Origin: Alphaproteobacteria bacterium
Lineage (GTDB): Bacteria; Pseudomonadota; Alphaproteobacteria; Thalassobaculales; Thalassobaculaceae
DNA length: 64,000 nt
Assembly: GCA_022822665.1 (NCBI GenBank)
Contig: JAJEAR010000070.1
Location: 62,001-126,000, forward strand
Reading direction: 5' to 3'
Shown: piece after piece, positions 1 to 64,000 of the stretch
How the letters are laid out: each line of letters begins with the position of its first letter
Position numbering within the stretch: position 1 is the first letter of the stretch
Position numbers and translations under genes: made by a program
Notes under the pieces: model-generated
Seen by the model: the letters and a program-made list of their open reading frames with translations, nothing else
The model's database searches: none
What the model was told of the DNA's origin: nothing

Positions 1-485
1 AGCGTCGGGCGGAGCATCTCGCGGACCAGCTGTTCCACGGTGATGCCCGGGGCGCCGGGAGAGGACTCGTTCTGGTGCGCCGCCAGGGTCGCGCCCAGTT
101 CCGAGAACATCTGCGCCGCGGCCTGGGCCCGGTCCTGCGAGATCAGTCCCGGGTCCGTTCCCTCCCCGCTGTCCCCACCCGGCCCTTCCGTGGCGGGTGG
201 TGATGGTTCCTGGACCGTCCGCCCCGAGCCCGTGGCGGATACCAGTGCCGGTCCCGGTCTTGGCTCGGCTGCCGGCGACGGCATCGCTGGCCTGCCGGTC
301 GCTGCCGGTGCGGTTGCCGGCACGGTGTCCGGTCGGGCGGCGGTTTCGGCAGCCGGCAGCGGCGGCCGGGTTCCGGTATCCCGGTCAGGCTCGGCACCGG
401 CCTGGGCATCACCGGTCTTTCCGATGATACGGCGGATTGACGCCAGGATGTCCTCCATGGACTTTTCTGTATCGCGCTCGTTCAT
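1..485 (-). CDS. popZ: PopZ/DUF2497 cell-pole organizing protein, C-terminus cut by window edge
   Basis: The start at 485 gives a protein opening MNERDTEKSMEDILASIRR. The SMEDILASIRR helix is the conserved N-terminus of the DUF2497/PopZ family, which assembles a polar scaffold tethering ParB and the chromosome origin in Alphaproteobacteria. A proline/alanine/glycine-rich disordered linker follows (about residues 25-125). Near the edge the sequence TVEQLVREMLRPTL matches the beginning of the conserved C-terminal oligomerization helices. About 161 codons are present and the rest lies beyond base 1. It sits downstream of tolC on the same strand, in the order pcm-like, tolC, DUF2497 familiar from alphaproteobacterial genomes; valS would be expected next, outside the window. 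The family call is firm; pole organization is inferred from the family. Confidence 0.88.
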   Translation of the reverse strand, partial: MNERDTEKSMEDILASIRRIIGKTGDAQAGAEPDRDTGTRPPLPAAETAARPDTVPATAPAATGRPAMPSPAAEPRPGPALVSATGSGRTVQEPSPPATEGPGGDSGEGTDPGLISQDRAQAAAQMFSELGATLAAHQNESSPGAPGITVEQLVREMLRPT

Positions 486-503
486 TCCTCAGTCACTCGT
501 CAT

Positions 504-528
504 GCCGGCGGTCCCGGCAAGCGCCGGC
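504..528. terminator. GC hairpin between tolC and popZ
   Basis: GCCGGCG (504-510) and CGCCGGC (522-528) form a 7-bp perfect stem with an 11-base loop in the short gap between the tolC stop and the popZ start. There is no T-tract, so it may be an attenuator, an RNA-processing stem or chance in G+C-rich DNA. Confidence 0.3.
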
Positions 529-532
529 GGGC

Positions 533-1921
533 TCAGTCAGGTGACAGACCGGTGCCCAGGTACCGGCTTCGGACATCGAGGAAGTGCCGGTCCACATCGT
601 ACAGTGTCACCGGAAGGTCGAGTGCCTGGGCGGTCAGCCGCCCCATCGCGAACTGCAGTTGCAGTGCCGCGATGAAGGCATCGCGCTCCGACTGGACGCG
701 TCGGACCTGGGCATCGAGCAGCGCCTGCTCCGCATCGAGCACGTCCAGGACGGTCCGGGCCCCGACCGTTGCCTCCTGCTCGACGCCTTCAAGCGCGATC
801 CGGGCCGACTCCTCCTCCTTGACCAGTGACTCGGTGCGCGCGAGCGACGTGGTCAGGTTCTCGTAGGCCCGAGCCGATCCCTCGATCACCGAGCGCCGGT
901 ATGACTCGACGATGATGCGGCGCCGGTTGGCTTCCTCCTTCGCCGCCCGCACCTGCGAGTACACGACGCCGCCACGGTAGATCGGGACCCTCAGGTCAAG
1001 TTGCACCGCAGCGGTGTTGAAGCTGTTGTCGCTGGTGCCGTTGGTGTTCTGTGACCGCTGGGCCGTGGCGGACAGGCTCGCTGCGGGCAGCAGCTCTGCC
1101 TCGATGTCGGCGACCTGCTCGTTCGCGGCGCGTGCCTGGAACTTGGTCGTGATCAGGGAAAAGTTCCCCTCCAGCGCCGTCGCGACCGCTTCCTCCTGGT
1201 CCCCGGGAATCCACGAGGCCGGCAGATCGGGCTGGGTCAGGGTCCCGGGAAGTTCGCCCATGACCCGTTCGAAGACCATGTGCGATGACACGAGGTCACC
1301 CTCGGCCCTGGTCCTGTCGGCCTGGGCGCGGGCGACACGGGATTCAGCCTGTGCCACGTCGGTACGGGTGACCTCGCCAACGGCAAACCGGTCACGCGTT
1401 GCCTGCAACTGCTTGTCGAGCCGCTCCAGGTTGTTGATCCGCAGCGCCAGAACCGATTCATCGCGCAGCACGTTGACATAGGCCGCCGACGCGTCGAGCA
1501 GCACCTGCTGTTCGGCGGCGCCGAGCCGGGCCCGTTCCGCCTGGATCTCGTTGATGGCCACGCGTTCGCGCGCCGTCCTGCGTCCGCCGTCGTAGATCGT
1601 CTGGTCGACCCTGAGCTGGCCGAGAACCGGATAGGAACGGGTCTTCAGTCTGCTTACCCTGTTCTCGCCGTGGGTGTAGGTGGCCCCGGCCTGGAACAGC
1701 GAGGAGACCGTCGGCCGCCAGGCGCCATCGGCCTGGGCAATGCGCTCGTTCGTTGTCCGCAGGGCGGCACGCGCCGCCTGCAGGTCGGGGTTGCCTTCAT
1801 AGGCCATGACCAGGGCCTCTTCGAAGGTCTGTGCGCCAGGAGATCCGGCGAGCGCCATGCACCCGGTGACAAGGCCGACCACCATGCAGAGCCGTGCGCT
1901 ACGCCTGATGTTGCCGTTCAT
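533..1921 (-). CDS. tolC: TolC family outer-membrane efflux protein
   Basis: This 462-residue protein has a signal peptide (basic start, hydrophobic stretch to about residue 30) followed by two outer-membrane-efflux repeats rich in long amphipathic helices. The first includes the typical FEEALVMAYEGNPDLQAARA opening and the second starts near the middle. TolC trimers form the outer-membrane and periplasmic channel used by RND pumps, ABC exporters and type I secretion. I chose the ATG at 1921 (MNGNIRR) because it is preceded by GGGGA and gives the signal peptide directly; the reading frame extends 116 codons further upstream without family-like sequence. Neither RND pump at 35.9-45.0 kb has its own outer-membrane factor, so this gene is a reasonable partner candidate. 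Confidence 0.93.
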   Translation of the reverse strand: MNGNIRRSARLCMVVGLVTGCMALAGSPGAQTFEEALVMAYEGNPDLQAARAALRTTNERIAQADGAWRPTVSSLFQAGATYTHGENRVSRLKTRSYPVLGQLRVDQTIYDGGRRTARERVAINEIQAERARLGAAEQQVLLDASAAYVNVLRDESVLALRINNLERLDKQLQATRDRFAVGEVTRTDVAQAESRVARAQADRTRAEGDLVSSHMVFERVMGELPGTLTQPDLPASWIPGDQEEAVATALEGNFSLITTKFQARAANEQVADIEAELLPAASLSATAQRSQNTNGTSDNSFNTAAVQLDLRVPIYRGGVVYSQVRAAKEEANRRRIIVESYRRSVIEGSARAYENLTTSLARTESLVKEEESARIALEGVEQEATVGARTVLDVLDAEQALLDAQVRRVQSERDAFIAALQLQFAMGRLTAQALDLPVTLYDVDRHFLDVRSRYLGTGLSPD

Positions 1922-2022
1922 CTCGCTACTTCCCCGATTCCGCCCGGCAATCGGACGCCCCGCCCGCGGCTCAGCGCTGCGCGGATGATTACCACCGGCC
2001 GCCACGATGACACGAACCGGCC

Positions 2023-2682
2023 CTAGAACACAAAACCGGGCCCTTGCGCGAACCCCGGAAGAAGCGGGGTCATCGCGTCGAACACTGTGCGCCGACCGAT
2101 GGTACCGCCGATCTTCTCGAAGATCACGGCCCGTCCGACCCGATCCTGATTCTCGTAGAGCACAGTGACAAGCCGGCCACCTTCCGAAAGCTGGTCGAGC
2201 AGGTTTTCCGGCACGAACCCCACGCCGCCGGCAAGCAGAATCAGGCTGAACGGCTGCTGGCTGCCGCACCCGTCGGCTGCAGGACCGGTGATGACGGCGG
2301 CGTTGTCCATTTCCAGGGCGGCCAGGTGGGCATTCCCCGCCGCCGCGAGGTCAGGGTCTTCCTCCACCGCTACCACGCTGGAGACCAGCTGCGAGAGGAT
2401 CGCGGTGGTGTAGGCCGGTCCGCAGGCGATATCGAGGGCCGCGTCGCCGGGCTGCGGCAGGGCGGTCTGCAGCAGCCGGGCCAGCACCATGGGTTCGATC
2501 AGGAACCGTCCGCTGCCGAGTTCGAGATCCTTGTCCGCATAGGCGATCGCGCGCAGCCGGTCAGGCAGGAAGCGCTCCCGCGGAACCGCCTCGAACGCCT
2601 CGAGGATCGCCGGGTCGGTAACCCTGTTGGTCCGAATCTGGTTCGCCACCATGGTGCGGCGCGTTGCGACATAGTCGGCCAT
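2023..2682 (-). CDS. Protein-L-isoaspartate O-methyltransferase family protein
   Basis: A 219-residue SAM-dependent methyltransferase. It begins [19 protein letters not shown], the characteristic opening of the Pcm family, where the 'MV..Q+R..V.D' segment precedes the fold. The SAM-binding motif I is [14 protein letters not shown] near residues 83-96. Pcm repairs isoaspartyl residues in aged proteins. Many alphaproteobacterial tolC-linked members are divergent and carry the annotation 'isoaspartate methyltransferase family' without proven repair activity, and that caution applies here. It lies 101 bases upstream of tolC on the same strand, probably co-transcribed. Confidence 0.85.
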
Positions 2683-2748
2683 GAGTCGTCCGTGGGTCCC
2701 TTGCTGCGGCCGGGCAGGGTCCCGATATACGCCCGCATCCGCACAAAC

Positions 2749-4401
2749 TCAATCGGACCGTGCACCCGGGAGCACGTGGTCGGCGAACTGCCGGCGCAGG
2801 TCCAGTTTCGACAGCTTGCCGGTGGCTGTGTGCGGCAGCTCGTCAACGAATGCGACGTCGTCGGGCAGCCACCACCTGGCGACCTTGTCCGACAGGAACG
2901 CGTGGATGTCCTCGAGCGTGGCGCTCTGTCCCTCCTCCAGACGCGCGATCAGGAACGGGCGTTCGTCCCACTTCGGGTGCGGCATGGCGATGACGGCGCA
3001 TTCGGCGATGGCCGGGTGGCCGAGGGCCGCGTTTTCCAGGTCGATCGAACTGATCCACTCGCCGCCGGACTTGATCACGTCCTTGGTCCTGTCGATCAGT
3101 GTCAGTGTTCCGTCCTCATCAATGCGGGCAACGTCGCCCGTACGCAGCCAGCCGTCGGACGACATGGCCTGGGCGCTCGCCTCCTCGTCGCTGTGATAGC
3201 CGTCGACCACGCCGTGTCCCCGGACCTGCAGTTCCCCGAAGGCGATGCCGTCGTGCGGCAGGGAGGCCCCGCTCTCGTCGACGATCCGTATCTCGACAGT
3301 GAACATCCTGCGGCCCTGCCGGGTCTTGCGCTCGATCCTGTCGTCGAGTTCAAGCCCGGCCTCCGAGCGCAGCTGCACGCTCGAGGTCGTCCCGACCGGG
3401 CTCATCTCGGTCATTCCCCAGCCGTGGATGACGGAGACCGAATAGTCGCGCTCGAACTCCTCGATCATGGCGCGCGAGACCGCGGAACCGCCCGAGAGCA
3501 CGTATTCGAACCCGTCGGGCTTTCGCCCCCGCCGGCGCATCTCCGCCAGCATGCCGAGCCAGACCGTGGGCACGCCCCAGGCCGAGCGGACCTTCTCCGC
3601 ATCCATCAGGTCGAACACGCTCTCGCCGTCGAGCCGGGGCCCCGGAAACACCAGGTTGGCCCCGAGCAGCGGCGCGATGTAGGGCAGTCCCCAGGCGTTG
3701 GCATGAAACAGCGGAACGACGGGCAGCAGGGCGGCGTTGTCCCCGAGCCCGGTACTCGGGACCAGGGTCAGCATTCCGAGCATGTGCAGGAAGGTCGACC
3801 GGTGGGAATAGAGCACGCCCTTGGGATTGCCGGTGGTCCCGGAGGTGTAGCAGAGACTGGAGGCCGCCCTCTCGTCGAACACGGGCCAGTCGATGGTGTC
3901 CGCCTCGACCCCGATGAGTTCCTCGTAACACAGTGCACCGGGCGGGGCCGCGTCGGGCATCGCCCCCGGGTCGCACAGAACGATCACCCGCAGGTCGCTG
4001 GGCAGGTGCTCGCGCAGCGCCGCGAGCAGCGGCAGGAAAGTGACGTCGAGGAACAGCAGCCGGTCCCGGGCGTGGTTGATCACGTAGGCGAGCTGGCCGG
4101 GGTGCAGGCGCGGGTTCAGCGTGTGGCAGACGGCTCCGATACCGGAAATCGCGTAGTAGAGCTCGAAGTGCCGATAGCCGTTCCAGGCCATGGTTGCGAC
4201 CCGGTCGCCGTAGCCGATGCCGAGTCGGCGCAAGGCGTGCGCAAGCCGGGCGGTTCGTCGCGCGCAGTCGGCGTAGGTGTAGCGATGCAGGTCCCCCTCG
4301 GTCCGCCTCGAGACGATCTCGTAGTCCCTGCGCGCATCCGCGGCGTATTCGAGGATGCTCGAGATCATCATCGGCATGTCCATCATTCGACCAGCAAGCA
4401 T
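2749..4401 (-). CDS. AMP-forming acyl-CoA ligase (medium/long-chain, AlkK-like)
   Basis: A 550-residue ANL-superfamily enzyme that activates a carboxylic acid to its acyl-CoA through an acyl-adenylate. The phosphate-binding loop [11 protein letters not shown] is at residues 185-195. Further motifs are [32 protein letters not shown] (hinge) and the catalytic-lysine segment TATGKLSK close to the C-terminus. The KSGGEWISS hinge is typical of the AlkK/medium-chain branch; chain length cannot be fixed from sequence. The start at 4401 is set by a strong GGAGGAGGGG ribosome site just upstream and excludes 38 non-homologous codons. It fits the general fatty-acid catabolic theme of the window but is 67 bases from the Pcm-like gene and may be transcribed with it. 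Confidence 0.9.
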
Positions 4402-4477
4402 GGTCCCCTCCTCCTGCCCGGGATCTGGCGCCGCGAGTATAGCGTCCACCGGCCGGCCGTGCCGCGCGCCGTGCGGA

Positions 4478-5269
4478 TCAATGTTGCCGGTCGATGGACA
4501 TGCCGGCCAGGGCATCGAGGCCCGCCCTGTCGGTTACATCGTACCCGAGCGGCGTGACCGAGACCGCGTTGCGCCGCAGCACCGCGATGTCCTCGTCCGC
4601 TTCCGGCGTTTCGTTCTGCTTTCGCATGTAGATCCAGTAGTAATCCTGGTCCCTCAGGTCGACCCGGCGCTCGACGAACGGGATCACGGTGGCCGAATGC
4701 CCCTGGCGCGTCACCTCGACGCCGGTTACCCCGTCGGGTCCGATGGCCGGCACGTTCACGTTCGGGACGAACGACCACGGCCAGGCGTCAGCGGCGATCA
4801 GGCGGCGGACCACCTCCGGCAGCCAGGCCCGGGACGTCTGCCACGGGATGTCGTGACGCGAACCCTTCCAGGCCTGGCTGAGCGCAATCGCCGGAACTCC
4901 GAGGATGCGCGCGCTCATCGCTGCCCCGACCGTGCCGCTGAACCCGACGTCGCCGCCGATGTTGACCCCGGCATTCACCCCGGAGATCACCAGGTCCGGA
5001 GGCGTGTCGGCGAGTATCGAGCCCAGGGCGACGAACACGCAATCGGCCGGCGACCCGTCGAGCCCGAAGCGCCGGTCGCCCGCCGGTGTCAGCCGCAACG
5101 GGTGATGAAGGTTGAGTTGCCGCGACCCGCCGCTGTAGTCACCCGCGGGCGCCACGGTCCAGACCTCGTCGGCGACAGCGGCGGCGATGGACTCGGCGAC
5201 GGCAATTCCGGGCGCATCAATGCCGTCGTCGTTGGTCACCAGCACCCGGCCCAGGCGGGGAGCGCTCAT
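4478..5269 (-). CDS. surE: 5'/3'-nucleotidase SurE
   Basis: A 263-residue SurE phosphatase, which removes phosphate from nucleoside 5'- and 3'-monophosphates and is linked to survival in stationary phase. The N-terminus VLVTNDDGIDAPG (about residues 9-21) carries the paired metal-binding aspartates D14 and D15. The conserved Ser and Asn ligands lie in GDYSGGSRQLN and in the INGGVNAGVN-like segment ISGVNAGVNIG. Length is normal. The start at 5269 follows GGAGAG at good spacing; an extra 49 upstream codons are rejected. It is divergent from the SDR gene at 5496, so 5270-5495 must hold promoters in both directions. Confidence 0.93.
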   Translation of the reverse strand: MSAPRLGRVLVTNDDGIDAPGIAVAESIAAAVADEVWTVAPAGDYSGGSRQLNLHHPLRLTPAGDRRFGLDGSPADCVFVALGSILADTPPDLVISGVNAGVNIGGDVGFSGTVGAAMSARILGVPAIALSQAWKGSRHDIPWQTSRAWLPEVVRRLIAADAWPWSFVPNVNVPAIGPDGVTGVEVTRQGHSATVIPFVERRVDLRDQDYYWIYMRKQNETPEADEDIAVLRRNAVSVTPLGYDVTDRAGLDALAGMSIDRQH

Positions 5270-5435
5270 CGGCTCTCTCCGTGCAGGACACCAGCGGGAA
5301 CACGGCGACGCAGCGGTGCGCGGGTGGCGGGCAATGGAACGGTGTGCATGGGACGGATCCTTGATGGCAAGCGGGAGCGCCGGGTGACAGATACCCGCTG
5401 GCCGGTCGGCCGGCAACGTGCTTGCGGCCGGTTTC

Positions 5436-5464
5436 TCGACAGTGCTGCCGGCGCGGCCTATAAG
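5436..5464 (+). promoter_or_regulatory. Candidate sigma-70-type promoter
   Basis: TCGACA (5436-5441), a 17-base spacer and TATAAG (5459-5464) match the sigma-70 consensus well. Transcription would start near 5471, about 25 bases before the ATG at 5496. This also argues against the in-frame ATG at 5469, which would precede the transcript. Found by eye. Confidence 0.5.
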
Positions 5465-5495
5465 CCTGATGTCCGATCAGCCGGAGAAACCGGGG

Positions 5496-6278
5496 ATGTC
5501 TGCAACCATGTCCAGTCGCTTCGAAGACAGGATCGCGCTGGTGACTGGTGCCGCTTCCGGCATCGGTCTGGCGACCAGTCGCCTGTTCGCGGCCCGGGGT
5601 GCAGTGGTCGTGCTCGCCGACATCGCGTCCGGGGCCGGCGAGGACGCAGCCCGGACCCTGCGCGAGGAAGGCCGCGACGCCGTGTTCCTGTACCACGACG
5701 TGACCGATGAGGAGAGTTGGCAGCGGGTGATCGACACGGTGCGTGAACGCCATGGCCGGCTCGACATCCTGGTCAACAACGCCGGTGTCGGCACCGGCGG
5801 CTCAATCGAGGAAGCCACGCTCGAGGAATGGCGGGCGGTCCATGCGGTCAACGCCGAGGGACCGTTTCTGGGCTGCAAGCACGCGATCGGGCTGATGAAG
5901 CAGACCGGCGGGTCGATCATCAACGTCTCGAGCGTTGCCGGTATCATCGGCGCCCCGCAGCTTGCTGCCTACTGCTCATCGAAGGGAGCGGTGCGGCTGC
6001 TGACCAAGTCGGTGGCCCTGCATTGCGCGCGCCAGGGCTACGGTATCCGGTGCAATTCGGTCCACCCGTCCTACACCGACACGCCGATGGTCACGAGGAT
6101 GGTGGACGGGCACCGCGATCCGGAGCGGTACCGCCAGCGGCTCGAGGGCGCATCGCCCGCGGGACGGCTCGGAGACCCGGACGATGTCGCCGGCGCGATC
6201 CTGTATCTTGCAAGTGATGACGCGGCATTCGTCAACGGTGCCGAGATCGTGGTCGACGGCGGCCTGACCGCGACCTGA
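5496..6278 (+). CDS. Short-chain dehydrogenase/reductase (SDR), classical type
   Basis: A 260-residue NAD(P)-dependent oxidoreductase. TGAASGIG (residues 17-24) is the cofactor loop, NNAG (about 94-97) stabilizes the fold, and the catalytic set is S145/S146, Y159 and K163 (YCSSK). The acidic residue after beta-2 (LADIAS) favours NAD over NADP. The segment SVHPSYTDTPM near the C-terminus is typical of the branch including cyclopentanol and hydroxysteroid dehydrogenases, but the substrate cannot be named. The start at 5496 follows GGAG at 9 bases and lies 25 bases after the predicted transcription start; in-frame ATGs at 5469 and 5508 are alternatives. It is the first gene of a three-gene plus-strand operon. 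Confidence 0.85.
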   Translation: MSATMSSRFEDRIALVTGAASGIGLATSRLFAARGAVVVLADIASGAGEDAARTLREEGRDAVFLYHDVTDEESWQRVIDTVRERHGRLDILVNNAGVGTGGSIEEATLEEWRAVHAVNAEGPFLGCKHAIGLMKQTGGSIINVSSVAGIIGAPQLAAYCSSKGAVRLLTKSVALHCARQGYGIRCNSVHPSYTDTPMVTRMVDGHRDPERYRQRLEGASPAGRLGDPDDVAGAILYLASDDAAFVNGAEIVVDGGLTAT

Positions 6279-6295
6279 ACGGGAGGCTCGGGAAC

Positions 6296-7060
6296 ATGTT
6301 CGAACTGCACGGCAAGGTCGCGGTGGTCACCGGGTCCACCAAGGGTATCGGCCGTTCGATCGCGGAGTGCATGGCGGGGCTCGGGGCACGGGTGGTGATC
6401 TCGAGCCGCAAGGCCGACATGTGCGACCGGGTTGCCGCCGGTATCAGGGAGAAGGGGCAGGAGGCCGTCGCAATTCCGTGCCACATCGGCAGCAAGGACG
6501 CGCTCGAACACCTGGTGACGCAGACCCGCGAAACCTGGGGGCAAATCGACATCCTGGTCTGCAACGCCGCGACCAACCCGGTCTACGGCCCGATGCGCGA
6601 CGCCGACGACCGGGCGTACGAGAAGATCATGGACACCAACGTGAAGAGCGTGTTCTGGATCGCCAACATGGTCTGCCCGGAAATGGCCGAACGGCGCGAT
6701 GGCGTGGTGATCGTGATCTCGAGCATCGGCGGCTTCAAGGGCAGCCGCAATCTCGGGCTGTATGCCCTGTCGAAGGCCGCGGAACAGCAGCTGGTCCGCA
6801 ACCTCGCGGTGGAATGGGGCCCGCACAATATCAGGGTCAACGCGATTGCTCCCGGACTGATCCGCACCGACTTCGCCCGTGAACTGTGGGAAGACCCGAA
6901 GAAGACGGCGGCGGTGGAGCGCATCACCCCGCTGGGACGCCTCGGGGATCCGGACGACATCGGCATGCTTGCGGCCGCCATGGCCGGTCCCGCCGGGCGT
7001 TACCTGACCGGACAGACCATTACCATCGACGGCGGCCGGATGATCACCGACCCGTCCTGA
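6296..7060 (+). CDS. SDR family oxidoreductase
   Basis: A 254-residue classical SDR with TGSTKGIG at residues 12-19, CNAA in place of the more usual NNAG near 89-92, and the catalytic S142/S143, Y156 and K160 (YALSK). The ending GRYLTGQTITIDGGRMI is the standard SDR C-terminus. The SSRKAD segment after beta-2 points to NADP preference. This form (GSTKGIG, INPVYGP-like loop) resembles DHRS4-like reductases acting on alcohols or ketones. It follows the previous SDR by 17 bases, with GGGAGG upstream, and is followed by the phosphotransferase after 10 bases. Confidence 0.87.
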   Translation: MFELHGKVAVVTGSTKGIGRSIAECMAGLGARVVISSRKADMCDRVAAGIREKGQEAVAIPCHIGSKDALEHLVTQTRETWGQIDILVCNAATNPVYGPMRDADDRAYEKIMDTNVKSVFWIANMVCPEMAERRDGVVIVISSIGGFKGSRNLGLYALSKAAEQQLVRNLAVEWGPHNIRVNAIAPGLIRTDFARELWEDPKKTAAVERITPLGRLGDPDDIGMLAAAMAGPAGRYLTGQTITIDGGRMITDPS

Positions 7061-7070
7061 GGAGGACGAC

Positions 7071-8123
7071 ATGGCTATCCCTGGTCCGGTCAGCAGTACC
7101 CACAGGTTCGACGAGACAGCGCTTGCACGCTACCTGGACGGCCAGGGGGTGCCGGGGTTCGGTGCCAGGATCGCGGTCCGCCAGTACCAGGGCGGACAGT
7201 CCAACCCGACCTTCGAGATCACAGCCGGCGCGTATCGGTACGTGTTGCGCAAGAAGCCGCCGGGCAAGCTGCTTCCGTCCGCGCATCTCGTCGAGCGCGA
7301 GTACCGGGTGATGAAGGCGCTGGCCGGGACCGCGGTGCCGGTGCCGGTCATGCACCACCTGTGCGAGGACGAGAAGATCATCGGCACCCCGTTCTTCCTG
7401 ATGGAGCATCTCGACGGCCGGGTCGTGGACGACACGTCGCTGCCGGGAGTGTTTGCGCCCGACGAGCGCGCCGCGATCTACGATTCCATGAACCAGGTGC
7501 TGGCGGCCCTGCACCAGGTGGATCTGGCAGCGGTGGGATTGGGGGACTTCGGCAGGACCGGCGCCTACGTCCAGCGCCAGATCGACCGCTGGACCCGCCA
7601 GTTCGAGGCAGCGAAGACCGATCCGATGCCGGACATGGACGCGCTCATGGCCTGGCTGCCCGACCGTGTTCCCGATCATGACGAAACCTCGATCGTCCAC
7701 GGTGACTACCGGATGGGAAACCTGATGCTCCATCCCGTCGAGCCGCGGGTGATCGCGGTGCTCGACTGGGAACTGTCGACGCTCGGCCATCCGCTTTCGG
7801 ACCTCGCCTACAACGTGATGCCCTGGGTCCTGCCGCATGACGGTACGTCGCTGAACGGGCTGGTCGGTCTGGATCTCGATGCCGCCGGCATTCCGGCGAT
7901 GGATGCCTACGTGCAGGCCTACGCCCGCCGCACCGGGCGGGGCGTCATCGACAGTTTCAGTTTCTTCCTCGCGTTCTCGTGTTTCCGGCTGGCCTCGATC
8001 TGCCAGGGCGTCTACGCCCGCGGCCTGCAGGGCAATGCCAGTTCCGACAATGCCGTCGAGGTGGGCGCCAAGGCGCCGCGCCTTGCCCGGATCGGCTGGG
8101 AGATCGCCCGTTCCATCGATTGA
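7071..8123 (+). CDS. ACAD10-type aminoglycoside-phosphotransferase-fold kinase
   Basis: A 350-residue APH-fold protein. The active-site loop HGDYRMGN (210-217) and metal-binding LDWELSTLGHP (231-241) are diagnostic, and the N-lobe has GGQSNPTFEI (41-50) and VLRKKPPGKLL. This subfamily corresponds to the kinase domain fused to acyl-CoA dehydrogenase in animal ACAD10/ACAD11. That domain is reported to phosphorylate 4-hydroxyacyl-CoAs, which lets the dehydrogenase partner eliminate phosphate. Here it is free-standing next to two SDRs and faces a convergent cluster with three acyl-CoA dehydrogenases, of which the 401-residue one (11159-12364) is the best partner candidate. GAGGAGG precedes the ATG. 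The kinase call is good; 4-hydroxyacyl-CoA as substrate is inferred. Confidence 0.88.
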   Translation: MAIPGPVSSTHRFDETALARYLDGQGVPGFGARIAVRQYQGGQSNPTFEITAGAYRYVLRKKPPGKLLPSAHLVEREYRVMKALAGTAVPVPVMHHLCEDEKIIGTPFFLMEHLDGRVVDDTSLPGVFAPDERAAIYDSMNQVLAALHQVDLAAVGLGDFGRTGAYVQRQIDRWTRQFEAAKTDPMPDMDALMAWLPDRVPDHDETSIVHGDYRMGNLMLHPVEPRVIAVLDWELSTLGHPLSDLAYNVMPWVLPHDGTSLNGLVGLDLDAAGIPAMDAYVQAYARRTGRGVIDSFSFFLAFSCFRLASICQGVYARGLQGNASSDNAVEVGAKAPRLARIGWEIARSID

Positions 8124-8253
8124 CCGGCGATGCCCGCCCCTCCCCGCCGACCATCCGGAAACCGGTCTTCCGGCGATCCGCCGCACCCGCCGGGAAGTCG
8201 CGCGGGACAGGCTCAGATCTGAACAGTGGCGGGCCGGGGTGCGCGGGCCTGGA

Positions 8254-8277
8254 TCCGGGACGCGGTCACGTCCCGGA
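8254..8277. terminator. Hairpin between convergent genes, likely bidirectional terminator
   Basis: TCCGGGACG (8254-8262) and CGTCCCGGA (8269-8277) form a perfect 9-bp stem with a 6-base loop in the 189-base gap between two genes whose 3' ends face each other. No U-tract follows on either strand. Position and symmetry suit a bidirectional terminator. Confidence 0.6.
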
Positions 8278-8312
8278 ACAGGCGCACGCCGGACCATGCT
8301 CCCGTCGCGGCG

Positions 8313-10775
8313 TCAGAACTGCACGTTGAGGGTGAGGAAGAACGTGCGTCCCCAGTTGGCTTCAGTGGGTCCGTCCACGCTGCTGGGATTGGCGGTATTT
8401 ACCGAGAGCCCGGCATCGGTCACGTTGAATATCCCGGCGGAAAGCCGTGCGCCCTGGATCAGGGGATCCGTCCAGTCAAGCGTCACGTCGTGGCCGAGCC
8501 AGGACTTGAACTGTCCCCTACCCGTCCTGTAGCCGTCGCGGTAACTTACGGCCCAGGTGGCGGTGACCTCGCCGCGCCTCGCCAGGATGCCGACCCGGGT
8601 GGCGTTCCTGGGGATGGCCAACCTGTACTCCGTTCCCCCGATGTTGGCCGTGGCATCGGTGACATGCCGCCACACCCCGCGCACGCCGACCACTCCCCAG
8701 TCCGTGAGGGCGCCCCAGCCGAACCGGAGATTGCCGCCGGTGAGCTCGGTGTCGACAACGTTCGCGTAGCTGTCATGGATGGTGATGTTGGAGCCGGTGC
8801 GCTCGATGCAGTCGGTCGTGCTGCCGTGCATGCATTCGGGCAGGTTCCGCAGGGCCCAGTTGGCGTTGTTCCGACCCGGCAGCCCGGCACGGGAAAGCCG
8901 GTACAGTTCCACGCCCACGAACATTGGCCCCCTGCGGGCCTCCCCACCGACGGCGAACCTGTCGGCATCCGAGGGATCGAGATCAGGGTTGCCCTCGGTC
9001 ACGCGTGTGACTTGCCGCGGGTTGGCACCGGTGCAGGAACGCGGCGGGGTTCCGGGCCCCGGATCGCATTCGATGTAGGGATGATCCTGAGACTCGGTGG
9101 CGTAGAGATGCAGCATCGAGGGTGCCCTGTTTCCCGTGCTCCAGGAGCTGCGCAGCGTGATCAGGTCACTCAACCGGTACTCCGCTCCGACGCGCCAGGA
9201 GCGCATGCCGCCGACATCGTCGTACTCGTCCCCGCGCGCTCCGGCCCTGACATCGAGGTCGGAGGTCAGCGGCAGCGACACCTCGGCGAAGGCCGCAGCA
9301 CCTTCGCGCTCGCCGGCGAAACTGACCCCGCCGGATCCGAGTACGTCATCCACGCCGTAGGTCATTCCGTCGGTACCGTGGAACTGCAGGCTGCGGTGCG
9401 CCTTCGCTCTTCCGAGCTCGACCCCAGCGGTCCATGCCGCGTCACGGTTGCCGATCGGAAGCCCGGATCCTTCCAGCGCCATCCGGACCTCCTGCCCGCT
9501 TGACCCGACCTTTTCATCCTCCCGCACGCTGCTTTTCCTGATGGCCTCGAGGTGCGCGGGGTCGGTCGAAAACGGGTCCTCGAGGTCGTAGTTGCCCAGG
9601 AGGATTTCCGACTGGATCGTCGGGGTATGCACGAAGGTGTTGCCGTCCACGGCGACGTTCCACTCGTATGCGCTGACCCTGACGTCGTAGCCGAGATCCT
9701 CGGTCAGCCGGCCCTCGACACTCATGGCGACATCGTACTCGTCGAAGTCGGACTTCCAATCCCGGTTCCCGTGCCCGACGAAGCGGTGTCCCACGACGAA
9801 CAGGTCGTTGGCGTCCGCGATCGTCTCCCCGGCGCCCTCGTTGATGGCGTCAAGCAGGTCCTGGTCCGGGACAAACACGAACGTGCCCACCGACGGCGCG
9901 TAGCGGAACACGCCATCGCTCTTGACGAAGATCCCGTCCACGTGGAGGTCGGCGTCCTCGTTGAGCGGGTGGTCCAGGTCCAGGAACGCGCTGTGCTGCC
10001 TGTAGCTCGGGCTGTTCCACATGATGTCCCCGTAGGCGAAACCGCAGCCCCGGTCGCCGTTGCGGATACCCGGCGGATTGCTGAGCGGCCCGGTATACCC
10101 GTTCGCCGGGTCGCAATCGCCGAGAGCGGCCGAGCGCAGTCCGGCAAACTCTCCTTCCTCGTCCAGCTGGACCACGACCACGGTGTTGCCGCCGAGGCTC
10201 ACGTTCTGCGTCTGGCTGAACGAGCCGCCTTCCTGCCAGACGGAACGGCTGTAGTCGCGACTGCGCGCGGTGATCTGTTCGCGATACAGGCTGTCAACGC
10301 CGATGGTCAGGCGCCCCTCCCCGACCGCACCGCCCCAGAAAACGCTGCCTTGCGTACCATCACCACCGTCCTGGCTCGGCAACCGTGCGAGTGCCCGGGT
10401 CTCGAAGCCGTTCAGGCTGTCGCGCAGCACGACGTTGATCGCGCCGCGAACCGCGCCGCCGCCAAGGGTGCCCAGGCTCTCGCCGCTGATGATCTCGATG
10501 CGCTCGATGGCCGAGATGGGCAGGGTTTCCAGTTCGGATGCAGTTGTCGCATAGGGTCTGCCGTTGACCAGCACGAGCGCGGGCTGCCCGCCGGTGAGGA
10601 AATAGCGGGAGATCCCGGTGTCCAGCAGTTCCTCGAGCGTCTGGGCCCCGGAACGCCCCAGGAAGTCGCGCTCGTAGGTGGCGACAACGCGCGGCTGGGG
10701 TGCGAGGGAACCGGCATGAGCCGCGGTCACGGTCAGCGCAACGAAGACGGCAAGCGAAGCCAGCACCCATTTCAT
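8313..10775 (-). CDS. TonB-dependent outer-membrane receptor
   Basis: An 820-residue TonB-dependent transporter. The signal peptide (residues 1 to about 22, ending AHA) is followed by a plug domain with the typical segments TLEELLDTG, LVLVNGRPY, IERIEIISG and GGGAVRGAINVVL. A beta-barrel follows, ending in FFLTLNVQF with the terminal phenylalanine used for membrane insertion. Extracellular loops contain paired cysteines. There are two close start codons: ATG 10775 lies 7 bases after AGGAG, while ATG 10781 lies only 1 base after it, so 10775 is chosen. It is the last gene of the catabolic cluster running from 21245 and probably imports its substrate, but no siderophore or vitamin marker is visible and no tonB/exbBD is nearby. 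Confidence 0.92.
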   Translation of the reverse strand: MKWVLASLAVFVALTVTAAHAGSLAPQPRVVATYERDFLGRSGAQTLEELLDTGISRYFLTGGQPALVLVNGRPYATTASELETLPISAIERIEIISGESLGTLGGGAVRGAINVVLRDSLNGFETRALARLPSQDGGDGTQGSVFWGGAVGEGRLTIGVDSLYREQITARSRDYSRSVWQEGGSFSQTQNVSLGGNTVVVVQLDEEGEFAGLRSAALGDCDPANGYTGPLSNPPGIRNGDRGCGFAYGDIMWNSPSYRQHSAFLDLDHPLNEDADLHVDGIFVKSDGVFRYAPSVGTFVFVPDQDLLDAINEGAGETIADANDLFVVGHRFVGHGNRDWKSDFDEYDVAMSVEGRLTEDLGYDVRVSAYEWNVAVDGNTFVHTPTIQSEILLGNYDLEDPFSTDPAHLEAIRKSSVREDEKVGSSGQEVRMALEGSGLPIGNRDAAWTAGVELGRAKAHRSLQFHGTDGMTYGVDDVLGSGGVSFAGEREGAAAFAEVSLPLTSDLDVRAGARGDEYDDVGGMRSWRVGAEYRLSDLITLRSSWSTGNRAPSMLHLYATESQDHPYIECDPGPGTPPRSCTGANPRQVTRVTEGNPDLDPSDADRFAVGGEARRGPMFVGVELYRLSRAGLPGRNNANWALRNLPECMHGSTTDCIERTGSNITIHDSYANVVDTELTGGNLRFGWGALTDWGVVGVRGVWRHVTDATANIGGTEYRLAIPRNATRVGILARRGEVTATWAVSYRDGYRTGRGQFKSWLGHDVTLDWTDPLIQGARLSAGIFNVTDAGLSVNTANPSSVDGPTEANWGRTFFLTLNVQF

Positions 10776-11158
10776 CACCATTCTCCTCCCTGTTCGAGCG
10801 ACACAATCACACGCACATTGGTGAAAGACCGGGCATGGCCTGTCACGCAGTGAAAACCGATCCGGCCCTGCCTGCACTCCTGCGTAACGGTTCATCTCCC
10901 GGGGCATTCCAGAATATCCACTTCGTGTTCGTCCCGCCAAATGCAACCCGTCCCGGTGCATCCATGTCCGGTTGCGTGGCCTTCAGGCAACGGGAACTGG
11001 GCGCTGACCGGCATGTTCGCGACCGTCGCGGCGCAGGTCTCCAGGATCGGCGACCACAGCGGTTCCCGCGCCAGGCCGTCGGCGCCGGCCTCCACACTCT
11101 CCGAATCGCCGCCGGCGGACCGCCTGGATGAACGGGAGGTGAGTCCCCACGCCGGAGT
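10776..11158. other. 383-base interval upstream of the TonB receptor
   Basis: This gap separates the acyl-CoA dehydrogenase stop from the receptor start. It contains the receptor's ribosome site (GGGAGGAG) and a small possible gene at 10892-11095. A regulated promoter for the receptor would be expected here, but no convincing -35/-10 pair was seen. Confidence 0.4.
10892..11095 (-). CDS. Possible small protein, unrecognised
   Basis: A 67-codon frame starting at GTG 11095, on the same strand as its neighbours and inside the otherwise unexplained gap before the receptor. Codons in the first half are strongly G/C-ending, as in the neighbouring genes (VEAGADGLAREPLW, then PILETCAATVANMP). The frame continues open for over 25 codons upstream, so it could also be the tail of a decayed longer gene. 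The C-terminal half has four cysteines (ETC, HGC, TGC, LEC). I do not recognise a family. It could be a real small gene, a pseudogene fragment or a G+C-driven chance frame. Confidence 0.28.
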   Translation of the reverse strand: MEAGADGLAREPLWSPILETCAATVANMPVSAQFPLPEGHATGHGCTGTGCIWRDEHEVDILECPGR

Positions 11159-12364
11159 TCAGGTGTTGCGGCGGAACTCCTGCTTCGCGATCGCTTCGAG
11201 GTGCACCTCGTCGGGACCGTCGGCGATCCGCAGCACCCGGGCGTGCCCGTAGGACTTCGCCAGGTGGAATTCCTGGCTGACGCCACCCCCTCCGTGCACC
11301 TGGATCGCCTCGTCGATGATGTCGGTGGCCATGCGGGTGGCCATGACCTTGATCATGGCGATTTCCTTGCGCGCCGCCTTGTTGCCGACGGTGTCCATCT
11401 TGTGCGCCGCGTGCAGGACCATGAGCCGGGTGGAGTCGATCCTGATCCGCGCCTCCGCCACCTTGTGGCGCAGCGCTCCCATCTCCGACAGCTGCACGCC
11501 GAAGGCGGTGCGCGAGCGCGCCCGTTCCTTCATCGCCTCGAGCGCGCGTTCCGCCTGGCCGATGCAGCGCATGCAGTGATGGATCCGGCCCGGGCCGAGA
11601 CGGCCCTGGGCGATCTCGAATCCCCGGCCCTCTCCGAGCAGCATGTTCTCCGCGGGAACCCTGACGTCGGTGAAGGTCACGTCGCCGTGGCCGTGCGGCG
11701 CGTGGTCGTAGCCGTAGACGGTCAGCGCCCGGTTGACGGTGATGCCCGCAGTGTCGACCGGGACCAGGATCATCGACTGCTGCAGGTGTCGTGGCGCGCC
11801 CGGGTCGGTCTTGCCCATGAAGATCAGGATCTTGCAGCGTCGGTCCAGGATGCCCGAGGTCCACCACTTGCGCCCGTTGATCACGTAGTGATCGCCGTCG
11901 CGCACGATCGAGGACTCGATGTTGGTGGCATCGGACGAGGCCACGGCCGGTTCGGTCATCGCGAAGGCGGAGCGGATTTCTCCGGCGAGCAGAGGTGTGA
12001 GCCAGCGCTGCTTGTTCTCCTCGCTGGCATAGCGCTCCAGCACCTCCATGTTGCCGGTATCCGGTGCCGAGCAGTTGAACACCTCGGACCCGAAGGACAC
12101 CCGGCCCATCACCTCGGAAATCGGCGCGTACTCGAGGTTGGTCAGTCCCGCACCCCGGTTGGATTCGGGCAGGAACAGGTTCCACAGCCCCCGTTCCCGG
12201 GCCTTCGCCTTGAGTTCGTCGAGGATCGGCGGACAGTCCCAGCGATCATCCGCCTCGTCGATCTGGCGGTAGTAGAGTTCCTCGTTCGGATAGACGTGCT
12301 CGTCCATGAACTCCTGGACCCGGGCCCGCAGGTGCTCGGCGCGCTCACTGATTTCCGGAATCAT
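11159..12364 (-). CDS. Acyl-CoA dehydrogenase, ACAD10/11-like
   Basis: A 401-residue flavoprotein that introduces a 2,3-double bond into acyl-CoA, passing electrons to ETF. It shows [18 protein letters not shown] (substrate/flavin strand), [10 protein letters not shown] and [34 protein letters not shown] near the C-terminus. The last segment, ending DGPDEVH, is typical of the ACAD10/11 and long-chain subgroup that pairs with the APH-fold kinase. The start at 12364 follows GGGAG. It is 47 bases downstream of the next dehydrogenase and presumably part of the same transcript. Assignment to the family is certain; pairing with the kinase at 7071-8123 is inferred. Confidence 0.92.
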
Positions 12365-12411
12365 GGCAGTCTCCCTGTGCTGCGGTCGGACATGCGGCCG
12401 CGGTGACCCGC

Positions 12412-13545
12412 TCACGCCAGGGCGGCGAAGCGACGGACGTGATGATCTGTGTTGCCGAACTGGGCGTCGATGGTCGAGAGCCGCTTGAAGTAGTGGCCGA
12501 TCGCCATCTCGTCGGTCATGCCCATGCCACCGTGCAGCTGGACCGCTTCCTGGCCGACCAGGCGGCCGGCGCGGCCGGCCTCCACCTTGGCTGCCGAGGC
12601 CGCCCTCGCGCGCTCGAGAGGGTCGGCGCCATCGATCACCCCGGCGGCCCGGTACATCAGCGCGCGGGCGAACTGCTGGGCGCCCAGCATGTCAACCGCC
12701 CGGTGTTGGAGGCTCTGGAACGAGCCGATGGGGACGCCGAACTGCCTGCGTTCCTTCAGGTAGGCCGTGGTCAGCCGGACCGCGGCATCCATGGCTCCGG
12801 CCGCCTCGGCGCACAGCAGCACGCAGGCCCTGTCGACCACGGCCTCGATGGCAGAAAGTCCATCCTCGACCTCGCCGAGCACCGCCTCGTCTCCGACCGT
12901 GACGCCGTCGAGCGTGACTTCCGAGGCCTGCAAGCCGTCAACCGTTGGGTAGGAGCGCAACGACACGCCCGCGGCATCGCGGTCCACGAGGAACAGGGTG
13001 ATCCCGTCCCGGTCGGTCGTCGCGCCCGCACTGCGTGCCGAGACCACCAGCGTGTCCGCGGTCTCGGCGTTGTGCACCACCGCCTTTGCGCCTTCGAGCC
13101 GCCAGCCCGACCCGTCGCGGCTCGCGGCGGTCTCGACATGTGCAAGCGCATATCGGGAGCGCGGCTCGACATGGGCAAGGGCGAGCAGGTGTTCGCCGGC
13201 GGCGACCGCCGGGAGGATGCGGCGCCTCTGCTCGGTCGAGCCGGCGGTCGTGACACAGCCGGCTCCGAGTACGATTGCGGACTGATAGGGTTCGACGACA
13301 AGACCGCGCCCGAGTGATTCGAGAAGCACCGCGACATCGACCGTCGAGCCGCCGAGCCCGTCGCAGTCCCCGGGTAACGGCAGGGCCAGCCACCCGAGTT
13401 CGGCGAAGGTGTTCCAGGTCTCCCGGCTGAAGCCGCCGTCCAGCGCCATGGCCTCGCGCCGGGCGGAGAAGTCGTACTCGTTCTCGACGAACCGGTCGGC
13501 GCTTTCGGCCAGCAGCCTCTGGTCTTCGGTGAAGGTGAAGCTCAT
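12412..13545 (-). CDS. Acyl-CoA dehydrogenase, small-subunit (PimD/FadE-beta-like) type
   Basis: A 377-residue acyl-CoA dehydrogenase-fold protein. The N-terminus ([20 protein letters not shown]) and the flavin segment [22 protein letters not shown] are clear, and the ending [22 protein letters not shown] is typical of the shorter partner in two-gene dehydrogenases. The central substrate segment is divergent ([12 protein letters not shown] instead of an A.TEP motif). Homologous pairs such as PimC/PimD and the heteromeric FadEs of actinobacterial sterol catabolism act as alpha2beta2 complexes. It lies 48 bases downstream of its larger presumed partner (13594-14790), supporting a heteromer. Confidence 0.9.
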
Positions 13546-13593
13546 CGGTCTTGCCGCTCCGGGCTGCGGTGGATTCGAAAATGGCGGCGCGGG

Positions 13594-14790
13594 TCAGAGC
13601 CCGAGAACCGCCTTGGCAATGATGTTCTTCTGGATCTCGTTCGATCCGCCGTAGATCGATGCCTTGCGCCAGTTGAAGTAATGCGGAGCGATCGCGGCCG
13701 CGTGTTCCGGCCCCACCGGATCCTCGTTCCAGCCGGTCTGCATCGCCTCGGGAATGTACGGGTGCGCGTAGTTGCCCACGGCCTCGAACAGGAGTTCGGT
13801 GATCCCCTGCTGCAGCCGGGTTCCGCGGATCTTGAGGAACGACGCCTCCGGCCCCGGTCCCTTCCCCGCGGTCTCGTCCGACAGAACCCGCAGCACCAGG
13901 GCTTCAAGCGCGAGCAGGTCGATTTCGAGGCCGGCGATCTTCTCGCGGAACCGCTCGTCCTCGAGCAGCGGCCGCCCATCGCTCATCTCGACCGACGAGA
14001 TCTGCCGCAGCCGCCGCAGCTGTGACTTGGACCGGCCGACCGCGGCGATGCCGGTCCGCTCGTGCCCAAGCAGGTACTTGGCATAGGTCCAGCCGCGGTT
14101 TTCCTCACCGACCAGGTCGTGTACGGGAACCCGGACGTCCTCGAGAAACACGTCGTTGATCTCGGTGCTGCCGTCGATTGTGCGGATCGGGCGCACGGTG
14201 ACCCCCGGCTGGTCCATGTCGATCAGCAGGAACGAAATGCCTTCCTGGCGCTTGCCCTCGCTGGAGGTTCGGACCAGGCAGAACATCCTGTTGGCGTGCT
14301 GTGCGAGCGACGTCCAGGTCTTCTGCCCGTTGACCAGGTAGTGGTCGCCGTTGAGCTCGGCACGCGTCTGCAGCGACGCGAGGTCGGATCCCGACCCCGG
14401 TTCGGAGTAGCCCTGGCACCACCAGTCGTCCGAGCGCAGGATGCGCGGCAGGTAATACTCCTTCTGCCAGCTGCTGCCGAACGCCATCAGCACCGGTGCG
14501 ACCATGACCACGCCGAAAGCGATGACCGGCGGGGCCCCGGCCAGCGCACACTCCTCCTCGAAGAGGTGCTTCTGCATCGGCGTCCAGCCGGTGCCGCCGT
14601 ACTCGACCGGCCAGCCGGGCGCGATCCAGCCGCGTTCGTACAGCTGTTTCTGCCAGGCGACGTGCTCTTCCCTGCTCAACCGGTACCCGGTCATGGTCTT
14701 GCGCCGGATCTCGTCGCTCACGGCGCTCTCGAGGAAACCCCTCACCTCGTCGCGGAATGCCTGTTCGTCGGGTGTCAGGACCAGTTCCAT
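13594..14790 (-). CDS. Acyl-CoA dehydrogenase, large-subunit (PimC-like) type
   Basis: A 398-residue dehydrogenase. It has the intact substrate-binding motif CQGYSEPGSGSDLASL, NGQKTWTSLAQHA, the DGSTEINDVFLEDVRVP strand and the C-terminal GGSNEIQKNIIAKAVLGL, in which the NEIQ segment contacts the flavin. Together with the downstream 377-residue partner it resembles PimC/PimD pairs, which oxidise dicarboxylyl- or ring-derived acyl-CoAs rather than simple fatty acyl-CoAs. The start at 14790 is preceded by GAGAGGGAG. It lies 13 bases from the thiolase gene, so co-transcription is almost certain. Confidence 0.93.
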   Translation of the reverse strand: MELVLTPDEQAFRDEVRGFLESAVSDEIRRKTMTGYRLSREEHVAWQKQLYERGWIAPGWPVEYGGTGWTPMQKHLFEEECALAGAPPVIAFGVVMVAPVLMAFGSSWQKEYYLPRILRSDDWWCQGYSEPGSGSDLASLQTRAELNGDHYLVNGQKTWTSLAQHANRMFCLVRTSSEGKRQEGISFLLIDMDQPGVTVRPIRTIDGSTEINDVFLEDVRVPVHDLVGEENRGWTYAKYLLGHERTGIAAVGRSKSQLRRLRQISSVEMSDGRPLLEDERFREKIAGLEIDLLALEALVLRVLSDETAGKGPGPEASFLKIRGTRLQQGITELLFEAVGNYAHPYIPEAMQTGWNEDPVGPEHAAAIAPHYFNWRKASIYGGSNEIQKNIIAKAVLGL

Positions 14791-14803
14791 GTCGCGCTCC
14801 CTC

Positions 14804-15985
14804 TCAGAGGACCTCGAACAGCCCCGCGACACCCATGCCGCCACCGACGCACATCGTGACCACGACGTGCTTCGCACCCCGGCGCTTGCCCTCGATCAGG
14901 ATGTGACCGGTCATGCGGGCACCGCTCATCCCGTAGGGATGGCCGATGGAGATCGAGCCGCCATTCACGTTGAGCCTGTCGTCGGGGATCCCGAGCTTGT
15001 CGCGGCAGTACAGAACCTGCACGGCGAAGGCCTCGTTCAGTTCCCACAAGTCGATGTCGTCGATGCCGAGCCCGTGGCGTTCAAGCAGGCGGGGGACCGC
15101 GAAGACCGGACCGATTCCCATCTCGTCCGGTTCGCAGCCGGCGACCGCCAGGCCCTTGTAGAGTCCGAGCGGCTCGAGGTTGCGGCGCTCGGCGAGGCGC
15201 GCGTCCATGACCACGCAGGCCGACGCGCCGTCGGACAGCTGGCTCGCGTTGCCCGCGGTCACGAAGTGCTCCGGTCCGCGCACCGGTTCGAGTCCCGCCA
15301 GTCCCTCCATGTTGGTGCCCGGACGGTTGCCCTCGTCACGGTCCAGCACGACGTCGCGTGAACTGATCTCGCCTGTGTCCCGGTCCTTGACCAGCATGGT
15401 GGACGGCAACGGCACGATTTCGTCGTCGAACAGTCCGGCCTGCTGGGCGATCGCGGTCCGCCGCTGGCTCTCGCAGGCATAGGTATCCTGCGCCTCGCGG
15501 GAAACGCCGTAGCGGTGTCCGACCGTATCCGCGGTCTCGATCATCGGCATCCAGAGTTCGGGCTTGGTCTCCATCAGCCCGTCCTCGGTCAGGCCGGTCT
15601 GGTTCATGTTCGGCGAAACGAGACTGATCGACTCGAGTCCGCCGGCAACCATCACCGGTACCTGGTCCATGACCACACGCTGGGCCGCCATCGAGATAGT
15701 CTGCAACCCGGAACTGCAGAACCGGTTGACCGTGGTGGCGCTGCTGGTCACCGGCAACCCGGCCTTGATCGCGCACTGGCGCGCGATGTTGAAGCCGGTG
15801 GCGCCCTCGGGGAAGCCGCAGCCGATGATGACGTCCTCGACCTCACCCGGCTCGACCCCGGCCCGCTCGACCGCGTGACGGACCGCATGGCCTCCCATCA
15901 CCGCTCCGTGGGTGTTGTTGAACGCACCGCGAAACGCCTTGCCGATCGGTGTCCGCGCCGTCGAGACGATGACTGCTTCCCGCAT
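14804..15985 (-). CDS. Acetyl-CoA C-acyltransferase (thiolase)
   Basis: A 393-residue type II thiolase. The acylated nucleophile is C90 in [11 protein letters not shown]349 lies in GHPYGMSG (the family GHPxG motif) and the second active-site cysteine C379 in CVGGGMGVA. Length and motif spacing are those of degradative thiolases, which cleave 3-ketoacyl-CoA with CoA to release acetyl-CoA (or propionyl-CoA). The ATG at 15985 is preceded by AGGGAGGAAA, while the open frame continues 78 codons upstream without homology. Gene order thiolase next to a FadB-type enzyme indicates a complete beta-oxidation set. Confidence 0.94.
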
Positions 15986-16037
15986 GGTTTCCTCCCTGTT
16001 CGCCGCCGTTGCCGGCGGTCGCGTGTCCCGTCCGGAT

Positions 16038-18134
16038 TCAGGCGCCGAGACTGGCGAACCCCCTGCCCTCGCGGACAAGGCGTTCGAGCAGCGGTGCCGG
16101 CCGCATCCATTCTCCGTGGTCCCGGTGCCACCGCTGCATGGCCTCGAGGATTCGGTCAAGGCCGACGCTGTCGGCCCAGAACATCGGACCGCCCCGCCAG
16201 CGTGGGAAACCGTAGCCATGAATCCAGATCACGTCGATATCCGAGGGCCGGATCGCCAGCCCTTCCTCCAGGATCTTGGCCGCCTCGTTGACCAGGGGGT
16301 ACATGCAGCGTTCCAGGATCTCCCCGTCGGGGACGTCCCTTCGCTTGATACCCGCCTGCTGCGACGCGGCAACGATGAGCTGCTCGATGTCCGGATCCGG
16401 AACCGGCACCCGGCTGCCCGGTTCGTAGCGGTACCAGCCGGCCCCGGTCTTCTGGCCGAAACGGCCCTGTTCGCAGATCCGGTCGGCGATGTCCGAGTAG
16501 CGCATGTTGCTCGGCCGCTCGGCACGCTTGCGCTGGCGGATCCGCCAGCCGACGTCCAGGCCCGCCAGGTCGCCCATGGCGAACGGCCCCATTGGGAACC
16601 CGAAGTCGTAGATTACCCGGTCGACCTGCTGCGGCAGCGCGCCCTCCTCGATCAGGAACCCGGCCTCGCGCCCGTACTGGTGCAGCATGCGATTGCCCAC
16701 GAACCCGTCGCACACGCCGACGAGAACCCCGACCTTGCCGATGGTTCGCGCCATGTCCATGACGGTAGCGATGGTCTCGTGCGACGAACGGACGCCGCGC
16801 ACGTTCTCCAGCAGCCGCATGACATTGGCCGGGCTGAAGAAATGGGTTCCGATCACGTCTTCCGGGCGGCCGGTCACCGCCGCGATCTCGTCGACGTCGA
16901 GCGTCGAGGTGTTGGTGGCCAGGATCGCGCCGGGCCGGCACACCCCGTCGAGCGCGCGGAACACCTCTTTCTTCAGTTCCATTTCCTCGAACACCGCCTC
17001 GATGACGATGTCGGCGCTGCCGATGTCGGCGAGTTCGGTCGAGCCGGTGATCAGCGCCATGCGCCGTTCCATCTCGTCCGCCGCCAGCCGGCCGCGCGAG
17101 ACGGTGGTGGCATAGGTGTTGCGCACCCGCTCGAGACCGGCATCGAGTGCCGCGCGCTCGGTTTCGACCACGGTGACCGGAATCCCGGCGTTGGCAAAGT
17201 TCATCGCGATGCCGCCGCCCATGGTTCCGCAGCCGATGACGGCCGCGGTCCCGATGGTCCGTCCCCGGGTCTCGCGGGGCAGGTCCGGGATGCGTCCGCA
17301 CTCGCGCTCGGCGAAGAACGCGTGACGCAATGACTGCGACTCGGGCGTGGTGACCAGGGAGAGGAATGTCTCGCGCTCGAACCGCAGCCCCTCGTCGAAC
17401 GGCCTGTTGACCGCCGCCTCGACACAGTCGACGCAGGCATACGGCGCGTTGCGTCCGCGCGCCGAGCGCGCCATGCCGGCGCGGAAGGTCTCGAACAGCT
17501 CCGGAGCGGCGCGGGCCGCGGCGAGTGCGTCGTCGCAATCGCGGGTGCGGCGCACCGTGCCGTCGGCGGCGAGCCGCCTGGCCGCCGCGACAGCGGCCTC
17601 GAGCAGGTCGCCGTCGGCCACCTCGTCGAGGATTCCGAGCTCGCGGGCCTGCCCGGCGTCGATCAGCCGGCCCGAGACGATGAGATCGAGTGCCGCTTCC
17701 GTCCCGATCAGCCGCGGCAGCCGCTGGGTTCCCCCGGCGCCCGGGACGATGCCGAGCGTCACCTCGGGCAGCCCGACCCGGCTTTCGGGTGCCGCGATCC
17801 GGTAGTGGGTTCCGAGCGCGAGTTCGAGCCCGCCGCCGGCCGCAACCCCGTGAATGGCCGAGACCACGGGCCGGTCGGACCCTTCGAGTGTTGCGATCAC
17901 CTGGTTGAGGTCCGGTGTCCCCGGCGGCGGCGTTGAGTTGAACTCACGGATGTCGGCGCCGGCGCTGTACATTCGCCCCTCGCCGATCAGCACCACGGCA
18001 TCAACGGTGGGATCGAGTCCCGCGAGCGCGTCCGCGAGACCGCTGCGCAGTGCCGCGCCGAGGCCGTTGACCGGGGGATTGCTCATGCGAAGGACCGCGA
18101 TCGGTCCGTGGCGTTCGGTACTGACAGCAGTCAT
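16038..18134 (-). CDS. Multifunctional enoyl-CoA hydratase / 3-hydroxyacyl-CoA dehydrogenase (FadB/PFE type)
   Basis: A 698-residue fusion. The N-terminal crotonase domain (about 1-190) keeps both catalytic glutamates, one in [10 protein letters not shown] and one in GLPEVTLG. The central NAD-binding domain has [17 protein letters not shown] near residue 300 and the [13 protein letters not shown] and [15 protein letters not shown] segments that hold the catalytic histidine. Two C-terminal dehydrogenase domains follow. The arrangement matches monofunctional-length peroxisomal-type enzymes of Proteobacteria. It hydrates trans-2-enoyl-CoA and oxidises the 3-hydroxy product with NAD. The frame runs 154 codons farther upstream, but the family start is at 18134 ([10 protein letters not shown]). 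The thiolase gene follows after 52 bases. Confidence 0.94.
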
Positions 18135-18214
18135 GGTCCTCGGTCTCCGTCTCTCTGCGTTCCGGCGGCGGGCCGGCACCCTGCGCCAGCCCGTCCGTCC
18201 GGGCAAATGTCTCC

Positions 18215-19189
18215 TCAGCCGGCCTGCCCGTGCGAGAGCGCGGCCTCGAGCGCCCGGCCTACCGCCTGCTGGGCCGTTTCCGCCTCGTCGATGATCCCGA
18301 CCAGGCCGAAGAACGCGTGCAGCACGCCCGGATACTCGATGTACGACACCGACACCCCGGACTCGACCAGGCGGGTGGAATAGGCTCTCGCGTCGTCGCG
18401 CAGCACGTCGCAGCCCGCGGCGATCACGATGGCGGGCGCCACTCCGGCGAGCGAGGGCGCGAGCAGCGGCGAAGCCCGCCAGTCCGCGTGGCGGGCCGGG
18501 TCGGATCCGAGGTAGTGCTGCTGGAACCAGGTCATGGTGTCGGCCTCGAGGACTCCGTACCCGGTCCCGAACTGCCGGTAGCTCCCGCTTTCGCACCGGT
18601 AGTCGGACACGGGGTAGACCAGGACCTGGAGCCTGAGCGGCGGACCGCCGGCGTCGCGGGCCATGAGGGCCACCACCGCGGCAAGATTGCCGCCGGCGCT
18701 GTCACCGCCGACCGCGATCCGTTCCGGGTCGATGCCGAAACGCCCCGCATTTTCCACCGCCCACTGCAGCGCCGCGTAGCTGTCGTCGACAGCGGCGGGA
18801 AACACCTGTTCGGGTGCGAGACGGTAGTCGACGGACAGGACGGCGACATTGCCGTGGTGGCAGAGACCGCGGGCAACGCCGTCATGACTGTACAGGCTGC
18901 CGATGACGTGACCACCGCCGTGGTAGTAGACCAGCAGTCCCGGCCTGTGGGCCCAGCGTGGCAGGTACAGCCGGGCCGGGATCAGGCCCGCGGGTCCCGG
19001 CAGGCGCAGCTCCACGGTCGACCCCACTTCCGGCGGCAGGACCTCGCGGGCGGCGACCGCGCGCTCCATCTGTTCACGGGCGGCGGCAACCGTCAGCGAG
19101 GTCATCGGCGGCAGGTCGAGAGCCGCGATCTTGCGCAGGAATTCCGCGGTCTGCGGGGTGACGTCTGCGGGGGGCGTGTAACGTGTCAT
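18215..19189 (-). CDS. Alpha/beta hydrolase, hormone-sensitive-lipase family esterase
   Basis: A 324-residue esterase. The oxyanion motif HGGG is at 90-93 (YYHGGGHVIGS) and the nucleophile elbow GDSAGG at 162-167 with S164. The acid and histidine are expected in the C-terminal segments AAGCDVLRDDA and PGVLHAFFG. HSL-type enzymes hydrolyse short to medium esters, and some act on lactones or steroid esters. No signal peptide, so cytoplasmic. Its start overlaps the stop of the next hydrolase gene by 4 bases, showing translational coupling, and FadB lies 80 bases downstream. Confidence 0.92.
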   Translation of the reverse strand: MTRYTPPADVTPQTAEFLRKIAALDLPPMTSLTVAAAREQMERAVAAREVLPPEVGSTVELRLPGPAGLIPARLYLPRWAHRPGLLVYYHGGGHVIGSLYSHDGVARGLCHHGNVAVLSVDYRLAPEQVFPAAVDDSYAALQWAVENAGRFGIDPERIAVGGDSAGGNLAAVVALMARDAGGPPLRLQVLVYPVSDYRCESGSYRQFGTGYGVLEADTMTWFQQHYLGSDPARHADWRASPLLAPSLAGVAPAIVIAAGCDVLRDDARAYSTRLVESGVSVSYIEYPGVLHAFFGLVGIIDEAETAQQAVGRALEAALSHGQAG

Positions 19190-19980
19190 GCTTCGTTCTC
19201 CAGGAACGCGATCAGAGCGGCGGCGACGTCATCCGGACGGTCGAAGTCGGCCTGGTGACCGGCGCCTTCGATGACGGTTTCGGATACCGGTCCCCCGGGG
19301 CCGTCGAGGTAGAGGCGGCGATGCCCGCCCGGCACCATCCGGTCTTCCGCTCCCCAGACGACGAGGGTCGGGCAGGTGATGCGGCCGATGCGCCTTCCCA
19401 GACCGGTCTCGCCGTTCGGCCACAGCAGCCGGGCCGCCGCCTCGTTGGCGCGGATCTGCGAGACATCCCACTCGATCTCGTCGGCATCGGGCGGCATGCG
19501 GCGGTGTTCCTCGAGGACCCCGGGGCATGAGGAAAGCAGGGCCAGCTGCTCGGAATGGGTGGCACCCCAGTGGTCCGCGATCACCGAATCTCCATCGTTG
19601 ACGCCAAGTGGCGAGACCAGCGCGAGGCGCCGGACCATGTCCGGCCAGACCGCGGCGACGTCGGCCGCCAGGGCGGCGCCGAGCGAGATCCCTGCCAGGT
19701 CGGCACCGGAAAGCCCGCTGGCGGCCAGCAGGTCCCGGGTCCGCAGCAACCAGTCGAACTGGGTGTCGAGTTCGACATGCGCCCGACCGCCGCCGCCCGG
19801 AAACCCCGGCAGCGAGGGGACGACCACCGTGCGATGGCGCGAAAGGTGCTCGAGAAACGGGGTCCAGCGCAGAAGCCCGCCGAAACCCGCGAGGACGCCA
19901 AGCGGTGCCCCGGTGCCCGCGGTCCAGACCCGGTACGCTGCGCCCGCGACCTCGACGGTCGTCTCGTGATCCGGCCTCAT
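19186..19980 (-). CDS. Alpha/beta hydrolase
   Basis: A 264-residue alpha/beta-fold hydrolase. The nucleophile elbow is GISLG with S99. The acid is in WGAEDRMVPGG and the histidine in IEGAGHQADFDRP. The loop VPSLPGFPGGGG and lid region suggest a C-C bond hydrolase or esterase of the MhpC/epoxide-hydrolase-like group, not a lipase. The start at 19980 overlaps the flavin oxidoreductase stop by 4 bases (ATGA), and its own stop overlaps the next start likewise. Coupling to a luciferase-like monooxygenase suggests it hydrolyses the product of that oxidation. Confidence 0.88.
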   Translation of the reverse strand: MRPDHETTVEVAGAAYRVWTAGTGAPLGVLAGFGGLLRWTPFLEHLSRHRTVVVPSLPGFPGGGGRAHVELDTQFDWLLRTRDLLAASGLSGADLAGISLGAALAADVAAVWPDMVRRLALVSPLGVNDGDSVIADHWGATHSEQLALLSSCPGVLEEHRRMPPDADEIEWDVSQIRANEAAARLLWPNGETGLGRRIGRITCPTLVVWGAEDRMVPGGHRRLYLDGPGGPVSETVIEGAGHQADFDRPDDVAAALIAFLENEA

Positions 19981-21245
19981 TCCGCCGCCGCCAGGGTGCC
20001 GGAGAGGCCGGCGTCGGGCACGGCACGCTCCGCTGCCGGCAGCGGATTGGGCCACCAGTGATCCTGCCAGCGGTCATCGAAGTGGCCGGCAAGCTGGGGC
20101 ATCACGCGGGTTGCGAACATGCGGGTGTTGTAGGCGGTCAGGTCGCGGTCCATGTTCCCGTACTGGCATAGCAGCATCAGGTGGCCGACGTTCATCTCGG
20201 TCACGGCGTGCCGCAGCTGCTCGGCGACCTCGTCGGGACTCCCGACGATGACGTAGCCCTGCTCGACAATGTCCTCCATCGCGGTCGCCGTGCGCGCGCG
20301 GGTGGTTGCCTTGCGCGCCGCGGCGGCGACCTGTCCCTCGACGCGGGCGCGGATCGTCGCCTCGGTGGTGTAGCCGGGCGGTTGCACGAACCTGGGGTCC
20401 AGATGCAGGCAGCGGCCGTAGAAGTACTCCGCCGGTTCACGGTACAGCCGGATCGCCTCCTCCCGGGTCTCGGCGACGCCGACGAACTGCAGGAACCCGG
20501 CGCGGTACGGGTTGCGGTCCTTGCCGAGGCGGTCCATCTCGTTCCAGAACCCGCGCATGGTGGACAGTCCGATCCGGTAGCCGAAGTAGGACAGGTAGCA
20601 GTAGACGTAGTCCATCTCAGCGCACCACCTCCACGTCTCCACCGACCCGCCGCCCGGGATCCAGATCGGGGGATGCGGCTTCTGGAGCGTGTGCGGCCAG
20701 ATGTTGACGTAGCGCAGCTGGTTGTAGCGGCCGTTGAACGGGAAGACCCGGCGTTCGGTCCACGCCCGTTTGACCAGGTCGTGCGCCTCGAGGTAGCGGT
20801 CCCGCAGCATGCTCGGATTCTGGCCGTAGGCGTAGCAGGTGTCCATCGGCGTGCCGACCGGGAAGCCGGCGATCAGGCGACCGCCGGAGATGCAATCGAT
20901 CATGGCCATTTCCTCGGCCACCCGGGTCGGCGGGTTGTAGAGTGCGAGGCTGTTGCCCATGACGCAGATCATGGTCTCGGACGTGCTCCGCGCCAGTGAC
21001 GAGGCGATCAGGTTCGGCGACGGCATCAGCCCGTAGCCGTTGGCGTGGTGCTCGTTGACACAGACGGCGTCGAAACCGCAGGTTCCGGCGTATTCGAGCT
21101 CGTCGATGAAATCGTTGTACATCACGTGGGCGCGCCGGGGATCGAACAGCGTGGAATCGATGTTGACCCACACGCCGGGATTGTGCTCCCGGAAGTCGTC
21201 GGGCAGTTCGGTGTAGGGCATCAGGTGAAACCACAGGAACTTCAT
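19977..21245 (-). CDS. Luciferase-like (LLM class) flavin-dependent oxidoreductase
   Basis: A 422-residue TIM-barrel flavoprotein of the bacterial luciferase/alkanesulfonate monooxygenase superfamily. Supporting segments are FHLMPYTELP at the start, AVCVNEHHANGYGLMPSPN (EHH signature), EEMAMIDCISGGRLIAGFPVG and PHPPIWIPGGGS. Such enzymes use FMNH2 supplied by a separate reductase to oxygenate alkanes, ketones (Baeyer-Villiger type) or sulfonates. No flavin reductase is encoded nearby. The start at 21245 is chosen on the family N-terminus, removing 55 upstream codons. First gene of the minus-strand cluster, divergent from ogt; the downstream coupled hydrolases suggest an oxygenase-hydrolase sequence. 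Confidence 0.9.
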   Translation of the reverse strand: MKFLWFHLMPYTELPDDFREHNPGVWVNIDSTLFDPRRAHVMYNDFIDELEYAGTCGFDAVCVNEHHANGYGLMPSPNLIASSLARSTSETMICVMGNSLALYNPPTRVAEEMAMIDCISGGRLIAGFPVGTPMDTCYAYGQNPSMLRDRYLEAHDLVKRAWTERRVFPFNGRYNQLRYVNIWPHTLQKPHPPIWIPGGGSVETWRWCAEMDYVYCYLSYFGYRIGLSTMRGFWNEMDRLGKDRNPYRAGFLQFVGVAETREEAIRLYREPAEYFYGRCLHLDPRFVQPPGYTTEATIRARVEGQVAAAARKATTRARTATAMEDIVEQGYVIVGSPDEVAEQLRHAVTEMNVGHLMLLCQYGNMDRDLTAYNTRMFATRVMPQLAGHFDDRWQDHWWPNPLPAAERAVPDAGLSGTLAAAE

Positions 21246-21381
21246 GCTAGTCTCCCGCGTCGCCGGTCCGTTGCCGCATGTCATGCCCGAGAACGGGGCG
21301 CCGGACAAGCGTTCCGGAGGACGCCGCATGGCCGGATCACCGACCTGATGAGCGATGAGACGGTGGCGGGAGGAGGATAGA

Positions 21382-21885
21382 ATGACGCATGCAAGTGCCC
21401 GACAGGTCACCTGCTACGCCATGCTGGACACGCCGGTCGGTCCGCTGCTGATCGGCGGCGACGGGAGCGACGTGCTGCTGATCGGGTTTTCCGGAGGCTC
21501 GCGGGCGGTTGCGCCCGGGCGGAACTGGCGGCGCGACGACAGCCTGTATCCCGAGGCACGGGCCCAGATCGCCGAGTACTTCGCCGGCGGGCGCACCCGT
21601 TTCAACTTCCCCATGCGCATGGTCGGAACCCCGTTCCAGCGCGCGGTATGGCAGGCGCTGCTCGATGTTCCCTACGGGAGCACCGCGGCCTACAGGGACC
21701 TCGCGGCCGCCGTCGGCAAGCCGGGGGCAAACCAGGCGGTCGGAGCCGCGAACGGCGCCAATCCGCTGCCGCTTGCCGTGCCGTGCCACCGGGTAATCGG
21801 GGCGGACGGCTCGCTGACCGGCTACGGCGGCGGACTTGACGTCAAGCGGATGCTGCTCGCCCACGAACAGCAGCACGCGGGGTGA
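21382..21885 (+). CDS. ogt: Methylated-DNA-[protein]-cysteine S-methyltransferase
   Basis: A 167-residue suicide repair protein transferring alkyl groups from O6-alkylguanine to its own cysteine. The active-site PCHRVIG contains C135, and the DNA-binding helix-turn-helix segment is GTPFQRAVWQALLDVPYGSTAAYRDLA (about 82-107). The start at 21382 directly follows GGGAGGAGG; an upstream in-frame start at 21355 would lie within the ribosome-site region. There is no Ada regulatory domain, so it is the constitutive Ogt type. It appears to be the first gene of the plus-strand run, 136 bases from the divergent flavin oxidoreductase. Confidence 0.93.
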   Translation: MTHASARQVTCYAMLDTPVGPLLIGGDGSDVLLIGFSGGSRAVAPGRNWRRDDSLYPEARAQIAEYFAGGRTRFNFPMRMVGTPFQRAVWQALLDVPYGSTAAYRDLAAAVGKPGANQAVGAANGANPLPLAVPCHRVIGADGSLTGYGGGLDVKRMLLAHEQQHAG

Positions 21886-21949
21886 CCCGCCGCACCAGCA
21901 ACCGGCGGGCCGCGACCGGCGGCGCGCGAGACGGGAGAGATGAAGGTCC

Positions 21950-23125
21950 ATGCCGATACACAACCGAATAGCCGAATACCATGACGACCTGACGGCGACG
22001 CGCCGGGACATCCATGCCAATCCGGAGCTCGGGTTCAAGGAACACCGGACCTCGGCACTGGTTGCCGAACAGCTGGAATCCTGGGGCATCGAGGTGCACC
22101 GCGGGCTTGCGGGCACCGGTGTCGTCGGCGTGCTCAGGGGCCGCGGGTCGGGGACCCGCGCCATCGGCATCCGCGCCGACATGGATGCGCTGCCGATGCA
22201 GGAGGAAGGCGACGTGCCGCACCGCTCGACGGTTGACGGCAGGATGCACGCCTGCGGCCATGACGGTCATACCACCATCCTGCTCGGGGCGGCGCGCTAC
22301 CTCGCCGAGACACGGAATTTCGACGGAACGGTGAACTTCATCTTCCAGCCGGCCGAGGAAGGCGGCGGCGGCGGCAGGGTGATGGTCGAGGACGGGCTGT
22401 TCGAGAAGTTCCCGTGCGAGACCGTGTGGGGACTGCACAACACTCCGGACCTGCCGGCGGGAACCATTGCCGCGGCGCCGGGCCCGATCATGGCCGCGGC
22501 CGACGGCTGCAAGATCACCGTCGAGGCGCGTGGCTCGCATGCCGCGATGCCGCACTACTCGATCGATCCGATCGCGGTCGCGGTACAGCTGTACACCGCC
22601 ATGCAGACCATCGTGTCGCGCAATGTCGACCCCCTCAAGTCGGCGGTGGTCAGCGTCACCACCTTCCACGCCGGATCGGCGCACAACGTGATCCCCGAGA
22701 CCGCGGAACTCTCGGCGTCGATTCGGACCTTCGATCCGGAGGTCCGGGAGATGATCCGGAAGCGGATCAGCGAACTGTGCGCCGGAATGGAGGCGATGCA
22801 CGGGGCCACGATCCGGGCCGAATACACCTACGGCTATCCGCCGACCGTCAACCACGAGACCCAGACCCGGATCGCGCTCGACATCGCGCGCGAGGTGGCC
22901 GGCGAGGCGATGACCAGGGACGACATTCCGCCGGTCATGGGCAGCGAGGACTTCTCCTACATGCTCGAGGCGCGGCCGGGAGCGTTCCTGTGGCTCGGTT
23001 CCGGCAAGACCGACTCCGATCCCGGACTGCACCATCCGCGCTACGACTTCAACGACGAGGTGCTGACCCTCGGTGCATCCTACTGGGCGCGGCTGGTTGA
23101 GTCCGCCATGCCCCGGGCCGGGTGA
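21950..23125 (+). CDS. M20 family amidohydrolase (hippurate/IAA-amino-acid hydrolase-like)
   Basis: A 391-residue metallohydrolase. The metal-binding motif HACGHDGHT contains C102 and H104, the catalytic pair is in FQPAEEGG (E136, E137), and further ligands are in WGLHN and MGSEDFSYM. The lid-domain segment GSHAAMPHYSIDPI binds the substrate carboxylate of the neighbouring protomer. Members remove the acyl group from N-acyl amino acids. The specific substrate is unknown; proximity to a molybdenum hydroxylase hints at catabolism of an N-acylated or heterocyclic compound. It follows ogt by 64 bases. Confidence 0.92.
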   Translation: MPIHNRIAEYHDDLTATRRDIHANPELGFKEHRTSALVAEQLESWGIEVHRGLAGTGVVGVLRGRGSGTRAIGIRADMDALPMQEEGDVPHRSTVDGRMHACGHDGHTTILLGAARYLAETRNFDGTVNFIFQPAEEGGGGGRVMVEDGLFEKFPCETVWGLHNTPDLPAGTIAAAPGPIMAAADGCKITVEARGSHAAMPHYSIDPIAVAVQLYTAMQTIVSRNVDPLKSAVVSVTTFHAGSAHNVIPETAELSASIRTFDPEVREMIRKRISELCAGMEAMHGATIRAEYTYGYPPTVNHETQTRIALDIAREVAGEAMTRDDIPPVMGSEDFSYMLEARPGAFLWLGSGKTDSDPGLHHPRYDFNDEVLTLGASYWARLVESAMPRAG

Positions 23126-23224
23126 CCCGGCGTTGACCGCGACCGGCCGTTGCCGCACACTGCGGCCCGGCCGGAGACGGCGGCGAGTGCTGCCGTGACG
23201 GGAAAGCCACGTGCGCCCCGAATG

Positions 23225-23252
23225 CTTGCGCCACGCCGGTGTCCCGTATAAC
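23225..23252 (+). promoter_or_regulatory. Candidate promoter of the molybdenum-hydroxylase operon
   Basis: CTTGCG (23225-23230), 16 bases, then TATAAC (23247-23252) about 55 bases before the ATG at 23308. The -10 is good and the -35 weak. It falls in the only sizeable gap (23126-23307) between the amidohydrolase and the hydroxylase genes. Confidence 0.38.
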
Positions 23253-23307
23253 CAAGGGCCACGGATACAGCCCTGAGCGAACATCCCAGACGGAGAACGG
23301 AATCAAC

Positions 23308-24180
23308 ATGCAGTCAGTCCAATTCGAGGCGCCCGGCACTGTCGAGCAGGCGGTGGCGCTGCTGGCGGGTGCCACGGGCGATGCCCGTGTTCTGGCCGGG
23401 GGAACCGATCTCCTGGTCCAGTTGCGCTCCCACATGGTCGATCCGGCCCTGGTGGTCGACATCAAGCACATCGAGGAAACCCGTACCCTGGTCCGCAACG
23501 CCGATGGCAGCTACACCATCGGTTCCGCGGTGGCCGGCGCCGAGGCGCACGAGCACGACCGGTTCGCGGCCGAGTGGCCGGGCGTGATGGAGTCCTGGGA
23601 CCTGATCGGGTCGACCCAGATCCAGGGACGCGCCTCGCTCGGTGGCAACCTGTGCAACGCATCGCCGGCCGCCGACAGCGTGCCGGCCATGATTGCCGCC
23701 GGCATGACGGCCAACATCGCCGGGCCCGGCGGGCGGCGGACCGTTCCGGTCGAGGACATCCCGGTGGCGCCGGGCCGCACCAGCCTGGCGAACGGCGAAT
23801 TCGTCGTGAGCTTCAACCTGCCCGCGCGCCCGGCCGGTGGCGGAGATGCCTATCTCCGGCTCATCCCGCGGACCGAGATGGACATCGCGGTCGTCGGTTG
23901 CGGCGTCGCGCTGGTACTCGATGCCGGCGGGATCGTGACCTCGGCACGGGTGTCGCTCGGCGCGGTGGCGCCGACGGTCCTCCTAGTCGAGGATGCGGCA
24001 CGGGCAATCGTCGGGACCAGGCTCGATGACGATGCGCTCGCGGCGCTCGACGCGGCCTGCCAGGCGGCATGCAGCCCGATCAACGACAAGCGGGGTACGA
24101 TCGTGTACCGAACCCAGGTCGCCGGCGTGCTTGCCCGCCGCGCGGCACGTATCGCAGCCGAACGCGCAGGGAGCCGATAG
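23308..24180 (+). CDS. FAD-binding (medium) subunit of a xanthine-dehydrogenase-family molybdenum hydroxylase
   Basis: A 290-residue subunit of CoxM/XDH-B type. The FAD pyrophosphate loop is ARVLAGGTDLLVQLRS (about residues 27-42) and the second flavin segment is ASLGGNLCNASPAADSVPAMIA. The C-terminal CO-dehydrogenase flavoprotein domain follows. It takes electrons from the iron-sulfur subunit and passes them to an acceptor such as NAD or quinone. The ATG at 23308 (MQSVQFEAPG) is the family start, and ACGGAGAAC upstream may serve as ribosome site. Only 3 bases separate it from the iron-sulfur subunit gene. Confidence 0.92.
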   Translation: MQSVQFEAPGTVEQAVALLAGATGDARVLAGGTDLLVQLRSHMVDPALVVDIKHIEETRTLVRNADGSYTIGSAVAGAEAHEHDRFAAEWPGVMESWDLIGSTQIQGRASLGGNLCNASPAADSVPAMIAAGMTANIAGPGGRRTVPVEDIPVAPGRTSLANGEFVVSFNLPARPAGGGDAYLRLIPRTEMDIAVVGCGVALVLDAGGIVTSARVSLGAVAPTVLLVEDAARAIVGTRLDDDALAALDAACQAACSPINDKRGTIVYRTQVAGVLARRAARIAAERAGSR

Positions 24181-24183
24181 GAC

Positions 24184-24666
24184 ATGGCCAAGCATCACGT
24201 GACCACGACCATCAACGGAGAGCCGGTCGAGTTCCTCTGCTCCACGCGGCAGACGCTGCTCGACGTCCTGCGCGATGAACTGAACCTGACCGGCAGCAAG
24301 GAAGGCTGCGCGTCGGGCGACTGCGGCGCGTGCAGCGTCATGCTTGACGGCCGGCTGGTCTGTTCCTGCCTGGTGCTGGGCGCCGAGGCGGAGGGCAAGT
24401 CGGTCGAGACCATCGAGGGAATGGCCGAGGGCGACAGGCTGCACCCGCTGCAGCAGAACTTCCTCGAGGATGCGGCACTGCAGTGTGGGATCTGCACTCC
24501 AGGGTTCCTGGTTGCCGCCAAGGCGCTGCTCGAGCGTAATCCGGACCCGACGGAAACCGAGGTCCGCTACTGGCTGGCCGGCAACCTGTGCCGGTGCACC
24601 GGATACGACAAGATCATTCGCGCGGTGATGAGAACCGCTGCCGAAGTGAGGGGAGAGGCGTCATGA
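24184..24666 (+). CDS. [2Fe-2S]-[2Fe-2S] (small) subunit of the molybdenum hydroxylase
   Basis: A 160-residue two-cluster ferredoxin-like subunit. The plant-type cluster uses C42, C47, C50 (GCASGDCGAC) and C62. The C-terminal helical domain binds the second cluster through C101, C104 (QCGICTPG), C136 and C138 (LCRCTGY). All eight ligands are present. It relays electrons from the molybdenum centre to FAD. Its stop overlaps the start of the catalytic-subunit gene (ATGA), so the two are made in step. Confidence 0.95.
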   Translation: MAKHHVTTTINGEPVEFLCSTRQTLLDVLRDELNLTGSKEGCASGDCGACSVMLDGRLVCSCLVLGAEAEGKSVETIEGMAEGDRLHPLQQNFLEDAALQCGICTPGFLVAAKALLERNPDPTETEVRYWLAGNLCRCTGYDKIIRAVMRTAAEVRGEAS

Positions 24667-26942
24667 CCGGCGAGAAGACCGAATTCAAGTGGGTCGGCAC
24701 CCGTGCGATCCGTCCGGATGGCCACGACAAGGTAACCGGCCGGGCGAAGTTCGGTTCCGACTTCGCGCTGCCCGGAATGCTGCAGGGCCGCGTCCTGCGC
24801 AGTCCGCACGCCCATGCCCGGATCAGGTCGATCGACACCTCCGCGGCCGAGGCGTTGCCAGGTGTGAAGGGCGTGATCACCTCGGCGGATTTTGCCGACC
24901 AGCCCGCCGAACTGGCGGCCGCGGGCGAGGCGCTGGTGAACTACCGCGACATGGTCCGCAACGTGATGGCGCGCGAAAAGGTGCTCTATGACGGCCACGC
25001 GGTCGCGGCCGTGGCGGCCACCTCGGCGGAGATCGCCGAGGCCGCGCTCGAACTGATCTCCGTCGACTACGAGGTGCTTGACCACGTGATCGACGTCGAC
25101 CTCGCCATGGAGCCCGGCGCGCCGATCCTGGACGAGGAACTCGAGCCCGCGGGCATGGAGGCGTCCGGACCCACCAACATCGCCAAGCGGGTGGACTTCG
25201 ATCTCGGCGACGTCGAGGAGGGGTTTGCCAAGGCCGAGGTGGTGCTGGAGCGCTCCTACACCACCGCCGCGGTGCACCAGGGATACATCGAGCCGCATGC
25301 GGCCGTTGCCAGCGTGTCGGAGGACGGGCAGGCGCAGATCTGGTGCTGCACCCAGGGGCAGTTCATGGTCCGGGCCTACACCGCCCGGCTGTGCGGGATG
25401 GAAACCTCGCAGATCCGGGTGACCCCGTCGGAGATCGGTGGCGGTTTCGGCGGCAAGACGGTGGTCTATCTCGAGCCGCTGGCGACCGCGCTCTCGCGCA
25501 AGACCGGCCGGCCGGTGAAGATGATCATGAGCCGCGAGGAGGTCTTCCGGGCCAGCGGCCCGACCTCGGCCGGGTCGATGACCTACCGGATCGGGGCGAC
25601 CCGTAACGGCGTCATCACCGCCTTCGAGGGTACCATCAGGCTCGAGGCCGGGGCCTTTCCGGGCTCGCCGGTGCAGCCGGCATGCATGTGCGCGGTCGCA
25701 CCCTACGACATCAAGAACGTGCGCCTGACCGGCTATGACGTGGTGGTGAACCGGCCCAAGGTCGCGGCCTACCGGGCTCCCGGTGCGCCGATCTCGGCCT
25801 TCGGTGCCGAGAGCATCATCGACGAACTCGCGAAGGAACTCGGTTTCGATCCCCTGCAGCTGCGCCTGAAGAACGCGGCGAAGCAGGGAACCAAGGCGGC
25901 CTACGGTCCGACCTTCCGGCGCATCGGCTACGAGGAGACGGTCGAGCAGGCCATCGCCAGCGAGCACTACTCCGCACCGCTCGGCCCGAACCAGGGCCGC
26001 GGCGTCGCGTCCGGGTTCTGGTTCAACATCGGCGGCGAGTCCGCGGCGACCGTCAACATCAACGAGGACGGGACCGCGGTCGTGGTGTCGGGCAACCCGG
26101 ATATCGGCGGTTCGCGGGCATCGCTTGCCCTGATGGCGGCCGAGGAACTCGGCATCGACTACACCAAGGTGCGCCCCATCATCGGGGACACCTCCTCGGT
26201 CGGCTACAACTTCCTGACCGGCGGCTCGCGCGTGACCTTCGCGACCGGGCTTGCGGTGGTCGAGGCGGCGCGCGATGCGGTCCGCCAGATGTGCGAACGG
26301 GCCGCGAAGATCTGGGAGGTCGAGTCCGACGGCGTGATCTGGCGTGACGGCCACGCGGTGCCGGCCAGCAGCAACGTCGGCGATTTCGAACCGCTGTCAC
26401 TCGCTGACATCGCCGCCCAGTCGCCGAAGACCGGTGGTCCGATCTGCGGGCATAACGCCCAGAACGTCCAGGGAGCGGGTCCCGGCTTTGCCACCCATAT
26501 CTGCGACGTCGAGGTCGATCCGGAGACCGGCCGGGTCACGATCCTGCGCTACACCGCGGTGCAGGATGTCGGCCGCGCGATCCATCCCTCCTACGTCGAG
26601 GGCCAGATCCAGGGCGGCGCGGTCCAGGGGATCGGCTGGGCGCTCAACGAGGAGTACATCTACAACGAGCGCGGCCAGCTCGAGAACCCGGGCTTCCTTG
26701 ACTACCGGATCCCGGTGGCCTCGGACCTGCCGATGATCGAGACCGTGGTGGTGGAGGTTCCCAACGACCGTCATCCCTACGGGGTGCGCGGTGTCGGCGA
26801 GGTTCCGATCGTCCCGCCGATGGCGGCAGTCGCCAACGCGATCGAGAACGCGACCGGTGTCCGGATGGAGCACCTGCCGATGTCACCGCCCCGCCTGCTG
26901 GCAGCACTCGATGCGGCCCGCCTGCCGGAGGCGGCCGAGTAG
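24663..26942 (+). CDS. Molybdopterin-binding catalytic (large) subunit of a xanthine-dehydrogenase-family hydroxylase
   Basis: A 759-residue subunit. The cofactor loop GGGFGGK is at 259-265. The N-terminal Ald_Xan_dh domain has GHDKVTGRAKFGSDF and LRSPHAHARI. The catalytic base is probably E713 in VRGVGEVPIVPP, matching the conserved Glu beside the Mo site. The active-site loop reads AYRAPGAP (369-376). It is neither the AYRCSFR loop of form I CO dehydrogenase nor the FRGFG loop of classical xanthine dehydrogenase, so CO oxidation is unlikely. The substrate is probably an aromatic N-heterocycle or aldehyde. Maturation would need molybdopterin-cytosine insertion factors (XdhC, MocA), none of which is in this window. 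Confidence 0.93.
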   Translation: MTGEKTEFKWVGTRAIRPDGHDKVTGRAKFGSDFALPGMLQGRVLRSPHAHARIRSIDTSAAEALPGVKGVITSADFADQPAELAAAGEALVNYRDMVRNVMAREKVLYDGHAVAAVAATSAEIAEAALELISVDYEVLDHVIDVDLAMEPGAPILDEELEPAGMEASGPTNIAKRVDFDLGDVEEGFAKAEVVLERSYTTAAVHQGYIEPHAAVASVSEDGQAQIWCCTQGQFMVRAYTARLCGMETSQIRVTPSEIGGGFGGKTVVYLEPLATALSRKTGRPVKMIMSREEVFRASGPTSAGSMTYRIGATRNGVITAFEGTIRLEAGAFPGSPVQPACMCAVAPYDIKNVRLTGYDVVVNRPKVAAYRAPGAPISAFGAESIIDELAKELGFDPLQLRLKNAAKQGTKAAYGPTFRRIGYEETVEQAIASEHYSAPLGPNQGRGVASGFWFNIGGESAATVNINEDGTAVVVSGNPDIGGSRASLALMAAEELGIDYTKVRPIIGDTSSVGYNFLTGGSRVTFATGLAVVEAARDAVRQMCERAAKIWEVESDGVIWRDGHAVPASSNVGDFEPLSLADIAAQSPKTGGPICGHNAQNVQGAGPGFATHICDVEVDPETGRVTILRYTAVQDVGRAIHPSYVEGQIQGGAVQGIGWALNEEYIYNERGQLENPGFLDYRIPVASDLPMIETVVVEVPNDRHPYGVRGVGEVPIVPPMAAVANAIENATGVRMEHLPMSPPRLLAALDAARLPEAAE

Positions 26943-26957
26943 GCACGGGGAGTGTAC

Positions 26958-26994
26958 CGCACCCTCACCCGGGGTGACTCCGGCAGGGTGCGGC
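26958..26994 (+). terminator. Strong inverted repeat after the hydroxylase operon
   Basis: CCGCACCCT (26958-26966) and AGGGTGCGG (26986-26994) are perfect 9-base arms with a 19-base loop. The loop contains a smaller CACC/GGTG pair. The repeat starts 16 bases after the catalytic-subunit stop. There is no T-tract. It could end the operon or reduce readthrough into the MoaD-like gene. Confidence 0.5.
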
Positions 26995-27127
26995 GAAACC
27001 GGGCGGCGGGCGTTGCGTGTCGCCTGGAAACACTCCGGGCGGCGCCGGGCGCGGATATCGCAGTTCGGGTCCCGCGCCTGGCCCGGATGCCGGTCATGAC
27101 TGTTCGATGGAGGTCGCCCGGGGTGCA

Positions 27128-27379
27128 ATGGCCAGGATCCTGCTGACCGACTCGCTCAGCAAGCAGTTCACCGGCGGGGTGGCGGATTTCGAGGTCGCCG
27201 CCCCCTCGGTGCGCGCCCTCATCCGCGAACTCGAGGAGCGCTACCCGGGCCTCGGCGCCCAGGTGCGAGACGGCTTCATCTCGGTCGCGATCGACGGCGA
27301 CATCCACCAGGATGCGTTTCTCGAGGAACTGGCTGAGAACAGCGAGGTCGCGTTCCTGCCGGCCATACGCGGCGGCTGA
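27128..27379 (+). CDS. MoaD/ThiS-like sulfur-carrier family protein
   Basis: An 83-residue beta-grasp protein ending in IRGG. The C-terminal Gly-Gly is the adenylated and thiocarboxylated end in MoaD and ThiS. The middle segment [30 protein letters not shown] and the ending [13 protein letters not shown] match MoaD-type proteins (the 'V.flPpvsGG' ending). The ATG at 27128 is chosen; GTG/ATG alternatives exist upstream (27107). It may supply sulfur for the molybdopterin used by the preceding hydroxylase, but many orphan MoaD-like proteins have other or unknown partners, and no MoeB or MoaE is present here. Confidence 0.75.
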
Positions 27380-27950
27380 ACCGCCCCTGCCCCATTCGGC
27401 AACGATCGCGCGCCTGCACCGCGGGCCGTCTCCAATCATGGGAGCGGCCCTTCCACGAGACAACCGGGACCGCCCCCTGGTCCCACGCGGCAGCCCCGGG
27501 TGAATCATGACCGGGGATGGGTGCTGCGCGGCAAGGCGCGTATTCCCGAGTGCGCCGACCGGGCTGCGCAGACTGATGCGGTTGCGCGCCGGCAGGGTGC
27601 CACTGTCCATCCGGTTCCGGGCTGCCTGTCTGACGGCGGGAGGTCCGTTTCAACGGGTTCCCTGCGCCGCGGCTGCCACACGCAGCAGCCTGCGGCAGGG
27701 CCCTCCCGCAGCACACGGCCATCGGGACCAGCGTTGCGGAGGTTGCGAACGCGGAACTGTGATCCGGCGGATGAACTCCGGTGATCTGTGCGGAGGACAC
27801 AGGGCCAGACCGTGGCGGCGTTCCGGCCTCACACAAATCGGGCCTGCGCGACAGGTCATGACCTGGCCCGGTGGTGGGTGCGAGCGACCCTGCCCCACAT
27901 GACTGTGTCATCCTTTTCCAGGGTGCGTCGGGGTTCCAAGACACTGGAAC
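27380..27950. other. 571-base G+C-rich stretch without a recognisable gene
   Basis: Several frames are open on both strands, but none has family-like sequence and they look like G+C-driven chance frames. The only structure noted is a small inverted repeat GTTCCA (27933-27938) / TGGAAC (27945-27950) that borders the A+T-rich island. Confidence 0.5.
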
Positions 27951-28035
27951 AAGATAGAAATATATAGGGAACGTATTTAATGAATAAATTTAATTTATGA
28001 TCGTAATCGATTAAAATAAAGTATTATTTATTCCA
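27951..28035. other. A+T-rich island
   Basis: Only 14 of the 80 bases from 27951 to 28030 are G or C, in a window that is otherwise about two-thirds G+C. It holds a 7-1-7 inverted repeat (27984-27998, ATAAATT/AATTTAT arms) and the perfect palindrome TAATCGATTA (28004-28013). No DnaA box of the TTATNCACA type is visible. It may be a nucleoid-protein or regulator binding region, a scar of transferred DNA or an integration site. Confidence 0.85.
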
Positions 28036-28412
28036 ATCAATGCAGGCTCAGCCAATCCGCCGGGTATCTGCACTCGATCTCGCGCCCAACGGCGACGCCG
28101 AGAAGGGCAAGACGGGTCATGCGCCGCCGCTCCGGGCTTCGTTTTCGACGGTTTCGAGCAGGCCAGGGTCGAGAGAGGTTGGCCGCCACGAGCCACGAAC
28201 AGGGTCAATCGGGAACGAGTGTCAAACCTGGCGAGTCCCCGGGGATCGCGTGGGATCGAGATGGAGATATGATGCCGGTTAGCCGGAAACCGTCGACCGC
28301 ACACACGGAGATGAGGCTGTGGTTGGTGCCACCGACCCGGCAGCATCGGGTATGCGCCTGTTGCGGTTTCGGCAATCGCAGGGTTTCGTATCGCGTAGCT
28401 TGGCGCTTGACA

Positions 28413-28547
28413 CGCCTCGCCGTCGTGGTCGATGCGCTGCACGACCGCGCCAGCGCCTTCCATGAACGGTATGGTTACGTGCCGTTTCCGTCACAGCCGT
28501 TGCGCCTGTACCTGCCGCTTCGAACGTTCGAACAGCTCGGGCTGTAG
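28413..28547 (+). pseudogene. C-terminal remnant of a GNAT acetyltransferase (TacT-toxin-like)
   Basis: The last 44 codons of an open frame ending at 28547 read like the C-terminus of the GNAT acetyltransferases found in toxin-antitoxin pairs: a VVVDALHDRA strand-helix, the HERYGYVPFP turn (usually FYxRFGFxPFP) and LRLYLPLRT at the end. In that family the segment carries part of the acetyl-CoA-binding fold. The upstream codons in this frame do not resemble the N-terminal GNAT core, and no matching segment was seen in the other two frames, so the gene appears truncated. No DUF1778 antitoxin was found beside it. It lies between the A+T-rich island and the ABC transporter genes. Confidence 0.55.
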
Positions 28548-28694
28548 CAGGCAGGGTCACGGCTCCGGGTCTCCTGCCCGTCGCCGGAAGGCGGGCGGGA
28601 CCGTCCACCGCAGGGTCGATCAGGCGAAAGCGGGGCGTCAGGGAACCGGGAGTGCCCGAACTCCGGTGCACGACAGCCGCCCACGAGGCGGCAT

Positions 28695-28725
28695 TCGCCC
28701 GCCTTGTCGGTGGCGGCGCGGGCGA
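28695..28725 (-). terminator. Hairpin directly after the ABC importer operon
   Basis: TCGCCCGC (28695-28702) and GCGGGCGA (28718-28725) form a perfect 8-bp stem with a 15-base loop, starting at the base after the stop codon of the last ABC gene. It is a likely transcription terminator or 3'-end stabiliser, without a U-tract. Confidence 0.5.
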
Positions 28726-29709
28726 TCAGCCGTCGTTCAGGTGGCAGGCCGCGTGCCGGCCGGGTGCGATCTCACGGAGCGCCGGCGCCTCCTCGCGGCA
28801 GCGCGCCGTCGCATGGGGGCAGCGGGGATGGAAGTGACATCCGCCCGGCGGGTCGAGCGGCGAGGGTATCTCGCCCTTCACCGGTTCGTAGACCCGCCGG
28901 CGGGCGTCGAGCTTGGGCGCCCCGGCCAGCAGGGCGCGGGTGTAGGGATGGTTTGGAGTGTCGAACAACTCTGCGCTCGGAGCCGATTCGACCACCCGGC
29001 CCAGGTACATGATCACCACTCGGTCGGAGATGTGCTCCACCACGCTCAGGTCATGGCTGATGAACAGGTAGGTCAGGTCGAGATCGCGCCGCAGGTCCAT
29101 GAACAGGTTCAGGACCTGGGCCTGGATCGAGACGTCGAGTGCCGCCACCGCCTCGTCGCAGACCAGGAATTCAGGCCGGACCGCGAGCGCCCGCGCGATG
29201 CCGATGCGCTGGCGCTGTCCGCCGGAAAACTGGTGCGGGTAACGCCGCTTGAATGCCGGATCAAGGCCGACCCGCTTCATGGTGGCGTCGACGTAGTCGT
29301 CGCGTTCGTCCTTCGCGACGATACCGTGCAGCAGCGGCGCCTCGCCGATGATGTTCTCGACCCGCATGCGCGGGTTCAGCGAGGCGAACGGGTCCTGGAA
29401 GATCATCTGCACCTGGAGCGCCGCCTCCCGCGCCTTCGCACCCTGCAGCGTCGCGAGGTCCCTGCCCCGGTAGAGGACCGTTCCCTCGGTCGGCTCCATG
29501 ATCCCGGCGACGATGCGCCCGAAGGTCGACTTGCCGCAGCCGGATTCGCCGACCAGGCCCACGACCTCGCCGCGCCCCACCGTGATCGAGACACCGTCGA
29601 GCGCATGCACCGTCTCCTCGCGCACCGAGGCGCCGAGGCGCCCTGCGATCCGGGCCGCGAGGTCGAGGGTCTTCACGAAGCGCTTGGTGATTGACCGGGC
29701 CTCGATCAT
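28726..29709 (-). CDS. Dipeptide/oligopeptide ABC transporter ATPase (OppF/DppF type)
   Basis: A 327-residue ATPase. The Walker A motif GESGCGKST is at 54-62, the signature is FSGGQRQRIGIARAL, and the Walker B reads FLVCDEAVAALDVS, with alanine where most relatives have DEPVSALD. The C-terminal oligopeptide-transporter domain has the PGCxFxPRC-like cysteine segment GGCHFHPRCPHATARCREEAP, which in relatives carries a [4Fe-4S] cluster. The gene's start overlaps the stop of the DppD-type gene by 4 bases; the longer frame upstream is an artefact of that overlap. With its partner it powers peptide import. Confidence 0.95.
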   Translation of the reverse strand: MIEARSITKRFVKTLDLAARIAGRLGASVREETVHALDGVSITVGRGEVVGLVGESGCGKSTFGRIVAGIMEPTEGTVLYRGRDLATLQGAKAREAALQVQMIFQDPFASLNPRMRVENIIGEAPLLHGIVAKDERDDYVDATMKRVGLDPAFKRRYPHQFSGGQRQRIGIARALAVRPEFLVCDEAVAALDVSIQAQVLNLFMDLRRDLDLTYLFISHDLSVVEHISDRVVIMYLGRVVESAPSAELFDTPNHPYTRALLAGAPKLDARRRVYEPVKGEIPSPLDPPGGCHFHPRCPHATARCREEAPALREIAPGRHAACHLNDG

Positions 29710-30689
29710 TGGGCGGTATCCAGGACCGGGTGGTGGCACCGCAGCACCCGGCCGGGCAGCGGACGCGACGGTTCCGGCTCGGCCAGGCAGGCGTCGTCGG
29801 CAACGGAGCACCGTTCCCGGAACGCGCATCCGGGCGCCAGGTTCAGCAGAGAGGGAGTCATGCCCGGGATCTGGAACAGCCTGTCGCCGCGGGTGTTGCG
29901 GCTCGGGACCGAGCCGATCAGGCCGCGGGTGTAGGGATGCGCCGGCTGGTCGATGATGTCGGCAGTGGTTCCCTGCTCGACGATGCGCCCGGCATACATC
30001 ACCGAAATCCGGTCGGCGATGCCCGCGACCACGGCGAGATCGTGCGTGATCCAGATCATCGACGCGCCGGTCTCCCGGCACAGTTTCTGCGCCTCGTACA
30101 GGATCTGTCCCTGGATGGTCACGTCGAGCGCCGTGGTCGGCTCGTCGGCGATGATCAGGCTGGGCCGATTCAGCAGCGCGATGGCGATCGCCACCCGCTG
30201 GCGCATACCGCCGGAGAACTGGTGCGGATAGGCGCGCAGGCGCTCGTCCGGCGACGGGATGCCGACCTGGCCCAGCGCGTCGCGCGCCGCGTCGCGGGCC
30301 TGCTCGGCCGGGACGGCGTTGTGTGCCAGCACTGCCTCGACCATCTGGGTCTCGATGCGCAGGACCGGGTTCAGCGTCATCATCGGGTCCTGGAAGATCA
30401 TCGCAATGCGGTTGCCGCGCAGCGAGCGCATCTGCTCGTCGTCGAGCCCGACCAGGTCGCGGCCGTCGTGGATGACACGGCCCTCGACAACGCGGCCCGG
30501 CGGATCCACCAGGCCGATGATCGAGAACCCGGTCACGGTCTTGCCGGACCCGGACTCGCCGACCAGGCCCATGATCTCGCCCTTGGCGACCTCGAAACTG
30601 ACGCCGTCGACCGCCTTGACCACTCCGGCCTTGGTGAAGAAATGCGTCTTCAGCCCCTCGACAGCGAGCGTGGTTTCGCCACCCGCCAC
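29706..30689 (-). CDS. Dipeptide/oligopeptide ABC transporter ATPase (OppD/DppD type)
   Basis: A 327-residue ATPase with Walker A GESGSGKT (44-51), signature FSGGMRQRVAIAIAL, Walker B LIIADEPTTALDVT and the C-terminal cysteine segment PGCAFRERCSVADDACLAEP. The start codon is GTG (30689), 4 bases after the permease stop; no suitable ATG exists nearby. OppD and OppF form the ATPase heterodimer of the importer. Confidence 0.95.
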   Translation of the reverse strand: MAGGETTLAVEGLKTHFFTKAGVVKAVDGVSFEVAKGEIMGLVGESGSGKTVTGFSIIGLVDPPGRVVEGRVIHDGRDLVGLDDEQMRSLRGNRIAMIFQDPMMTLNPVLRIETQMVEAVLAHNAVPAEQARDAARDALGQVGIPSPDERLRAYPHQFSGGMRQRVAIAIALLNRPSLIIADEPTTALDVTIQGQILYEAQKLCRETGASMIWITHDLAVVAGIADRISVMYAGRIVEQGTTADIIDQPAHPYTRGLIGSVPSRNTRGDRLFQIPGMTPSLLNLAPGCAFRERCSVADDACLAEPEPSRPLPGRVLRCHHPVLDTAQ

Positions 30690-30693
30690 GGGG

Positions 30694-31635
30694 CTACTTC
30701 TGCAGTCTCGGGTTCAGGATGTCGCGCAGCTGGTCGCCAACGAGGTTGATCGAGACGATGGTGATGAGCAGCGCGACGCCGGGATAGACGCTGATCCAGT
30801 ACTTCATGCTCAGCATGTACTCGAAACCGTTGGCAATGAGCAGGCCGAGCGAGGGCTCGGTGATCGGCAGGCCGATGCCAAGGAAGCTCAGCGTCGCCTC
30901 CAGCGCGATCGCGTGCGCGGTCTGGACCGTCACCACCACGATCAGCGGCGGCAGGCAGTTCGGCAGCAGGTGGCGGAACAGGATGCGGCGATGACCCAGC
31001 GCGAGGCAGGTCGCGGCATCGATGTACTCCTTGGAGCGTTCCACCAGCGCACTCGCGCGTACCGTGCGCGCATAGTAGGCCCACTGCACGGTAATGAGCG
31101 CGATCAGGATCTTGTCGACCCCCTTGCCGAGCACCGCCAGCAGGACCAGGGCAACCAGGATCGACGGGAAGCTCAGCTGGATGTCGACGATCCGCATGAT
31201 CACGGTATCGACGCGTCCGCCGAAATACGCTGCCGCAAGCCCGACGACGCTGCCGATGGCCATGGCGATGATCCCGCTCATCACGCCCACGCCCAGGCTG
31301 ATCCGCAGCCCGTAGAAGATCGCGCTCAGCAGGTCGCGGCCGGCTCCGTCCGTGCCAAGCACGAACACCCGGCCGTCAAACGCGGTGCTCCCGGGAGGCA
31401 TGTGTGAATCGAGCACGCTGACCTGTGCGAGGTCGTAGGGGTCGGTCGGCGCGATCCAGGGCGCGAACAGGGCGATGAAGGCGATGACCGCGAACACCGC
31501 GAGTGCCGCCGTCGCGATGCGGCTTTCCAGGAAGTCGGAGACGAAGCGGCGGAACGGGGTCTCGACGCTGACGTCGTCCGGGCGCGGCTCGGCCTCGAGG
31601 CCGCTCCCGGGCCGCTGTTCCGCCTGGACGGTCAT
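30694..31635 (-). CDS. Peptide ABC transporter permease (DppC/OppC type)
   Basis: A 313-residue inner-membrane protein. The OppC N-terminal region (first membrane segment AALAVFAVIAFIALFAPWIAP, preceded by a basic cytoplasmic stretch) is followed by the GTDGAGRDLLSAIFYGLRISL motif of this family. The EAA-loop segment AATCLALGHRRILFRHLLPN couples to the ATPases. About six membrane segments are expected. Its start overlaps the DppB-type stop by 4 bases. Confidence 0.95.
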   Translation of the reverse strand: MTVQAEQRPGSGLEAEPRPDDVSVETPFRRFVSDFLESRIATAALAVFAVIAFIALFAPWIAPTDPYDLAQVSVLDSHMPPGSTAFDGRVFVLGTDGAGRDLLSAIFYGLRISLGVGVMSGIIAMAIGSVVGLAAAYFGGRVDTVIMRIVDIQLSFPSILVALVLLAVLGKGVDKILIALITVQWAYYARTVRASALVERSKEYIDAATCLALGHRRILFRHLLPNCLPPLIVVVTVQTAHAIALEATLSFLGIGLPITEPSLGLLIANGFEYMLSMKYWISVYPGVALLITIVSINLVGDQLRDILNPRLQK

Positions 31636-32609
31636 GCCTTGGTATCCTGCAGGCGGACCCGGGGGTCCAGGATCGAGTAGACGATGTCGACCACGAGGTT
31701 GATGATCACGAACATCAGCACCACGATCATCAGGTAGGCGACCACCACCGGCCGGTCGAGTTCGTGCAGCGAGTCGATGATGAGCTTGCCCATGCCCGGC
31801 CAGGCGAAGACCGATTCGGTCACCACCGAGAACGCCACCAGCCCGCCGAACTCGAGACCGAGAACGGTGACCACCGGGATCATGATGTTCTTCAGCAGGT
31901 GGACCAGCACCACCCGGGTCTCGCTCAGCCCCTTGGCGCGGGCGAACTTGATGTAATCCTGGTGAATGACCTCTCGGGTGCCGGCGCGCGCCAGCCTGAT
32001 GACGAGCGAGAGCTTGAACAGCGACAGGTTGATCGCCGGGAGCAGCAGGTGCGACAGCCCGTCCCGGGTGAGGAAGCTGACCTCCACGCCAAGCACCGGC
32101 ACGGTGTCACCGCGCCCCGTCGACGGCAGCCATCCGAGCATCACCGCGAACAGCATGATCATCATGATGCCGACCCAGAAGCTCGGCAGGCTGAAGCCCA
32201 GGATCGAGCCGGCCATGATGGTCCGTGACCACCCGGCGTCGGGCCGCAGTCCCGCCAGTACCCCGAGCGGAATGCCGAGCACCACGGCGAGCAGCAGTGC
32301 CGCGATCGCGAGCTCGAAGGTCGCCGGCATGCGTTCGATGATCAGCTGCAGCGCCGGCTGGCCGAAGATGAAGGAATCGCCGAGGTCCCCCTGGAGCGCG
32401 TTGACCACGAAGTAGCCGTACTGCTCGTGCAGCGGCCGGTCGAGCCCCAGGTCCCGGATCACCCGCTCGATTTCCGCCTGGTCGGCCTCCGGGTTGATCA
32501 GCATGTCGACCGGATCGCCGACGACGTTGACGCCGACAAACACCAGCAGCGACATCACCGCAACGACAACGGCGCTCTGCAGCAGTCGCCGGATAATGAA
32601 GACGGTCAT
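31632..32609 (-). CDS. Peptide ABC transporter permease (DppB/OppB type)
   Basis: A 325-residue inner-membrane protein beginning MTVFIIRRLLQSAVVVAVMSLLVF, the standard DppB opening. The periplasmic segment DRPLHEQYGYFVVNALQGDLGDSF and the EAA-loop FARAKGLSETRVVLVHLLKNIMIPVVT are typical. About six membrane helices are present. It forms the translocation pore with the DppC-type subunit. It is separated from the binding-protein gene by a strong hairpin (32630-32656), which probably sets a lower expression level than for the binding protein. Confidence 0.95.
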   Translation of the reverse strand: MTVFIIRRLLQSAVVVAVMSLLVFVGVNVVGDPVDMLINPEADQAEIERVIRDLGLDRPLHEQYGYFVVNALQGDLGDSFIFGQPALQLIIERMPATFELAIAALLLAVVLGIPLGVLAGLRPDAGWSRTIMAGSILGFSLPSFWVGIMMIMLFAVMLGWLPSTGRGDTVPVLGVEVSFLTRDGLSHLLLPAINLSLFKLSLVIRLARAGTREVIHQDYIKFARAKGLSETRVVLVHLLKNIMIPVVTVLGLEFGGLVAFSVVTESVFAWPGMGKLIIDSLHELDRPVVVAYLMIVVLMFVIINLVVDIVYSILDPRVRLQDTKA

Positions 32610-32629
32610 CGGATCACCGGGTCCGGCCA

Positions 32630-32656
32630 GGGGCGGGCGGCGGAACCGCCCGCCCC
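32630..32656 (-). terminator. Intercistronic stem-loop between binding protein and permease
   Basis: GGGGCGGGCGG (32630-32640) and CCGCCCGCCCC (32646-32656) form a perfect 11-bp all-G/C stem closed by a 5-base loop, in the 55-base gap between the binding-protein stop and the first permease start. Such hairpins in ABC-importer operons stabilise the upstream mRNA or partially stop transcription, giving excess binding protein over membrane parts. Confidence 0.75.
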
Positions 32657-32664
32657 GTTGACCG

Positions 32665-34254
32665 TTACCTGTCGGATGTCACGCCCATGGCAATGGTGCG
32701 TTCATCCGCCCGGGCCGTGTAGGACAGCCCCTTGCGACCGGCCCAGGTGTTGACCTGGTAATGGGTCGGGATGATGCCCTGGTTGCGCCCGATGGCAAGC
32801 TCCGTGGCCTTCTGCAGCAGCGCCAGTCGGGCCTCGTCGTCAACCGTGGCAAGCGCGTCCTCGATCAGGGTGTCGACTTCGGCATCGGAGTGACGGCCGC
32901 GGTTGGAGGCGCCGAAGCCCCGGTCCTTGTCATAGGTATGCAGCAGCGAGCGCAGCGGCGAGGAGGACTCGCCGGTCCCGGAGCCCCAGCCGACCAGGAT
33001 GAAGCTGAATTCCGGCGAGTTGTCCGGTCCGCCGCGGCTCGCGCGCCGGAAGTACACCGCCTTGGGCATGGTCTCGACCGCCGTGCGGATGCCGATGCGG
33101 GTCAGCATCTGCGCCACCGCCTCGCAGATCTTGGCATCGTTGATGTAGCGGTCATTCGGGCCGTGGATCGTGAGTTCGAACCCGTCCGGATGGCCGGCCT
33201 CCGCCAGCAGCGCCTTCGCACCTTCCGGATCGTAGGCTTCGGGCGACAGGTTGGGTGTCACGCCGAAGAACCCTTCCGGCAGCAGCTGCCCGGCCTTGAT
33301 GGCGACGCCCTCCATCACCCGGTCGACGATGGCGTCGCGGTCGATGGCCATGGAAATCGCCTTGCGCACGCGCACGTCGAGCAGCGGGTTCTTGATTTCA
33401 CCGCCGCCATTCGCCTTCACGAACGGGGAGTCCTCGCGGAACTGATCCATGTGCAGGTAGATCACGCGGCTCGAGACACCCTGGCTCAGCTGGACCCCCT
33501 CCTCGCCCTTCAGGCGCGCGATGTCGACCGGCGGGACGTTGTCGATGAAGTCGACGTCACCGGCAAGCAGGGCGGCAACCCGCGCCGGCCCGGACTTGAT
33601 CGGCTTGAAGACGATGCGCTCCCATTCCGGCTTGGCATCGAAGTAGTCCTCGTTGCGCTCGATGACCAGGCGGTCGCCAGGCACCCACTCGACGAACCTG
33701 TAGGGACCGGTCCCGATGGCGGCCATGCCCGAGTTGAAGTCACCGGTGGTCACACCCTCGCCCACATCGGCTGAGATGATGGGGACCTGGGCCATGTCGA
33801 CCGGCATCAGCGGATAGGGCCGCTCGGTGGTGATGTGCAGCGTGTAGTCGTCGACCTTGGTAAACGACTTGCCCTTCAGGTAGGTCGCGAAGCTCGAGGG
33901 CGACTTGGGGACGTTCGGCGCGCGTTCGAAGGTGAACATCACGTCGTCCGCGGTGAAGTCCGACCCGTCGTGGAACTTCACTCCCTGACGCAGCTTGAAC
34001 TCCCATGTGGTCTCGCTGATCGGCTGCCAGGACTCGGCGAGGCCGGGCAGCAGGCGCAGCTTGTCGTCCTGTTCCACCAGCCTGCTGAAGTAATGCGCCG
34101 CCATCGAGTTGTTCGGACCGAGATTGTGATAGTGCGGATCGATCGAGGACGGCTCGGCCTTGAGCCCGACGGTCAGCGTGCCGCCCTCTCCCCAGGCTGG
34201 CGCCGCCATCATTCCGGCAATCGCACAGCCGATCAGAAACCTGTGAAGTTTCAT
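32665..34254 (-). CDS. Peptide ABC transporter substrate-binding protein (family 5)
   Basis: A 529-residue periplasmic binding protein. The signal peptide is residues 1 to about 22 (MKLHRFLIGCAIAGMMAAPAWG) with a signal peptidase I-type end. The mature part shows SBP family 5 landmarks: EPSSIDPHYHN, LAESWQPISETTWEFKLRQGVKFHDG, GTGPYRFVEW and RKAISMAIDRDAIVD. No lipobox cysteine at the cleavage site, so it is soluble. Likely cargo is small peptides or a similar amide or nickel-type ligand; sequence alone does not settle it. The M81 peptidase gene just upstream and on the same strand suggests imported peptides. Confidence 0.93.
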   Translation of the reverse strand: MKLHRFLIGCAIAGMMAAPAWGEGGTLTVGLKAEPSSIDPHYHNLGPNNSMAAHYFSRLVEQDDKLRLLPGLAESWQPISETTWEFKLRQGVKFHDGSDFTADDVMFTFERAPNVPKSPSSFATYLKGKSFTKVDDYTLHITTERPYPLMPVDMAQVPIISADVGEGVTTGDFNSGMAAIGTGPYRFVEWVPGDRLVIERNEDYFDAKPEWERIVFKPIKSGPARVAALLAGDVDFIDNVPPVDIARLKGEEGVQLSQGVSSRVIYLHMDQFREDSPFVKANGGGEIKNPLLDVRVRKAISMAIDRDAIVDRVMEGVAIKAGQLLPEGFFGVTPNLSPEAYDPEGAKALLAEAGHPDGFELTIHGPNDRYINDAKICEAVAQMLTRIGIRTAVETMPKAVYFRRASRGGPDNSPEFSFILVGWGSGTGESSSPLRSLLHTYDKDRGFGASNRGRHSDAEVDTLIEDALATVDDEARLALLQKATELAIGRNQGIIPTHYQVNTWAGRKGLSYTARADERTIAMGVTSDR

Positions 34255-34310
34255 CGGTAGACCTTCCTGCTGCAATGAGTTCCGGGCGGTCGGCATCGAC
34301 CGTGTCCGGC

Positions 34311-34339
34311 ACGATACGGTGTTGCGGCAGGTCCCGCAA
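34311..34339 (-). promoter_or_regulatory. Candidate promoter for the ABC importer genes
   Basis: On the minus strand TTGCGG (34339-34334), 17 bases, then TATCGT (34316-34311), about 57 bases before the binding-protein start. It would let the importer be transcribed separately from the pump/peptidase genes. Weak -35; found by eye. Confidence 0.35.
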
Positions 34340-34373
34340 TCGCCGGCACTCGCCCGGGGATGCAGCCGGCGGG

Positions 34374-35915
34374 CTACCAGTCGGGCGGCGACCACTCCGC
34401 CGCCGCATCGAGCGGGTAGACCGGGCGCGGCAGGTGGCGCCAGCGGAACCGGTCGAGCACCGGAGCGGTCAGGCCGGCGGTGTCGATCTCGAACACCTGC
34501 GAGGGCGAAAACCATGGCAGGAACCCGGCGCGGAAATGGCCGCGCGACTTCACGCAGACCACCCGGGCGGCGGCGATGTCGAGACCGAAGCTCTCGAAGA
34601 ACATCGGGTCCGCCGTCTGCTGGCGGGCCCCGATGACGATGACGACGATGCCGTCCGGCCCGCCGATCCGCAGCGCGGCCGACGGCCCGAGGTCCACCTG
34701 TCGGCCCCGGTAGATGCCGAGCCGGCCCACGAACCGGCCGTCGGTGACCTTCAGGACCTCCGCCGGCACCCGCAGCTCCTTCGAGAACTCGGTCTCCAGG
34801 TCGCGGTTGAACACGGCCTCGATCCGCGCCCCCTCGCCGGCTCGGTGTGCCTCGCCCGCGAGCCCGGGATCGAAGAAGGAACCGTAGAGGACGCCGCGTG
34901 CACCGGCCTCGACCAGCGCACGGAGCAGCCAGGTGGTCCGCCCCTCGCCTCCCCCGCCGGGATTGTCGCCGGCGTCGGAGAAGATGACGGCGGGCCGAGC
35001 CGGGTCGGCCGCTGTCTCCAGTGCCAGTGATGCCGCATCCTCGATCGACATCAGCTCGCGGCGGAACCGCTCGCGGATCGACCAGCCGTAATCCGCGATC
35101 CCGCGGGCGAGTGTGCGGGCCGCGGCCTCGTCGCTTCGCGCGGTCACCACGATCGCCACGCCGTTCTTGGGCGTGTCGGAAAACACGAAGCCGCCGAGAA
35201 TGGTGACGTTGATGATCTCGCCGCCGGACTCGCGCATCAGGCGCTGGCCATGGTCAATCATGTCGGCGTAGGGCCCGGCGGCGGTGAGCAGGGTCACGCT
35301 CGGCGGGGTGAGCGGCAGGCGGATGAAGGCCGATTTCGGACGCATTCCGGCGAGCATCCGGCGCATGGCGAAGGCGGCCTCCTCACCCCTGTCGCGCATG
35401 TCGACATGGGGATTGGTGGTATAGCCGATCAGCATGTCGCAGGCCTCGACCAGCCGTTCCGACAGGTTGGCATGCAGGTCGTGGGTCACGATGACCGGGA
35501 CGCCGGGCCCGGTGCACGCGCGCAGCCGCGCGACGATCTCGCCGTCCGGATCGAGGGTTTCGGTCGTGGTCATGGCGCCGTGGTTGGCAATGTAGACGCC
35601 GTCGACCGGACCGGCGTCGGCCAGCATGGCCTCGATCCGCTCCAGGCAGGCGGCGATGAAGCTCCAGTCCGCCGGTCCCCACGGCGGGGTGTTGGCGAAC
35701 AGCAGCGGCACCGGTTCCCATGGGCCGGTCACGTCCATCGCCTGCACGAAGGCGGCCATCTCGGTCGGGATCGCCGAGACCGGGGCCCGCGCGTCCTCGA
35801 GCAGTGCTTCGCCCTCCCGGTAGTAGTGCCGGTGAAAGTCGTCGCGGGTTGCGACGGGAGCAAAGGCATTGCTCTCGAGCATGATGCCGAGCAGCGCAAT
35901 ACGGGGTCGGTTCAT
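34374..35915 (-). CDS. M81 family metallopeptidase (MlrC-like)
   Basis: A 513-residue member of the MlrC family, named after the sphingomonad zinc peptidase that degrades linearised microcystin. It has the two-domain layout: an N-terminal DUF1485/MlrC domain with MLESNAF (E14), IANHGAM (H112) and THDLHAN (D146, H148), then the C-terminal domain with SDAGDNPGGGGEGRTTWLLRAL. The 34-residue spacing H112 to D146 and the DxH pair fit the expected metal-site pattern. No signal peptide, so cytoplasmic. The start at 35915 overlaps the stop of the RND pump gene by 4 bases. Genes of this family often lie beside dipeptide ABC importers, as here (120 bases downstream), suggesting hydrolysis of imported peptides. 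Confidence 0.9.
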   Translation of the reverse strand: MNRPRIALLGIMLESNAFAPVATRDDFHRHYYREGEALLEDARAPVSAIPTEMAAFVQAMDVTGPWEPVPLLFANTPPWGPADWSFIAACLERIEAMLADAGPVDGVYIANHGAMTTTETLDPDGEIVARLRACTGPGVPVIVTHDLHANLSERLVEACDMLIGYTTNPHVDMRDRGEEAAFAMRRMLAGMRPKSAFIRLPLTPPSVTLLTAAGPYADMIDHGQRLMRESGGEIINVTILGGFVFSDTPKNGVAIVVTARSDEAAARTLARGIADYGWSIRERFRRELMSIEDAASLALETAADPARPAVIFSDAGDNPGGGGEGRTTWLLRALVEAGARGVLYGSFFDPGLAGEAHRAGEGARIEAVFNRDLETEFSKELRVPAEVLKVTDGRFVGRLGIYRGRQVDLGPSAALRIGGPDGIVVIVIGARQQTADPMFFESFGLDIAAARVVCVKSRGHFRAGFLPWFSPSQVFEIDTAGLTAPVLDRFRWRHLPRPVYPLDAAAEWSPPDW

Positions 35916-38900
35916 CGGGCCGCAGCCTCCGCCGGAATTTCGTGCCCATGGTCCCGGCGCGCCACGAGCCCGCGCACGTCCCGGCCGATGAGCAGCATCG
36001 CTGGTACCAGACAGAGCACAAGGAACGTGACCGTCGCAAGACCCGCAACGATGGTCAGCGCGACCGGTATCAGGAACTGCGCCTGCAGGCTGGTCTCGAA
36101 ACAGATCGGAAGCAGGCCGCCGATGGTCGTGAGCGAGGTCAGCAGGACCGCACGCAACCGGGCGCAGCACGCATCCACGACCACGTCCCGGAACGGGATG
36201 TCGTCGCCCTCGTGATCCCGGATCGCGACCATGAGTATGATCGAATCATTGATGACGATGCCGGACAGGCCGATCATGCCGATCATCGACAGGATCGTCA
36301 GGTCGAACCCGGTCAGCAGGTGCACCAGGCACACGCCGATGAAGCCGAACGGAATCACGGCCATCACCGCCAGCGGCCGGCTGTAGCTTCCGAAGATCCA
36401 CGCCAGCACCAGGAACATTCCGACGAGCCCGACAGCGGCGCCGACACCCATGTCGGCGAAGGTCTCCCCCTCCTCCTCGGCCCTGCCGGCGAACCGCCAT
36501 TCGAGCCCCGCATCCGTCACGGTGCGTGCGAGACCGTCGCGAAGAAGGGCCGCCAGCACCCGGGAACTCGTGGTGACGGTTTCGTCGACATCCGCCGTGA
36601 CCGATACCTGGCGCAGGCCCCGCTCGCGGCGGATCACGTCGTGGCTTCCCGAGGTCGTGACCTCGGCGAGGGTGGTGAGCGGAACCTCGGTTCCGCCGGG
36701 CCCGAACAGGTACAGGCTGTCCAGTCCGTCCGGGGGCTCGGACAGCCGGACCCGGACCTCCACCTCCTCGTCGCCGCGCGCAAAGCGCAACGCGGTCTCG
36801 CCCTCGAGGGTGCCGCGCATCTGCATGCCGGCCCGCGTGGTGTCGAAGCCCAGCGCCCGGCCGGCAGGTGACACCCGAAGCTGCATTTCCCGGGGACCCG
36901 GCGTCAGGTCGTCCTCGATCGCGCTCACACCCGGGTAGGAAGCCAGCAGCGCCTTCACCCGCTCGGCGGCGGCATCGAGTTCCCGGAGACTGTCGCCGGA
37001 CAGCCGGACATCGATCTCGCGTCCCGGGGGACCGGCCTGCGGGGTGCGGATCGACAGGGTGTCGACGCCGACCGGTGAGCCGGCATGATCGCGCCAGGCG
37101 TGCGCGAAATCGTCGGTCCGAATCTCGCGGCGGTCCGGCGCCGTCAGGTACAGGGTGATGGTGCCGGTCGTGTCGGCGTTGCCTGTCGGGCCCAGGCCGG
37201 GATTGCGCGGGCCGGTGCCGACGACAACGGTCGCATGCCTGATGATATCGGGTGCGCCGAGGGCCTGGCCGGCCGAACGGGCGGCCTGTTCGATCGAGAA
37301 CAGCCTCTCGCGGGTCTCCTCGCGCGCCGCCCCCGGGATCATGGTGACGGTGGCGAAGACCTTGTCCGGCTCGACCGACGGGAAGAAGGTGAAGCCGACG
37401 CGTCCGCTGGCCGCGATCCCGATGGAGATGACCAGCAGGCCGACCCCGGTTGCCAGGACCAGGTAGCGGTGGTCAAGCGCGTGAGCGACCATGCGCCGGA
37501 AGCGGCCGTTCCGGAACCTCTCGAACCTGCGCTGGAACTGCTGGTGGAACAGGACGGACCGTCGCCGCCAGCGCGCGAGACGCCTCCCGGATGACGGCTC
37601 GGGGGCGGCGAAGGAATGGTAGAGGTGACCCGGGAGGACCAGGAAACACTCCACCAGGCTGGCCAGGAGCGCCAGGACAACGATGATCGGTATATCGCGC
37701 ACGATCTGCCCGATGACACCGCCGATCATCACCAGGGGCAGGAAGGCCGCAACGGTGGTGAGTGTCGTGCTGAAGACCGGGCCGGCCATGCGCTCCGCGC
37801 CCTTCAGCGCCGCCTGCAACGGGGTGTCACCCTTCTGCCTGCGACTGTCGGCGTACTCGGCGATCACGATCGCCTCGTCGACGATCATGCCGATGGCGAG
37901 GATGGTGCCGAACAGCATGAGCATGTTGATCGACTGTCCGAGCATCCAGGCGAGGCCCAGTGCCGCCAGCAGCGCGGCGGGAATGCCGGCGGCAACCCAC
38001 AGCGCGATGCGGGTGTCGAGAAACACGAACAGCACGAGGAGGACGATGACGAGACCCCCGAGACCGTTCTTGACCAGCAGATCGATGCGCTCGTCGATGA
38101 GTTCCGACGTCTCGTCGTAGCGTTCGACCGAGATGCCGGCGGGCAGGGTCGGAACGAAGCCGTCCAGGAACTCGCGGGCCGCGGCGGCCGTCTCCAGCGC
38201 GTCCGCCGCCGGTGCCCGCTTCACGATCAGCTCGATGGCCGGGCGCCGGTCGATCCAGACCCGGGGCTGGCGCTCGTCCCAGCTCTCGCGGACCGTGGCG
38301 ACATCGCCCACGGTCAGCTGGCGGCCGTCCGGAAAGGTCCGGACCTCGACCGCGGAAACCTCCTCCGCAGTCCGGCCAAGTCCGAGCGAGCGCACGCGCG
38401 AGACCGTGTCCTGTCCGATCATGCCGCCCGGGATGTCGCGCGAGACCTCGGCGATGCGACGCGCGATGTCCTGGATCGGCAGGTCGAGGGCCAGCAGGTC
38501 CCGCTGGTGGGCCTCCACCAGGATCCATTCGTCGCGGGCCCCGACCAGTTCCACCTCGTCGACACCGGCGCGGAGCAGCCCGTCCCGCATCCGCTTGGCC
38601 CAGGTCTTGAGCGTCCGCTCCTGCACGTCGCCCGATATCGACACGCGCAGCAGGTCGGCGCGCCGGACGATCCGGCGTATCCGGGGGGTCTCGCTGTCCT
38701 CGGGCAGGTTCGTGATCCGCGAGACGGCCGCCTCGACGTCGGACAAGGCCGACTGCATGTCGGTCCCGGCCTCGAAATCAAGCCGCAGGCTGGCACTTCC
38801 CTCCCGCGAGACGGCGATGACGTCCTTGACACCGTCGATGAACCTGACCTCGGGCTCGACCACCTGGATGATGCCGTTGTCCACGTCCTCGGCTCCGGCG

Positions 38901-39052
38901 CCTGGCCAGGCAACCGAAACGGTGATCACGTCGATACCGAAGTCCGGGAAGAACTGCTTGTTCATCCGGGTGAGCGCAAGCAGGCCGAACAGCAGCATCC
39001 CGATCATCAGCAGATTGGGTGCGGTCGCATGGCGGGCGAAGAGTGCGATCAC
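35912..39052 (-). CDS. RND efflux transporter permease (pump 1)
   Basis: A 1046-residue inner-membrane proton antiporter of the AcrB/HAE family. It has twelve membrane segments in two halves and two large periplasmic loops with PN/PC subdomains. In the fourth membrane segment the usual proton-relay Asp-Asp pair reads D392-E393 (GMIVDEAIVIAEY), so the second acid is glutamate. The second half keeps GLSGIVINDSIILMVAIRD, resembling the divergent branch often labelled 'efflux RND, acriflavin resistance'. The start is GTG (39052), overlapping the adaptor gene stop by 4 bases; the stop overlaps the M81 peptidase start by 4 bases. Export cargo is unknown. Confidence 0.93.
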   Translation of the reverse strand: MIALFARHATAPNLLMIGMLLFGLLALTRMNKQFFPDFGIDVITVSVAWPGAGAEDVDNGIIQVVEPEVRFIDGVKDVIAVSREGSASLRLDFEAGTDMQSALSDVEAAVSRITNLPEDSETPRIRRIVRRADLLRVSISGDVQERTLKTWAKRMRDGLLRAGVDEVELVGARDEWILVEAHQRDLLALDLPIQDIARRIAEVSRDIPGGMIGQDTVSRVRSLGLGRTAEEVSAVEVRTFPDGRQLTVGDVATVRESWDERQPRVWIDRRPAIELIVKRAPAADALETAAAAREFLDGFVPTLPAGISVERYDETSELIDERIDLLVKNGLGGLVIVLLVLFVFLDTRIALWVAAGIPAALLAALGLAWMLGQSINMLMLFGTILAIGMIVDEAIVIAEYADSRRQKGDTPLQAALKGAERMAGPVFSTTLTTVAAFLPLVMIGGVIGQIVRDIPIIVVLALLASLVECFLVLPGHLYHSFAAPEPSSGRRLARWRRRSVLFHQQFQRRFERFRNGRFRRMVAHALDHRYLVLATGVGLLVISIGIAASGRVGFTFFPSVEPDKVFATVTMIPGAAREETRERLFSIEQAARSAGQALGAPDIIRHATVVVGTGPRNPGLGPTGNADTTGTITLYLTAPDRREIRTDDFAHAWRDHAGSPVGVDTLSIRTPQAGPPGREIDVRLSGDSLRELDAAAERVKALLASYPGVSAIEDDLTPGPREMQLRVSPAGRALGFDTTRAGMQMRGTLEGETALRFARGDEEVEVRVRLSEPPDGLDSLYLFGPGGTEVPLTTLAEVTTSGSHDVIRRERGLRQVSVTADVDETVTTSSRVLAALLRDGLARTVTDAGLEWRFAGRAEEEGETFADMGVGAAVGLVGMFLVLAWIFGSYSRPLAVMAVIPFGFIGVCLVHLLTGFDLTILSMIGMIGLSGIVINDSIILMVAIRDHEGDDIPFRDVVVDACCARLRAVLLTSLTTIGGLLPICFETSLQAQFLIPVALTIVAGLATVTFLVLCLVPAMLLIGRDVRGLVARRDHGHEIPAEAAAR

Positions 39053-40347
39053 GGCGTCGCGACCCTCACACCCCGGGCGATTTCCGGGAACCGCGTGAGC
39101 ACGATGCGCTGGCCGTCCTCGAGCGGACCCTGCACCACCAGCGTTCCGTCTTCCCGCGCCCGCACCACCACCGGGACGCTCTCGAGCCGGTCGTCGGTTC
39201 CGATCCGGTAGACCCGCTCGTTGTCGAACACGGCCTGCGCGGGCAGGCGTATGCCGTTGCGGATCACCGGGCCCTCGAGGCTGATCTCGACGAAGGCGCC
39301 GGCCCGCAGGCCGTCCTGCCTGCCCGCCTCCTCGAGCCCGGCGAAGACCGCGATACCGCCGCTCGTCGCATCGATCTCGCCCCCCAGCCTCAGGATGCGG
39401 GCCGGGAAACGGCGGATCGTGTCACCGGTGCGCCACACCGCCTCGAGCCGCCGGCCGATCGCGCCGTCGCGCGAATCGATTTCGCCGAAAATCCTGTTGG
39501 GGATCGTTACGCGTATCTCGAGCCTCGAGGCATCGACGAGGCGGGCCACGCGCTCGCCGGTGTTGACCCGCTTGCCGACCTCGACACCGACATCGACCAG
39601 CCAGCCCCCGAACGGGGCTACGACCCGGGTTTCCGCCAGATCCCGTTCCGCGCGGGCGAGCGCGGTCTCGGTGCGCAGGACCGCCGCCTGCTGGCGTTCG
39701 ACCCGGGCCTGCGAGCGCGTGACGGTGCTGCGCCTCTGGCTGGTCACCTGCTGCTGGCGGCTGAATGCCAGCACGGCGTCGTCGAGCGTCTTCTGGGAGA
39801 TGGCGCCCTGCAGGTGCAGGTGCCGCCTTCGCTCGGCCTCGTTCCTCAGGAGCCCGAGCTGGATGCGATCCTGCTGGATCTGTTCCGTGGCCGCGGCCAG
39901 GTCGGCCTCTGCCTCGCGCAGGCCGGCGCGGGCTTCCGCGAGGTCCGCGCTCCTCAGGGTTCGCGCGGTCTGGTACTCGAAGGCATCGATCGTGAGCAGC
40001 AGCTCGCCGCGCGCGACCATGTTGCCCTCGGCAAACCTCGGGCCGACCGCGGTGACCCGGCCGGTCACGAGAGGGCGCAGGTCGACGGAGCGTCCGGCAA
40101 CGACCTGGCCATAGAGGGGAATGCGGGCCCGTGTTGTCTGCCGGGTCACGGTCGCGGTCTCGACCGTCCAGACCCGTTCTCCGGGCGCCTCGGGCTGGAG
40201 TGTCACACTGGTCTGCATCAGGGCCGCGAACGCGGAGACCCCGCCGCCCAGCACCAGCACCGGGAGTATGGCGCGCAGCAGGAACCGTCGGCTCCGCCCG
40301 CGCCGGCCGGTGCCGCCGGGACCGGCTGTCAGCCCGCCTGTCGACAT
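39049..40347 (-). CDS. RND efflux periplasmic adaptor (membrane fusion protein, pump 1)
   Basis: A 432-residue adaptor. One N-terminal membrane anchor (LLRAILPVLVLGGGVSAFAAL) is followed by a lipoyl half-motif (YGQVVAGRSVDLRPLVTGRVTAVG), a long coiled-coil hairpin (about residues 120-215, rich in Ala/Glu/Arg/Gln), the second lipoyl half (RVVAPFGGWLVDVGVEVG) and beta-barrel domains. It links the pump to an outer-membrane channel. ATG 40347 is chosen; GTG 40353 two codons upstream is equally near the GGGAG site. Translationally coupled to pump 1 by a 4-base overlap. Confidence 0.92.
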   Translation of the reverse strand: MSTGGLTAGPGGTGRRGRSRRFLLRAILPVLVLGGGVSAFAALMQTSVTLQPEAPGERVWTVETATVTRQTTRARIPLYGQVVAGRSVDLRPLVTGRVTAVGPRFAEGNMVARGELLLTIDAFEYQTARTLRSADLAEARAGLREAEADLAAATEQIQQDRIQLGLLRNEAERRRHLHLQGAISQKTLDDAVLAFSRQQQVTSQRRSTVTRSQARVERQQAAVLRTETALARAERDLAETRVVAPFGGWLVDVGVEVGKRVNTGERVARLVDASRLEIRVTIPNRIFGEIDSRDGAIGRRLEAVWRTGDTIRRFPARILRLGGEIDATSGGIAVFAGLEEAGRQDGLRAGAFVEISLEGPVIRNGIRLPAQAVFDNERVYRIGTDDRLESVPVVVRAREDGTLVVQGPLEDGQRIVLTRFPEIARGVRVATP

Positions 40348-40353
40348 GGTCAC

Positions 40354-40734
40354 CGGGCTCCCGCGGTGCCGTCAACGCCAACCCGCGCGACGGTCCGGAT
40401 CCGCGCGCCCGGCACGCTCCCCTGCCGGTCCGGAGGGTGCGTGAAGGGTCCGCGCACGGTCCGCGGCCGTTCGCGCGGGAGACCCCGCCGGTCCGTGCGG
40501 GACACCCGGCACGGGCCCGTCGCGGCCATCAGGTACCGGCCTCCGTGCCCGTCACGGCACGTCCGGCGCCGCGGGGCCCCGGGGACGACCGGGGTCCGTT
40601 CCCGCGGGTCCGGCCGCACCGGTGCGGTGCACCGGATGAAAGCCGCGGGCCGTATGCGGGTTCCGGTCGCAACCTGCCGAAAGTCCTGCGGCTGCGCACG
40701 GCCATCTCCGGTCCTCCGAGTGTGGACGGCAGGG
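40354..40734. other. 381-base interval between pump 2 and adaptor 1
   Basis: No frame here resembles a protein. The sequence is very G+C-rich with many short self-complementary runs (for example around 40560-40615). It splits the two adaptor-pump pairs and may hold a terminator for pump 2, a promoter for adaptor 1, or both; no clear -35/-10 pair was seen. Confidence 0.45.
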
Positions 40735-43700
40735 CTACTCGCGGCGTCCCTCGACCATCATGATCGTCGCCGGCAGCCCGAACAGGACGAAGATGCTCGA
40801 GAACACGAGGCCTCCGAACATGCTGGCAACGAAGGGAACCATGAAGACCAGTTCGTCGCTGCGCGCGAACAGCAGCGGCGACAGCCCGAGCACGGTGGTC
40901 AGAGTTGTCAGGAACACAGCCCTGAAACGCGACCGGGTGGCTGCGGCGATCGCCGCGACAGCCGGGAGATCCGGATCCTCCGACCGCAGCTTCGAATAGC
41001 GATCGAGAAGGACCAGAGCGTCGTTCATGACCACGCCGGAGACGGCGAAGATCCCGAACAGCGACATGATCCCGAAATCCCAGTTCAGCACCAGGTGCAT
41101 GATGATCCCGCCGGCCAGACACATGGGGATGCCGAGCACCGCGACCAGCGGGCGCCAGTAGCTCTTCAGCAGAACCGCCATCAGGCCGTACATCGCCAGG
41201 ACCGCCAGCGGAAACAGCATCGCCATCAACTGCAGCAGCGACTGGATTTTCCTCTGGCCGCCGTCGCGGCTCAGCTTGAGCCCGGGCCAGCGCTCCTGCA
41301 GTTCCGGCAGCAGTTCCGTCTCCACAGCCCCGATGACGGCGCGCGGCAGCGCATCGAGCCCGTCCGCGTGGGCGCGGATCTGGACCGCCGGAGCCCCGTC
41401 GATGCGCACGATCCGCGGCGTGCCGCGCTGCTCGATGAGTGTGGCTGCCTCATGCAGGGCCATCGCCTGTCCCGGAGAGATGCGGATTCTCTCCCGGGCC
41501 AGGTCGCCCAGGCTGTCGCGCTGGCTTTCCGGGTAGCGCACCATGACACGTATTTCCTCGCGTCCGCGCTGGATTCGCTGGACCTCGACACCGTGCAGGT
41601 TGGCCCGGAGCTGCAGACCGATCCTGGCAGGGGTCAGTCCCGCCACCCGGCCCGCGGGAGTGAGCCGGACCTCGAACTGGCGCTTGCCAAGCCCGAGTCC
41701 GTCCGACACGCCGCTCACTCCGGGGATGCCCTGCAGGAACCCGGCGACCTCGCGCGCCGCCGCGTGCATGGTTTCCCGATCGGGATGCTGCAGCGCGAAC
41801 GCGACGTTCGGCACCGTCTTGTACCTGGTGCGCTGGTAGGTGACCGTCTCAACCTGCGGAACATCACCGACGAGGGCGATCCATGCACTCTCGACGTCTT
41901 CGGGAGTGGCGGTCCGCTCCGTGTCGGGGACCAGGCGCAGTCGCACCGAGGCGATGTTCTCTCCGTACCCGCCGGCCGAATGGTCGCCACGGGCCTTTCC
42001 GGCCTGTTCTCCCACGACGATTGTCACGTCCCTGACAAGGTCGCCTTCCCCCGCGGAACCGTTGATGGCCTCTCCGGCTGCCGCGAACCGTTCGGCGACC
42101 CGTGCGGTCACGTCGACCGGCGACCCCGCGGGCAGTCGGATGTCGGCCTGCACGAAGTCGGCCCGCATCGATGCCGAGGTGAGGACCAGGTTCAGCCGGA
42201 CCACGTCGGCGCGCAGCAGCGCGAAAGCCGCCAGCATGACCGCGGCGGTCAGCGACAGTGACAGCCAGACGTGCCGGATTGACCAGGAAACGCCGGACAC
42301 CACGACGATGTCGCGGAAACGGTCCAGCCGTTGCGAACACCAGCCCTGGATGGTGCTGAGCGGTCGCAGCGACCAGGGACGGTCGTGCGCGAGGTGGCCC
42401 GGAAGCAGCAGGAACGCCTCGAGCAGGGAGACGGTCAGCACGAACAGCGCGATGAACGAGAAGATAGCGAGGACCTGGAACTCTTCCTGTTTCACGAAGA
42501 AGAACGGGGCGAGCGCGATCAGGGTGGTGATCGTCCCGACCACGATCGGGCCCATGACCGCCCTGGCTCCGGCCACGGCGGCAGACCTGCCCGAAAGGCC
42601 CCTCTGGCGCGCCGTCTCGATACTCTCGCCAACGACGACGGCATCATCCACCACGATGCCGATCATCAGGAAGAAGGCGATCACCGACACCACGTTGATG
42701 GTCAGGTCCGCCAGCCCGAACAGCGCGAACGAACCCACGAAGGACAGGACGATGCCGGCGGTGATCCAGAACGCGGCGCGCAGGTCCAGGACCAGCAACA
42801 GGGCAAGAAACACCAGGACGATACCGATCACCCCGTTCTCGACGATCCTGGTCAGGCGCCCGGTCACCGCGGTCGCATTCTCGTCCCAGGCCGTGACGGA
42901 GACGCCGGACGGCGGGACGTAGGCTTCGAGAAGAGCCCTTATCTCGTCGACGATCTCCAGCATCGACTGCTCTTTCGAGGCGCGGACACTCACCAGGATC
43001 GCGGGAACCCCGTCGACCCTGACAAACTTGCCGGCTTCGACGAACCCGTCGCGGATCACCGCCACGTCACCGAGGGTGACGGCGGTTCCGTCCGGCCTGG
43101 TGATCAGGGGTATGTCGGCGTATTCGGCGCCGAATGCGCGCCTGGAATCGGTGTGCAGGGTGACGGTGCCCGAGTCGGTCCGGAACTCGCCGAAGGTGAT
43201 GTTCGTCGAGGTTTCGCGCACGCGCTTCGCCACCTGGCGCGCGGACAGGTCGTACCGGCGCAGCTGTTCCTCGTCGAGTTCGATGGCGATTTCCCGTTCC
43301 CGGGCGCCGGTGAACTCGATGTGGGACACCGAGGGAAGCGCGAGCAGGCGGTCGCGCACCTCCTCCGCGGCGTTCCGCAGGGTGTGCTCGTCCGCCGAGG
43401 GGGAGGAGACGGCGAGGGTCAGGGCATGCAGAGACCAGCGCCAGAACTTGACCTCGGGAGTTTCGGTATTGGCCGGCAGAAACGCCTTCAGTGCGTCAAC
43501 CGCCGTTGACACGTCGTTGAAGACGGCCTCCGAATCGGCAAAGGAGGCCATCTCGACATCGATCACGCCCCTGCCCTCGATAGCCCGGCTGACGACCCGG
43601 TCGACACCCGGAAGGCCGACCACGATCTCCTCGACCCGCCGGGTGATGTCCTGCTCCACCTGGCGGGGCGCCGCTCCGGGCAGCGTGATCGTGACGCGGA

Positions 43701-43881
43701 CGATCCGCGGGTCCCATTCGGGGAGTTGCTGGACCACGAGCTGTGTCCCGGCAACAAGGCCAGCCACGAGGATTGCGATGTAGAGGAACTTTGCCGCCAT
43801 CGGGTTCGCGACGAACCAGGCAACGAGACCGTTGTCCCGGCCGTCTGCATTCCCGCCACGGGGCTGGTCGCTACTGGCCAT
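40735..43881 (-). CDS. RND efflux transporter permease (pump 2)
   Basis: A 1048-residue AcrB/HAE-family pump. The fourth membrane segment keeps the canonical D412-D413 pair (GIVVDDAVVVGESIE), unlike pump 1. The periplasmic N-domain has the LPEWDPRIVRVTITLPGAAPRQVEQDI segment, and the second half has FAVSGVVMNDALVLLDRYSKLR. The two pumps share family and arrangement but are clearly different in sequence, so they are old paralogues rather than a recent duplicate. The start is ATG 43881, 44 bases after the adaptor stop. Confidence 0.94.
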   Translation of the reverse strand: MASSDQPRGGNADGRDNGLVAWFVANPMAAKFLYIAILVAGLVAGTQLVVQQLPEWDPRIVRVTITLPGAAPRQVEQDITRRVEEIVVGLPGVDRVVSRAIEGRGVIDVEMASFADSEAVFNDVSTAVDALKAFLPANTETPEVKFWRWSLHALTLAVSSPSADEHTLRNAAEEVRDRLLALPSVSHIEFTGAREREIAIELDEEQLRRYDLSARQVAKRVRETSTNITFGEFRTDSGTVTLHTDSRRAFGAEYADIPLITRPDGTAVTLGDVAVIRDGFVEAGKFVRVDGVPAILVSVRASKEQSMLEIVDEIRALLEAYVPPSGVSVTAWDENATAVTGRLTRIVENGVIGIVLVFLALLLVLDLRAAFWITAGIVLSFVGSFALFGLADLTINVVSVIAFFLMIGIVVDDAVVVGESIETARQRGLSGRSAAVAGARAVMGPIVVGTITTLIALAPFFFVKQEEFQVLAIFSFIALFVLTVSLLEAFLLLPGHLAHDRPWSLRPLSTIQGWCSQRLDRFRDIVVVSGVSWSIRHVWLSLSLTAAVMLAAFALLRADVVRLNLVLTSASMRADFVQADIRLPAGSPVDVTARVAERFAAAGEAINGSAGEGDLVRDVTIVVGEQAGKARGDHSAGGYGENIASVRLRLVPDTERTATPEDVESAWIALVGDVPQVETVTYQRTRYKTVPNVAFALQHPDRETMHAAAREVAGFLQGIPGVSGVSDGLGLGKRQFEVRLTPAGRVAGLTPARIGLQLRANLHGVEVQRIQRGREEIRVMVRYPESQRDSLGDLARERIRISPGQAMALHEAATLIEQRGTPRIVRIDGAPAVQIRAHADGLDALPRAVIGAVETELLPELQERWPGLKLSRDGGQRKIQSLLQLMAMLFPLAVLAMYGLMAVLLKSYWRPLVAVLGIPMCLAGGIIMHLVLNWDFGIMSLFGIFAVSGVVMNDALVLLDRYSKLRSEDPDLPAVAAIAAATRSRFRAVFLTTLTTVLGLSPLLFARSDELVFMVPFVASMFGGLVFSSIFVLFGLPATIMMVEGRRE

Positions 43882-43925
43882 GGCCTTGCACTCCCGGGTC
43901 CTTCGATCGGTTCAGGGCTCGCCGG

Positions 43926-45008
43926 CTACCTGGAGACCGCTGATACCGTCATTCCGTTCCACGCCGATGCCGGCGCGTTCAGGACAACACCCTCTCCGGC
44001 ATCGAAGCTCCTGACGATCGCGCCCTCCGACGTCAGCGCCAGCACATCCACGACAACCGGAACCAGGGCTCCATCCCGGACCGTCCAGACCCGGTCCTCC
44101 CCGCCCAGTACCGCCTCGGGCATGACGAACACGTCATCGACCAGGGGGCCGCTGATGCTGACCTGTGCGAACGAACCGGGAATTGGCGGCGCCCCGACCG
44201 TGTCATCGAGTTCCAGGATGACGGCGGCCAGCCGGGATTCACGGGCGATGACGGCCGAGACCGCGGCCACCCTGGCGGCATGGGTCCCGGAGAGCGTTCT
44301 CACCACGGCTTCGCGTCCGATCACCGGGTCGAGATAGGCGAGCTCCTTCTGGCGCAGTGGCGCGCGGATCTGCAGGTTGCCGATCTCGTAGGTCCGGCCC
44401 AACTCCGCGTTCTTTCCCACGGTCTCGTTCGGGCCGACCAGTTCCCCGACCGACACGTCGGTTGCGATCACGCGGGCGTCGAAAGGCAGGGAGATTTCGG
44501 TCTGGGCAAGCTCGAGTTCCGCGAGTTCGAGTTCCGCGGTGCGCTTGTCGACCTCGGCCTGCAGACCGGCCGGGGACGCGCCACCCTCCCGGCCATCCTG
44601 CGCATCGGAAAGGGCTGCCCGGGCCTTGTCCAGCTCCGCCCGCGCAATCCGCACCTTGAGCTCGTAGGCGGCGGGATCGATCCTGATGAACGGTTCCCCG
44701 GCCGTGACCGAGCCGCCGTTCCTGTAGTCGGGCGATATCCAGTCCACGCGCCCGACCACCGGGGAGATGATGGTCGTCCTGCGCTGTGCCCTCACGTTGC
44801 CGGTGAGTTCGACCGGCAGGGCGCGGCTGGTGACCTCCGGAGCGAATACGGTGACTTCCGGTCCGCCTTCGCTTGCCTGCAGCGCGCTTCCGGAAACCAG
44901 GTCGACGGGACCCGGCGCCCTGGCGAGGTAGAGTGCCCCGACGACCACGACGGCGATGACGCCGAACTGGAGATAACCCGCCCAGTCAGACCTGGATGAT
45001 TCGTCCAT
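43926..45008 (-). CDS. RND efflux periplasmic adaptor (pump 2)
   Basis: A 360-residue membrane fusion protein. An N-terminal anchor (LQFGVIAVVVVGALYLA, about residues 13-29) precedes a lipoyl half (TGNVRAQRRTTIISPVVGRVDWIS), a coiled-coil hairpin (about 115-165, including VDKRTAELELAELELAQTEI), the second lipoyl half (LPFDARVIATDVSVGELVG) and the beta-barrel. The start at 45008 is chosen on the anchor; the open frame runs 48 codons upstream through the tandem repeat at 45090. First gene of the pump block. Confidence 0.91.
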   Translation of the reverse strand: MDESSRSDWAGYLQFGVIAVVVVGALYLARAPGPVDLVSGSALQASEGGPEVTVFAPEVTSRALPVELTGNVRAQRRTTIISPVVGRVDWISPDYRNGGSVTAGEPFIRIDPAAYELKVRIARAELDKARAALSDAQDGREGGASPAGLQAEVDKRTAELELAELELAQTEISLPFDARVIATDVSVGELVGPNETVGKNAELGRTYEIGNLQIRAPLRQKELAYLDPVIGREAVVRTLSGTHAARVAAVSAVIARESRLAAVILELDDTVGAPPIPGSFAQVSISGPLVDDVFVMPEAVLGGEDRVWTVRDGALVPVVVDVLALTSEGAIVRSFDAGEGVVLNAPASAWNGMTVSAVSR

Positions 45009-45089
45009 GACACCAGCTCCCCGTTTCAAGTCACCTGTACGGTTGAACCCGGGTGGGTCCTGTCGACGATCCCCTGCAGCGCGGGACGA

Positions 45090-45131
45090 CAGTCGATCTG
45101 CAAGGGCATGCAGTCGATCTGCAAGGGCATG
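45090..45131. repeat. Perfect 21-base tandem repeat, two copies
   Basis: Bases 45090-45110 are repeated exactly at 45111-45131. Each unit ends in GGGCATG, creating GCATGC palindromes at the copy junction and end. It lies 82-123 bases upstream of the adaptor start, between the candidate -10 (45143-45148) and the gene, so in the probable mRNA leader. Possible regulator site or a recent slippage duplication. Confidence 0.9.
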
Positions 45132-45142
45132 CCTGAAGATAA

Positions 45143-45151
45143 AGAATAGCA
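45143..45151 (-). promoter_or_regulatory. Candidate extended -10 promoter of the efflux block
   Basis: On the minus strand TGC-TATTCT (45151-45143) forms an extended -10 (TGnTATTCT). The nearest -35-like hexamer TTGGAC (45179-45174) is too far at 25 bases, so promoter use would rely on the extended -10 or an activator. Confidence 0.35.
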
Positions 45152-45231
45152 CAGCGCGCGCACTTCGGCTTCAGTCCAACCGGGTTCACGCCGTCGCCCT
45201 TGACCGGGATCCGGCGCGGCGGACGCCGGAT

Positions 45232-45987
45232 TCACCCTGCCACGGGAAACAGAGTCGAGCGCAAGGCGATCCAGACGCCGAGCAGCGCCAGGGTGAAGAA
45301 GAAGATCCTGCGAAACCGGCTCTCGGGGAGCAAGGTCCGAATCCGCTTGCCCAGCACCATGCCGAGCATGGCCGGGACCACGGCCGCCAGCGACAGCACG
45401 ACCAGCTCGCCCGGCATGTAGCCGCGTGTTCCGAGCGACAGTCCCAGTGCGAGGGTCGCGGTGGTGAAGCAGATCCCCATTGCCTGGACCAGGCCGTCCC
45501 TGCCCAGGCGCAGCGCCTGCAGGTACAGCACGCCGGGGACCACGAAGGTGCCGGTAAACCCCGTGGTTGCCCCGGTGGCAAGACCGACGAGCGGGCTCAT
45601 CCAGGTCTCGCGGCGGCCGGGCGCCGCGATCTGCGGGGTGAACAGGCTGACGCCCGAGTAGATGACGAGAATGCAGCCGAGCCCGATCGCAAGCGCGCTC
45701 GCGTCACTTTTCAGCATCACCCCGGAGGCAAGCCACGCGCCCAGGCACAGCATGGCCAGAAGCGACCAGATGCGGCGCAGGATCTCCGTCAGCCGCCCAC
45801 CGCTCACGGCCTGCCAGGCGTTCGTGACCAGCGAGGGCGCCAGCAGCAGGACCATCGCCTCCTTCAGTCCGAACACCGCCGCGATCAGCGCAAGCGAGAT
45901 CGTGGGCAGACCGAGTCCGACCACACCCTTGACCATGCCGGCCGCCAGGTAGACGACCAGCACGTAGACAATGAACCCGATGCTCAC
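45232..45987 (-). CDS. TauE/SafE family membrane exporter
   Basis: A 251-residue inner-membrane protein with about eight hydrophobic segments in two related halves. The first half starts with GFIVYVLVVYLAAGMVKGVVGLGLPTISLAL, where the GxxGxGG-like turn is typical of the family; the second half repeats it as GLATGATTGFTGTFVVPGVLYLQ. Family members export sulfite, sulfoacetate or similar organic acids, or take them up. The start is GTG 45987 and overlaps the acyl-CoA ligase stop by 4 bases (GTGA), tying its synthesis to that enzyme. A role in moving an organic acid linked to the ligase is a guess. Confidence 0.9.
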   Translation of the reverse strand: MSIGFIVYVLVVYLAAGMVKGVVGLGLPTISLALIAAVFGLKEAMVLLLAPSLVTNAWQAVSGGRLTEILRRIWSLLAMLCLGAWLASGVMLKSDASALAIGLGCILVIYSGVSLFTPQIAAPGRRETWMSPLVGLATGATTGFTGTFVVPGVLYLQALRLGRDGLVQAMGICFTTATLALGLSLGTRGYMPGELVVLSLAAVVPAMLGMVLGKRIRTLLPESRFRRIFFFTLALLGVWIALRSTLFPVAG

Positions 45988-47495
45988 TTCACGGTCTCCC
46001 CGGACGCGAACGCATCGCGCAGGATGCGTTTCAGCACCTTGCCCGAGGGATTGCGGGGCAGTTCGCCCACGACGTGGACCTCGCTCGGAACCTTGAAGCC
46101 CGCGAGCGCGCCGCGGCAGTGGCGGATGACGTCATCCTCGATGATCCCGGCGCCGGTCCGCGGGACAACCACCGCGACCGGACGTTCGCCCCACCTCTCG
46201 TCGGGACGCCCGATCACGGCCGCCTCGGCAATGTCGGGGTGCTCGTGGAGCACCCGTTCGACTTCCGAGGACGCGATATTCTCCCCGCCGGAGATGATCA
46301 TGTCCTTCCTCCGGTCGGTCAGATACAGGAATCCGTCCCCGTCCAGGTGACCCACGTCGCCGGTGCGGAACCAGCCGTCATCGTGGAACGCCTCGCGGGT
46401 CCGTTCCGCGTCACGCCAGTAGCCCCGGGTGATGCGGGGACCGGCAAGGCAGATCTCGCCGGTCTGTCCCGCCGCAAGCGAACGCCCGTGGTCGTCGCGA
46501 ATCTGTACCCGGACATGGGCGAGGGGCCGGCCGACCGAACCGATCTTCTCCAGCTCGCGTCCCGGCTCCATCAGGGTGTCGCCGCTGCAGCTCTCGGTCA
46601 GTCCGTACCCGTCGATGTAGCGCGCGTTGGCAAACAGGGTGCCGAAGGCCCGGATCCGCGCCTCCGGCGTCTTCTCCCCTCCGCCGATGACCCAGCGCAT
46701 GGAGGCGAGGTCGTAGCGGTCCCGGCCATCAAGGTCGAGACACATGCGCAGCATCACCGGCGCCAGCCATGCGCAGCTCAGCCGGTGGCGCTCGATGGCC
46801 CCGAGCGCGGCCGCCGGCGAGAACTCCCGCAGCAGGCACCAGGTCCCTCCCATCCACAGCACCGCGATGCCCGGAAGGTCGAAGGCCCCGACATGGTAGA
46901 GCGGGCCGCACACCAGCAGGCGGTCGGAAGCCGAAAGCCCGAGCGCGATGACGTGGTCCGCGCACTTCCAGTAGGAATTTCCGTAGGAATGCATGACGCC
47001 CTTCGGATGCGCCGTGGTGCCCGAGGTGTACATCAGCCGGTACAGATCATCGGGTCCGCGCGGAACCGGTGGCGGCGGAGGCGCGCGGTCACCGGCAAGG
47101 GTGCGGGTGTCGGCCCGCGCCTCAGCGTCCAGAAGGACGGTGTTCGCAAACCCCTCGAGCATGGAAGAGAACTCGCTGTCGGCCGCGGTCAGTGTCACCC
47201 CGGCGTGGTCATGGATGTAGGCAAACTCCTCCGGCGACAGGCGGTAGTTAACCGGGAGCAGGACCGCTCCGAGGTGACTGACGGCAAAGGCGAACTCGAG
47301 GAAGGCCGGGGAGTTCTTCATCACCACGGCGACGATGTCGCCGCACCCGACTCCCCGTGCCGCGAGCCAACCGGCAAGCGAGAGAGCCCGCTCCTCGAGC
47401 TCTCCGTAGCCGATCCGGCGGTCCTCGAAGATGACCGCGCAGCGATCGGGCGTGAGACGGGCGTGATAGGCGAGGAAGGCGGTCAGGTTCTGCAT
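45984..47495 (-). CDS. AMP-forming acyl-CoA ligase
   Basis: A 503-residue ANL enzyme with YTSGTTAHPKG at 156-166, YGLTESCSGDT, GWFRTGDVGHLDGDGF, DRRKDMIISGGENIAS and the catalytic-lysine segment NPSGKVLKRILRD near the end. It resembles the FadK/crotonobetaine-CoA-ligase and aryl-CoA-ligase group; the acid cannot be named. The start at 47495 (MQNLTAFLAYHARLTPD) is the family N-terminus. It is 4 bases from the aldolase-like gene and overlaps the TauE gene, so the three form one operon. Confidence 0.9.
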   Translation of the reverse strand: MQNLTAFLAYHARLTPDRCAVIFEDRRIGYGELEERALSLAGWLAARGVGCGDIVAVVMKNSPAFLEFAFAVSHLGAVLLPVNYRLSPEEFAYIHDHAGVTLTAADSEFSSMLEGFANTVLLDAEARADTRTLAGDRAPPPPPVPRGPDDLYRLMYTSGTTAHPKGVMHSYGNSYWKCADHVIALGLSASDRLLVCGPLYHVGAFDLPGIAVLWMGGTWCLLREFSPAAALGAIERHRLSCAWLAPVMLRMCLDLDGRDRYDLASMRWVIGGGEKTPEARIRAFGTLFANARYIDGYGLTESCSGDTLMEPGRELEKIGSVGRPLAHVRVQIRDDHGRSLAAGQTGEICLAGPRITRGYWRDAERTREAFHDDGWFRTGDVGHLDGDGFLYLTDRRKDMIISGGENIASSEVERVLHEHPDIAEAAVIGRPDERWGERPVAVVVPRTGAGIIEDDVIRHCRGALAGFKVPSEVHVVGELPRNPSGKVLKRILRDAFASGETVK

Positions 47496-47499
47496 GCGG

Positions 47500-48279
47500 T
47501 CACCGGGCAAAGTCTCCGAGCCCCGAGCGGTCCAGCTGGCGCAGCAGCGCCGGCCACTCGCGCCCGGCCTCGATGAATCCGCCCTTGCCGTACATGGCAC
47601 GACCCTGGCGCACCGACTTCTCGCGGGTCTGCAGCGAGATCGGCATCAGTTCCGACCCGCCGGAAAGCGCGTCGATCTGCTGGCGGCACGCGGTTTCGAT
47701 CCGGTACATCCACACGAACGCCTCGCCCACCGTCTGCCCCACGGTCAGCAGGCCATGGTTGCGCAGGATCAGGATGCGGTTCTCGCCAAGGTCGCGGACG
47801 ATGCGTGGCTGTTCGCCGGCGTCGAGCGCGGGTCCTTCGAAGTCGTGGTAGCCCAGCCAGCCGGAGATCGTCAGCGCCTTCTGGCTTGCCGGCAGCAGTC
47901 CCTGGCGCTGCATCGAGACCGCGGTGCCAAAGCGGCTGTGGGTGTGCAGGACGCAGTGGTGCCGCGCGTCGGAGAGGTGTATCGCGCCGTGGATCACGAA
48001 GCCGGCCGGGTTGAGCGGGTAGTCGCTCGCCCCAATGACCTCGCCGTCGCTGTTGACCCGGATCAGCGACGAGGCGGTGATCTCGTCGAACAGCATGCCG
48101 AACGGATTGAGCAGGAACTCGTCCCCGCGTCCCGGAATCCGCAGCGAGAAATGCGTGTTGTTGAGATCGGTCCAGCCATAGAGCGCCGCCAACCGGTAGG
48201 CGGCCGCGAGATCGCAGCGTGCCTCCCACTCGGCCGCGTCCATGCCTGCGGGCGCCCGTGCCCCGGTGGCAAGTGTCAT
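47500..48279 (-). CDS. Class II aldolase/adducin family protein
   Basis: A 259-residue protein with the family metal site: H112-x-H114 in LHTHSRFGTA and H175 in RNHGLLTVG. True aldolases (FucA, AraD) also have a catalytic acid that is not obvious here, so decarboxylase or non-catalytic roles are possible; this branch (opening EARCDLAAAYRLAALYGW) is commonly just called 'class II aldolase family'. The start at 48279 is an ATG. First gene of the minus-strand three-gene operon. Confidence 0.85.
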   Translation of the reverse strand: MTLATGARAPAGMDAAEWEARCDLAAAYRLAALYGWTDLNNTHFSLRIPGRGDEFLLNPFGMLFDEITASSLIRVNSDGEVIGASDYPLNPAGFVIHGAIHLSDARHHCVLHTHSRFGTAVSMQRQGLLPASQKALTISGWLGYHDFEGPALDAGEQPRIVRDLGENRILILRNHGLLTVGQTVGEAFVWMYRIETACRQQIDALSGGSELMPISLQTREKSVRQGRAMYGKGGFIEAGREWPALLRQLDRSGLGDFAR

Positions 48280-48382
48280 GGCATGTCTTCCCGATTGGTG
48301 TTCCGTCCACCGGCCGTTCTACTCTATCCGGGCGATCGCCGGGAGAGAGTCTGCCCGAGCCGGGGCGGGAGGGAATGCGACG

Positions 48383-49150
48383 ATGCTGAGATGTGACCGG
48401 GCGGACGACATCGTCGTTCTCACGCTCGACCGGCCCGGTGCCGGCAACTCGATCAGCAGCGGCCTGACCGGGGTCCTGCTCGAGGAACTCGAACGCCTTG
48501 CCGGGGACGAGACCGTGCACGCGGTGATCATCACCGGCGCGGGGGAGCGGTTCTTCTGCACCGGCGGCGACGTCAAGGAATACCGGCTGATCCAGACCGA
48601 GGAGGAACTGAACGCGCGGTTCGACCGTACCCGCAGGGCGATGGATATGCTCGAGGGGCTGCATTGCCCGGTCATCGCGGCGATCAACGGCTATGCGCTC
48701 GGCGGCGGTGCGGAGATCATCCTGTGCTGCGATTACCGCATTGCCGAGGAGCATGCCCGGATCGGATGGCCGCAGGTCCGTCTCGGCATCATCCCGGCGT
48801 GGAACGGCATCGACAGGCTGGTCCGGGACTGCGGGCCCCGGGTGGCGTCTCGCATGATGTTGACCGGCGAGCAGGTGTCCGCGGCCAAGGCCCGCGATCT
48901 CACCATCATCGACCAGGTGGTTCCGCGCGGCGCGGGGCTCGCGGCGGCCCGTGCCTGGGCCGCGGAGTTGCGCGCCGGCGCGCCGCTGGCGCTACGCGTG
49001 ACCAAGCGGGTGATCAGGGCAACGGACGGCCTCGAACGCGTCAGGGAACTTCAGAAACGGCTCTTCCCGGCACTGTGGTTCAGCGAGGACCACAAGGAGG
49101 CCGAGGCGGCCTTCGCCGAGCGGCGCACCCCCCGCTTTACCGGTCGCTGA
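48383..49150 (+). CDS. Enoyl-CoA hydratase/isomerase (crotonase) family protein
   Basis: A 255-residue crotonase-fold protein. The oxyanion-hole segments are FFCTGGDVKEY and ALGGGAEIILCCD. One of the two hydratase glutamates is kept (E111 in GGGAE), but the second is replaced by glutamine (Q131 in GWPQVRLG, where hydratases have QPE). The usual PGAGG after it reads PAWNG. Such one-glutamate crotonases act as isomerases, dehalogenases, hydrolases or carnitinyl-CoA-type racemases. The start at 48383 lies after GGGAGGGA. It is divergent from the aldolase operon, and its last 14 bases overlap the convergent aldo/keto reductase gene. Confidence 0.88.
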   Translation: MLRCDRADDIVVLTLDRPGAGNSISSGLTGVLLEELERLAGDETVHAVIITGAGERFFCTGGDVKEYRLIQTEEELNARFDRTRRAMDMLEGLHCPVIAAINGYALGGGAEIILCCDYRIAEEHARIGWPQVRLGIIPAWNGIDRLVRDCGPRVASRMMLTGEQVSAAKARDLTIIDQVVPRGAGLAAARAWAAELRAGAPLALRVTKRVIRATDGLERVRELQKRLFPALWFSEDHKEAEAAFAERRTPRFTGR

Positions 49151-50168
49151 CCGGTGTCGTCCCGACCCTGCTGACCCTGCCCTCGATCGGGTACTGCGGA
49201 TCGGTGTAGCCCGGGGTCGAGGGGTGTCCGGAGGGGACCAGGGAGTTGATCAGGTCCTCGTCCTCTACGCCGTAGTCGTAGTCCAGCGCGCCAAGGTACG
49301 CCTGCCACTGTTCCATGGTGCGCGGCCCGGTCACCGGGGCGGTCACCAGGGTGTTGTTCAGCAGCCACCCGATCGCGATGTCGACCGGGGTTGCGCCCCT
49401 GGCCTCGGCGTGTGCGCGGATGCGCTGGGCGATCTCGATCGATTCGCTGCGCCATTCCGTCTGCATCATGCGCCGGTCACCGCGCGCGGCCCTGCTGCCG
49501 GCCTCGGGTTCGGCGTCGGGACGGTACTTGGCCGTCAGCACGCCGCGCGCCAGCGGGCTGTAGGGCACGACGCCGAGGCCGTAGTGGTGACAGGCCGGAA
49601 GGTGCTCGGTTTCCGGCATCCGGTTCAGCGCGTTGTAGTAGGGCTGGCTGACCACCGGCCTGTCGATGCCGTAGTGGTCGCAGAGCCAGCAGATTTCCGC
49701 GACGCGCCAGCTCCGGTAGTTCGAGACGCCGAAGTAGCGGATCTTGCCTGAGTGCACGAGGTCGGCCATCGCCCGGACGGTTTCCGCGAGCGGGGTGCGA
49801 TGGTCCTCCTTGTGCAGGTAGTAGACGTCGATGTGGTCGGTCCCGAGCCGGCGCAGCGAGGCCTCGCAGGCGCGCATCACCCACTTGCGGCCGAGGCCGC
49901 CACCGTTCGGATCGTCCGACATCCTGTTGCACAGCTTTGTGGCGAGTACCCAGCGGTCGCGCTCGGTCCGGATGCAGCGGCCGACCACGCGCTCGGATTC
50001 CCCCTGCACGTAGGTGTCCGCGGTATCGATGAAGTTGATCCCGGCATCGCGCGCGGACGCGATGATGGCCTGGCTCTCGGCCTCGTTGGTCTGGCCGCCG
50101 AACATCATGGTTCCGAGGCACAGCGGCGAGACATGCAGTCCCGACCGGCCAAGCTGGCGATGGTTCAT
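49137..50168 (-). CDS. Aldo/keto reductase
   Basis: A 343-residue NADPH-dependent carbonyl reductase. The catalytic tetrad is visible: D48, Y53 (FIDTADTY), K78 (LATKL) and H119 (YYLHKED). The segment NYRSWRVAEICWLCDHYG and the ending match the YhdN/tas-like AKR branch. Two adjacent ATGs occur; 50168 is chosen because GGGAG lies 6 bases before it (3 bases before 50171). Substrate unknown. Its 3' end overlaps that of the crotonase gene on the other strand by 14 bases. Confidence 0.92.
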   Translation of the reverse strand: MNHRQLGRSGLHVSPLCLGTMMFGGQTNEAESQAIIASARDAGINFIDTADTYVQGESERVVGRCIRTERDRWVLATKLCNRMSDDPNGGGLGRKWVMRACEASLRRLGTDHIDVYYLHKEDHRTPLAETVRAMADLVHSGKIRYFGVSNYRSWRVAEICWLCDHYGIDRPVVSQPYYNALNRMPETEHLPACHHYGLGVVPYSPLARGVLTAKYRPDAEPEAGSRAARGDRRMMQTEWRSESIEIAQRIRAHAEARGATPVDIAIGWLLNNTLVTAPVTGPRTMEQWQAYLGALDYDYGVEDEDLINSLVPSGHPSTPGYTDPQYPIEGRVSRVGTTPVSDR

Positions 50169-50317
50169 CATGGTCTCCCGCCGACGTGCGTTCATCGATG
50201 CGGACATACCATACATCCCCGGCCGCGGGGACCCGCCCCCGGGGTGAGGCTTGCAATGTTCCCCGAGGTAGCGAAGATGCCGGACACCGTTGTGCATCAT
50301 CACGCGATCACAGGGCC

Positions 50318-50671
50318 ATGACCGTCACCATCTACCACAATCCCCGCTGTTCGAAGTCCCGCGGCGCGCTGGCGCTGCTGCGGGAACACGGCATCGAGCC
50401 GGAGATCATCGAGTACCTGAAGACGCCGCCGGACCGCGAGACGCTCGCCGGCCTGCTGGCGTTGCTCGGCTGCCGGCCGCAGGACGTGATGCGCAGGAAG
50501 GAGGCGGCGTACCGCGAACACGCGGTCGCGCGGCTCGACGATGAAGGGCAGCTGACGGCGCTCGTCGAGCACCCGGTCCTGCTCGAACGCCCGATCGTTG
50601 TCGCCGGCTCGCGCGCCGTGATCGGACGCCCGCCTGAACGGGTGCTCGACCTGCTGGCGCCGTCGACGTGA
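50318..50671 (+). CDS. arsC: Arsenate reductase (glutaredoxin-coupled ArsC type)
   Basis: A 117-residue thioredoxin-fold protein with the catalytic C11 in NPRCSKSR and the arginines expected to hold arsenate in LERPIVV and IGRPPERVLDLL. The family uses glutathione and glutaredoxin to reduce arsenate to arsenite. No arsB, arsR or acr3 is nearby, so it may be a stand-alone ArsC-family (YffB/Spx-like) protein with another redox role. The full set of ArsC residues favours arsenate reductase. Confidence 0.9.
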   Translation: MTVTIYHNPRCSKSRGALALLREHGIEPEIIEYLKTPPDRETLAGLLALLGCRPQDVMRRKEAAYREHAVARLDDEGQLTALVEHPVLLERPIVVAGSRAVIGRPPERVLDLLAPST

Positions 50672-50675
50672 CCGG

Positions 50676-50704
50676 TTGGATCGGCAGGACCCGCACACTA
50701 GACT
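50676..50704 (+). promoter_or_regulatory. Candidate promoter of the hydroxyacid/lactone module
   Basis: TTGGAT (50676-50681), 17 bases, TAGACT (50699-50704), placed 39 bases before the ATG at 50743 in the 71-base gap after arsC. A fair sigma-70 match found by eye. Confidence 0.42.
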
Positions 50705-50742
50705 GCCGCGCCAGCACCGCAGACTCCGGATACTGAACGGCC

Positions 50743-51744
50743 ATGCCCACTTCCAGACCCTGGATTGCACTCGCTGCGACACCGGAACTGCCGATCCTCG
50801 AGACCCCGGTGCGCCATGCGATCGAAGACCGGCACGAGGTGCGAACCGTCGCCTTGCCCTACGCCCCGCTGAGCGCGGAGGAAACCGCACACTGGGCGGA
50901 ACGGTTCGCCGGCGCCGGCGGGATCCTGCTCAGGTCGGGCTATGTCACGGAAGAACTGCTGGACCTGCTCCCCGATCTGCGGGTGGTCGCGGTGCATGGT
51001 GCCGGAGTGGACCCGGTCGACGTCGAGGCCTGCACGGAGCGCGGCGTGCGGGTGACCAACACGCCGGGAGCCAATGCCGACGCCGTGGCCGAACTGACGA
51101 TCGCGCTCGTGCTCAGCGCGCTGCGCGGCATTCCCGATGCGGCCCATGCGACCCGGTCATGCCGGCAGTGGGACAGTGCGCGCGTTCTCGGAGGCGAACT
51201 CGGTGGACGCACGCTGGGGCTCGTCGGCATCGGACAGATCGGCACCCGCGTCGCCGGACTGGCAGCCGCGTTCGGGGCCCGGGTGGTGGCGGCCGATCCG
51301 GCTCTCGACGCCGCGGCGGTCCGCGAGCGCCACGCGGAACCAGTCTCGATCGAGACCCTGTTCGCCGAAGCCGACATCATATCTCTGCACGCACCGGCAA
51401 TCTCCGCGACCCGTCACATGATCAACGCGGACAGCATTGCGCGGATGAAACCCGGCGTGGTGCTGGTCAACTGCGCCCGGGGAAACCTTGTCGACGAGAC
51501 CGCGCTTGCCGGGGCCCTGCAGCAGGGGCATGTCGGGGCGGCGGCGCTTGACGTGCTGGACGGGGAACCACCGGATCCGGACAGTCCGCTGTATGGCGCC
51601 CCCAATGTGATCATGACGCCGCACATGGCGGGTTCGACACGCGAGTGTCTCGAGACCATCGCCCGGGTGGCCGCCGGCGACATCGTCCGTGTCCTCAACG
51701 GCAGGCAACCCGTGCATCCGGTCAATGCCCCGGGAGGATCGTAG
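50743..51744 (+). CDS. D-isomer-specific 2-hydroxyacid dehydrogenase
   Basis: A 333-residue NAD-dependent dehydrogenase. The dinucleotide loop is GIGQIG (162-167), and the catalytic set is R246 (CARGNLVDE), E275 (DGEPPD) and H294 (MTPHMAGST). It resembles SerA-like enzymes without the regulatory ACT domain, so it acts on a D-2-hydroxyacid rather than in serine synthesis. One base separates it from the next gene's start, so they form an operon. Confidence 0.92.
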   Translation: MPTSRPWIALAATPELPILETPVRHAIEDRHEVRTVALPYAPLSAEETAHWAERFAGAGGILLRSGYVTEELLDLLPDLRVVAVHGAGVDPVDVEACTERGVRVTNTPGANADAVAELTIALVLSALRGIPDAAHATRSCRQWDSARVLGGELGGRTLGLVGIGQIGTRVAGLAAAFGARVVAADPALDAAAVRERHAEPVSIETLFAEADIISLHAPAISATRHMINADSIARMKPGVVLVNCARGNLVDETALAGALQQGHVGAAALDVLDGEPPDPDSPLYGAPNVIMTPHMAGSTRECLETIARVAAGDIVRVLNGRQPVHPVNAPGGS

Positions 51745-51745
51745 G

Positions 51746-52690
51746 ATGTCGCGCAGGGTCGCCGTGGTCGGATCCGGCCTGATCGGCAGGTCGTGGTCCA
51801 TGGTCTTCGCCCGGTCCGGATGCGAGGTGTCGATGTACGACCCGGATCCGGACGCGCTCGCGGCGGCACGCTCGCGGCTTGCCGACGACCTTGCCGAACT
51901 CGAGCGGACCGGGCTGATCGCGGACAGCGGCGAGGCGATGGCGAGGATCTCGGACACCGACGTGCTCGAGGATGCGCTCGAGGGCGCCGGGTGGGTGCAG
52001 GAGAACGCGCCCGAGGTCCTGGAGATCAAGCGCGGGCTCTTCCACCGCATGGACGCGGTTGTCCCTGGCTCCGTCGTGATTGCGAGCTCGACCTCCGCCA
52101 TCCCCTGCAGCGCCATCGCCGCCGATCTCGAGGGTGCCGGCCGCATGGTGGTCGCCCATCCGGCCAATCCGCCGCACCTGCTGCCCATCGTGGAGATTTC
52201 CGGCGGTCCGGACACCGCCGACGGGACCGTCCGGCACGCCCGGGACTTCCTGGAGGCGATCGGCATGGCGGCGATCACCATTCGCCGGGAGATGCGCGGG
52301 TTCGTCCTGAACCGGCTGCAGGTAGCGCTGCTCAACGAGGCCTTCAAGCTCATCGAGGACGGGGTGGTGTCGGGCGAGGATCTCGACAAGACGGTGAAAC
52401 ACGGGCTCGGGCTGCGCTGGTCGTTCATGGGTCCGATGGAAACCATCGACCTCAACGCGCCCGGGGGAATTCGCGACTACCTCGAGCGGTTCGGGCCGGC
52501 GTTCGCACAGATTGCCGCGGAACAGTCGGAGTTCCGGCCATGGACAGAAGAGCGCTACGCGCGGCTGGAGGCTGAACGCCGGCTGGTGATGGCGCCGGAC
52601 GAACTCGCCGAACGGGCGCGCTGGCGCGACCGCCGGCTGCTGGCGCTGGTCCGCGACCGGGCGCGGGCGGAGGACGAACACGGGTCCTGA
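51746..52690 (+). CDS. 3-hydroxyacyl-CoA dehydrogenase family, lambda-crystallin (CRYL1)-like
   Basis: A 314-residue NAD-dependent enzyme. The N-terminal loop is VGSGLIGRSW (8-17). The strand ending in ASSTSAIPCS and HPANPPHLLPIVEI (H138, E150) is the signature of the lambda-crystallin/L-gulonate 3-dehydrogenase branch. Related enzymes oxidise free 3-hydroxyacids such as L-gulonate or L-carnitine rather than CoA esters. GGAGG precedes the ATG. With the sugar-acid-type lactonases downstream, oxidation of a sugar acid or hydroxyacid is plausible. Confidence 0.9.
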   Translation: MSRRVAVVGSGLIGRSWSMVFARSGCEVSMYDPDPDALAAARSRLADDLAELERTGLIADSGEAMARISDTDVLEDALEGAGWVQENAPEVLEIKRGLFHRMDAVVPGSVVIASSTSAIPCSAIAADLEGAGRMVVAHPANPPHLLPIVEISGGPDTADGTVRHARDFLEAIGMAAITIRREMRGFVLNRLQVALLNEAFKLIEDGVVSGEDLDKTVKHGLGLRWSFMGPMETIDLNAPGGIRDYLERFGPAFAQIAAEQSEFRPWTEERYARLEAERRLVMAPDELAERARWRDRRLLALVRDRARAEDEHGS

Positions 52691-52809
52691 CGGCGCGGAT
52701 CCGGTACCGGGTCGGTGATGAACGGCGGAGGACCGGCGCGCGTTGCTTGACGGGGCTCGCAATGCTCCGCACTGTCCGGTCCGTAAAACGCAATTCGGGA
52801 GAACATGTC

Positions 52810-53604
52810 ATGTCCGGTTCGCTCGATCTCGGGCTGAAGGGCAAGGTCGCGATCGTTGCCGGCGGCGGTGCCGAGGATGAAGGCATCGGCAACGGCCGCG
52901 CCGCCGCGATCCTGCTGGCGGACGCCGGTGTCCGCGTGCTCGTCGTCGACCGCGACCTGCCGCGCGCGGAGCGGACCGTCGCGATGATCGCCGCGCGAGG
53001 TGGAGAGGCCGCGGCGTTCGCCGCCGACCTGATGGACGGAGCCGGATGCCGGGATGCGGTGGACGCCGCCGTTTCTCGGTGGCGCCGCCTCGATTTCCTC
53101 GACAACAACGTCGGGATCGGCAGCAGGCTGTCGGTGGTCGACGAGAGCGAGGAGACCTGGGACCGGGTCATGGGCGTCAATGTCCGGCCGATGTTCCTGA
53201 TGTCGAAACACGCGATACCGGCCATGATCGAGACCGGCGGCGGATCGATCGTCAACATCTCGTCGATTTCCGCGACGCGTCCGAAGGGACTGACCGCGTA
53301 TTCCACCTCGAAGGGAGCGGTGCTTGCACTCACCCAAGCCATGGCGGTCGACCACGGGCCGCAGGGGATCCGGGTCAACTGCATCCTGCCCGGACCGGTC
53401 TACACGCCGATGGTCTACGGGCCCGGCATGACCGAGGAACACCGGGCGCAACGCCGCGAGGCCTCGCTGCTGCGCGTCGAGGGCGAGGGCTGGGACATCG
53501 GCAAGGCGGTCGTCTACCTGTGCTCCGACTGGGCCCGGTACGTCACCGGGCATCACCTGGTGGTCGACGGCGGGTGTTCGCTGTCGGCCAGGCCGCGCGG
53601 CTGA
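52810..53604 (+). CDS. SDR family oxidoreductase
   Basis: A 264-residue classical SDR. The cofactor loop is unusual in length (GGGAEDEGIGNG, about 18-29), and the NNAG motif is NNVG. The catalytic S151/S152, Y164 and K168 (YSTSK) are present. The sequence PMVYGPGMTEEHRAQRREASLLRVEGEGWDIG resembles SDRs of cyclic alcohol metabolism. The ATG at 52810 lies after CGGGAG; the frame extends upstream 21 codons without SDR features. The 119-base gap before it could hold a secondary promoter. Confidence 0.88.
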   Translation: MSGSLDLGLKGKVAIVAGGGAEDEGIGNGRAAAILLADAGVRVLVVDRDLPRAERTVAMIAARGGEAAAFAADLMDGAGCRDAVDAAVSRWRRLDFLDNNVGIGSRLSVVDESEETWDRVMGVNVRPMFLMSKHAIPAMIETGGGSIVNISSISATRPKGLTAYSTSKGAVLALTQAMAVDHGPQGIRVNCILPGPVYTPMVYGPGMTEEHRAQRREASLLRVEGEGWDIGKAVVYLCSDWARYVTGHHLVVDGGCSLSARPRG

Positions 53605-53623
53605 GTTCGGGAGGAGGACTGTC

Positions 53624-54175
53624 ATGGCTCGCCTGCCCTATCTCGATCCCGGCGACCTCGCGCCGGAGGACCGCGATCTGCTGAAACGGCCGATCAACCT
53701 GTTTCGCCAGCTGGTGCACAGCCCCGGGGCCGCCCGGGCGCTGTCCGGTCTCGGGGGCTACATCCGCCACACCAGCACGCTCGATCCGAGACTGCGCGAG
53801 ATGGCGATCCTGCAGGTGGGCTATCTCGCGCGAAGCGAGTACGAATACACCCACCATGTCCGTCTCGGGACCGAGCAGTTCGGGGTCAGTCCGGCGGACA
53901 TCGAGGCGATCACGGCCGAGACCGAGGGCCGCGACAGCGGACTGGGTGACCTCGACCGCGCGGTGCTCTCGGCCGCACGGGCCATGGTGACCGACCTTGC
54001 CATACCCGATGCCGAGTTCGCCGTCCTCGAGGCATCGCTGTCGCGTGAACACCTCGTCGACCTGGTGGTTGCCATCGCCTTCTACTGCGCGGTGGTCCGG
54101 GTCCTCGCAACGCTCGAGATCGACAACGAGCCGCACTACGCGTCTGTTCTCGAGCGCTTCCCCCTCCCCGACTGA
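53624..54175 (+). CDS. Carboxymuconolactone decarboxylase family protein (AhpD-like fold)
   Basis: A 183-residue all-helical protein of the CMD/AhpD superfamily. The characteristic active-site helix is RLREMAILQVGYLARSEYEYTHHVRLG, in which SEYEYTHH replaces the CxxC of peroxidase-type AhpDs, so it is not a thiol peroxidase. Family members without CxxC decarboxylate gamma-carboxymuconolactone or act on related lactones. The next two genes encode lactonase-type proteins, which supports a lactone-linked role. GGAGGA lies upstream. Confidence 0.87.
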   Translation: MARLPYLDPGDLAPEDRDLLKRPINLFRQLVHSPGAARALSGLGGYIRHTSTLDPRLREMAILQVGYLARSEYEYTHHVRLGTEQFGVSPADIEAITAETEGRDSGLGDLDRAVLSAARAMVTDLAIPDAEFAVLEASLSREHLVDLVVAIAFYCAVVRVLATLEIDNEPHYASVLERFPLPD

Positions 54176-54187
54176 AGCCGCACGCCG

Positions 54188-55033
54188 ATGCCACGACCCG
54201 AGATCCTGATCGACGGACTGACCTTCCCGGAAGGACCGCGCTGGCACCAGGGGCGGCTGTGGTTCTCCGACTTCTACTCCCACCGGGTGATCGCCGCCGA
54301 TTGCGACGGCGCGACGCAGACCGTCTGCGAGGTCGCGAACCAGCCGTCCGGTCTGGGCTGGCTCCCGGACGGGCGCCTGCTGGTGGTGTCCATGACCGAC
54401 AGTACGGTGTTGCGGCTCGATCCCGACGGGCTTGTGCTGCACGCCGACCTCACCGGTCTGGCCCGGTTCTGGTGCAACGACATGACGGTGGACGAGGCCG
54501 GCCGGGCATGGGTGGGGAACTTCGGGTTCGACTACAGGTCGGGCGAGGAGCCGCGGACCACCACCCTGGTACGGGTCGACCCGGACGGGACGGCGACAGT
54601 GGCGGCGGACGACCTGTTCTTTCCGAACGGGATCGCGATCACGCCCGACGGCTCGACACTGGTGGTGGCCGAATCCTGGGGCCGGCGGCTCACCGCCTTC
54701 GATATCTCCGCCGGTGGCGAGCTCGTGGCGCGGCGCAGCTGGGCGGACGGCGGATACACCTGGGTGCCGGACGGCATCTGCATGGATGCGGAGGACGCGG
54801 TGTGGATCGCCGATCCCGTGAACAAGGAAGTGTTGCGGATCCGGGACGGCGGGGCGGTTGCCGAGCGCCATTCGACCGGCGAGCGCGGTGCCTACGCGGT
54901 GGCGCTCGGCGGTGCCGATCGGCGCACCCTGTTCATCTGCACCAACATCTGGCGCAACAGTGACCGGGTGGGCAATCCCACCGGGCGTATCGAGACGCTG
55001 CGGGTCGATGTGCCGGGGGCGGGCCGGCCATGA
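54188..55033 (+). CDS. SMP-30/gluconolactonase family protein (copy 1)
   Basis: A 281-residue six-bladed beta-propeller lactonase. The metal ligands fit SMP-30: glutamate in FPEGPRW (about residue 14), asparagine in FPNG and aspartate in VPDGICMD. It hydrolyses aldono- or other lactones to hydroxyacids in the cytoplasm (no signal peptide). Its stop overlaps the start of copy 2 by 4 bases. Confidence 0.92.
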   Translation: MPRPEILIDGLTFPEGPRWHQGRLWFSDFYSHRVIAADCDGATQTVCEVANQPSGLGWLPDGRLLVVSMTDSTVLRLDPDGLVLHADLTGLARFWCNDMTVDEAGRAWVGNFGFDYRSGEEPRTTTLVRVDPDGTATVAADDLFFPNGIAITPDGSTLVVAESWGRRLTAFDISAGGELVARRSWADGGYTWVPDGICMDAEDAVWIADPVNKEVLRIRDGGAVAERHSTGERGAYAVALGGADRRTLFICTNIWRNSDRVGNPTGRIETLRVDVPGAGRP

Positions 55034-55872
55034 CCGGGCTCGAGACCCTCACGGACGGGCTCACCTTCCCCGAGGGACCCCGCTGGCACCGGGGGCGCCT
55101 GTGGTTCTCGGACTTCTACTCACACCGGGTGATCGCCGTCGACCCGGAGGGCGTGGAGGAGACCGTCTGCGAGGTCGCCAACCAGCCGTCGGGTCTCGGC
55201 TGGCTTCCGGACGGCAGCCTGCTCGTGGTCTCGATGCGCGACCAGGCGCTGCTGCGATTTGCGGACGGCGTGCTGCGCCCGTACGCCGACCTGTCCGGCC
55301 ACGCCCGGTACTGGTGCAATGACATGGTGGTCGACTCAGCCGGCCGGGCATGGGTCGGCAATTTCGGATTCAACCGCCACGACGGCGAGGAGCCGCGGAG
55401 CACGACCCTGGTGCGGGTCGATCCGGACGGGTCCTGTCACATCGCGGCCCGCGGCCTGTGGTTTCCGAACGGCTGCGCGATTACTCCTGATGGCCGGACC
55501 CTCATCGTCGCGGAGACCAGGGCGCGGCGGCTCTGCGCCTTCGGAATCGACGACGGTGCCGCGCTCACCAACCGCCGCATCTTCGCCGAAACCGCGACCA
55601 TGTACCCCGACGGGATCTGCCTCGATGCCGAGGGTGCGGTCTGGGTGGCGGACCCGCACAACAGCGAGGTTGTCCGGTTCCGCGACGGCGGCAACGTCGC
55701 CGAACGGATCCGGCTCGAGGGGCGCGCGCCCTACGCCTGCATGCTGGGCGGTGATGATCGCCGCACGCTGTACCTGTGCACCTGTACCGGCTCGGGTCCG
55801 GAGATCGCCCGGGCCCGTTCCGGCCGGATCGAATTCACGCGGGTCGAAGTCCCGGGCGCCGGCCTGCCCTGA
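55030..55872 (+). CDS. SMP-30/gluconolactonase family protein (copy 2)
   Basis: A 280-residue paralogue of the preceding gene, with matching segments DGLTFPEGPRWH, GRLWFSDFYSHRVIA, VCEVANQPSGLGWLPDG and WVGNFGF, and the same metal-ligand motifs (FPEGP, FPNG, YPDGICLD). The nucleotide sequence is also close through the first 400 bases, showing a tandem duplication. The C-terminal third is more divergent, so the copies may differ in substrate. Start is ATG 55030. Confidence 0.92.
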   Translation: MTGLETLTDGLTFPEGPRWHRGRLWFSDFYSHRVIAVDPEGVEETVCEVANQPSGLGWLPDGSLLVVSMRDQALLRFADGVLRPYADLSGHARYWCNDMVVDSAGRAWVGNFGFNRHDGEEPRSTTLVRVDPDGSCHIAARGLWFPNGCAITPDGRTLIVAETRARRLCAFGIDDGAALTNRRIFAETATMYPDGICLDAEGAVWVADPHNSEVVRFRDGGNVAERIRLEGRAPYACMLGGDDRRTLYLCTCTGSGPEIARARSGRIEFTRVEVPGAGLP

Positions 55873-55906
55873 CCCCTCCCCCGTCCGCGCAACCGGAGAC
55901 CACGCC

Positions 55907-57172
55907 ATGCGCTGCGAATTCATCGCGATTGGCACCGAACTGCTGCTCGGCCAGATCGTCAATTCAAATGCGGCCTGGATCGGCGAGCAGCTGGCGCTTG
56001 CCGGGATCGACTGTCACTACCACATCACCATCGGCGACAACCCCCAGCGCATGCACGACACCATCCAGGGCGCGCTGGGGCGGGCCGATGCGGTGATCGT
56101 CTCCGGCGGGCTCGGACCGACCCAGGACGACATCACCCGAGAGGTCATCGCCGATGTCATGGGGGTCGCGCTGGTCCGCGACGAGGAGATCGCCGGGCGC
56201 ATCAGGCACCGATTTGAATCCCGCGGCCGGTTCATGAGCGAGAACAACCTGCGCCAGGCTGACATCCCCCTCGGCGCCAGCGCGATTCCGCAGATGCCTG
56301 GAACCGCGCCCGGGCTGATCTGTCCGGTGGGTGAGAAGGTGATCTACGCCGTGCCCGGCGTTCCCTTCGAGATGCGCATGATGCTCTCGGAGTGTGTCCT
56401 GGCGGACCTGCAGCGCCGTGCCGGCATGACCGCGGTCATCAGGAGCCGCGTTCTCAGGACCTGGGGCCAGACCGAATCCGGGCTTGACGAGATGCTGACC
56501 GAGCGCATGGCGCATCTCGACCAGGCCGGTCATGCGACGATCGCCTTCCAGGCGAGCGGCATCGAGGGGCTGAAGGTCAGGATCACGGTGAAGGAGGAAA
56601 CGGAGGACGAGGCGGCCCGGGTGCTGGCCGACGAGGAGGAGGCGGTCCGGGCCATCATCGGCCGGTACGTGTTCGGAACCGATGACGAGACCATGGAATC
56701 GGTGGTGCTCGACCTGCTGCGCGAGCGCGGTCTCACCCTCGCCGTGGCCGAGTCGGTAACCGGCGGGATGGTCGCCGCCAGGCTGACTTCGGTTCCGGGA
56801 GCGAGTGACGTGTTTCGCGGGGGAGTGGTCTCCTACGCCAGCGAGGTCAAGTTCGATCTGCTGGGAGTCCCCGAGGGCCCGGTGGTCACGCCCGATGCCG
56901 CCCGCGCCATGGCCGAAGGCGTTCGCAGTCAGCTCGGGGCCGATGTCGGGATCTCGACCACCGGGGTCGCCGGTCCGACGGAACAGGAGGGACAGCAGGT
57001 CGGAACGGTTCACCTCGGTCTCGCGCTGGGCGACCGTATCGAGTTCCAGACGACGCACCTGCCGGGCGACAGGACCCGGGTCCGCGAGTACGGCGTGATC
57101 AGCCTGCTGAATTTCCTCCGCTTGCGCCTGCTCGGCCAGGACCCGCGCACGCCGTTTGCCGGCCGGCGCTGA
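55907..57172 (+). CDS. cinA: CinA family competence/damage-inducible protein, nicotinamide-nucleotide amidohydrolase
   Basis: A 421-residue full-length CinA. The N-terminal MoCF_biosynth/COG1058 domain (about 1-170) opens FIAIGTELLLGQIVNSN and has SGGLGPTQDD, the ADP-ribose pyrophosphatase site of such fusions. The C-terminal PncC domain (about 260-421) has AESVTGGMVAARLTSVPGAS and STTGVAGPTEQ, an NMN deamidase that recycles NMN to nicotinic-acid mononucleotide. The start at 55907 is clear and follows the lactonase by 34 bases. Probably housekeeping; its placement after the lactonases looks incidental. Confidence 0.94.
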   Translation: MRCEFIAIGTELLLGQIVNSNAAWIGEQLALAGIDCHYHITIGDNPQRMHDTIQGALGRADAVIVSGGLGPTQDDITREVIADVMGVALVRDEEIAGRIRHRFESRGRFMSENNLRQADIPLGASAIPQMPGTAPGLICPVGEKVIYAVPGVPFEMRMMLSECVLADLQRRAGMTAVIRSRVLRTWGQTESGLDEMLTERMAHLDQAGHATIAFQASGIEGLKVRITVKEETEDEAARVLADEEEAVRAIIGRYVFGTDDETMESVVLDLLRERGLTLAVAESVTGGMVAARLTSVPGASDVFRGGVVSYASEVKFDLLGVPEGPVVTPDAARAMAEGVRSQLGADVGISTTGVAGPTEQEGQQVGTVHLGLALGDRIEFQTTHLPGDRTRVREYGVISLLNFLRLRLLGQDPRTPFAGRR

Positions 57173-57253
57173 GGAGCCACATATCCTCGACGTGATGGAA
57201 GGCGTGCGGGACGCGGACTATGTTTGCGGCCGTGTCAGGCCCCGGGAAACGTG

Positions 57254-58312
57254 ATGTCAGATTCGCTGCTGCTCGATACCACCACACGCATCTTCGAGGA
57301 CCTGTGCGATCCCCGTACGGTCAATGCCGCCCGCGACGGGAAGTGGAAGGACACGCTGTGGGAGGCGCTCGAGGGGTCGGGACTGACGCTTGCCTGGGTG
57401 CCGGAGGAGCACGGCGGCGCCGGTGCCGGGCTTGCTGACGGGTTCGAGGTCCTCGCGGTTTCCGGCCGGTTCGCCGTGCCGGTGCCGCTCGCGGAAACCC
57501 TTCTTGCCGGCTGGCTGCTGGCGCAGGCGGGGCTGTCCTGCCCGGTCGGCCCGATGACGGTGGCGCCGTCACGGCTTCGCGACACCGTCACCGTGCGCGG
57601 TGACGGCACCCTTGCCGGGAAGGCGGCCGCGATCCCGTTCGCCGCCGCGGCGAATACCCTGGTGGTCCTCGCCGACCGCGACGGTGCGGCGACGGTCGTC
57701 CGGGTCGATCGTTCCGAGTGCACGATCCGGACCAGTCAGGGTTTCAGGGACGACGGCCGCGACCTGGTGGAACTTGACGGCGCGAGACCGGTCGAACTGG
57801 CACCGCTCGGTCCCGGCCTGGGTTCCGATTGCCTGGCGCTGATGGGTGCAACCGTCCGGGCGGTCCAGATCGGCGGAGCGCTCGAGGCCATCCTCGCACT
57901 CGCGACCGACTACGCGCGCGAGCGGGTCGCCTTCGAGCGGACGATCTCCCGGTTCCAGGCGGTCCAGCACAACCTGGCGCGCCTGGCCGGGGAGACGGCG
58001 GCGGCGGTGGCTGCCGCCGGGTCGGCGGCGGACACCGTGGCTACCGGAACCGGCGGCGATGACGCCCTGTTTCTCGAGGCGGCGTCGGCCAAGGTCCGCG
58101 CCGGCGAGGCGGCGGGCACCGGGGCCGCGATCGCGCATCAGGTGCACGGGGCCATCGGGTTTACCGAGGAGCATGTCCTGCACCGCTTCACCCGGCGCCT
58201 GTGGGCCTGGCGCGACGACTTCGGAAGCGAGAGCGAGTGGGCGGTCCGGCTCGGCAGGTTCGTCGCCGCCGCCGGCGCCGACGACCTGTGGCCCCTGCTC
58301 GCCTCTCGGTAA
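57254..58312 (+). CDS. Acyl-CoA dehydrogenase, small-subunit type
   Basis: A 352-residue acyl-CoA dehydrogenase-fold protein. The flavin segment RERVAFERTISRFQAVQHNLARLAGE and the end VHGAIGFTEEHVLHRFTRRLWAWRDDFG are conserved, while the central substrate region is divergent and lacks the A.TEP motif. This is the pattern of the smaller partner of heteromeric dehydrogenases. GTG 57224 is an alternative start, but the ATG at 57254 matches the family. The larger partner follows after 21 bases. Confidence 0.9.
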   Translation: MSDSLLLDTTTRIFEDLCDPRTVNAARDGKWKDTLWEALEGSGLTLAWVPEEHGGAGAGLADGFEVLAVSGRFAVPVPLAETLLAGWLLAQAGLSCPVGPMTVAPSRLRDTVTVRGDGTLAGKAAAIPFAAAANTLVVLADRDGAATVVRVDRSECTIRTSQGFRDDGRDLVELDGARPVELAPLGPGLGSDCLALMGATVRAVQIGGALEAILALATDYARERVAFERTISRFQAVQHNLARLAGETAAAVAAAGSAADTVATGTGGDDALFLEAASAKVRAGEAAGTGAAIAHQVHGAIGFTEEHVLHRFTRRLWAWRDDFGSESEWAVRLGRFVAAAGADDLWPLLASR

Positions 58313-58333
58313 CGACCGGCCGGATAGACACCC

Positions 58334-59494
58334 ATGTCCCACGCAATCCAGTTCGACCAGCTCCGACTGCCCGGCGAGGCCGAGGAACTCCGTCTCGAGG
58401 TCCGCGCCTTCCTCGCCGACGAGATCGCCAGCGGCGGCTTCGACCCCGCGGCATCGGTGTTGCGCGGCGGCTTCGACCGCGCGTTCTCGCGCCGCGTCGG
58501 AGCCCGCGGCTGGATCGGCATGACCTGGCCGAAGCGGTACGGCGGCGGCGAGCGCAGCTTTCTCGAACGTTACGTGGTCACCGAGGAGTTCAGGGTCGCC
58601 AATGCCCCGACCGGGGCCCACTTCACCGCCGACAGGCAGAGTGGGCCGGTCCTGCTCAAGTATGCGCCCGAGCACATCAAGAACGACGTGCTGCCGCGCA
58701 TCACCCGGGGTGAATGCTGCTTCTGCATCGGGATGAGCGAGCCCAATTCGGGCTCGGACCTGTTCGCGGCCAGCACCAGGGCGACGCCCACGGCCGGCGG
58801 ATACCTGGTCTCCGGCACCAAGCTGTGGACATCGAATGCGCACAATGCCGACTACATGATCGGACTGTTCCGGACCTCGCCGCCGACGGCGGAGAACCGG
58901 CGGCACGGTCTCACGCAGTTCCTGGTCGACCTGTCGCGCTCCGGGATCACCATCAATCCGGTACGCAACATGGCCGGCCGGCACGAGTTCAACGAGGTGG
59001 TCTTCGACGACCTGTTCATCCCCGATGACCACGTGCTCGGCGAGGTCGACGGCGCGTGGAAGCAGGCGACAAGCGAGCTTGCCTACGAGCGAAGCGGACC
59101 GGAGCGGTTTCTCGAGACCTTCTACGTTCTGCCCGAGCTGGTCCGGGTGCTGGGCGGCGACCCCGATACGCGCGGCGCCGAGGGCATCGGCCGGCTGGTC
59201 GCCCAGCTGCACGCGCTGAGGCGGATGTCGGTTTCGGTCGCCGGCATGCTGGAGGCGGGCAAGGAACCGGTCCTGGAGGGATCGATCGTGAAGGACCTGG
59301 GCACCGTGTGGGAACAGGAGCTCCCGGCCCGCGCCCGGGACCTGGCCGCGTTCGTCGACGCGGCTCCCGGCAACCGCGCCACCTTCGACGAGTTGCTGGA
59401 ATTCGCCACCGTCATCGCGCCCAAGCTCACCATCCAGGGCGGAACGACGGAAGTGCTGCGGGGGATCATCGCCCGCGGACTCGGCCTGCGCTGA
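58334..59494 (+). CDS. Acyl-CoA dehydrogenase, large-subunit type
   Basis: A 386-residue dehydrogenase. It has CIGMSEPNSGSDLFAASTRA (substrate-flavin motif), SGTKLWTSNAHNADYMIG, FNEVVFDDLFIP and the C-terminal IQGGTTEVLRGIIARGLGLR. With the 352-residue protein it makes a second two-gene dehydrogenase resembling that at 12.4-14.8 kb, but the two pairs are not recent copies. It probably forms a heteromer acting on a bulky or branched acyl-CoA. The next gene begins 14 bases downstream with GTG. Confidence 0.93.
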   Translation: MSHAIQFDQLRLPGEAEELRLEVRAFLADEIASGGFDPAASVLRGGFDRAFSRRVGARGWIGMTWPKRYGGGERSFLERYVVTEEFRVANAPTGAHFTADRQSGPVLLKYAPEHIKNDVLPRITRGECCFCIGMSEPNSGSDLFAASTRATPTAGGYLVSGTKLWTSNAHNADYMIGLFRTSPPTAENRRHGLTQFLVDLSRSGITINPVRNMAGRHEFNEVVFDDLFIPDDHVLGEVDGAWKQATSELAYERSGPERFLETFYVLPELVRVLGGDPDTRGAEGIGRLVAQLHALRRMSVSVAGMLEAGKEPVLEGSIVKDLGTVWEQELPARARDLAAFVDAAPGNRATFDELLEFATVIAPKLTIQGGTTEVLRGIIARGLGLR

Positions 59495-59508
59495 CCGGGA
59501 GCGGATCC

Positions 59509-61632
59509 GTGCCCGACCTGTCCGCGCTGCTCTCACCGCGGTCCGTGGCGCTGATCGGCGCCTCGCCCGACACCGGCACCCTGCGCGGGCGGATCATGCA
59601 CATCCTTGCGCGGCACGAATTTGCCGGCCGGCTCCACCCGGTCAGCCGCTCGCACGACACCATCATGGGACGCGCGGCATTCACGACCATTGCCGACGTG
59701 CCCGGCCCGGTCGATCTCGCCGTCATCGTCATTCCCGCGGCCCACGTGCCGGGCGTGCTGCGCGAGTGTGCAAGTGCCGGTGTCCGGGCCGCACTCGTCC
59801 TGGCGTCCGGTTTCGCCGAGGAACCGTCGGAGGAAGGCCGCGACCTGCAGGGCGAGATCCGGGAGATCAGCGAACAGACCGGCCTCATCGTCGCCGGACC
59901 GAACTCCGAGGGGCTGGCGGTGTTCGAGCTTGGCCTTGCCGCCACCTTCAGTCCGGCTCTGGACGGTGACGGGCTGGTCCTGGTGCCTGACGCCGGGCCG
60001 CCGGGCCGAATCGCGGCCGTGGCCCAGAGCGGCGGCATGGGGTTCGCGTTCTTCGATCGCGGGCGGAGAAAGGGCCTGCGGTTCAGCCACGTCATGACCA
60101 CCGGAAACGAGGCCTGCCTCGAGAGCCTCGACGTGGTCGAATACCTCGTTGACAGCGATGGCGCTGACGTCTTCCTGCTGTTCATGGAGGACGTGAAGAC
60201 GCCGTCGCGCCTCGCGTCGGTCGCGGCGCGGGCGCTGCGCGCGGGCAAGCCGCTCATCGTCGCCAAGATCGGCCGGTCGGAAGCGGCGGCCCGGGCGGCG
60301 GCGTCACACACCGCCTCGCTTGCCGGTTCGCATGACATCTACCAGGCCATATTCCGCCGCCACGGCGTGATCGAGGGACGCGACCTCGACCAGATGCTCG
60401 ACATTGCCGCCGGCTTTGCCGCCTTCGGCGACCGGCCGCCCGCGGGCCGGAACGTGGCGATCTTCACCGGGTCCGGCGGTGCAGGCGGCTGGCTTGCCGA
60501 CGCCTGCGTCGATGCCGGCCTGGAGGTACCCGTGCTCGATGACGAGACGCGGGCACGGATCGACGTCCACCTGCCACCCTATGGCACATCGCAGAACCCG
60601 GTGGACGGGACCGCGGGCGTGATCCGGCAACTCGGCTATGCCCGTATTGCCCGGATGATCGCGTCGTCCGCGCGCGTCGACGCGATACTGCTGATAACCT
60701 CGGCCCGCAATCCCCACTCGCTGGTCTCCGAAGCCGAAGCGCTCGCCGGGTACGCGGCAGAGACCACCAAGCCGGTAATCGCCTGGAGCTATACCCTGCC
60801 GCATCCCGATGCCGTGCGAACGCTGGCGCGGGCCGGATTGCCGCTCGTCACCGAGATGCGCAACGCCCCTGCCGCCATCGCGGCGCTCGAGACCCACGCG
60901 CGGGCCCGCGACCGGGCGCTCGCCGCTCCCGCCGGCTCCTGCCGGCCGGTGGCCCCGGCGGTCGGCTCCGCGCTGGCCGGGACACCGCGGGTGGTTCCCG
61001 AGGTCGAGGCGATGTCGATCCTCTCCGAAGCCGGGTTTTCGCTCGAGCCGGGCCGGCTCGCCGCCGATGCCGACGAGGCCGCACGCGCTGCCGGCCTCAT
61101 CGGGGGAGCCGTCGCGCTCAAGATCCAGTCCCCCGACATCCCGCACAAGTCGGCGGCCGGCGGCGTGGTTCTCGGGTGTGGGACACGCGAAGAGGTGCGG
61201 GCGGGCTTCGGGACTATCATCGACCGGGTCTCGCAGCATCATCCGGATGCCCGCATCCAGGGCATCCTGGTACAGCCGATGGCCCCGCCGGGGCTCGAGA
61301 TGATCCTCGGGATCGAGAACAGCTCCGGGTTCGGGCCGATGGTACTGGTCGGTTTCGGTGGCATCGCGGTCGAGACCGGCCGGGACGTGGCGCTTGTCGC
61401 CGCACCGCTCGATGGAGCGGATGCCGCCGCATCACTTGACCGGCTCAGGGGAGCCGCAGTGCTGGACCCGTCCCGGCATGACCTCGACGCCCTGTGCGCG
61501 CTCATGTGCGAACTCGGGCGGTTCGCGGTCGCGGTCGGAGATCATCTCGCCGAAGTCGACCTCAACCCGGTGCTTGTCCACCCGCCGGGTTCGGGAGTAT
61601 CGATCGTCGACGCCCTGATGGTCACTCGATGA
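59509..61632 (+). CDS. NDP-forming acyl-CoA ligase (acetate-CoA ligase family)
   Basis: A 707-residue protein with the fused alpha-beta arrangement of ADP-forming acyl-CoA synthetases. The CoA-binding domain (about 1-130) opens SPRSVALIGASPDTG, and the ligase domain carries the phosphorylated H267 in ASHTASLAG. A C-terminal ATP-grasp domain (about 480-707) has GGAVALKIQSPDIPHKSAAGGV. Such enzymes form or cleave acyl-CoA with reversible ATP synthesis. The GTG at 59509, 7 bases after GGGAG, gives the family N-terminus; the frame continues far upstream inside the dehydrogenase gene and should not be used. Confidence 0.92.
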   Translation: MPDLSALLSPRSVALIGASPDTGTLRGRIMHILARHEFAGRLHPVSRSHDTIMGRAAFTTIADVPGPVDLAVIVIPAAHVPGVLRECASAGVRAALVLASGFAEEPSEEGRDLQGEIREISEQTGLIVAGPNSEGLAVFELGLAATFSPALDGDGLVLVPDAGPPGRIAAVAQSGGMGFAFFDRGRRKGLRFSHVMTTGNEACLESLDVVEYLVDSDGADVFLLFMEDVKTPSRLASVAARALRAGKPLIVAKIGRSEAAARAAASHTASLAGSHDIYQAIFRRHGVIEGRDLDQMLDIAAGFAAFGDRPPAGRNVAIFTGSGGAGGWLADACVDAGLEVPVLDDETRARIDVHLPPYGTSQNPVDGTAGVIRQLGYARIARMIASSARVDAILLITSARNPHSLVSEAEALAGYAAETTKPVIAWSYTLPHPDAVRTLARAGLPLVTEMRNAPAAIAALETHARARDRALAAPAGSCRPVAPAVGSALAGTPRVVPEVEAMSILSEAGFSLEPGRLAADADEAARAAGLIGGAVALKIQSPDIPHKSAAGGVVLGCGTREEVRAGFGTIIDRVSQHHPDARIQGILVQPMAPPGLEMILGIENSSGFGPMVLVGFGGIAVETGRDVALVAAPLDGADAAASLDRLRGAAVLDPSRHDLDALCALMCELGRFAVAVGDHLAEVDLNPVLVHPPGSGVSIVDALMVTR

Positions 61633-61664
61633 CGTCGACGCAGGGAGTTTCACGGAGGGTTCAG

Positions 61665-62465
61665 ATGACAGGGTTTCCCGGGTTTGCCGACATCGGCGTG
61701 ACCACCGAGGGTCATGTCGCAACCATCGAGATCCAGCGACCGCCCCATAATTTCTTCGACTACGCCCTGATCCAGCAGATCGCGGATGCGATGGACATCA
61801 TCGACGGTGATCCGCTGCTGCGCTGTGCGGTGCTGTGCTCTGCCGGCAAGTCGTTCTGCGCGGGGGCGAACTTCGGTTCCGACGGATCGAGTTCATCGAG
61901 CCGGTCCGAAAACGGCGACGGGGTTCGCGCACCGCATCTCTACCTCGAGGCGGTCCGGCTGTTCGGGGCAAGAACGCCCATTGTCGGAGCCATCCAGGGG
62001 GCGGCGATCGGCGGGGGTCTCGGCCTGGCGCTGGTTCCCGATTTCCGGGTGGCGGCGCCGGAGGCGCGGTTCTCCGCCAATTTCACCCGGCTCGGGTTTC
62101 ATCCCGGGTTCGGCCTGACCCATACCCTGCCGGCGCTGATCGGCCAGCAGCGGGCCTGCCTGATGTTCTACACCAGCCGCCGAATCAAGGGCGAGGAGGC
62201 GGTCGAATGGGGGCTGGCCGACGTGCTGGCGCCACTTGACGGGGTCCGTTCAACCGCGCAGGCGCTGGCAGCAGAAATCGCTGAGAACTCGCCGCTGGGC
62301 GTGGTCGAGACCCGGGCGACCATGCGCGCGGGCCTTGCGGACCGCGTACGCGAGACCACCGATCACGAACTCGTGATCCAGAACCGGTTGCGCCAGACCG
62401 AGGACTTCCGGGAAGGCGTGCGGGCGATGGCCGAGCGCCGTGTCCCGGAGTTCCGCGGGGCCTGA
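61665..62465 (+). CDS. Crotonase-fold protein lacking both hydratase glutamates
   Basis: A 266-residue enoyl-CoA hydratase/isomerase-family protein. The CoA-binding and oxyanion-hole segments SFCAGANF and AAIGGGLGLALVPD are present, but the catalytic glutamates of true hydratases are replaced by G120 (GGGLG, hydratases GGGxE) and F140 (ANFTRLG, hydratases QPE). It is therefore unlikely to hydrate enoyl-CoA and may catalyse isomerisation, C-C cleavage or hydrolysis. The start at 61665 follows GGAGGG; an ATG at 61629 overlaps the preceding stop but has no ribosome site. Last gene of the plus-strand CoA module. Confidence 0.88.
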   Translation: MTGFPGFADIGVTTEGHVATIEIQRPPHNFFDYALIQQIADAMDIIDGDPLLRCAVLCSAGKSFCAGANFGSDGSSSSSRSENGDGVRAPHLYLEAVRLFGARTPIVGAIQGAAIGGGLGLALVPDFRVAAPEARFSANFTRLGFHPGFGLTHTLPALIGQQRACLMFYTSRRIKGEEAVEWGLADVLAPLDGVRSTAQALAAEIAENSPLGVVETRATMRAGLADRVRETTDHELVIQNRLRQTEDFREGVRAMAERRVPEFRGA

Positions 62466-62470
62466 CCGGC

Positions 62471-63847
62471 TCAGAGCTCTCCGTCGCGGCGCAGCATCCG
62501 CAGCGATTCCCGGAACGCGTCGGCAGTGAATTCGAGGTCGTCGCGGGTATGGGTTGCCGAAAGCAGGCAGCCCGGTGCGTTCGACAGGTCGACACCGTTG
62601 ACCGCCATGGCGAGCCTCAGCTTCATCACCTGCTGCCTGTTCCGCTTCTTCAGCTTCTCGTAGGGGATCAGGGACGGATCGATGTTCCCGGGCGTGACCG
62701 GGTCCCGATCGGGATTCATGTAGAGCTGGACGCCGGAAAAGGTCCCGTAGGCGGCCCAGGCAACGTTCTCCTCGGCCAGGACCTCGTTGAAACGCTCACG
62801 CAACCAGGCCGCGGACGCGTTCGCCTTCTCGCAGGCGTCGCCGGCCTCGATGATCCTGAGCGCGGTCAGTCCGGCGGTGGCCGAGACGGGATTGGCGTTG
62901 AAGGTTCCCGGGTGATCGATCTTCTCGCGCCCGGCCTCCGCCGAGCGGTCGAAATCCAGGTGATCGAGGATCTCCCTGCGACCGGCAACGGCGCCGCCAG
63001 GCAGACCGCCGGCGAGGATCTTCGCCATGGTGGTCAGGTCAGGGGTCACACCGTAGGCCTGCTGGGCGCCGCCGGGGCTGCAGCGGAACCCGGTGACGAC
63101 CTCGTCGAAGATCAGCAGTGCGCCGTGGCGCGCGGTCAGCTCGCGCAGGCCCGAGCTGAACGCGGCATCCATCGGCACGATGCCGAACGAGGCGCCGGTC
63201 GGCTCGCAGATCACCGCCGCGATGTCGTTGTCGTTCTCCAGGATCGAGCGAACGTCGTCGAGGTCCTGGGGAGACGCGAGCACGATGTGTTTCGCGACCG
63301 GTTCGAGCACGCCCACCGTCGCGGTGCCGTCAAAGTGGCTCGAGAAACCCGCGGTCATGTGGTCGTGCCAGCCGTGAAAATGGGTGCGGAACCGGATGAC
63401 CTTGTTGCGTCCGGTATGGGCCCGGGCGAGCCGCAGCGCCATCAGGGTGGCCTCCGTGCCCGACGAGGTGAACCGGACCCGCTCGGCCGAGGGAACCATC
63501 CTGATCACCTGCTGCGCCCAGGCGACCTCGCGGGGATGGTTGGCGCCGAACTGGGTGCCTGCTGCCATCGCGTCGTTGACCGCCGAGGTGACCTCGGGAT
63601 CGCAGTGTCCGAGCAGCAGTGCGCCGTGGCCGCCGAAGTAGTCGACGTACCGGTTGCCGTCGACATCCCACTTGTGCGGGCCGGCCGCGTGCTCGATGTA
63701 GAGGGCATACGGTTTCAGGTAGCGCGAATCATGCGCGATGCCGCTGGGCAGCAGCTCGGCCGCCTCTGCGGCCAGGGTTCCGGACCCGGGTGTCTTCTCC
63801 CGGTAGGCGCTTACGATCTGGGAATTGGACAGGAAGGTGTCCGGCAT
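62471..63847 (-). CDS. Class III aminotransferase, glutamate-1-semialdehyde aminomutase-like
   Basis: A 458-residue PLP enzyme. The Schiff-base lysine is K276 (TTMAKILAGGLPGGA) and D248 (IFDEVVTGFR) interacts with the pyridine nitrogen. The N-terminus (IAHDSRYLKPYALYIEHAAGPHKWDVDGNRYVDYFGGHGALLLGH) is of HemL type. The protein is somewhat longer than HemL and ends with an extra helical segment, so it is probably not the tetrapyrrole enzyme but one of the catabolic omega-aminotransferase-like relatives. The start at 63847 is followed upstream by 153 bases of apparent regulatory DNA. Convergent with the preceding crotonase gene (5-base gap). Confidence 0.9.
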   Translation of the reverse strand: MPDTFLSNSQIVSAYREKTPGSGTLAAEAAELLPSGIAHDSRYLKPYALYIEHAAGPHKWDVDGNRYVDYFGGHGALLLGHCDPEVTSAVNDAMAAGTQFGANHPREVAWAQQVIRMVPSAERVRFTSSGTEATLMALRLARAHTGRNKVIRFRTHFHGWHDHMTAGFSSHFDGTATVGVLEPVAKHIVLASPQDLDDVRSILENDNDIAAVICEPTGASFGIVPMDAAFSSGLRELTARHGALLIFDEVVTGFRCSPGGAQQAYGVTPDLTTMAKILAGGLPGGAVAGRREILDHLDFDRSAEAGREKIDHPGTFNANPVSATAGLTALRIIEAGDACEKANASAAWLRERFNEVLAEENVAWAAYGTFSGVQLYMNPDRDPVTPGNIDPSLIPYEKLKKRNRQQVMKLRLAMAVNGVDLSNAPGCLLSATHTRDDLEFTADAFRESLRMLRRDGEL

Positions 63848-63907
63848 GACGGCTGCTCCGGCTGGGTGCGGGAGCGCGCAGGGTAGCCGATACGCACCCG
63901 TGGCGCC

Positions 63908-63919
63908 ATGACTTGTCAT
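63908..63919. promoter_or_regulatory. Palindrome, possible operator upstream of the aminotransferase
   Basis: ATGAC-TT-GTCAT is a perfect 5-2-5 palindrome about 61 bases upstream of the aminotransferase start. Sites of this shape are bound by GntR-type regulators. No regulator gene is in the window. Confidence 0.3.
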
Positions 63920-64000
63920 CGGACCTGTCCGGCAACACAGGTGCTCTTCCCCTGGCGTCGTCGTGCCGGCCGACGCTCCTGTCGGCAACGGGACGGCTGT

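Follow-up and report, generated by a model that had tools for sequence, protein, structure and literature searches.

Crotonase-fold enzymes that act on carbon–carbon bonds include EchA20 and BadI as well as MenB. The ring opening that EchA20 carries out is an established C–C hydrolysis (PMC5380842). In the hydratase AcuH, replacing either of the two glutamates with alanine abolishes activity (PMC5651017), while the mycobacterial crotonase EchA6 has been reported to shuttle fatty acids (Cox et al. 2016, as cited in PMC5651017). Among acyl-CoA dehydrogenases (ACADs), the alpha2beta2 enzymes carry the catalytic glutamate in one subunit only (PMC8399759, PMC11153573). For the NDP-forming acyl-CoA synthetases, H256 of Nmar_0206 has been identified as the swinging-loop phosphohistidine and H535 as the ATP-grasp phosphohistidine (PMC11494057); this superfamily runs in both directions and includes ATP-making members (PMC6388921). 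The gene set described here is a variant of these known enzyme kinds and does not represent a novel type of system.

The set lies in a stretch of 64,000 nucleotides (the window) from contig 81 of a genome assembly of 4.67 Mb that is 95% complete. Consistent with the first-pass annotation of this DNA, ORF calls and Pfam families place four adjacent genes, here named ACADa, ACADb, LIG and ECH, on the plus strand at 57254–62465. They are closely spaced, with successive gaps of 21, 14 and 32 bp. LIG starts with a GTG codon at 59509, and ECH with an ATG at 61665 that has GGAGG just 5' of it; another ATG, at 61629, overlaps the LIG stop codon. The genes and their key codons are as follows:

57254–58312, plus strand: ACADa, a short half acyl-CoA dehydrogenase, subunit of the FAD-sharing type (Pfam matches limited to the N- and C-terminal ACAD domains)
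58334–59494, plus strand: ACADb, a full-domain acyl-CoA dehydrogenase subunit (Pfam; PDB matches Tcur3483 and 4x28_A)
59087–59089, plus strand: codon for ACADb Glu252, the catalytic glutamate candidate, in a YERSGP motif
59509–61632, plus strand: LIG, a predicted fused NDP(ADP)-forming acyl-CoA synthetase (Pfam; nearest PDB entry 8wzu)
60307–60309, plus strand: codon for LIG His267, predicted swinging-loop phosphohistidine
61144–61146, plus strand: codon for LIG His546, predicted ATP-grasp phosphohistidine
61665–62465, plus strand: ECH, a crotonase of a separate clade that lacks both hydratase glutamates
61941–61943, plus strand: codon for ECH Tyr93, clade-specific and invariant in the orthologue alignment
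62022–62024, plus strand: codon for ECH Gly120, at the position of hydratase Glu144 (orthologue and crotonase alignments)
62079–62084, plus strand: codons for ECH Asn139-Phe140, with Phe140 at the position of hydratase Glu164 (same alignments)
62100–62102, plus strand: codon for ECH His146, clade-specific (orthologue alignment)
62106–62108, plus strand: codon for ECH Gly148, at the catalytic aspartate position of PaaG-type isomerases (orthologue and crotonase alignments)

ACADa has no Pfam match for the middle acyl-CoA dehydrogenase domain; ACADb has one. The best PDB sequence match of ACADa is Tcur3481 (6wy8_A), with 4x28_D also among the matches, while ACADb is best matched by Tcur3483 (6wy9/6wy8) and 4x28_A. 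E252 of ACADb aligns to the HER motif of 4x28_A and is invariant in 50 orthologues, and the adjacency of the two genes is kept in about 50 loci. With adjacent subunits, only one of which has the full set of domains and a catalytic glutamate candidate, the pair has a predicted alpha2beta2 architecture of the steroid type. The same adjacent full and short subunits are found in Tcur3481-Tcur3483, ChsE4-ChsE5, Scd1AB and IpdE1-IpdE2; these enzymes, however, act on steroid CoA-esters, and the similarity of ACADa and ACADb to them is low, with scores far under the NCBIfam cut-offs (73 of 450 bits for IpdE2, 140 of 624 for PimC). With IpdE2 as the steroid gene searched for, no gene in the window's genome exceeds the NCBIfam cut-off, and a role of the pair in steroid catabolism was set aside.

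LIG combines the Pfam domains CoA_binding_2, Succ_CoA_lig, Ligase_CoA_2 and ATP-grasp_5, and its nearest relative in the PDB is 8wzu, an ADP-forming 4-hydroxybutyrate-CoA ligase (E = 1e-84). In the alignment, H267 and H546 correspond to H256 and H535 of Nmar_0206, and both are invariant in 36 orthologues. By this domain set and the presence of the two catalytic histidines, LIG belongs to the NDP-forming acyl-CoA synthetases. Although it has the fused domains and both phosphohistidines in common with the 4-hydroxybutyrate-CoA ligase of Nitrosopumilus and the feruloyl-CoA synthetase FCS1, its score against the NCBIfam equivalog model is low, at roughly one fourth of the cut-off (340 of 1300 bits).

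ECH belongs to PF00378 (ECH_1; 165.8 bits, E = 1.4e-48). A homology search of 61 genomes recovered orthologues at 57–98% identity (56–98% overall), separated by a clean break from the next crotonases, which are below 40%; a scan of public genomes gave 80 ECH loci at 58–98% identity, and one near relative, an alphaproteobacterial MAG, encodes a crotonase that is 98% identical. The hydratase positions were defined as Glu144 and Glu164 of the rat enzyme, and the alignment was bridged by hydratases that keep both residues, 5zai and 3kqf. G120 and F140 of ECH fall on these positions and are invariant in all 99 aligned orthologues. The claim that both hydratase glutamates are missing thus turned out to be correct and stronger than originally made, all the more so as the acid at position 148 is also lost: PaaG-type isomerase-like members, including the paralogues L005, L178 and L007, have aspartate there, whereas all 99 orthologues have glycine. 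ECH therefore has neither the two glutamates characteristic of enoyl-CoA hydratase (hydratase 1) nor the aspartate characteristic of the PaaG-type isomerases. Loss of the glutamate pair alone is ordinary among crotonases (8 of the 23 in the window's genome lack it, and four of these eight, ECH included, also lack an acid at 148). Y93 and N139, however, are invariant in the 99 orthologues and H146 is present in 97 of them; Y93, H146 and F149 are clade-specific, and neither N139 nor H146 occurs in any of 34 other crotonases from the window's genome and other genomes. A68 and G117, which belong to the oxyanion hole, are retained. In these alignments, the three known acid positions are thus empty in the ECH clade, and a separate set of residues is fixed instead.

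To determine how widely the gene set is conserved, a check that the first-pass annotation had called for, we compared gene order at 92 non-redundant loci with ECH. The order ACADa-ACADb-LIG-ECH is found at 18 of these and the rotated order ECH-ACADa-ACADb-LIG at 11; all four genes occur together in 29 loci beyond that of the window, so that their treatment as one set holds up as a real conserved module. At 22 loci, mostly from Bradyrhizobium and Rhodopseudomonas, the ACAD pair and ECH have no adjacent LIG, six have a partial set (most of them cut by contig ends), and 35, from Gammaproteobacteria, Acidimicrobiia and some Alphaproteobacteria, have ECH alone. In some Rhodospirillaceae with a lone ECH, ACADa-ACADb-LIG is found elsewhere in the genome, with an ACADb that is 77–78% identical. 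An ACADb relative of at least 45% identity is present in 19 of 24 lone-ECH genomes, but only those at 74–78% look like true orthologues; the gammaproteobacterial matches (53–56%) have different gene neighbourhoods that contain neither LIG nor ECH, and they were not counted as the module. Based on the locus counts and the split Rhodospirillaceae sets, the conserved unit is the ACAD pair plus the crotonase, and LIG is a usual but replaceable partner. The neighbouring genes (a peptide-type ABC importer, an M81/MlrC peptidase, a PnrA importer and a Peripla_BP_6 binding protein) were considered as a guide to the substrate and set aside, as they vary by lineage.

The best hint at function comes from a marine form of the operon, which has the order SDR-MaoC-ECH-ACADa-ACADb-LIG-alpha/beta hydrolase-LeuC-like-LeuD-like and is present at five loci (L064, L068, L069, L092 and L094) and in part at three more (L071, L077 and L091). 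Its genes are on one strand and overlap or are separated by short gaps, and no thiolase is among the genes seen. For the MaoC protein, MFE-2 hydratase 2 is a match and the hydratase-2 motif is intact (GDRNPLH, for GDxNPLH); the SDR has YxxxK. As predicted from these sequences, the two would cover hydration and oxidation, and a 3-oxoacyl-CoA would form. All five genomes carry the LeuC-like protein as a second paralogue, and for this reason it probably belongs to this pathway rather than to leucine synthesis. Furthermore, an operon with its own hydratase-2 provides an independent argument that ECH is not the hydratase. Together with the invariant loss of both glutamates, this agrees with the earlier suggestion that ECH is not an ordinary hydratase, and a classical hydratase function appears very unlikely.

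Which reaction ECH catalyzes instead is less readily assigned. Its AlphaFold model (pLDDT 88) has an ordinary crotonase fold, with Z scores of up to 31.8 against crotonases. Hydratases and isomerases are among the matches, as are EchA6, 6-oxocamphor hydrolase and other proteins, all with comparable Z; as structure searches return only generic crotonases, they cannot separate these functions. In the tree, the ECH clade has full support (100/100) and a long stem, and its neighbours are not settled: forcing it to group with isomerase-like crotonases costs 0.9 lnL units, with MenB 12.2 and with hydratases 13.6, and the AU test rejects none of these groupings (p = 0.49, 0.24 and 0.11, respectively).

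The single most likely reaction, although only tentatively assigned, is C–C bond hydrolysis (retro-Claisen) of a 3-oxoacyl-CoA, which would replace a thiolase, the candidate catalytic residues being Y93, H146 and N139; double-bond isomerization is about equally plausible. C–C cleavage had already been proposed in the first-pass annotation, and it may be correct, but the ECH clade is tied to MenB neither by the tree nor by its residues. MenB has the crotonase fold in common with ECH and also lacks the Glu144/Glu164 pair. However, the MenB rows used as reference, which were taken from Acidimicrobiia, have Ser/Asp at positions 120/140 where the ECH clade has Gly/Phe, so that the MenB acid at 140 is replaced by phenylalanine, and the two do not group in the unconstrained tree, although forced grouping is not rejected. 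For BadI, a TIGR03210 search of three Rhodopseudomonas/Bradyrhizobium genomes gave no match over the cut-off. In the marine operon, the alpha/beta hydrolase could be the cleaving enzyme instead of ECH. We consider it rather improbable that the clade as a whole constitutes a new reaction class among crotonases, with thiolase-replacing C–C hydrolases that use Tyr/His/Asn in place of carboxylates and form the core of a previously undescribed and widespread alphaproteobacterial pathway for a branched or cyclic acid.

Alternatively, ECH may be a double-bond isomerase, of the delta3/delta2 or a comparable type, that supplies or salvages unsaturated intermediates and in which H146 or Y93 takes the place of the aspartate. 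This possibility, though doubtful taken singly, is consistent with several observations: (i) isomerization does not need the glutamate pair; (ii) the PaaG-type enoyl-CoA isomerases resemble ECH in fold and in the aromatic residue at the Glu164 position, as Phe or Tyr at 140 is common to both groups; (iii) the cost of grouping with isomerase-like crotonases is far below that for hydratases or MenB; and (iv) a second, isomerase-like crotonase with Ser/Phe/Asp at 120/140/148 is encoded near the module in Bradyrhizobium and Rhodopseudomonas. Conversely, a second isomerase in the same cluster would be superfluous, position 148, where that group has its acid, is an invariant glycine in ECH, N139 and H146 are ECH's own, and the placement on which the third point depends is unsettled.

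A further alternative concerns LIG, which the first-pass annotation had assigned to ATP-yielding CoA release at the end of the pathway. This is one of two possible directions. The ATP-making members of the superfamily are consistent with it, and the LeuC/LeuD-like pair after LIG in the marine operon suggests a free-acid intermediate. However, the closest relatives with a solved structure, the CoA ligases for 4-hydroxybutyrate and 3-hydroxypropionate, work as acid-activating enzymes, the module would have no entry step unless LIG activates, and ABC importers recur near the module. By analogy with these relatives, and as an entry step would otherwise be missing, substrate activation is more likely than CoA release, which we regard as unlikely.

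Still less probable is that ECH hydrates or dehydrates some unusual substrate and that the water is held in place by H146, N139 and Y93 or by this substrate. By whole-sequence score its best matches in the PDB and NCBIfam are indeed hydratases (5zai, EchA19), and it has 'PG' at 147–148 as they do, but both glutamates are essential in the characterized hydratase (PMC5651017), and the marine operon has a dedicated hydratase-2 beside ECH. Some other reaction has a similarly small chance. Least likely is a non-catalytic role in acyl-CoA binding or shuttling like that of EchA6. The structure searches do match EchA6 (5du8, Z 27.7, 33% identity), and such a role would suit a protein with no acid at the three known positions. 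In sequence, however, EchA6 is not specially close to ECH (118 bits, compared with 165 for 5zai), and a non-catalytic role fits poorly with clade-specific polar residues (Y93, N139, H146) that hardly vary across a wide phylogenetic range, as expected for catalysis.

The four genes had also been described as containing the only crotonase and as lacking a thiolase and a hydroxyacyl-CoA dehydrogenase. Both statements are correct for the four-gene span but not for the window, which also encodes:

12415–18596, minus strand: two acyl-CoA dehydrogenases, a thiolase and a FadB-type protein
48242–49147, plus strand: a second crotonase (Pfam)
51689–52690, plus strand: a 3HCDH-family protein (above the NCBIfam PRK06129 cut-off)

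With thiolase, FadB-type and 3HCDH genes in the window, the gap in the four genes is no argument against beta-oxidation in the cell, and a hydratase-2 homologue (51%) is encoded on another contig of the same genome. The conclusion that standard beta-oxidation is unlikely, therefore, does not follow.

On balance, we favor a module that contains a non-hydratase crotonase and serves a carboxylic acid that is probably bulky or branched, although the 35 loci with ECH alone count against this reading. In such a module, LIG would attach CoA to an imported acid and, by homology, the ACADa/ACADb heteromer would desaturate the CoA-ester at the alpha,beta position. Conversion to the 3-oxo level would then fall to a hydratase-2 together with an SDR (or 3HCDH), local or encoded elsewhere. 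ECH would act on a CoA-ester of the pathway without hydrating the double bond, using the oxyanion hole and not the glutamates.

The ECH branch spans Alphaproteobacteria (Bradyrhizobium, Rhodopseudomonas and marine Rhodospirillaceae), Gammaproteobacteria and Acidimicrobiia. Since family libraries score ECH best as an enoyl-CoA hydratase despite the missing residues, a hydratase label on this branch would probably be a misannotation in many genomes. The conservation of the operon, together with a marine form that has its own hydratase, provides a concrete handle on the substrate and the reaction.

The four-gene module (ACADa, ACADb, an NDP-forming acyl-CoA ligase and a crotonase that lacks both hydratase glutamates) lies in the window among the following genes:

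48242-49147 (+), the second crotonase of the window
51689-52690 (+), a 3HCDH-family protein scoring above the PRK06129 cut-off
54188-55872 (+), an SMP-30/gluconolactonase-like tandem of two similar genes with a 4-base overlap
62471-63886 (-), a class III aminotransferase, glutamate-1-semialdehyde aminomutase-like
12415-18596 (-), a single run of two acyl-CoA dehydrogenases, a thiolase and a FadB-type hydratase/dehydrogenase

The aminotransferase gene is convergent with the crotonase of the module. CinA and the module are preceded by the SMP-30/gluconolactonase-like tandem, and close relatives retain an SDR/CMD/SMP-30/CinA run on the upstream side of the module. In the relatives represented by loci L044, L046, L047 and L057, the crotonase is flanked by a different 3HCDH subfamily (28% identity).

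In other loci, two types of gene recur near the module or parts of it. Two distinct lineages (L065, L066, L083, L087, L089; L072, L076, L082) have M81 (MlrC-type) peptidase genes next to either the crotonase or the module, and a peptide/opine-type ABC importer (SBP_bac_5, oligo_HPY) is repeatedly found close to the module or its ligase (L062, L076, L082, L095, L096, L097, L153, L154, L165). The tail of the marine module operon (L064, L068, L069, L092, L094) carries a second LeuC/LeuD-like pair (approximately 13994-16116 in these loci), and each of these five genomes has another LeuC copy (about 48% identity).

The second crotonase of the window has Glu at the position of rat Glu144 and Gln at that of Glu164. 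Crotonase-family matches number at least 70 in the Acidimicrobiia genomes (about 4 Mb) of L107 and L118.

The minus-strand run at 12415-18596, which alpha/beta hydrolases adjoin, is an ordinary beta-oxidation set, encoded within the same window as the module.
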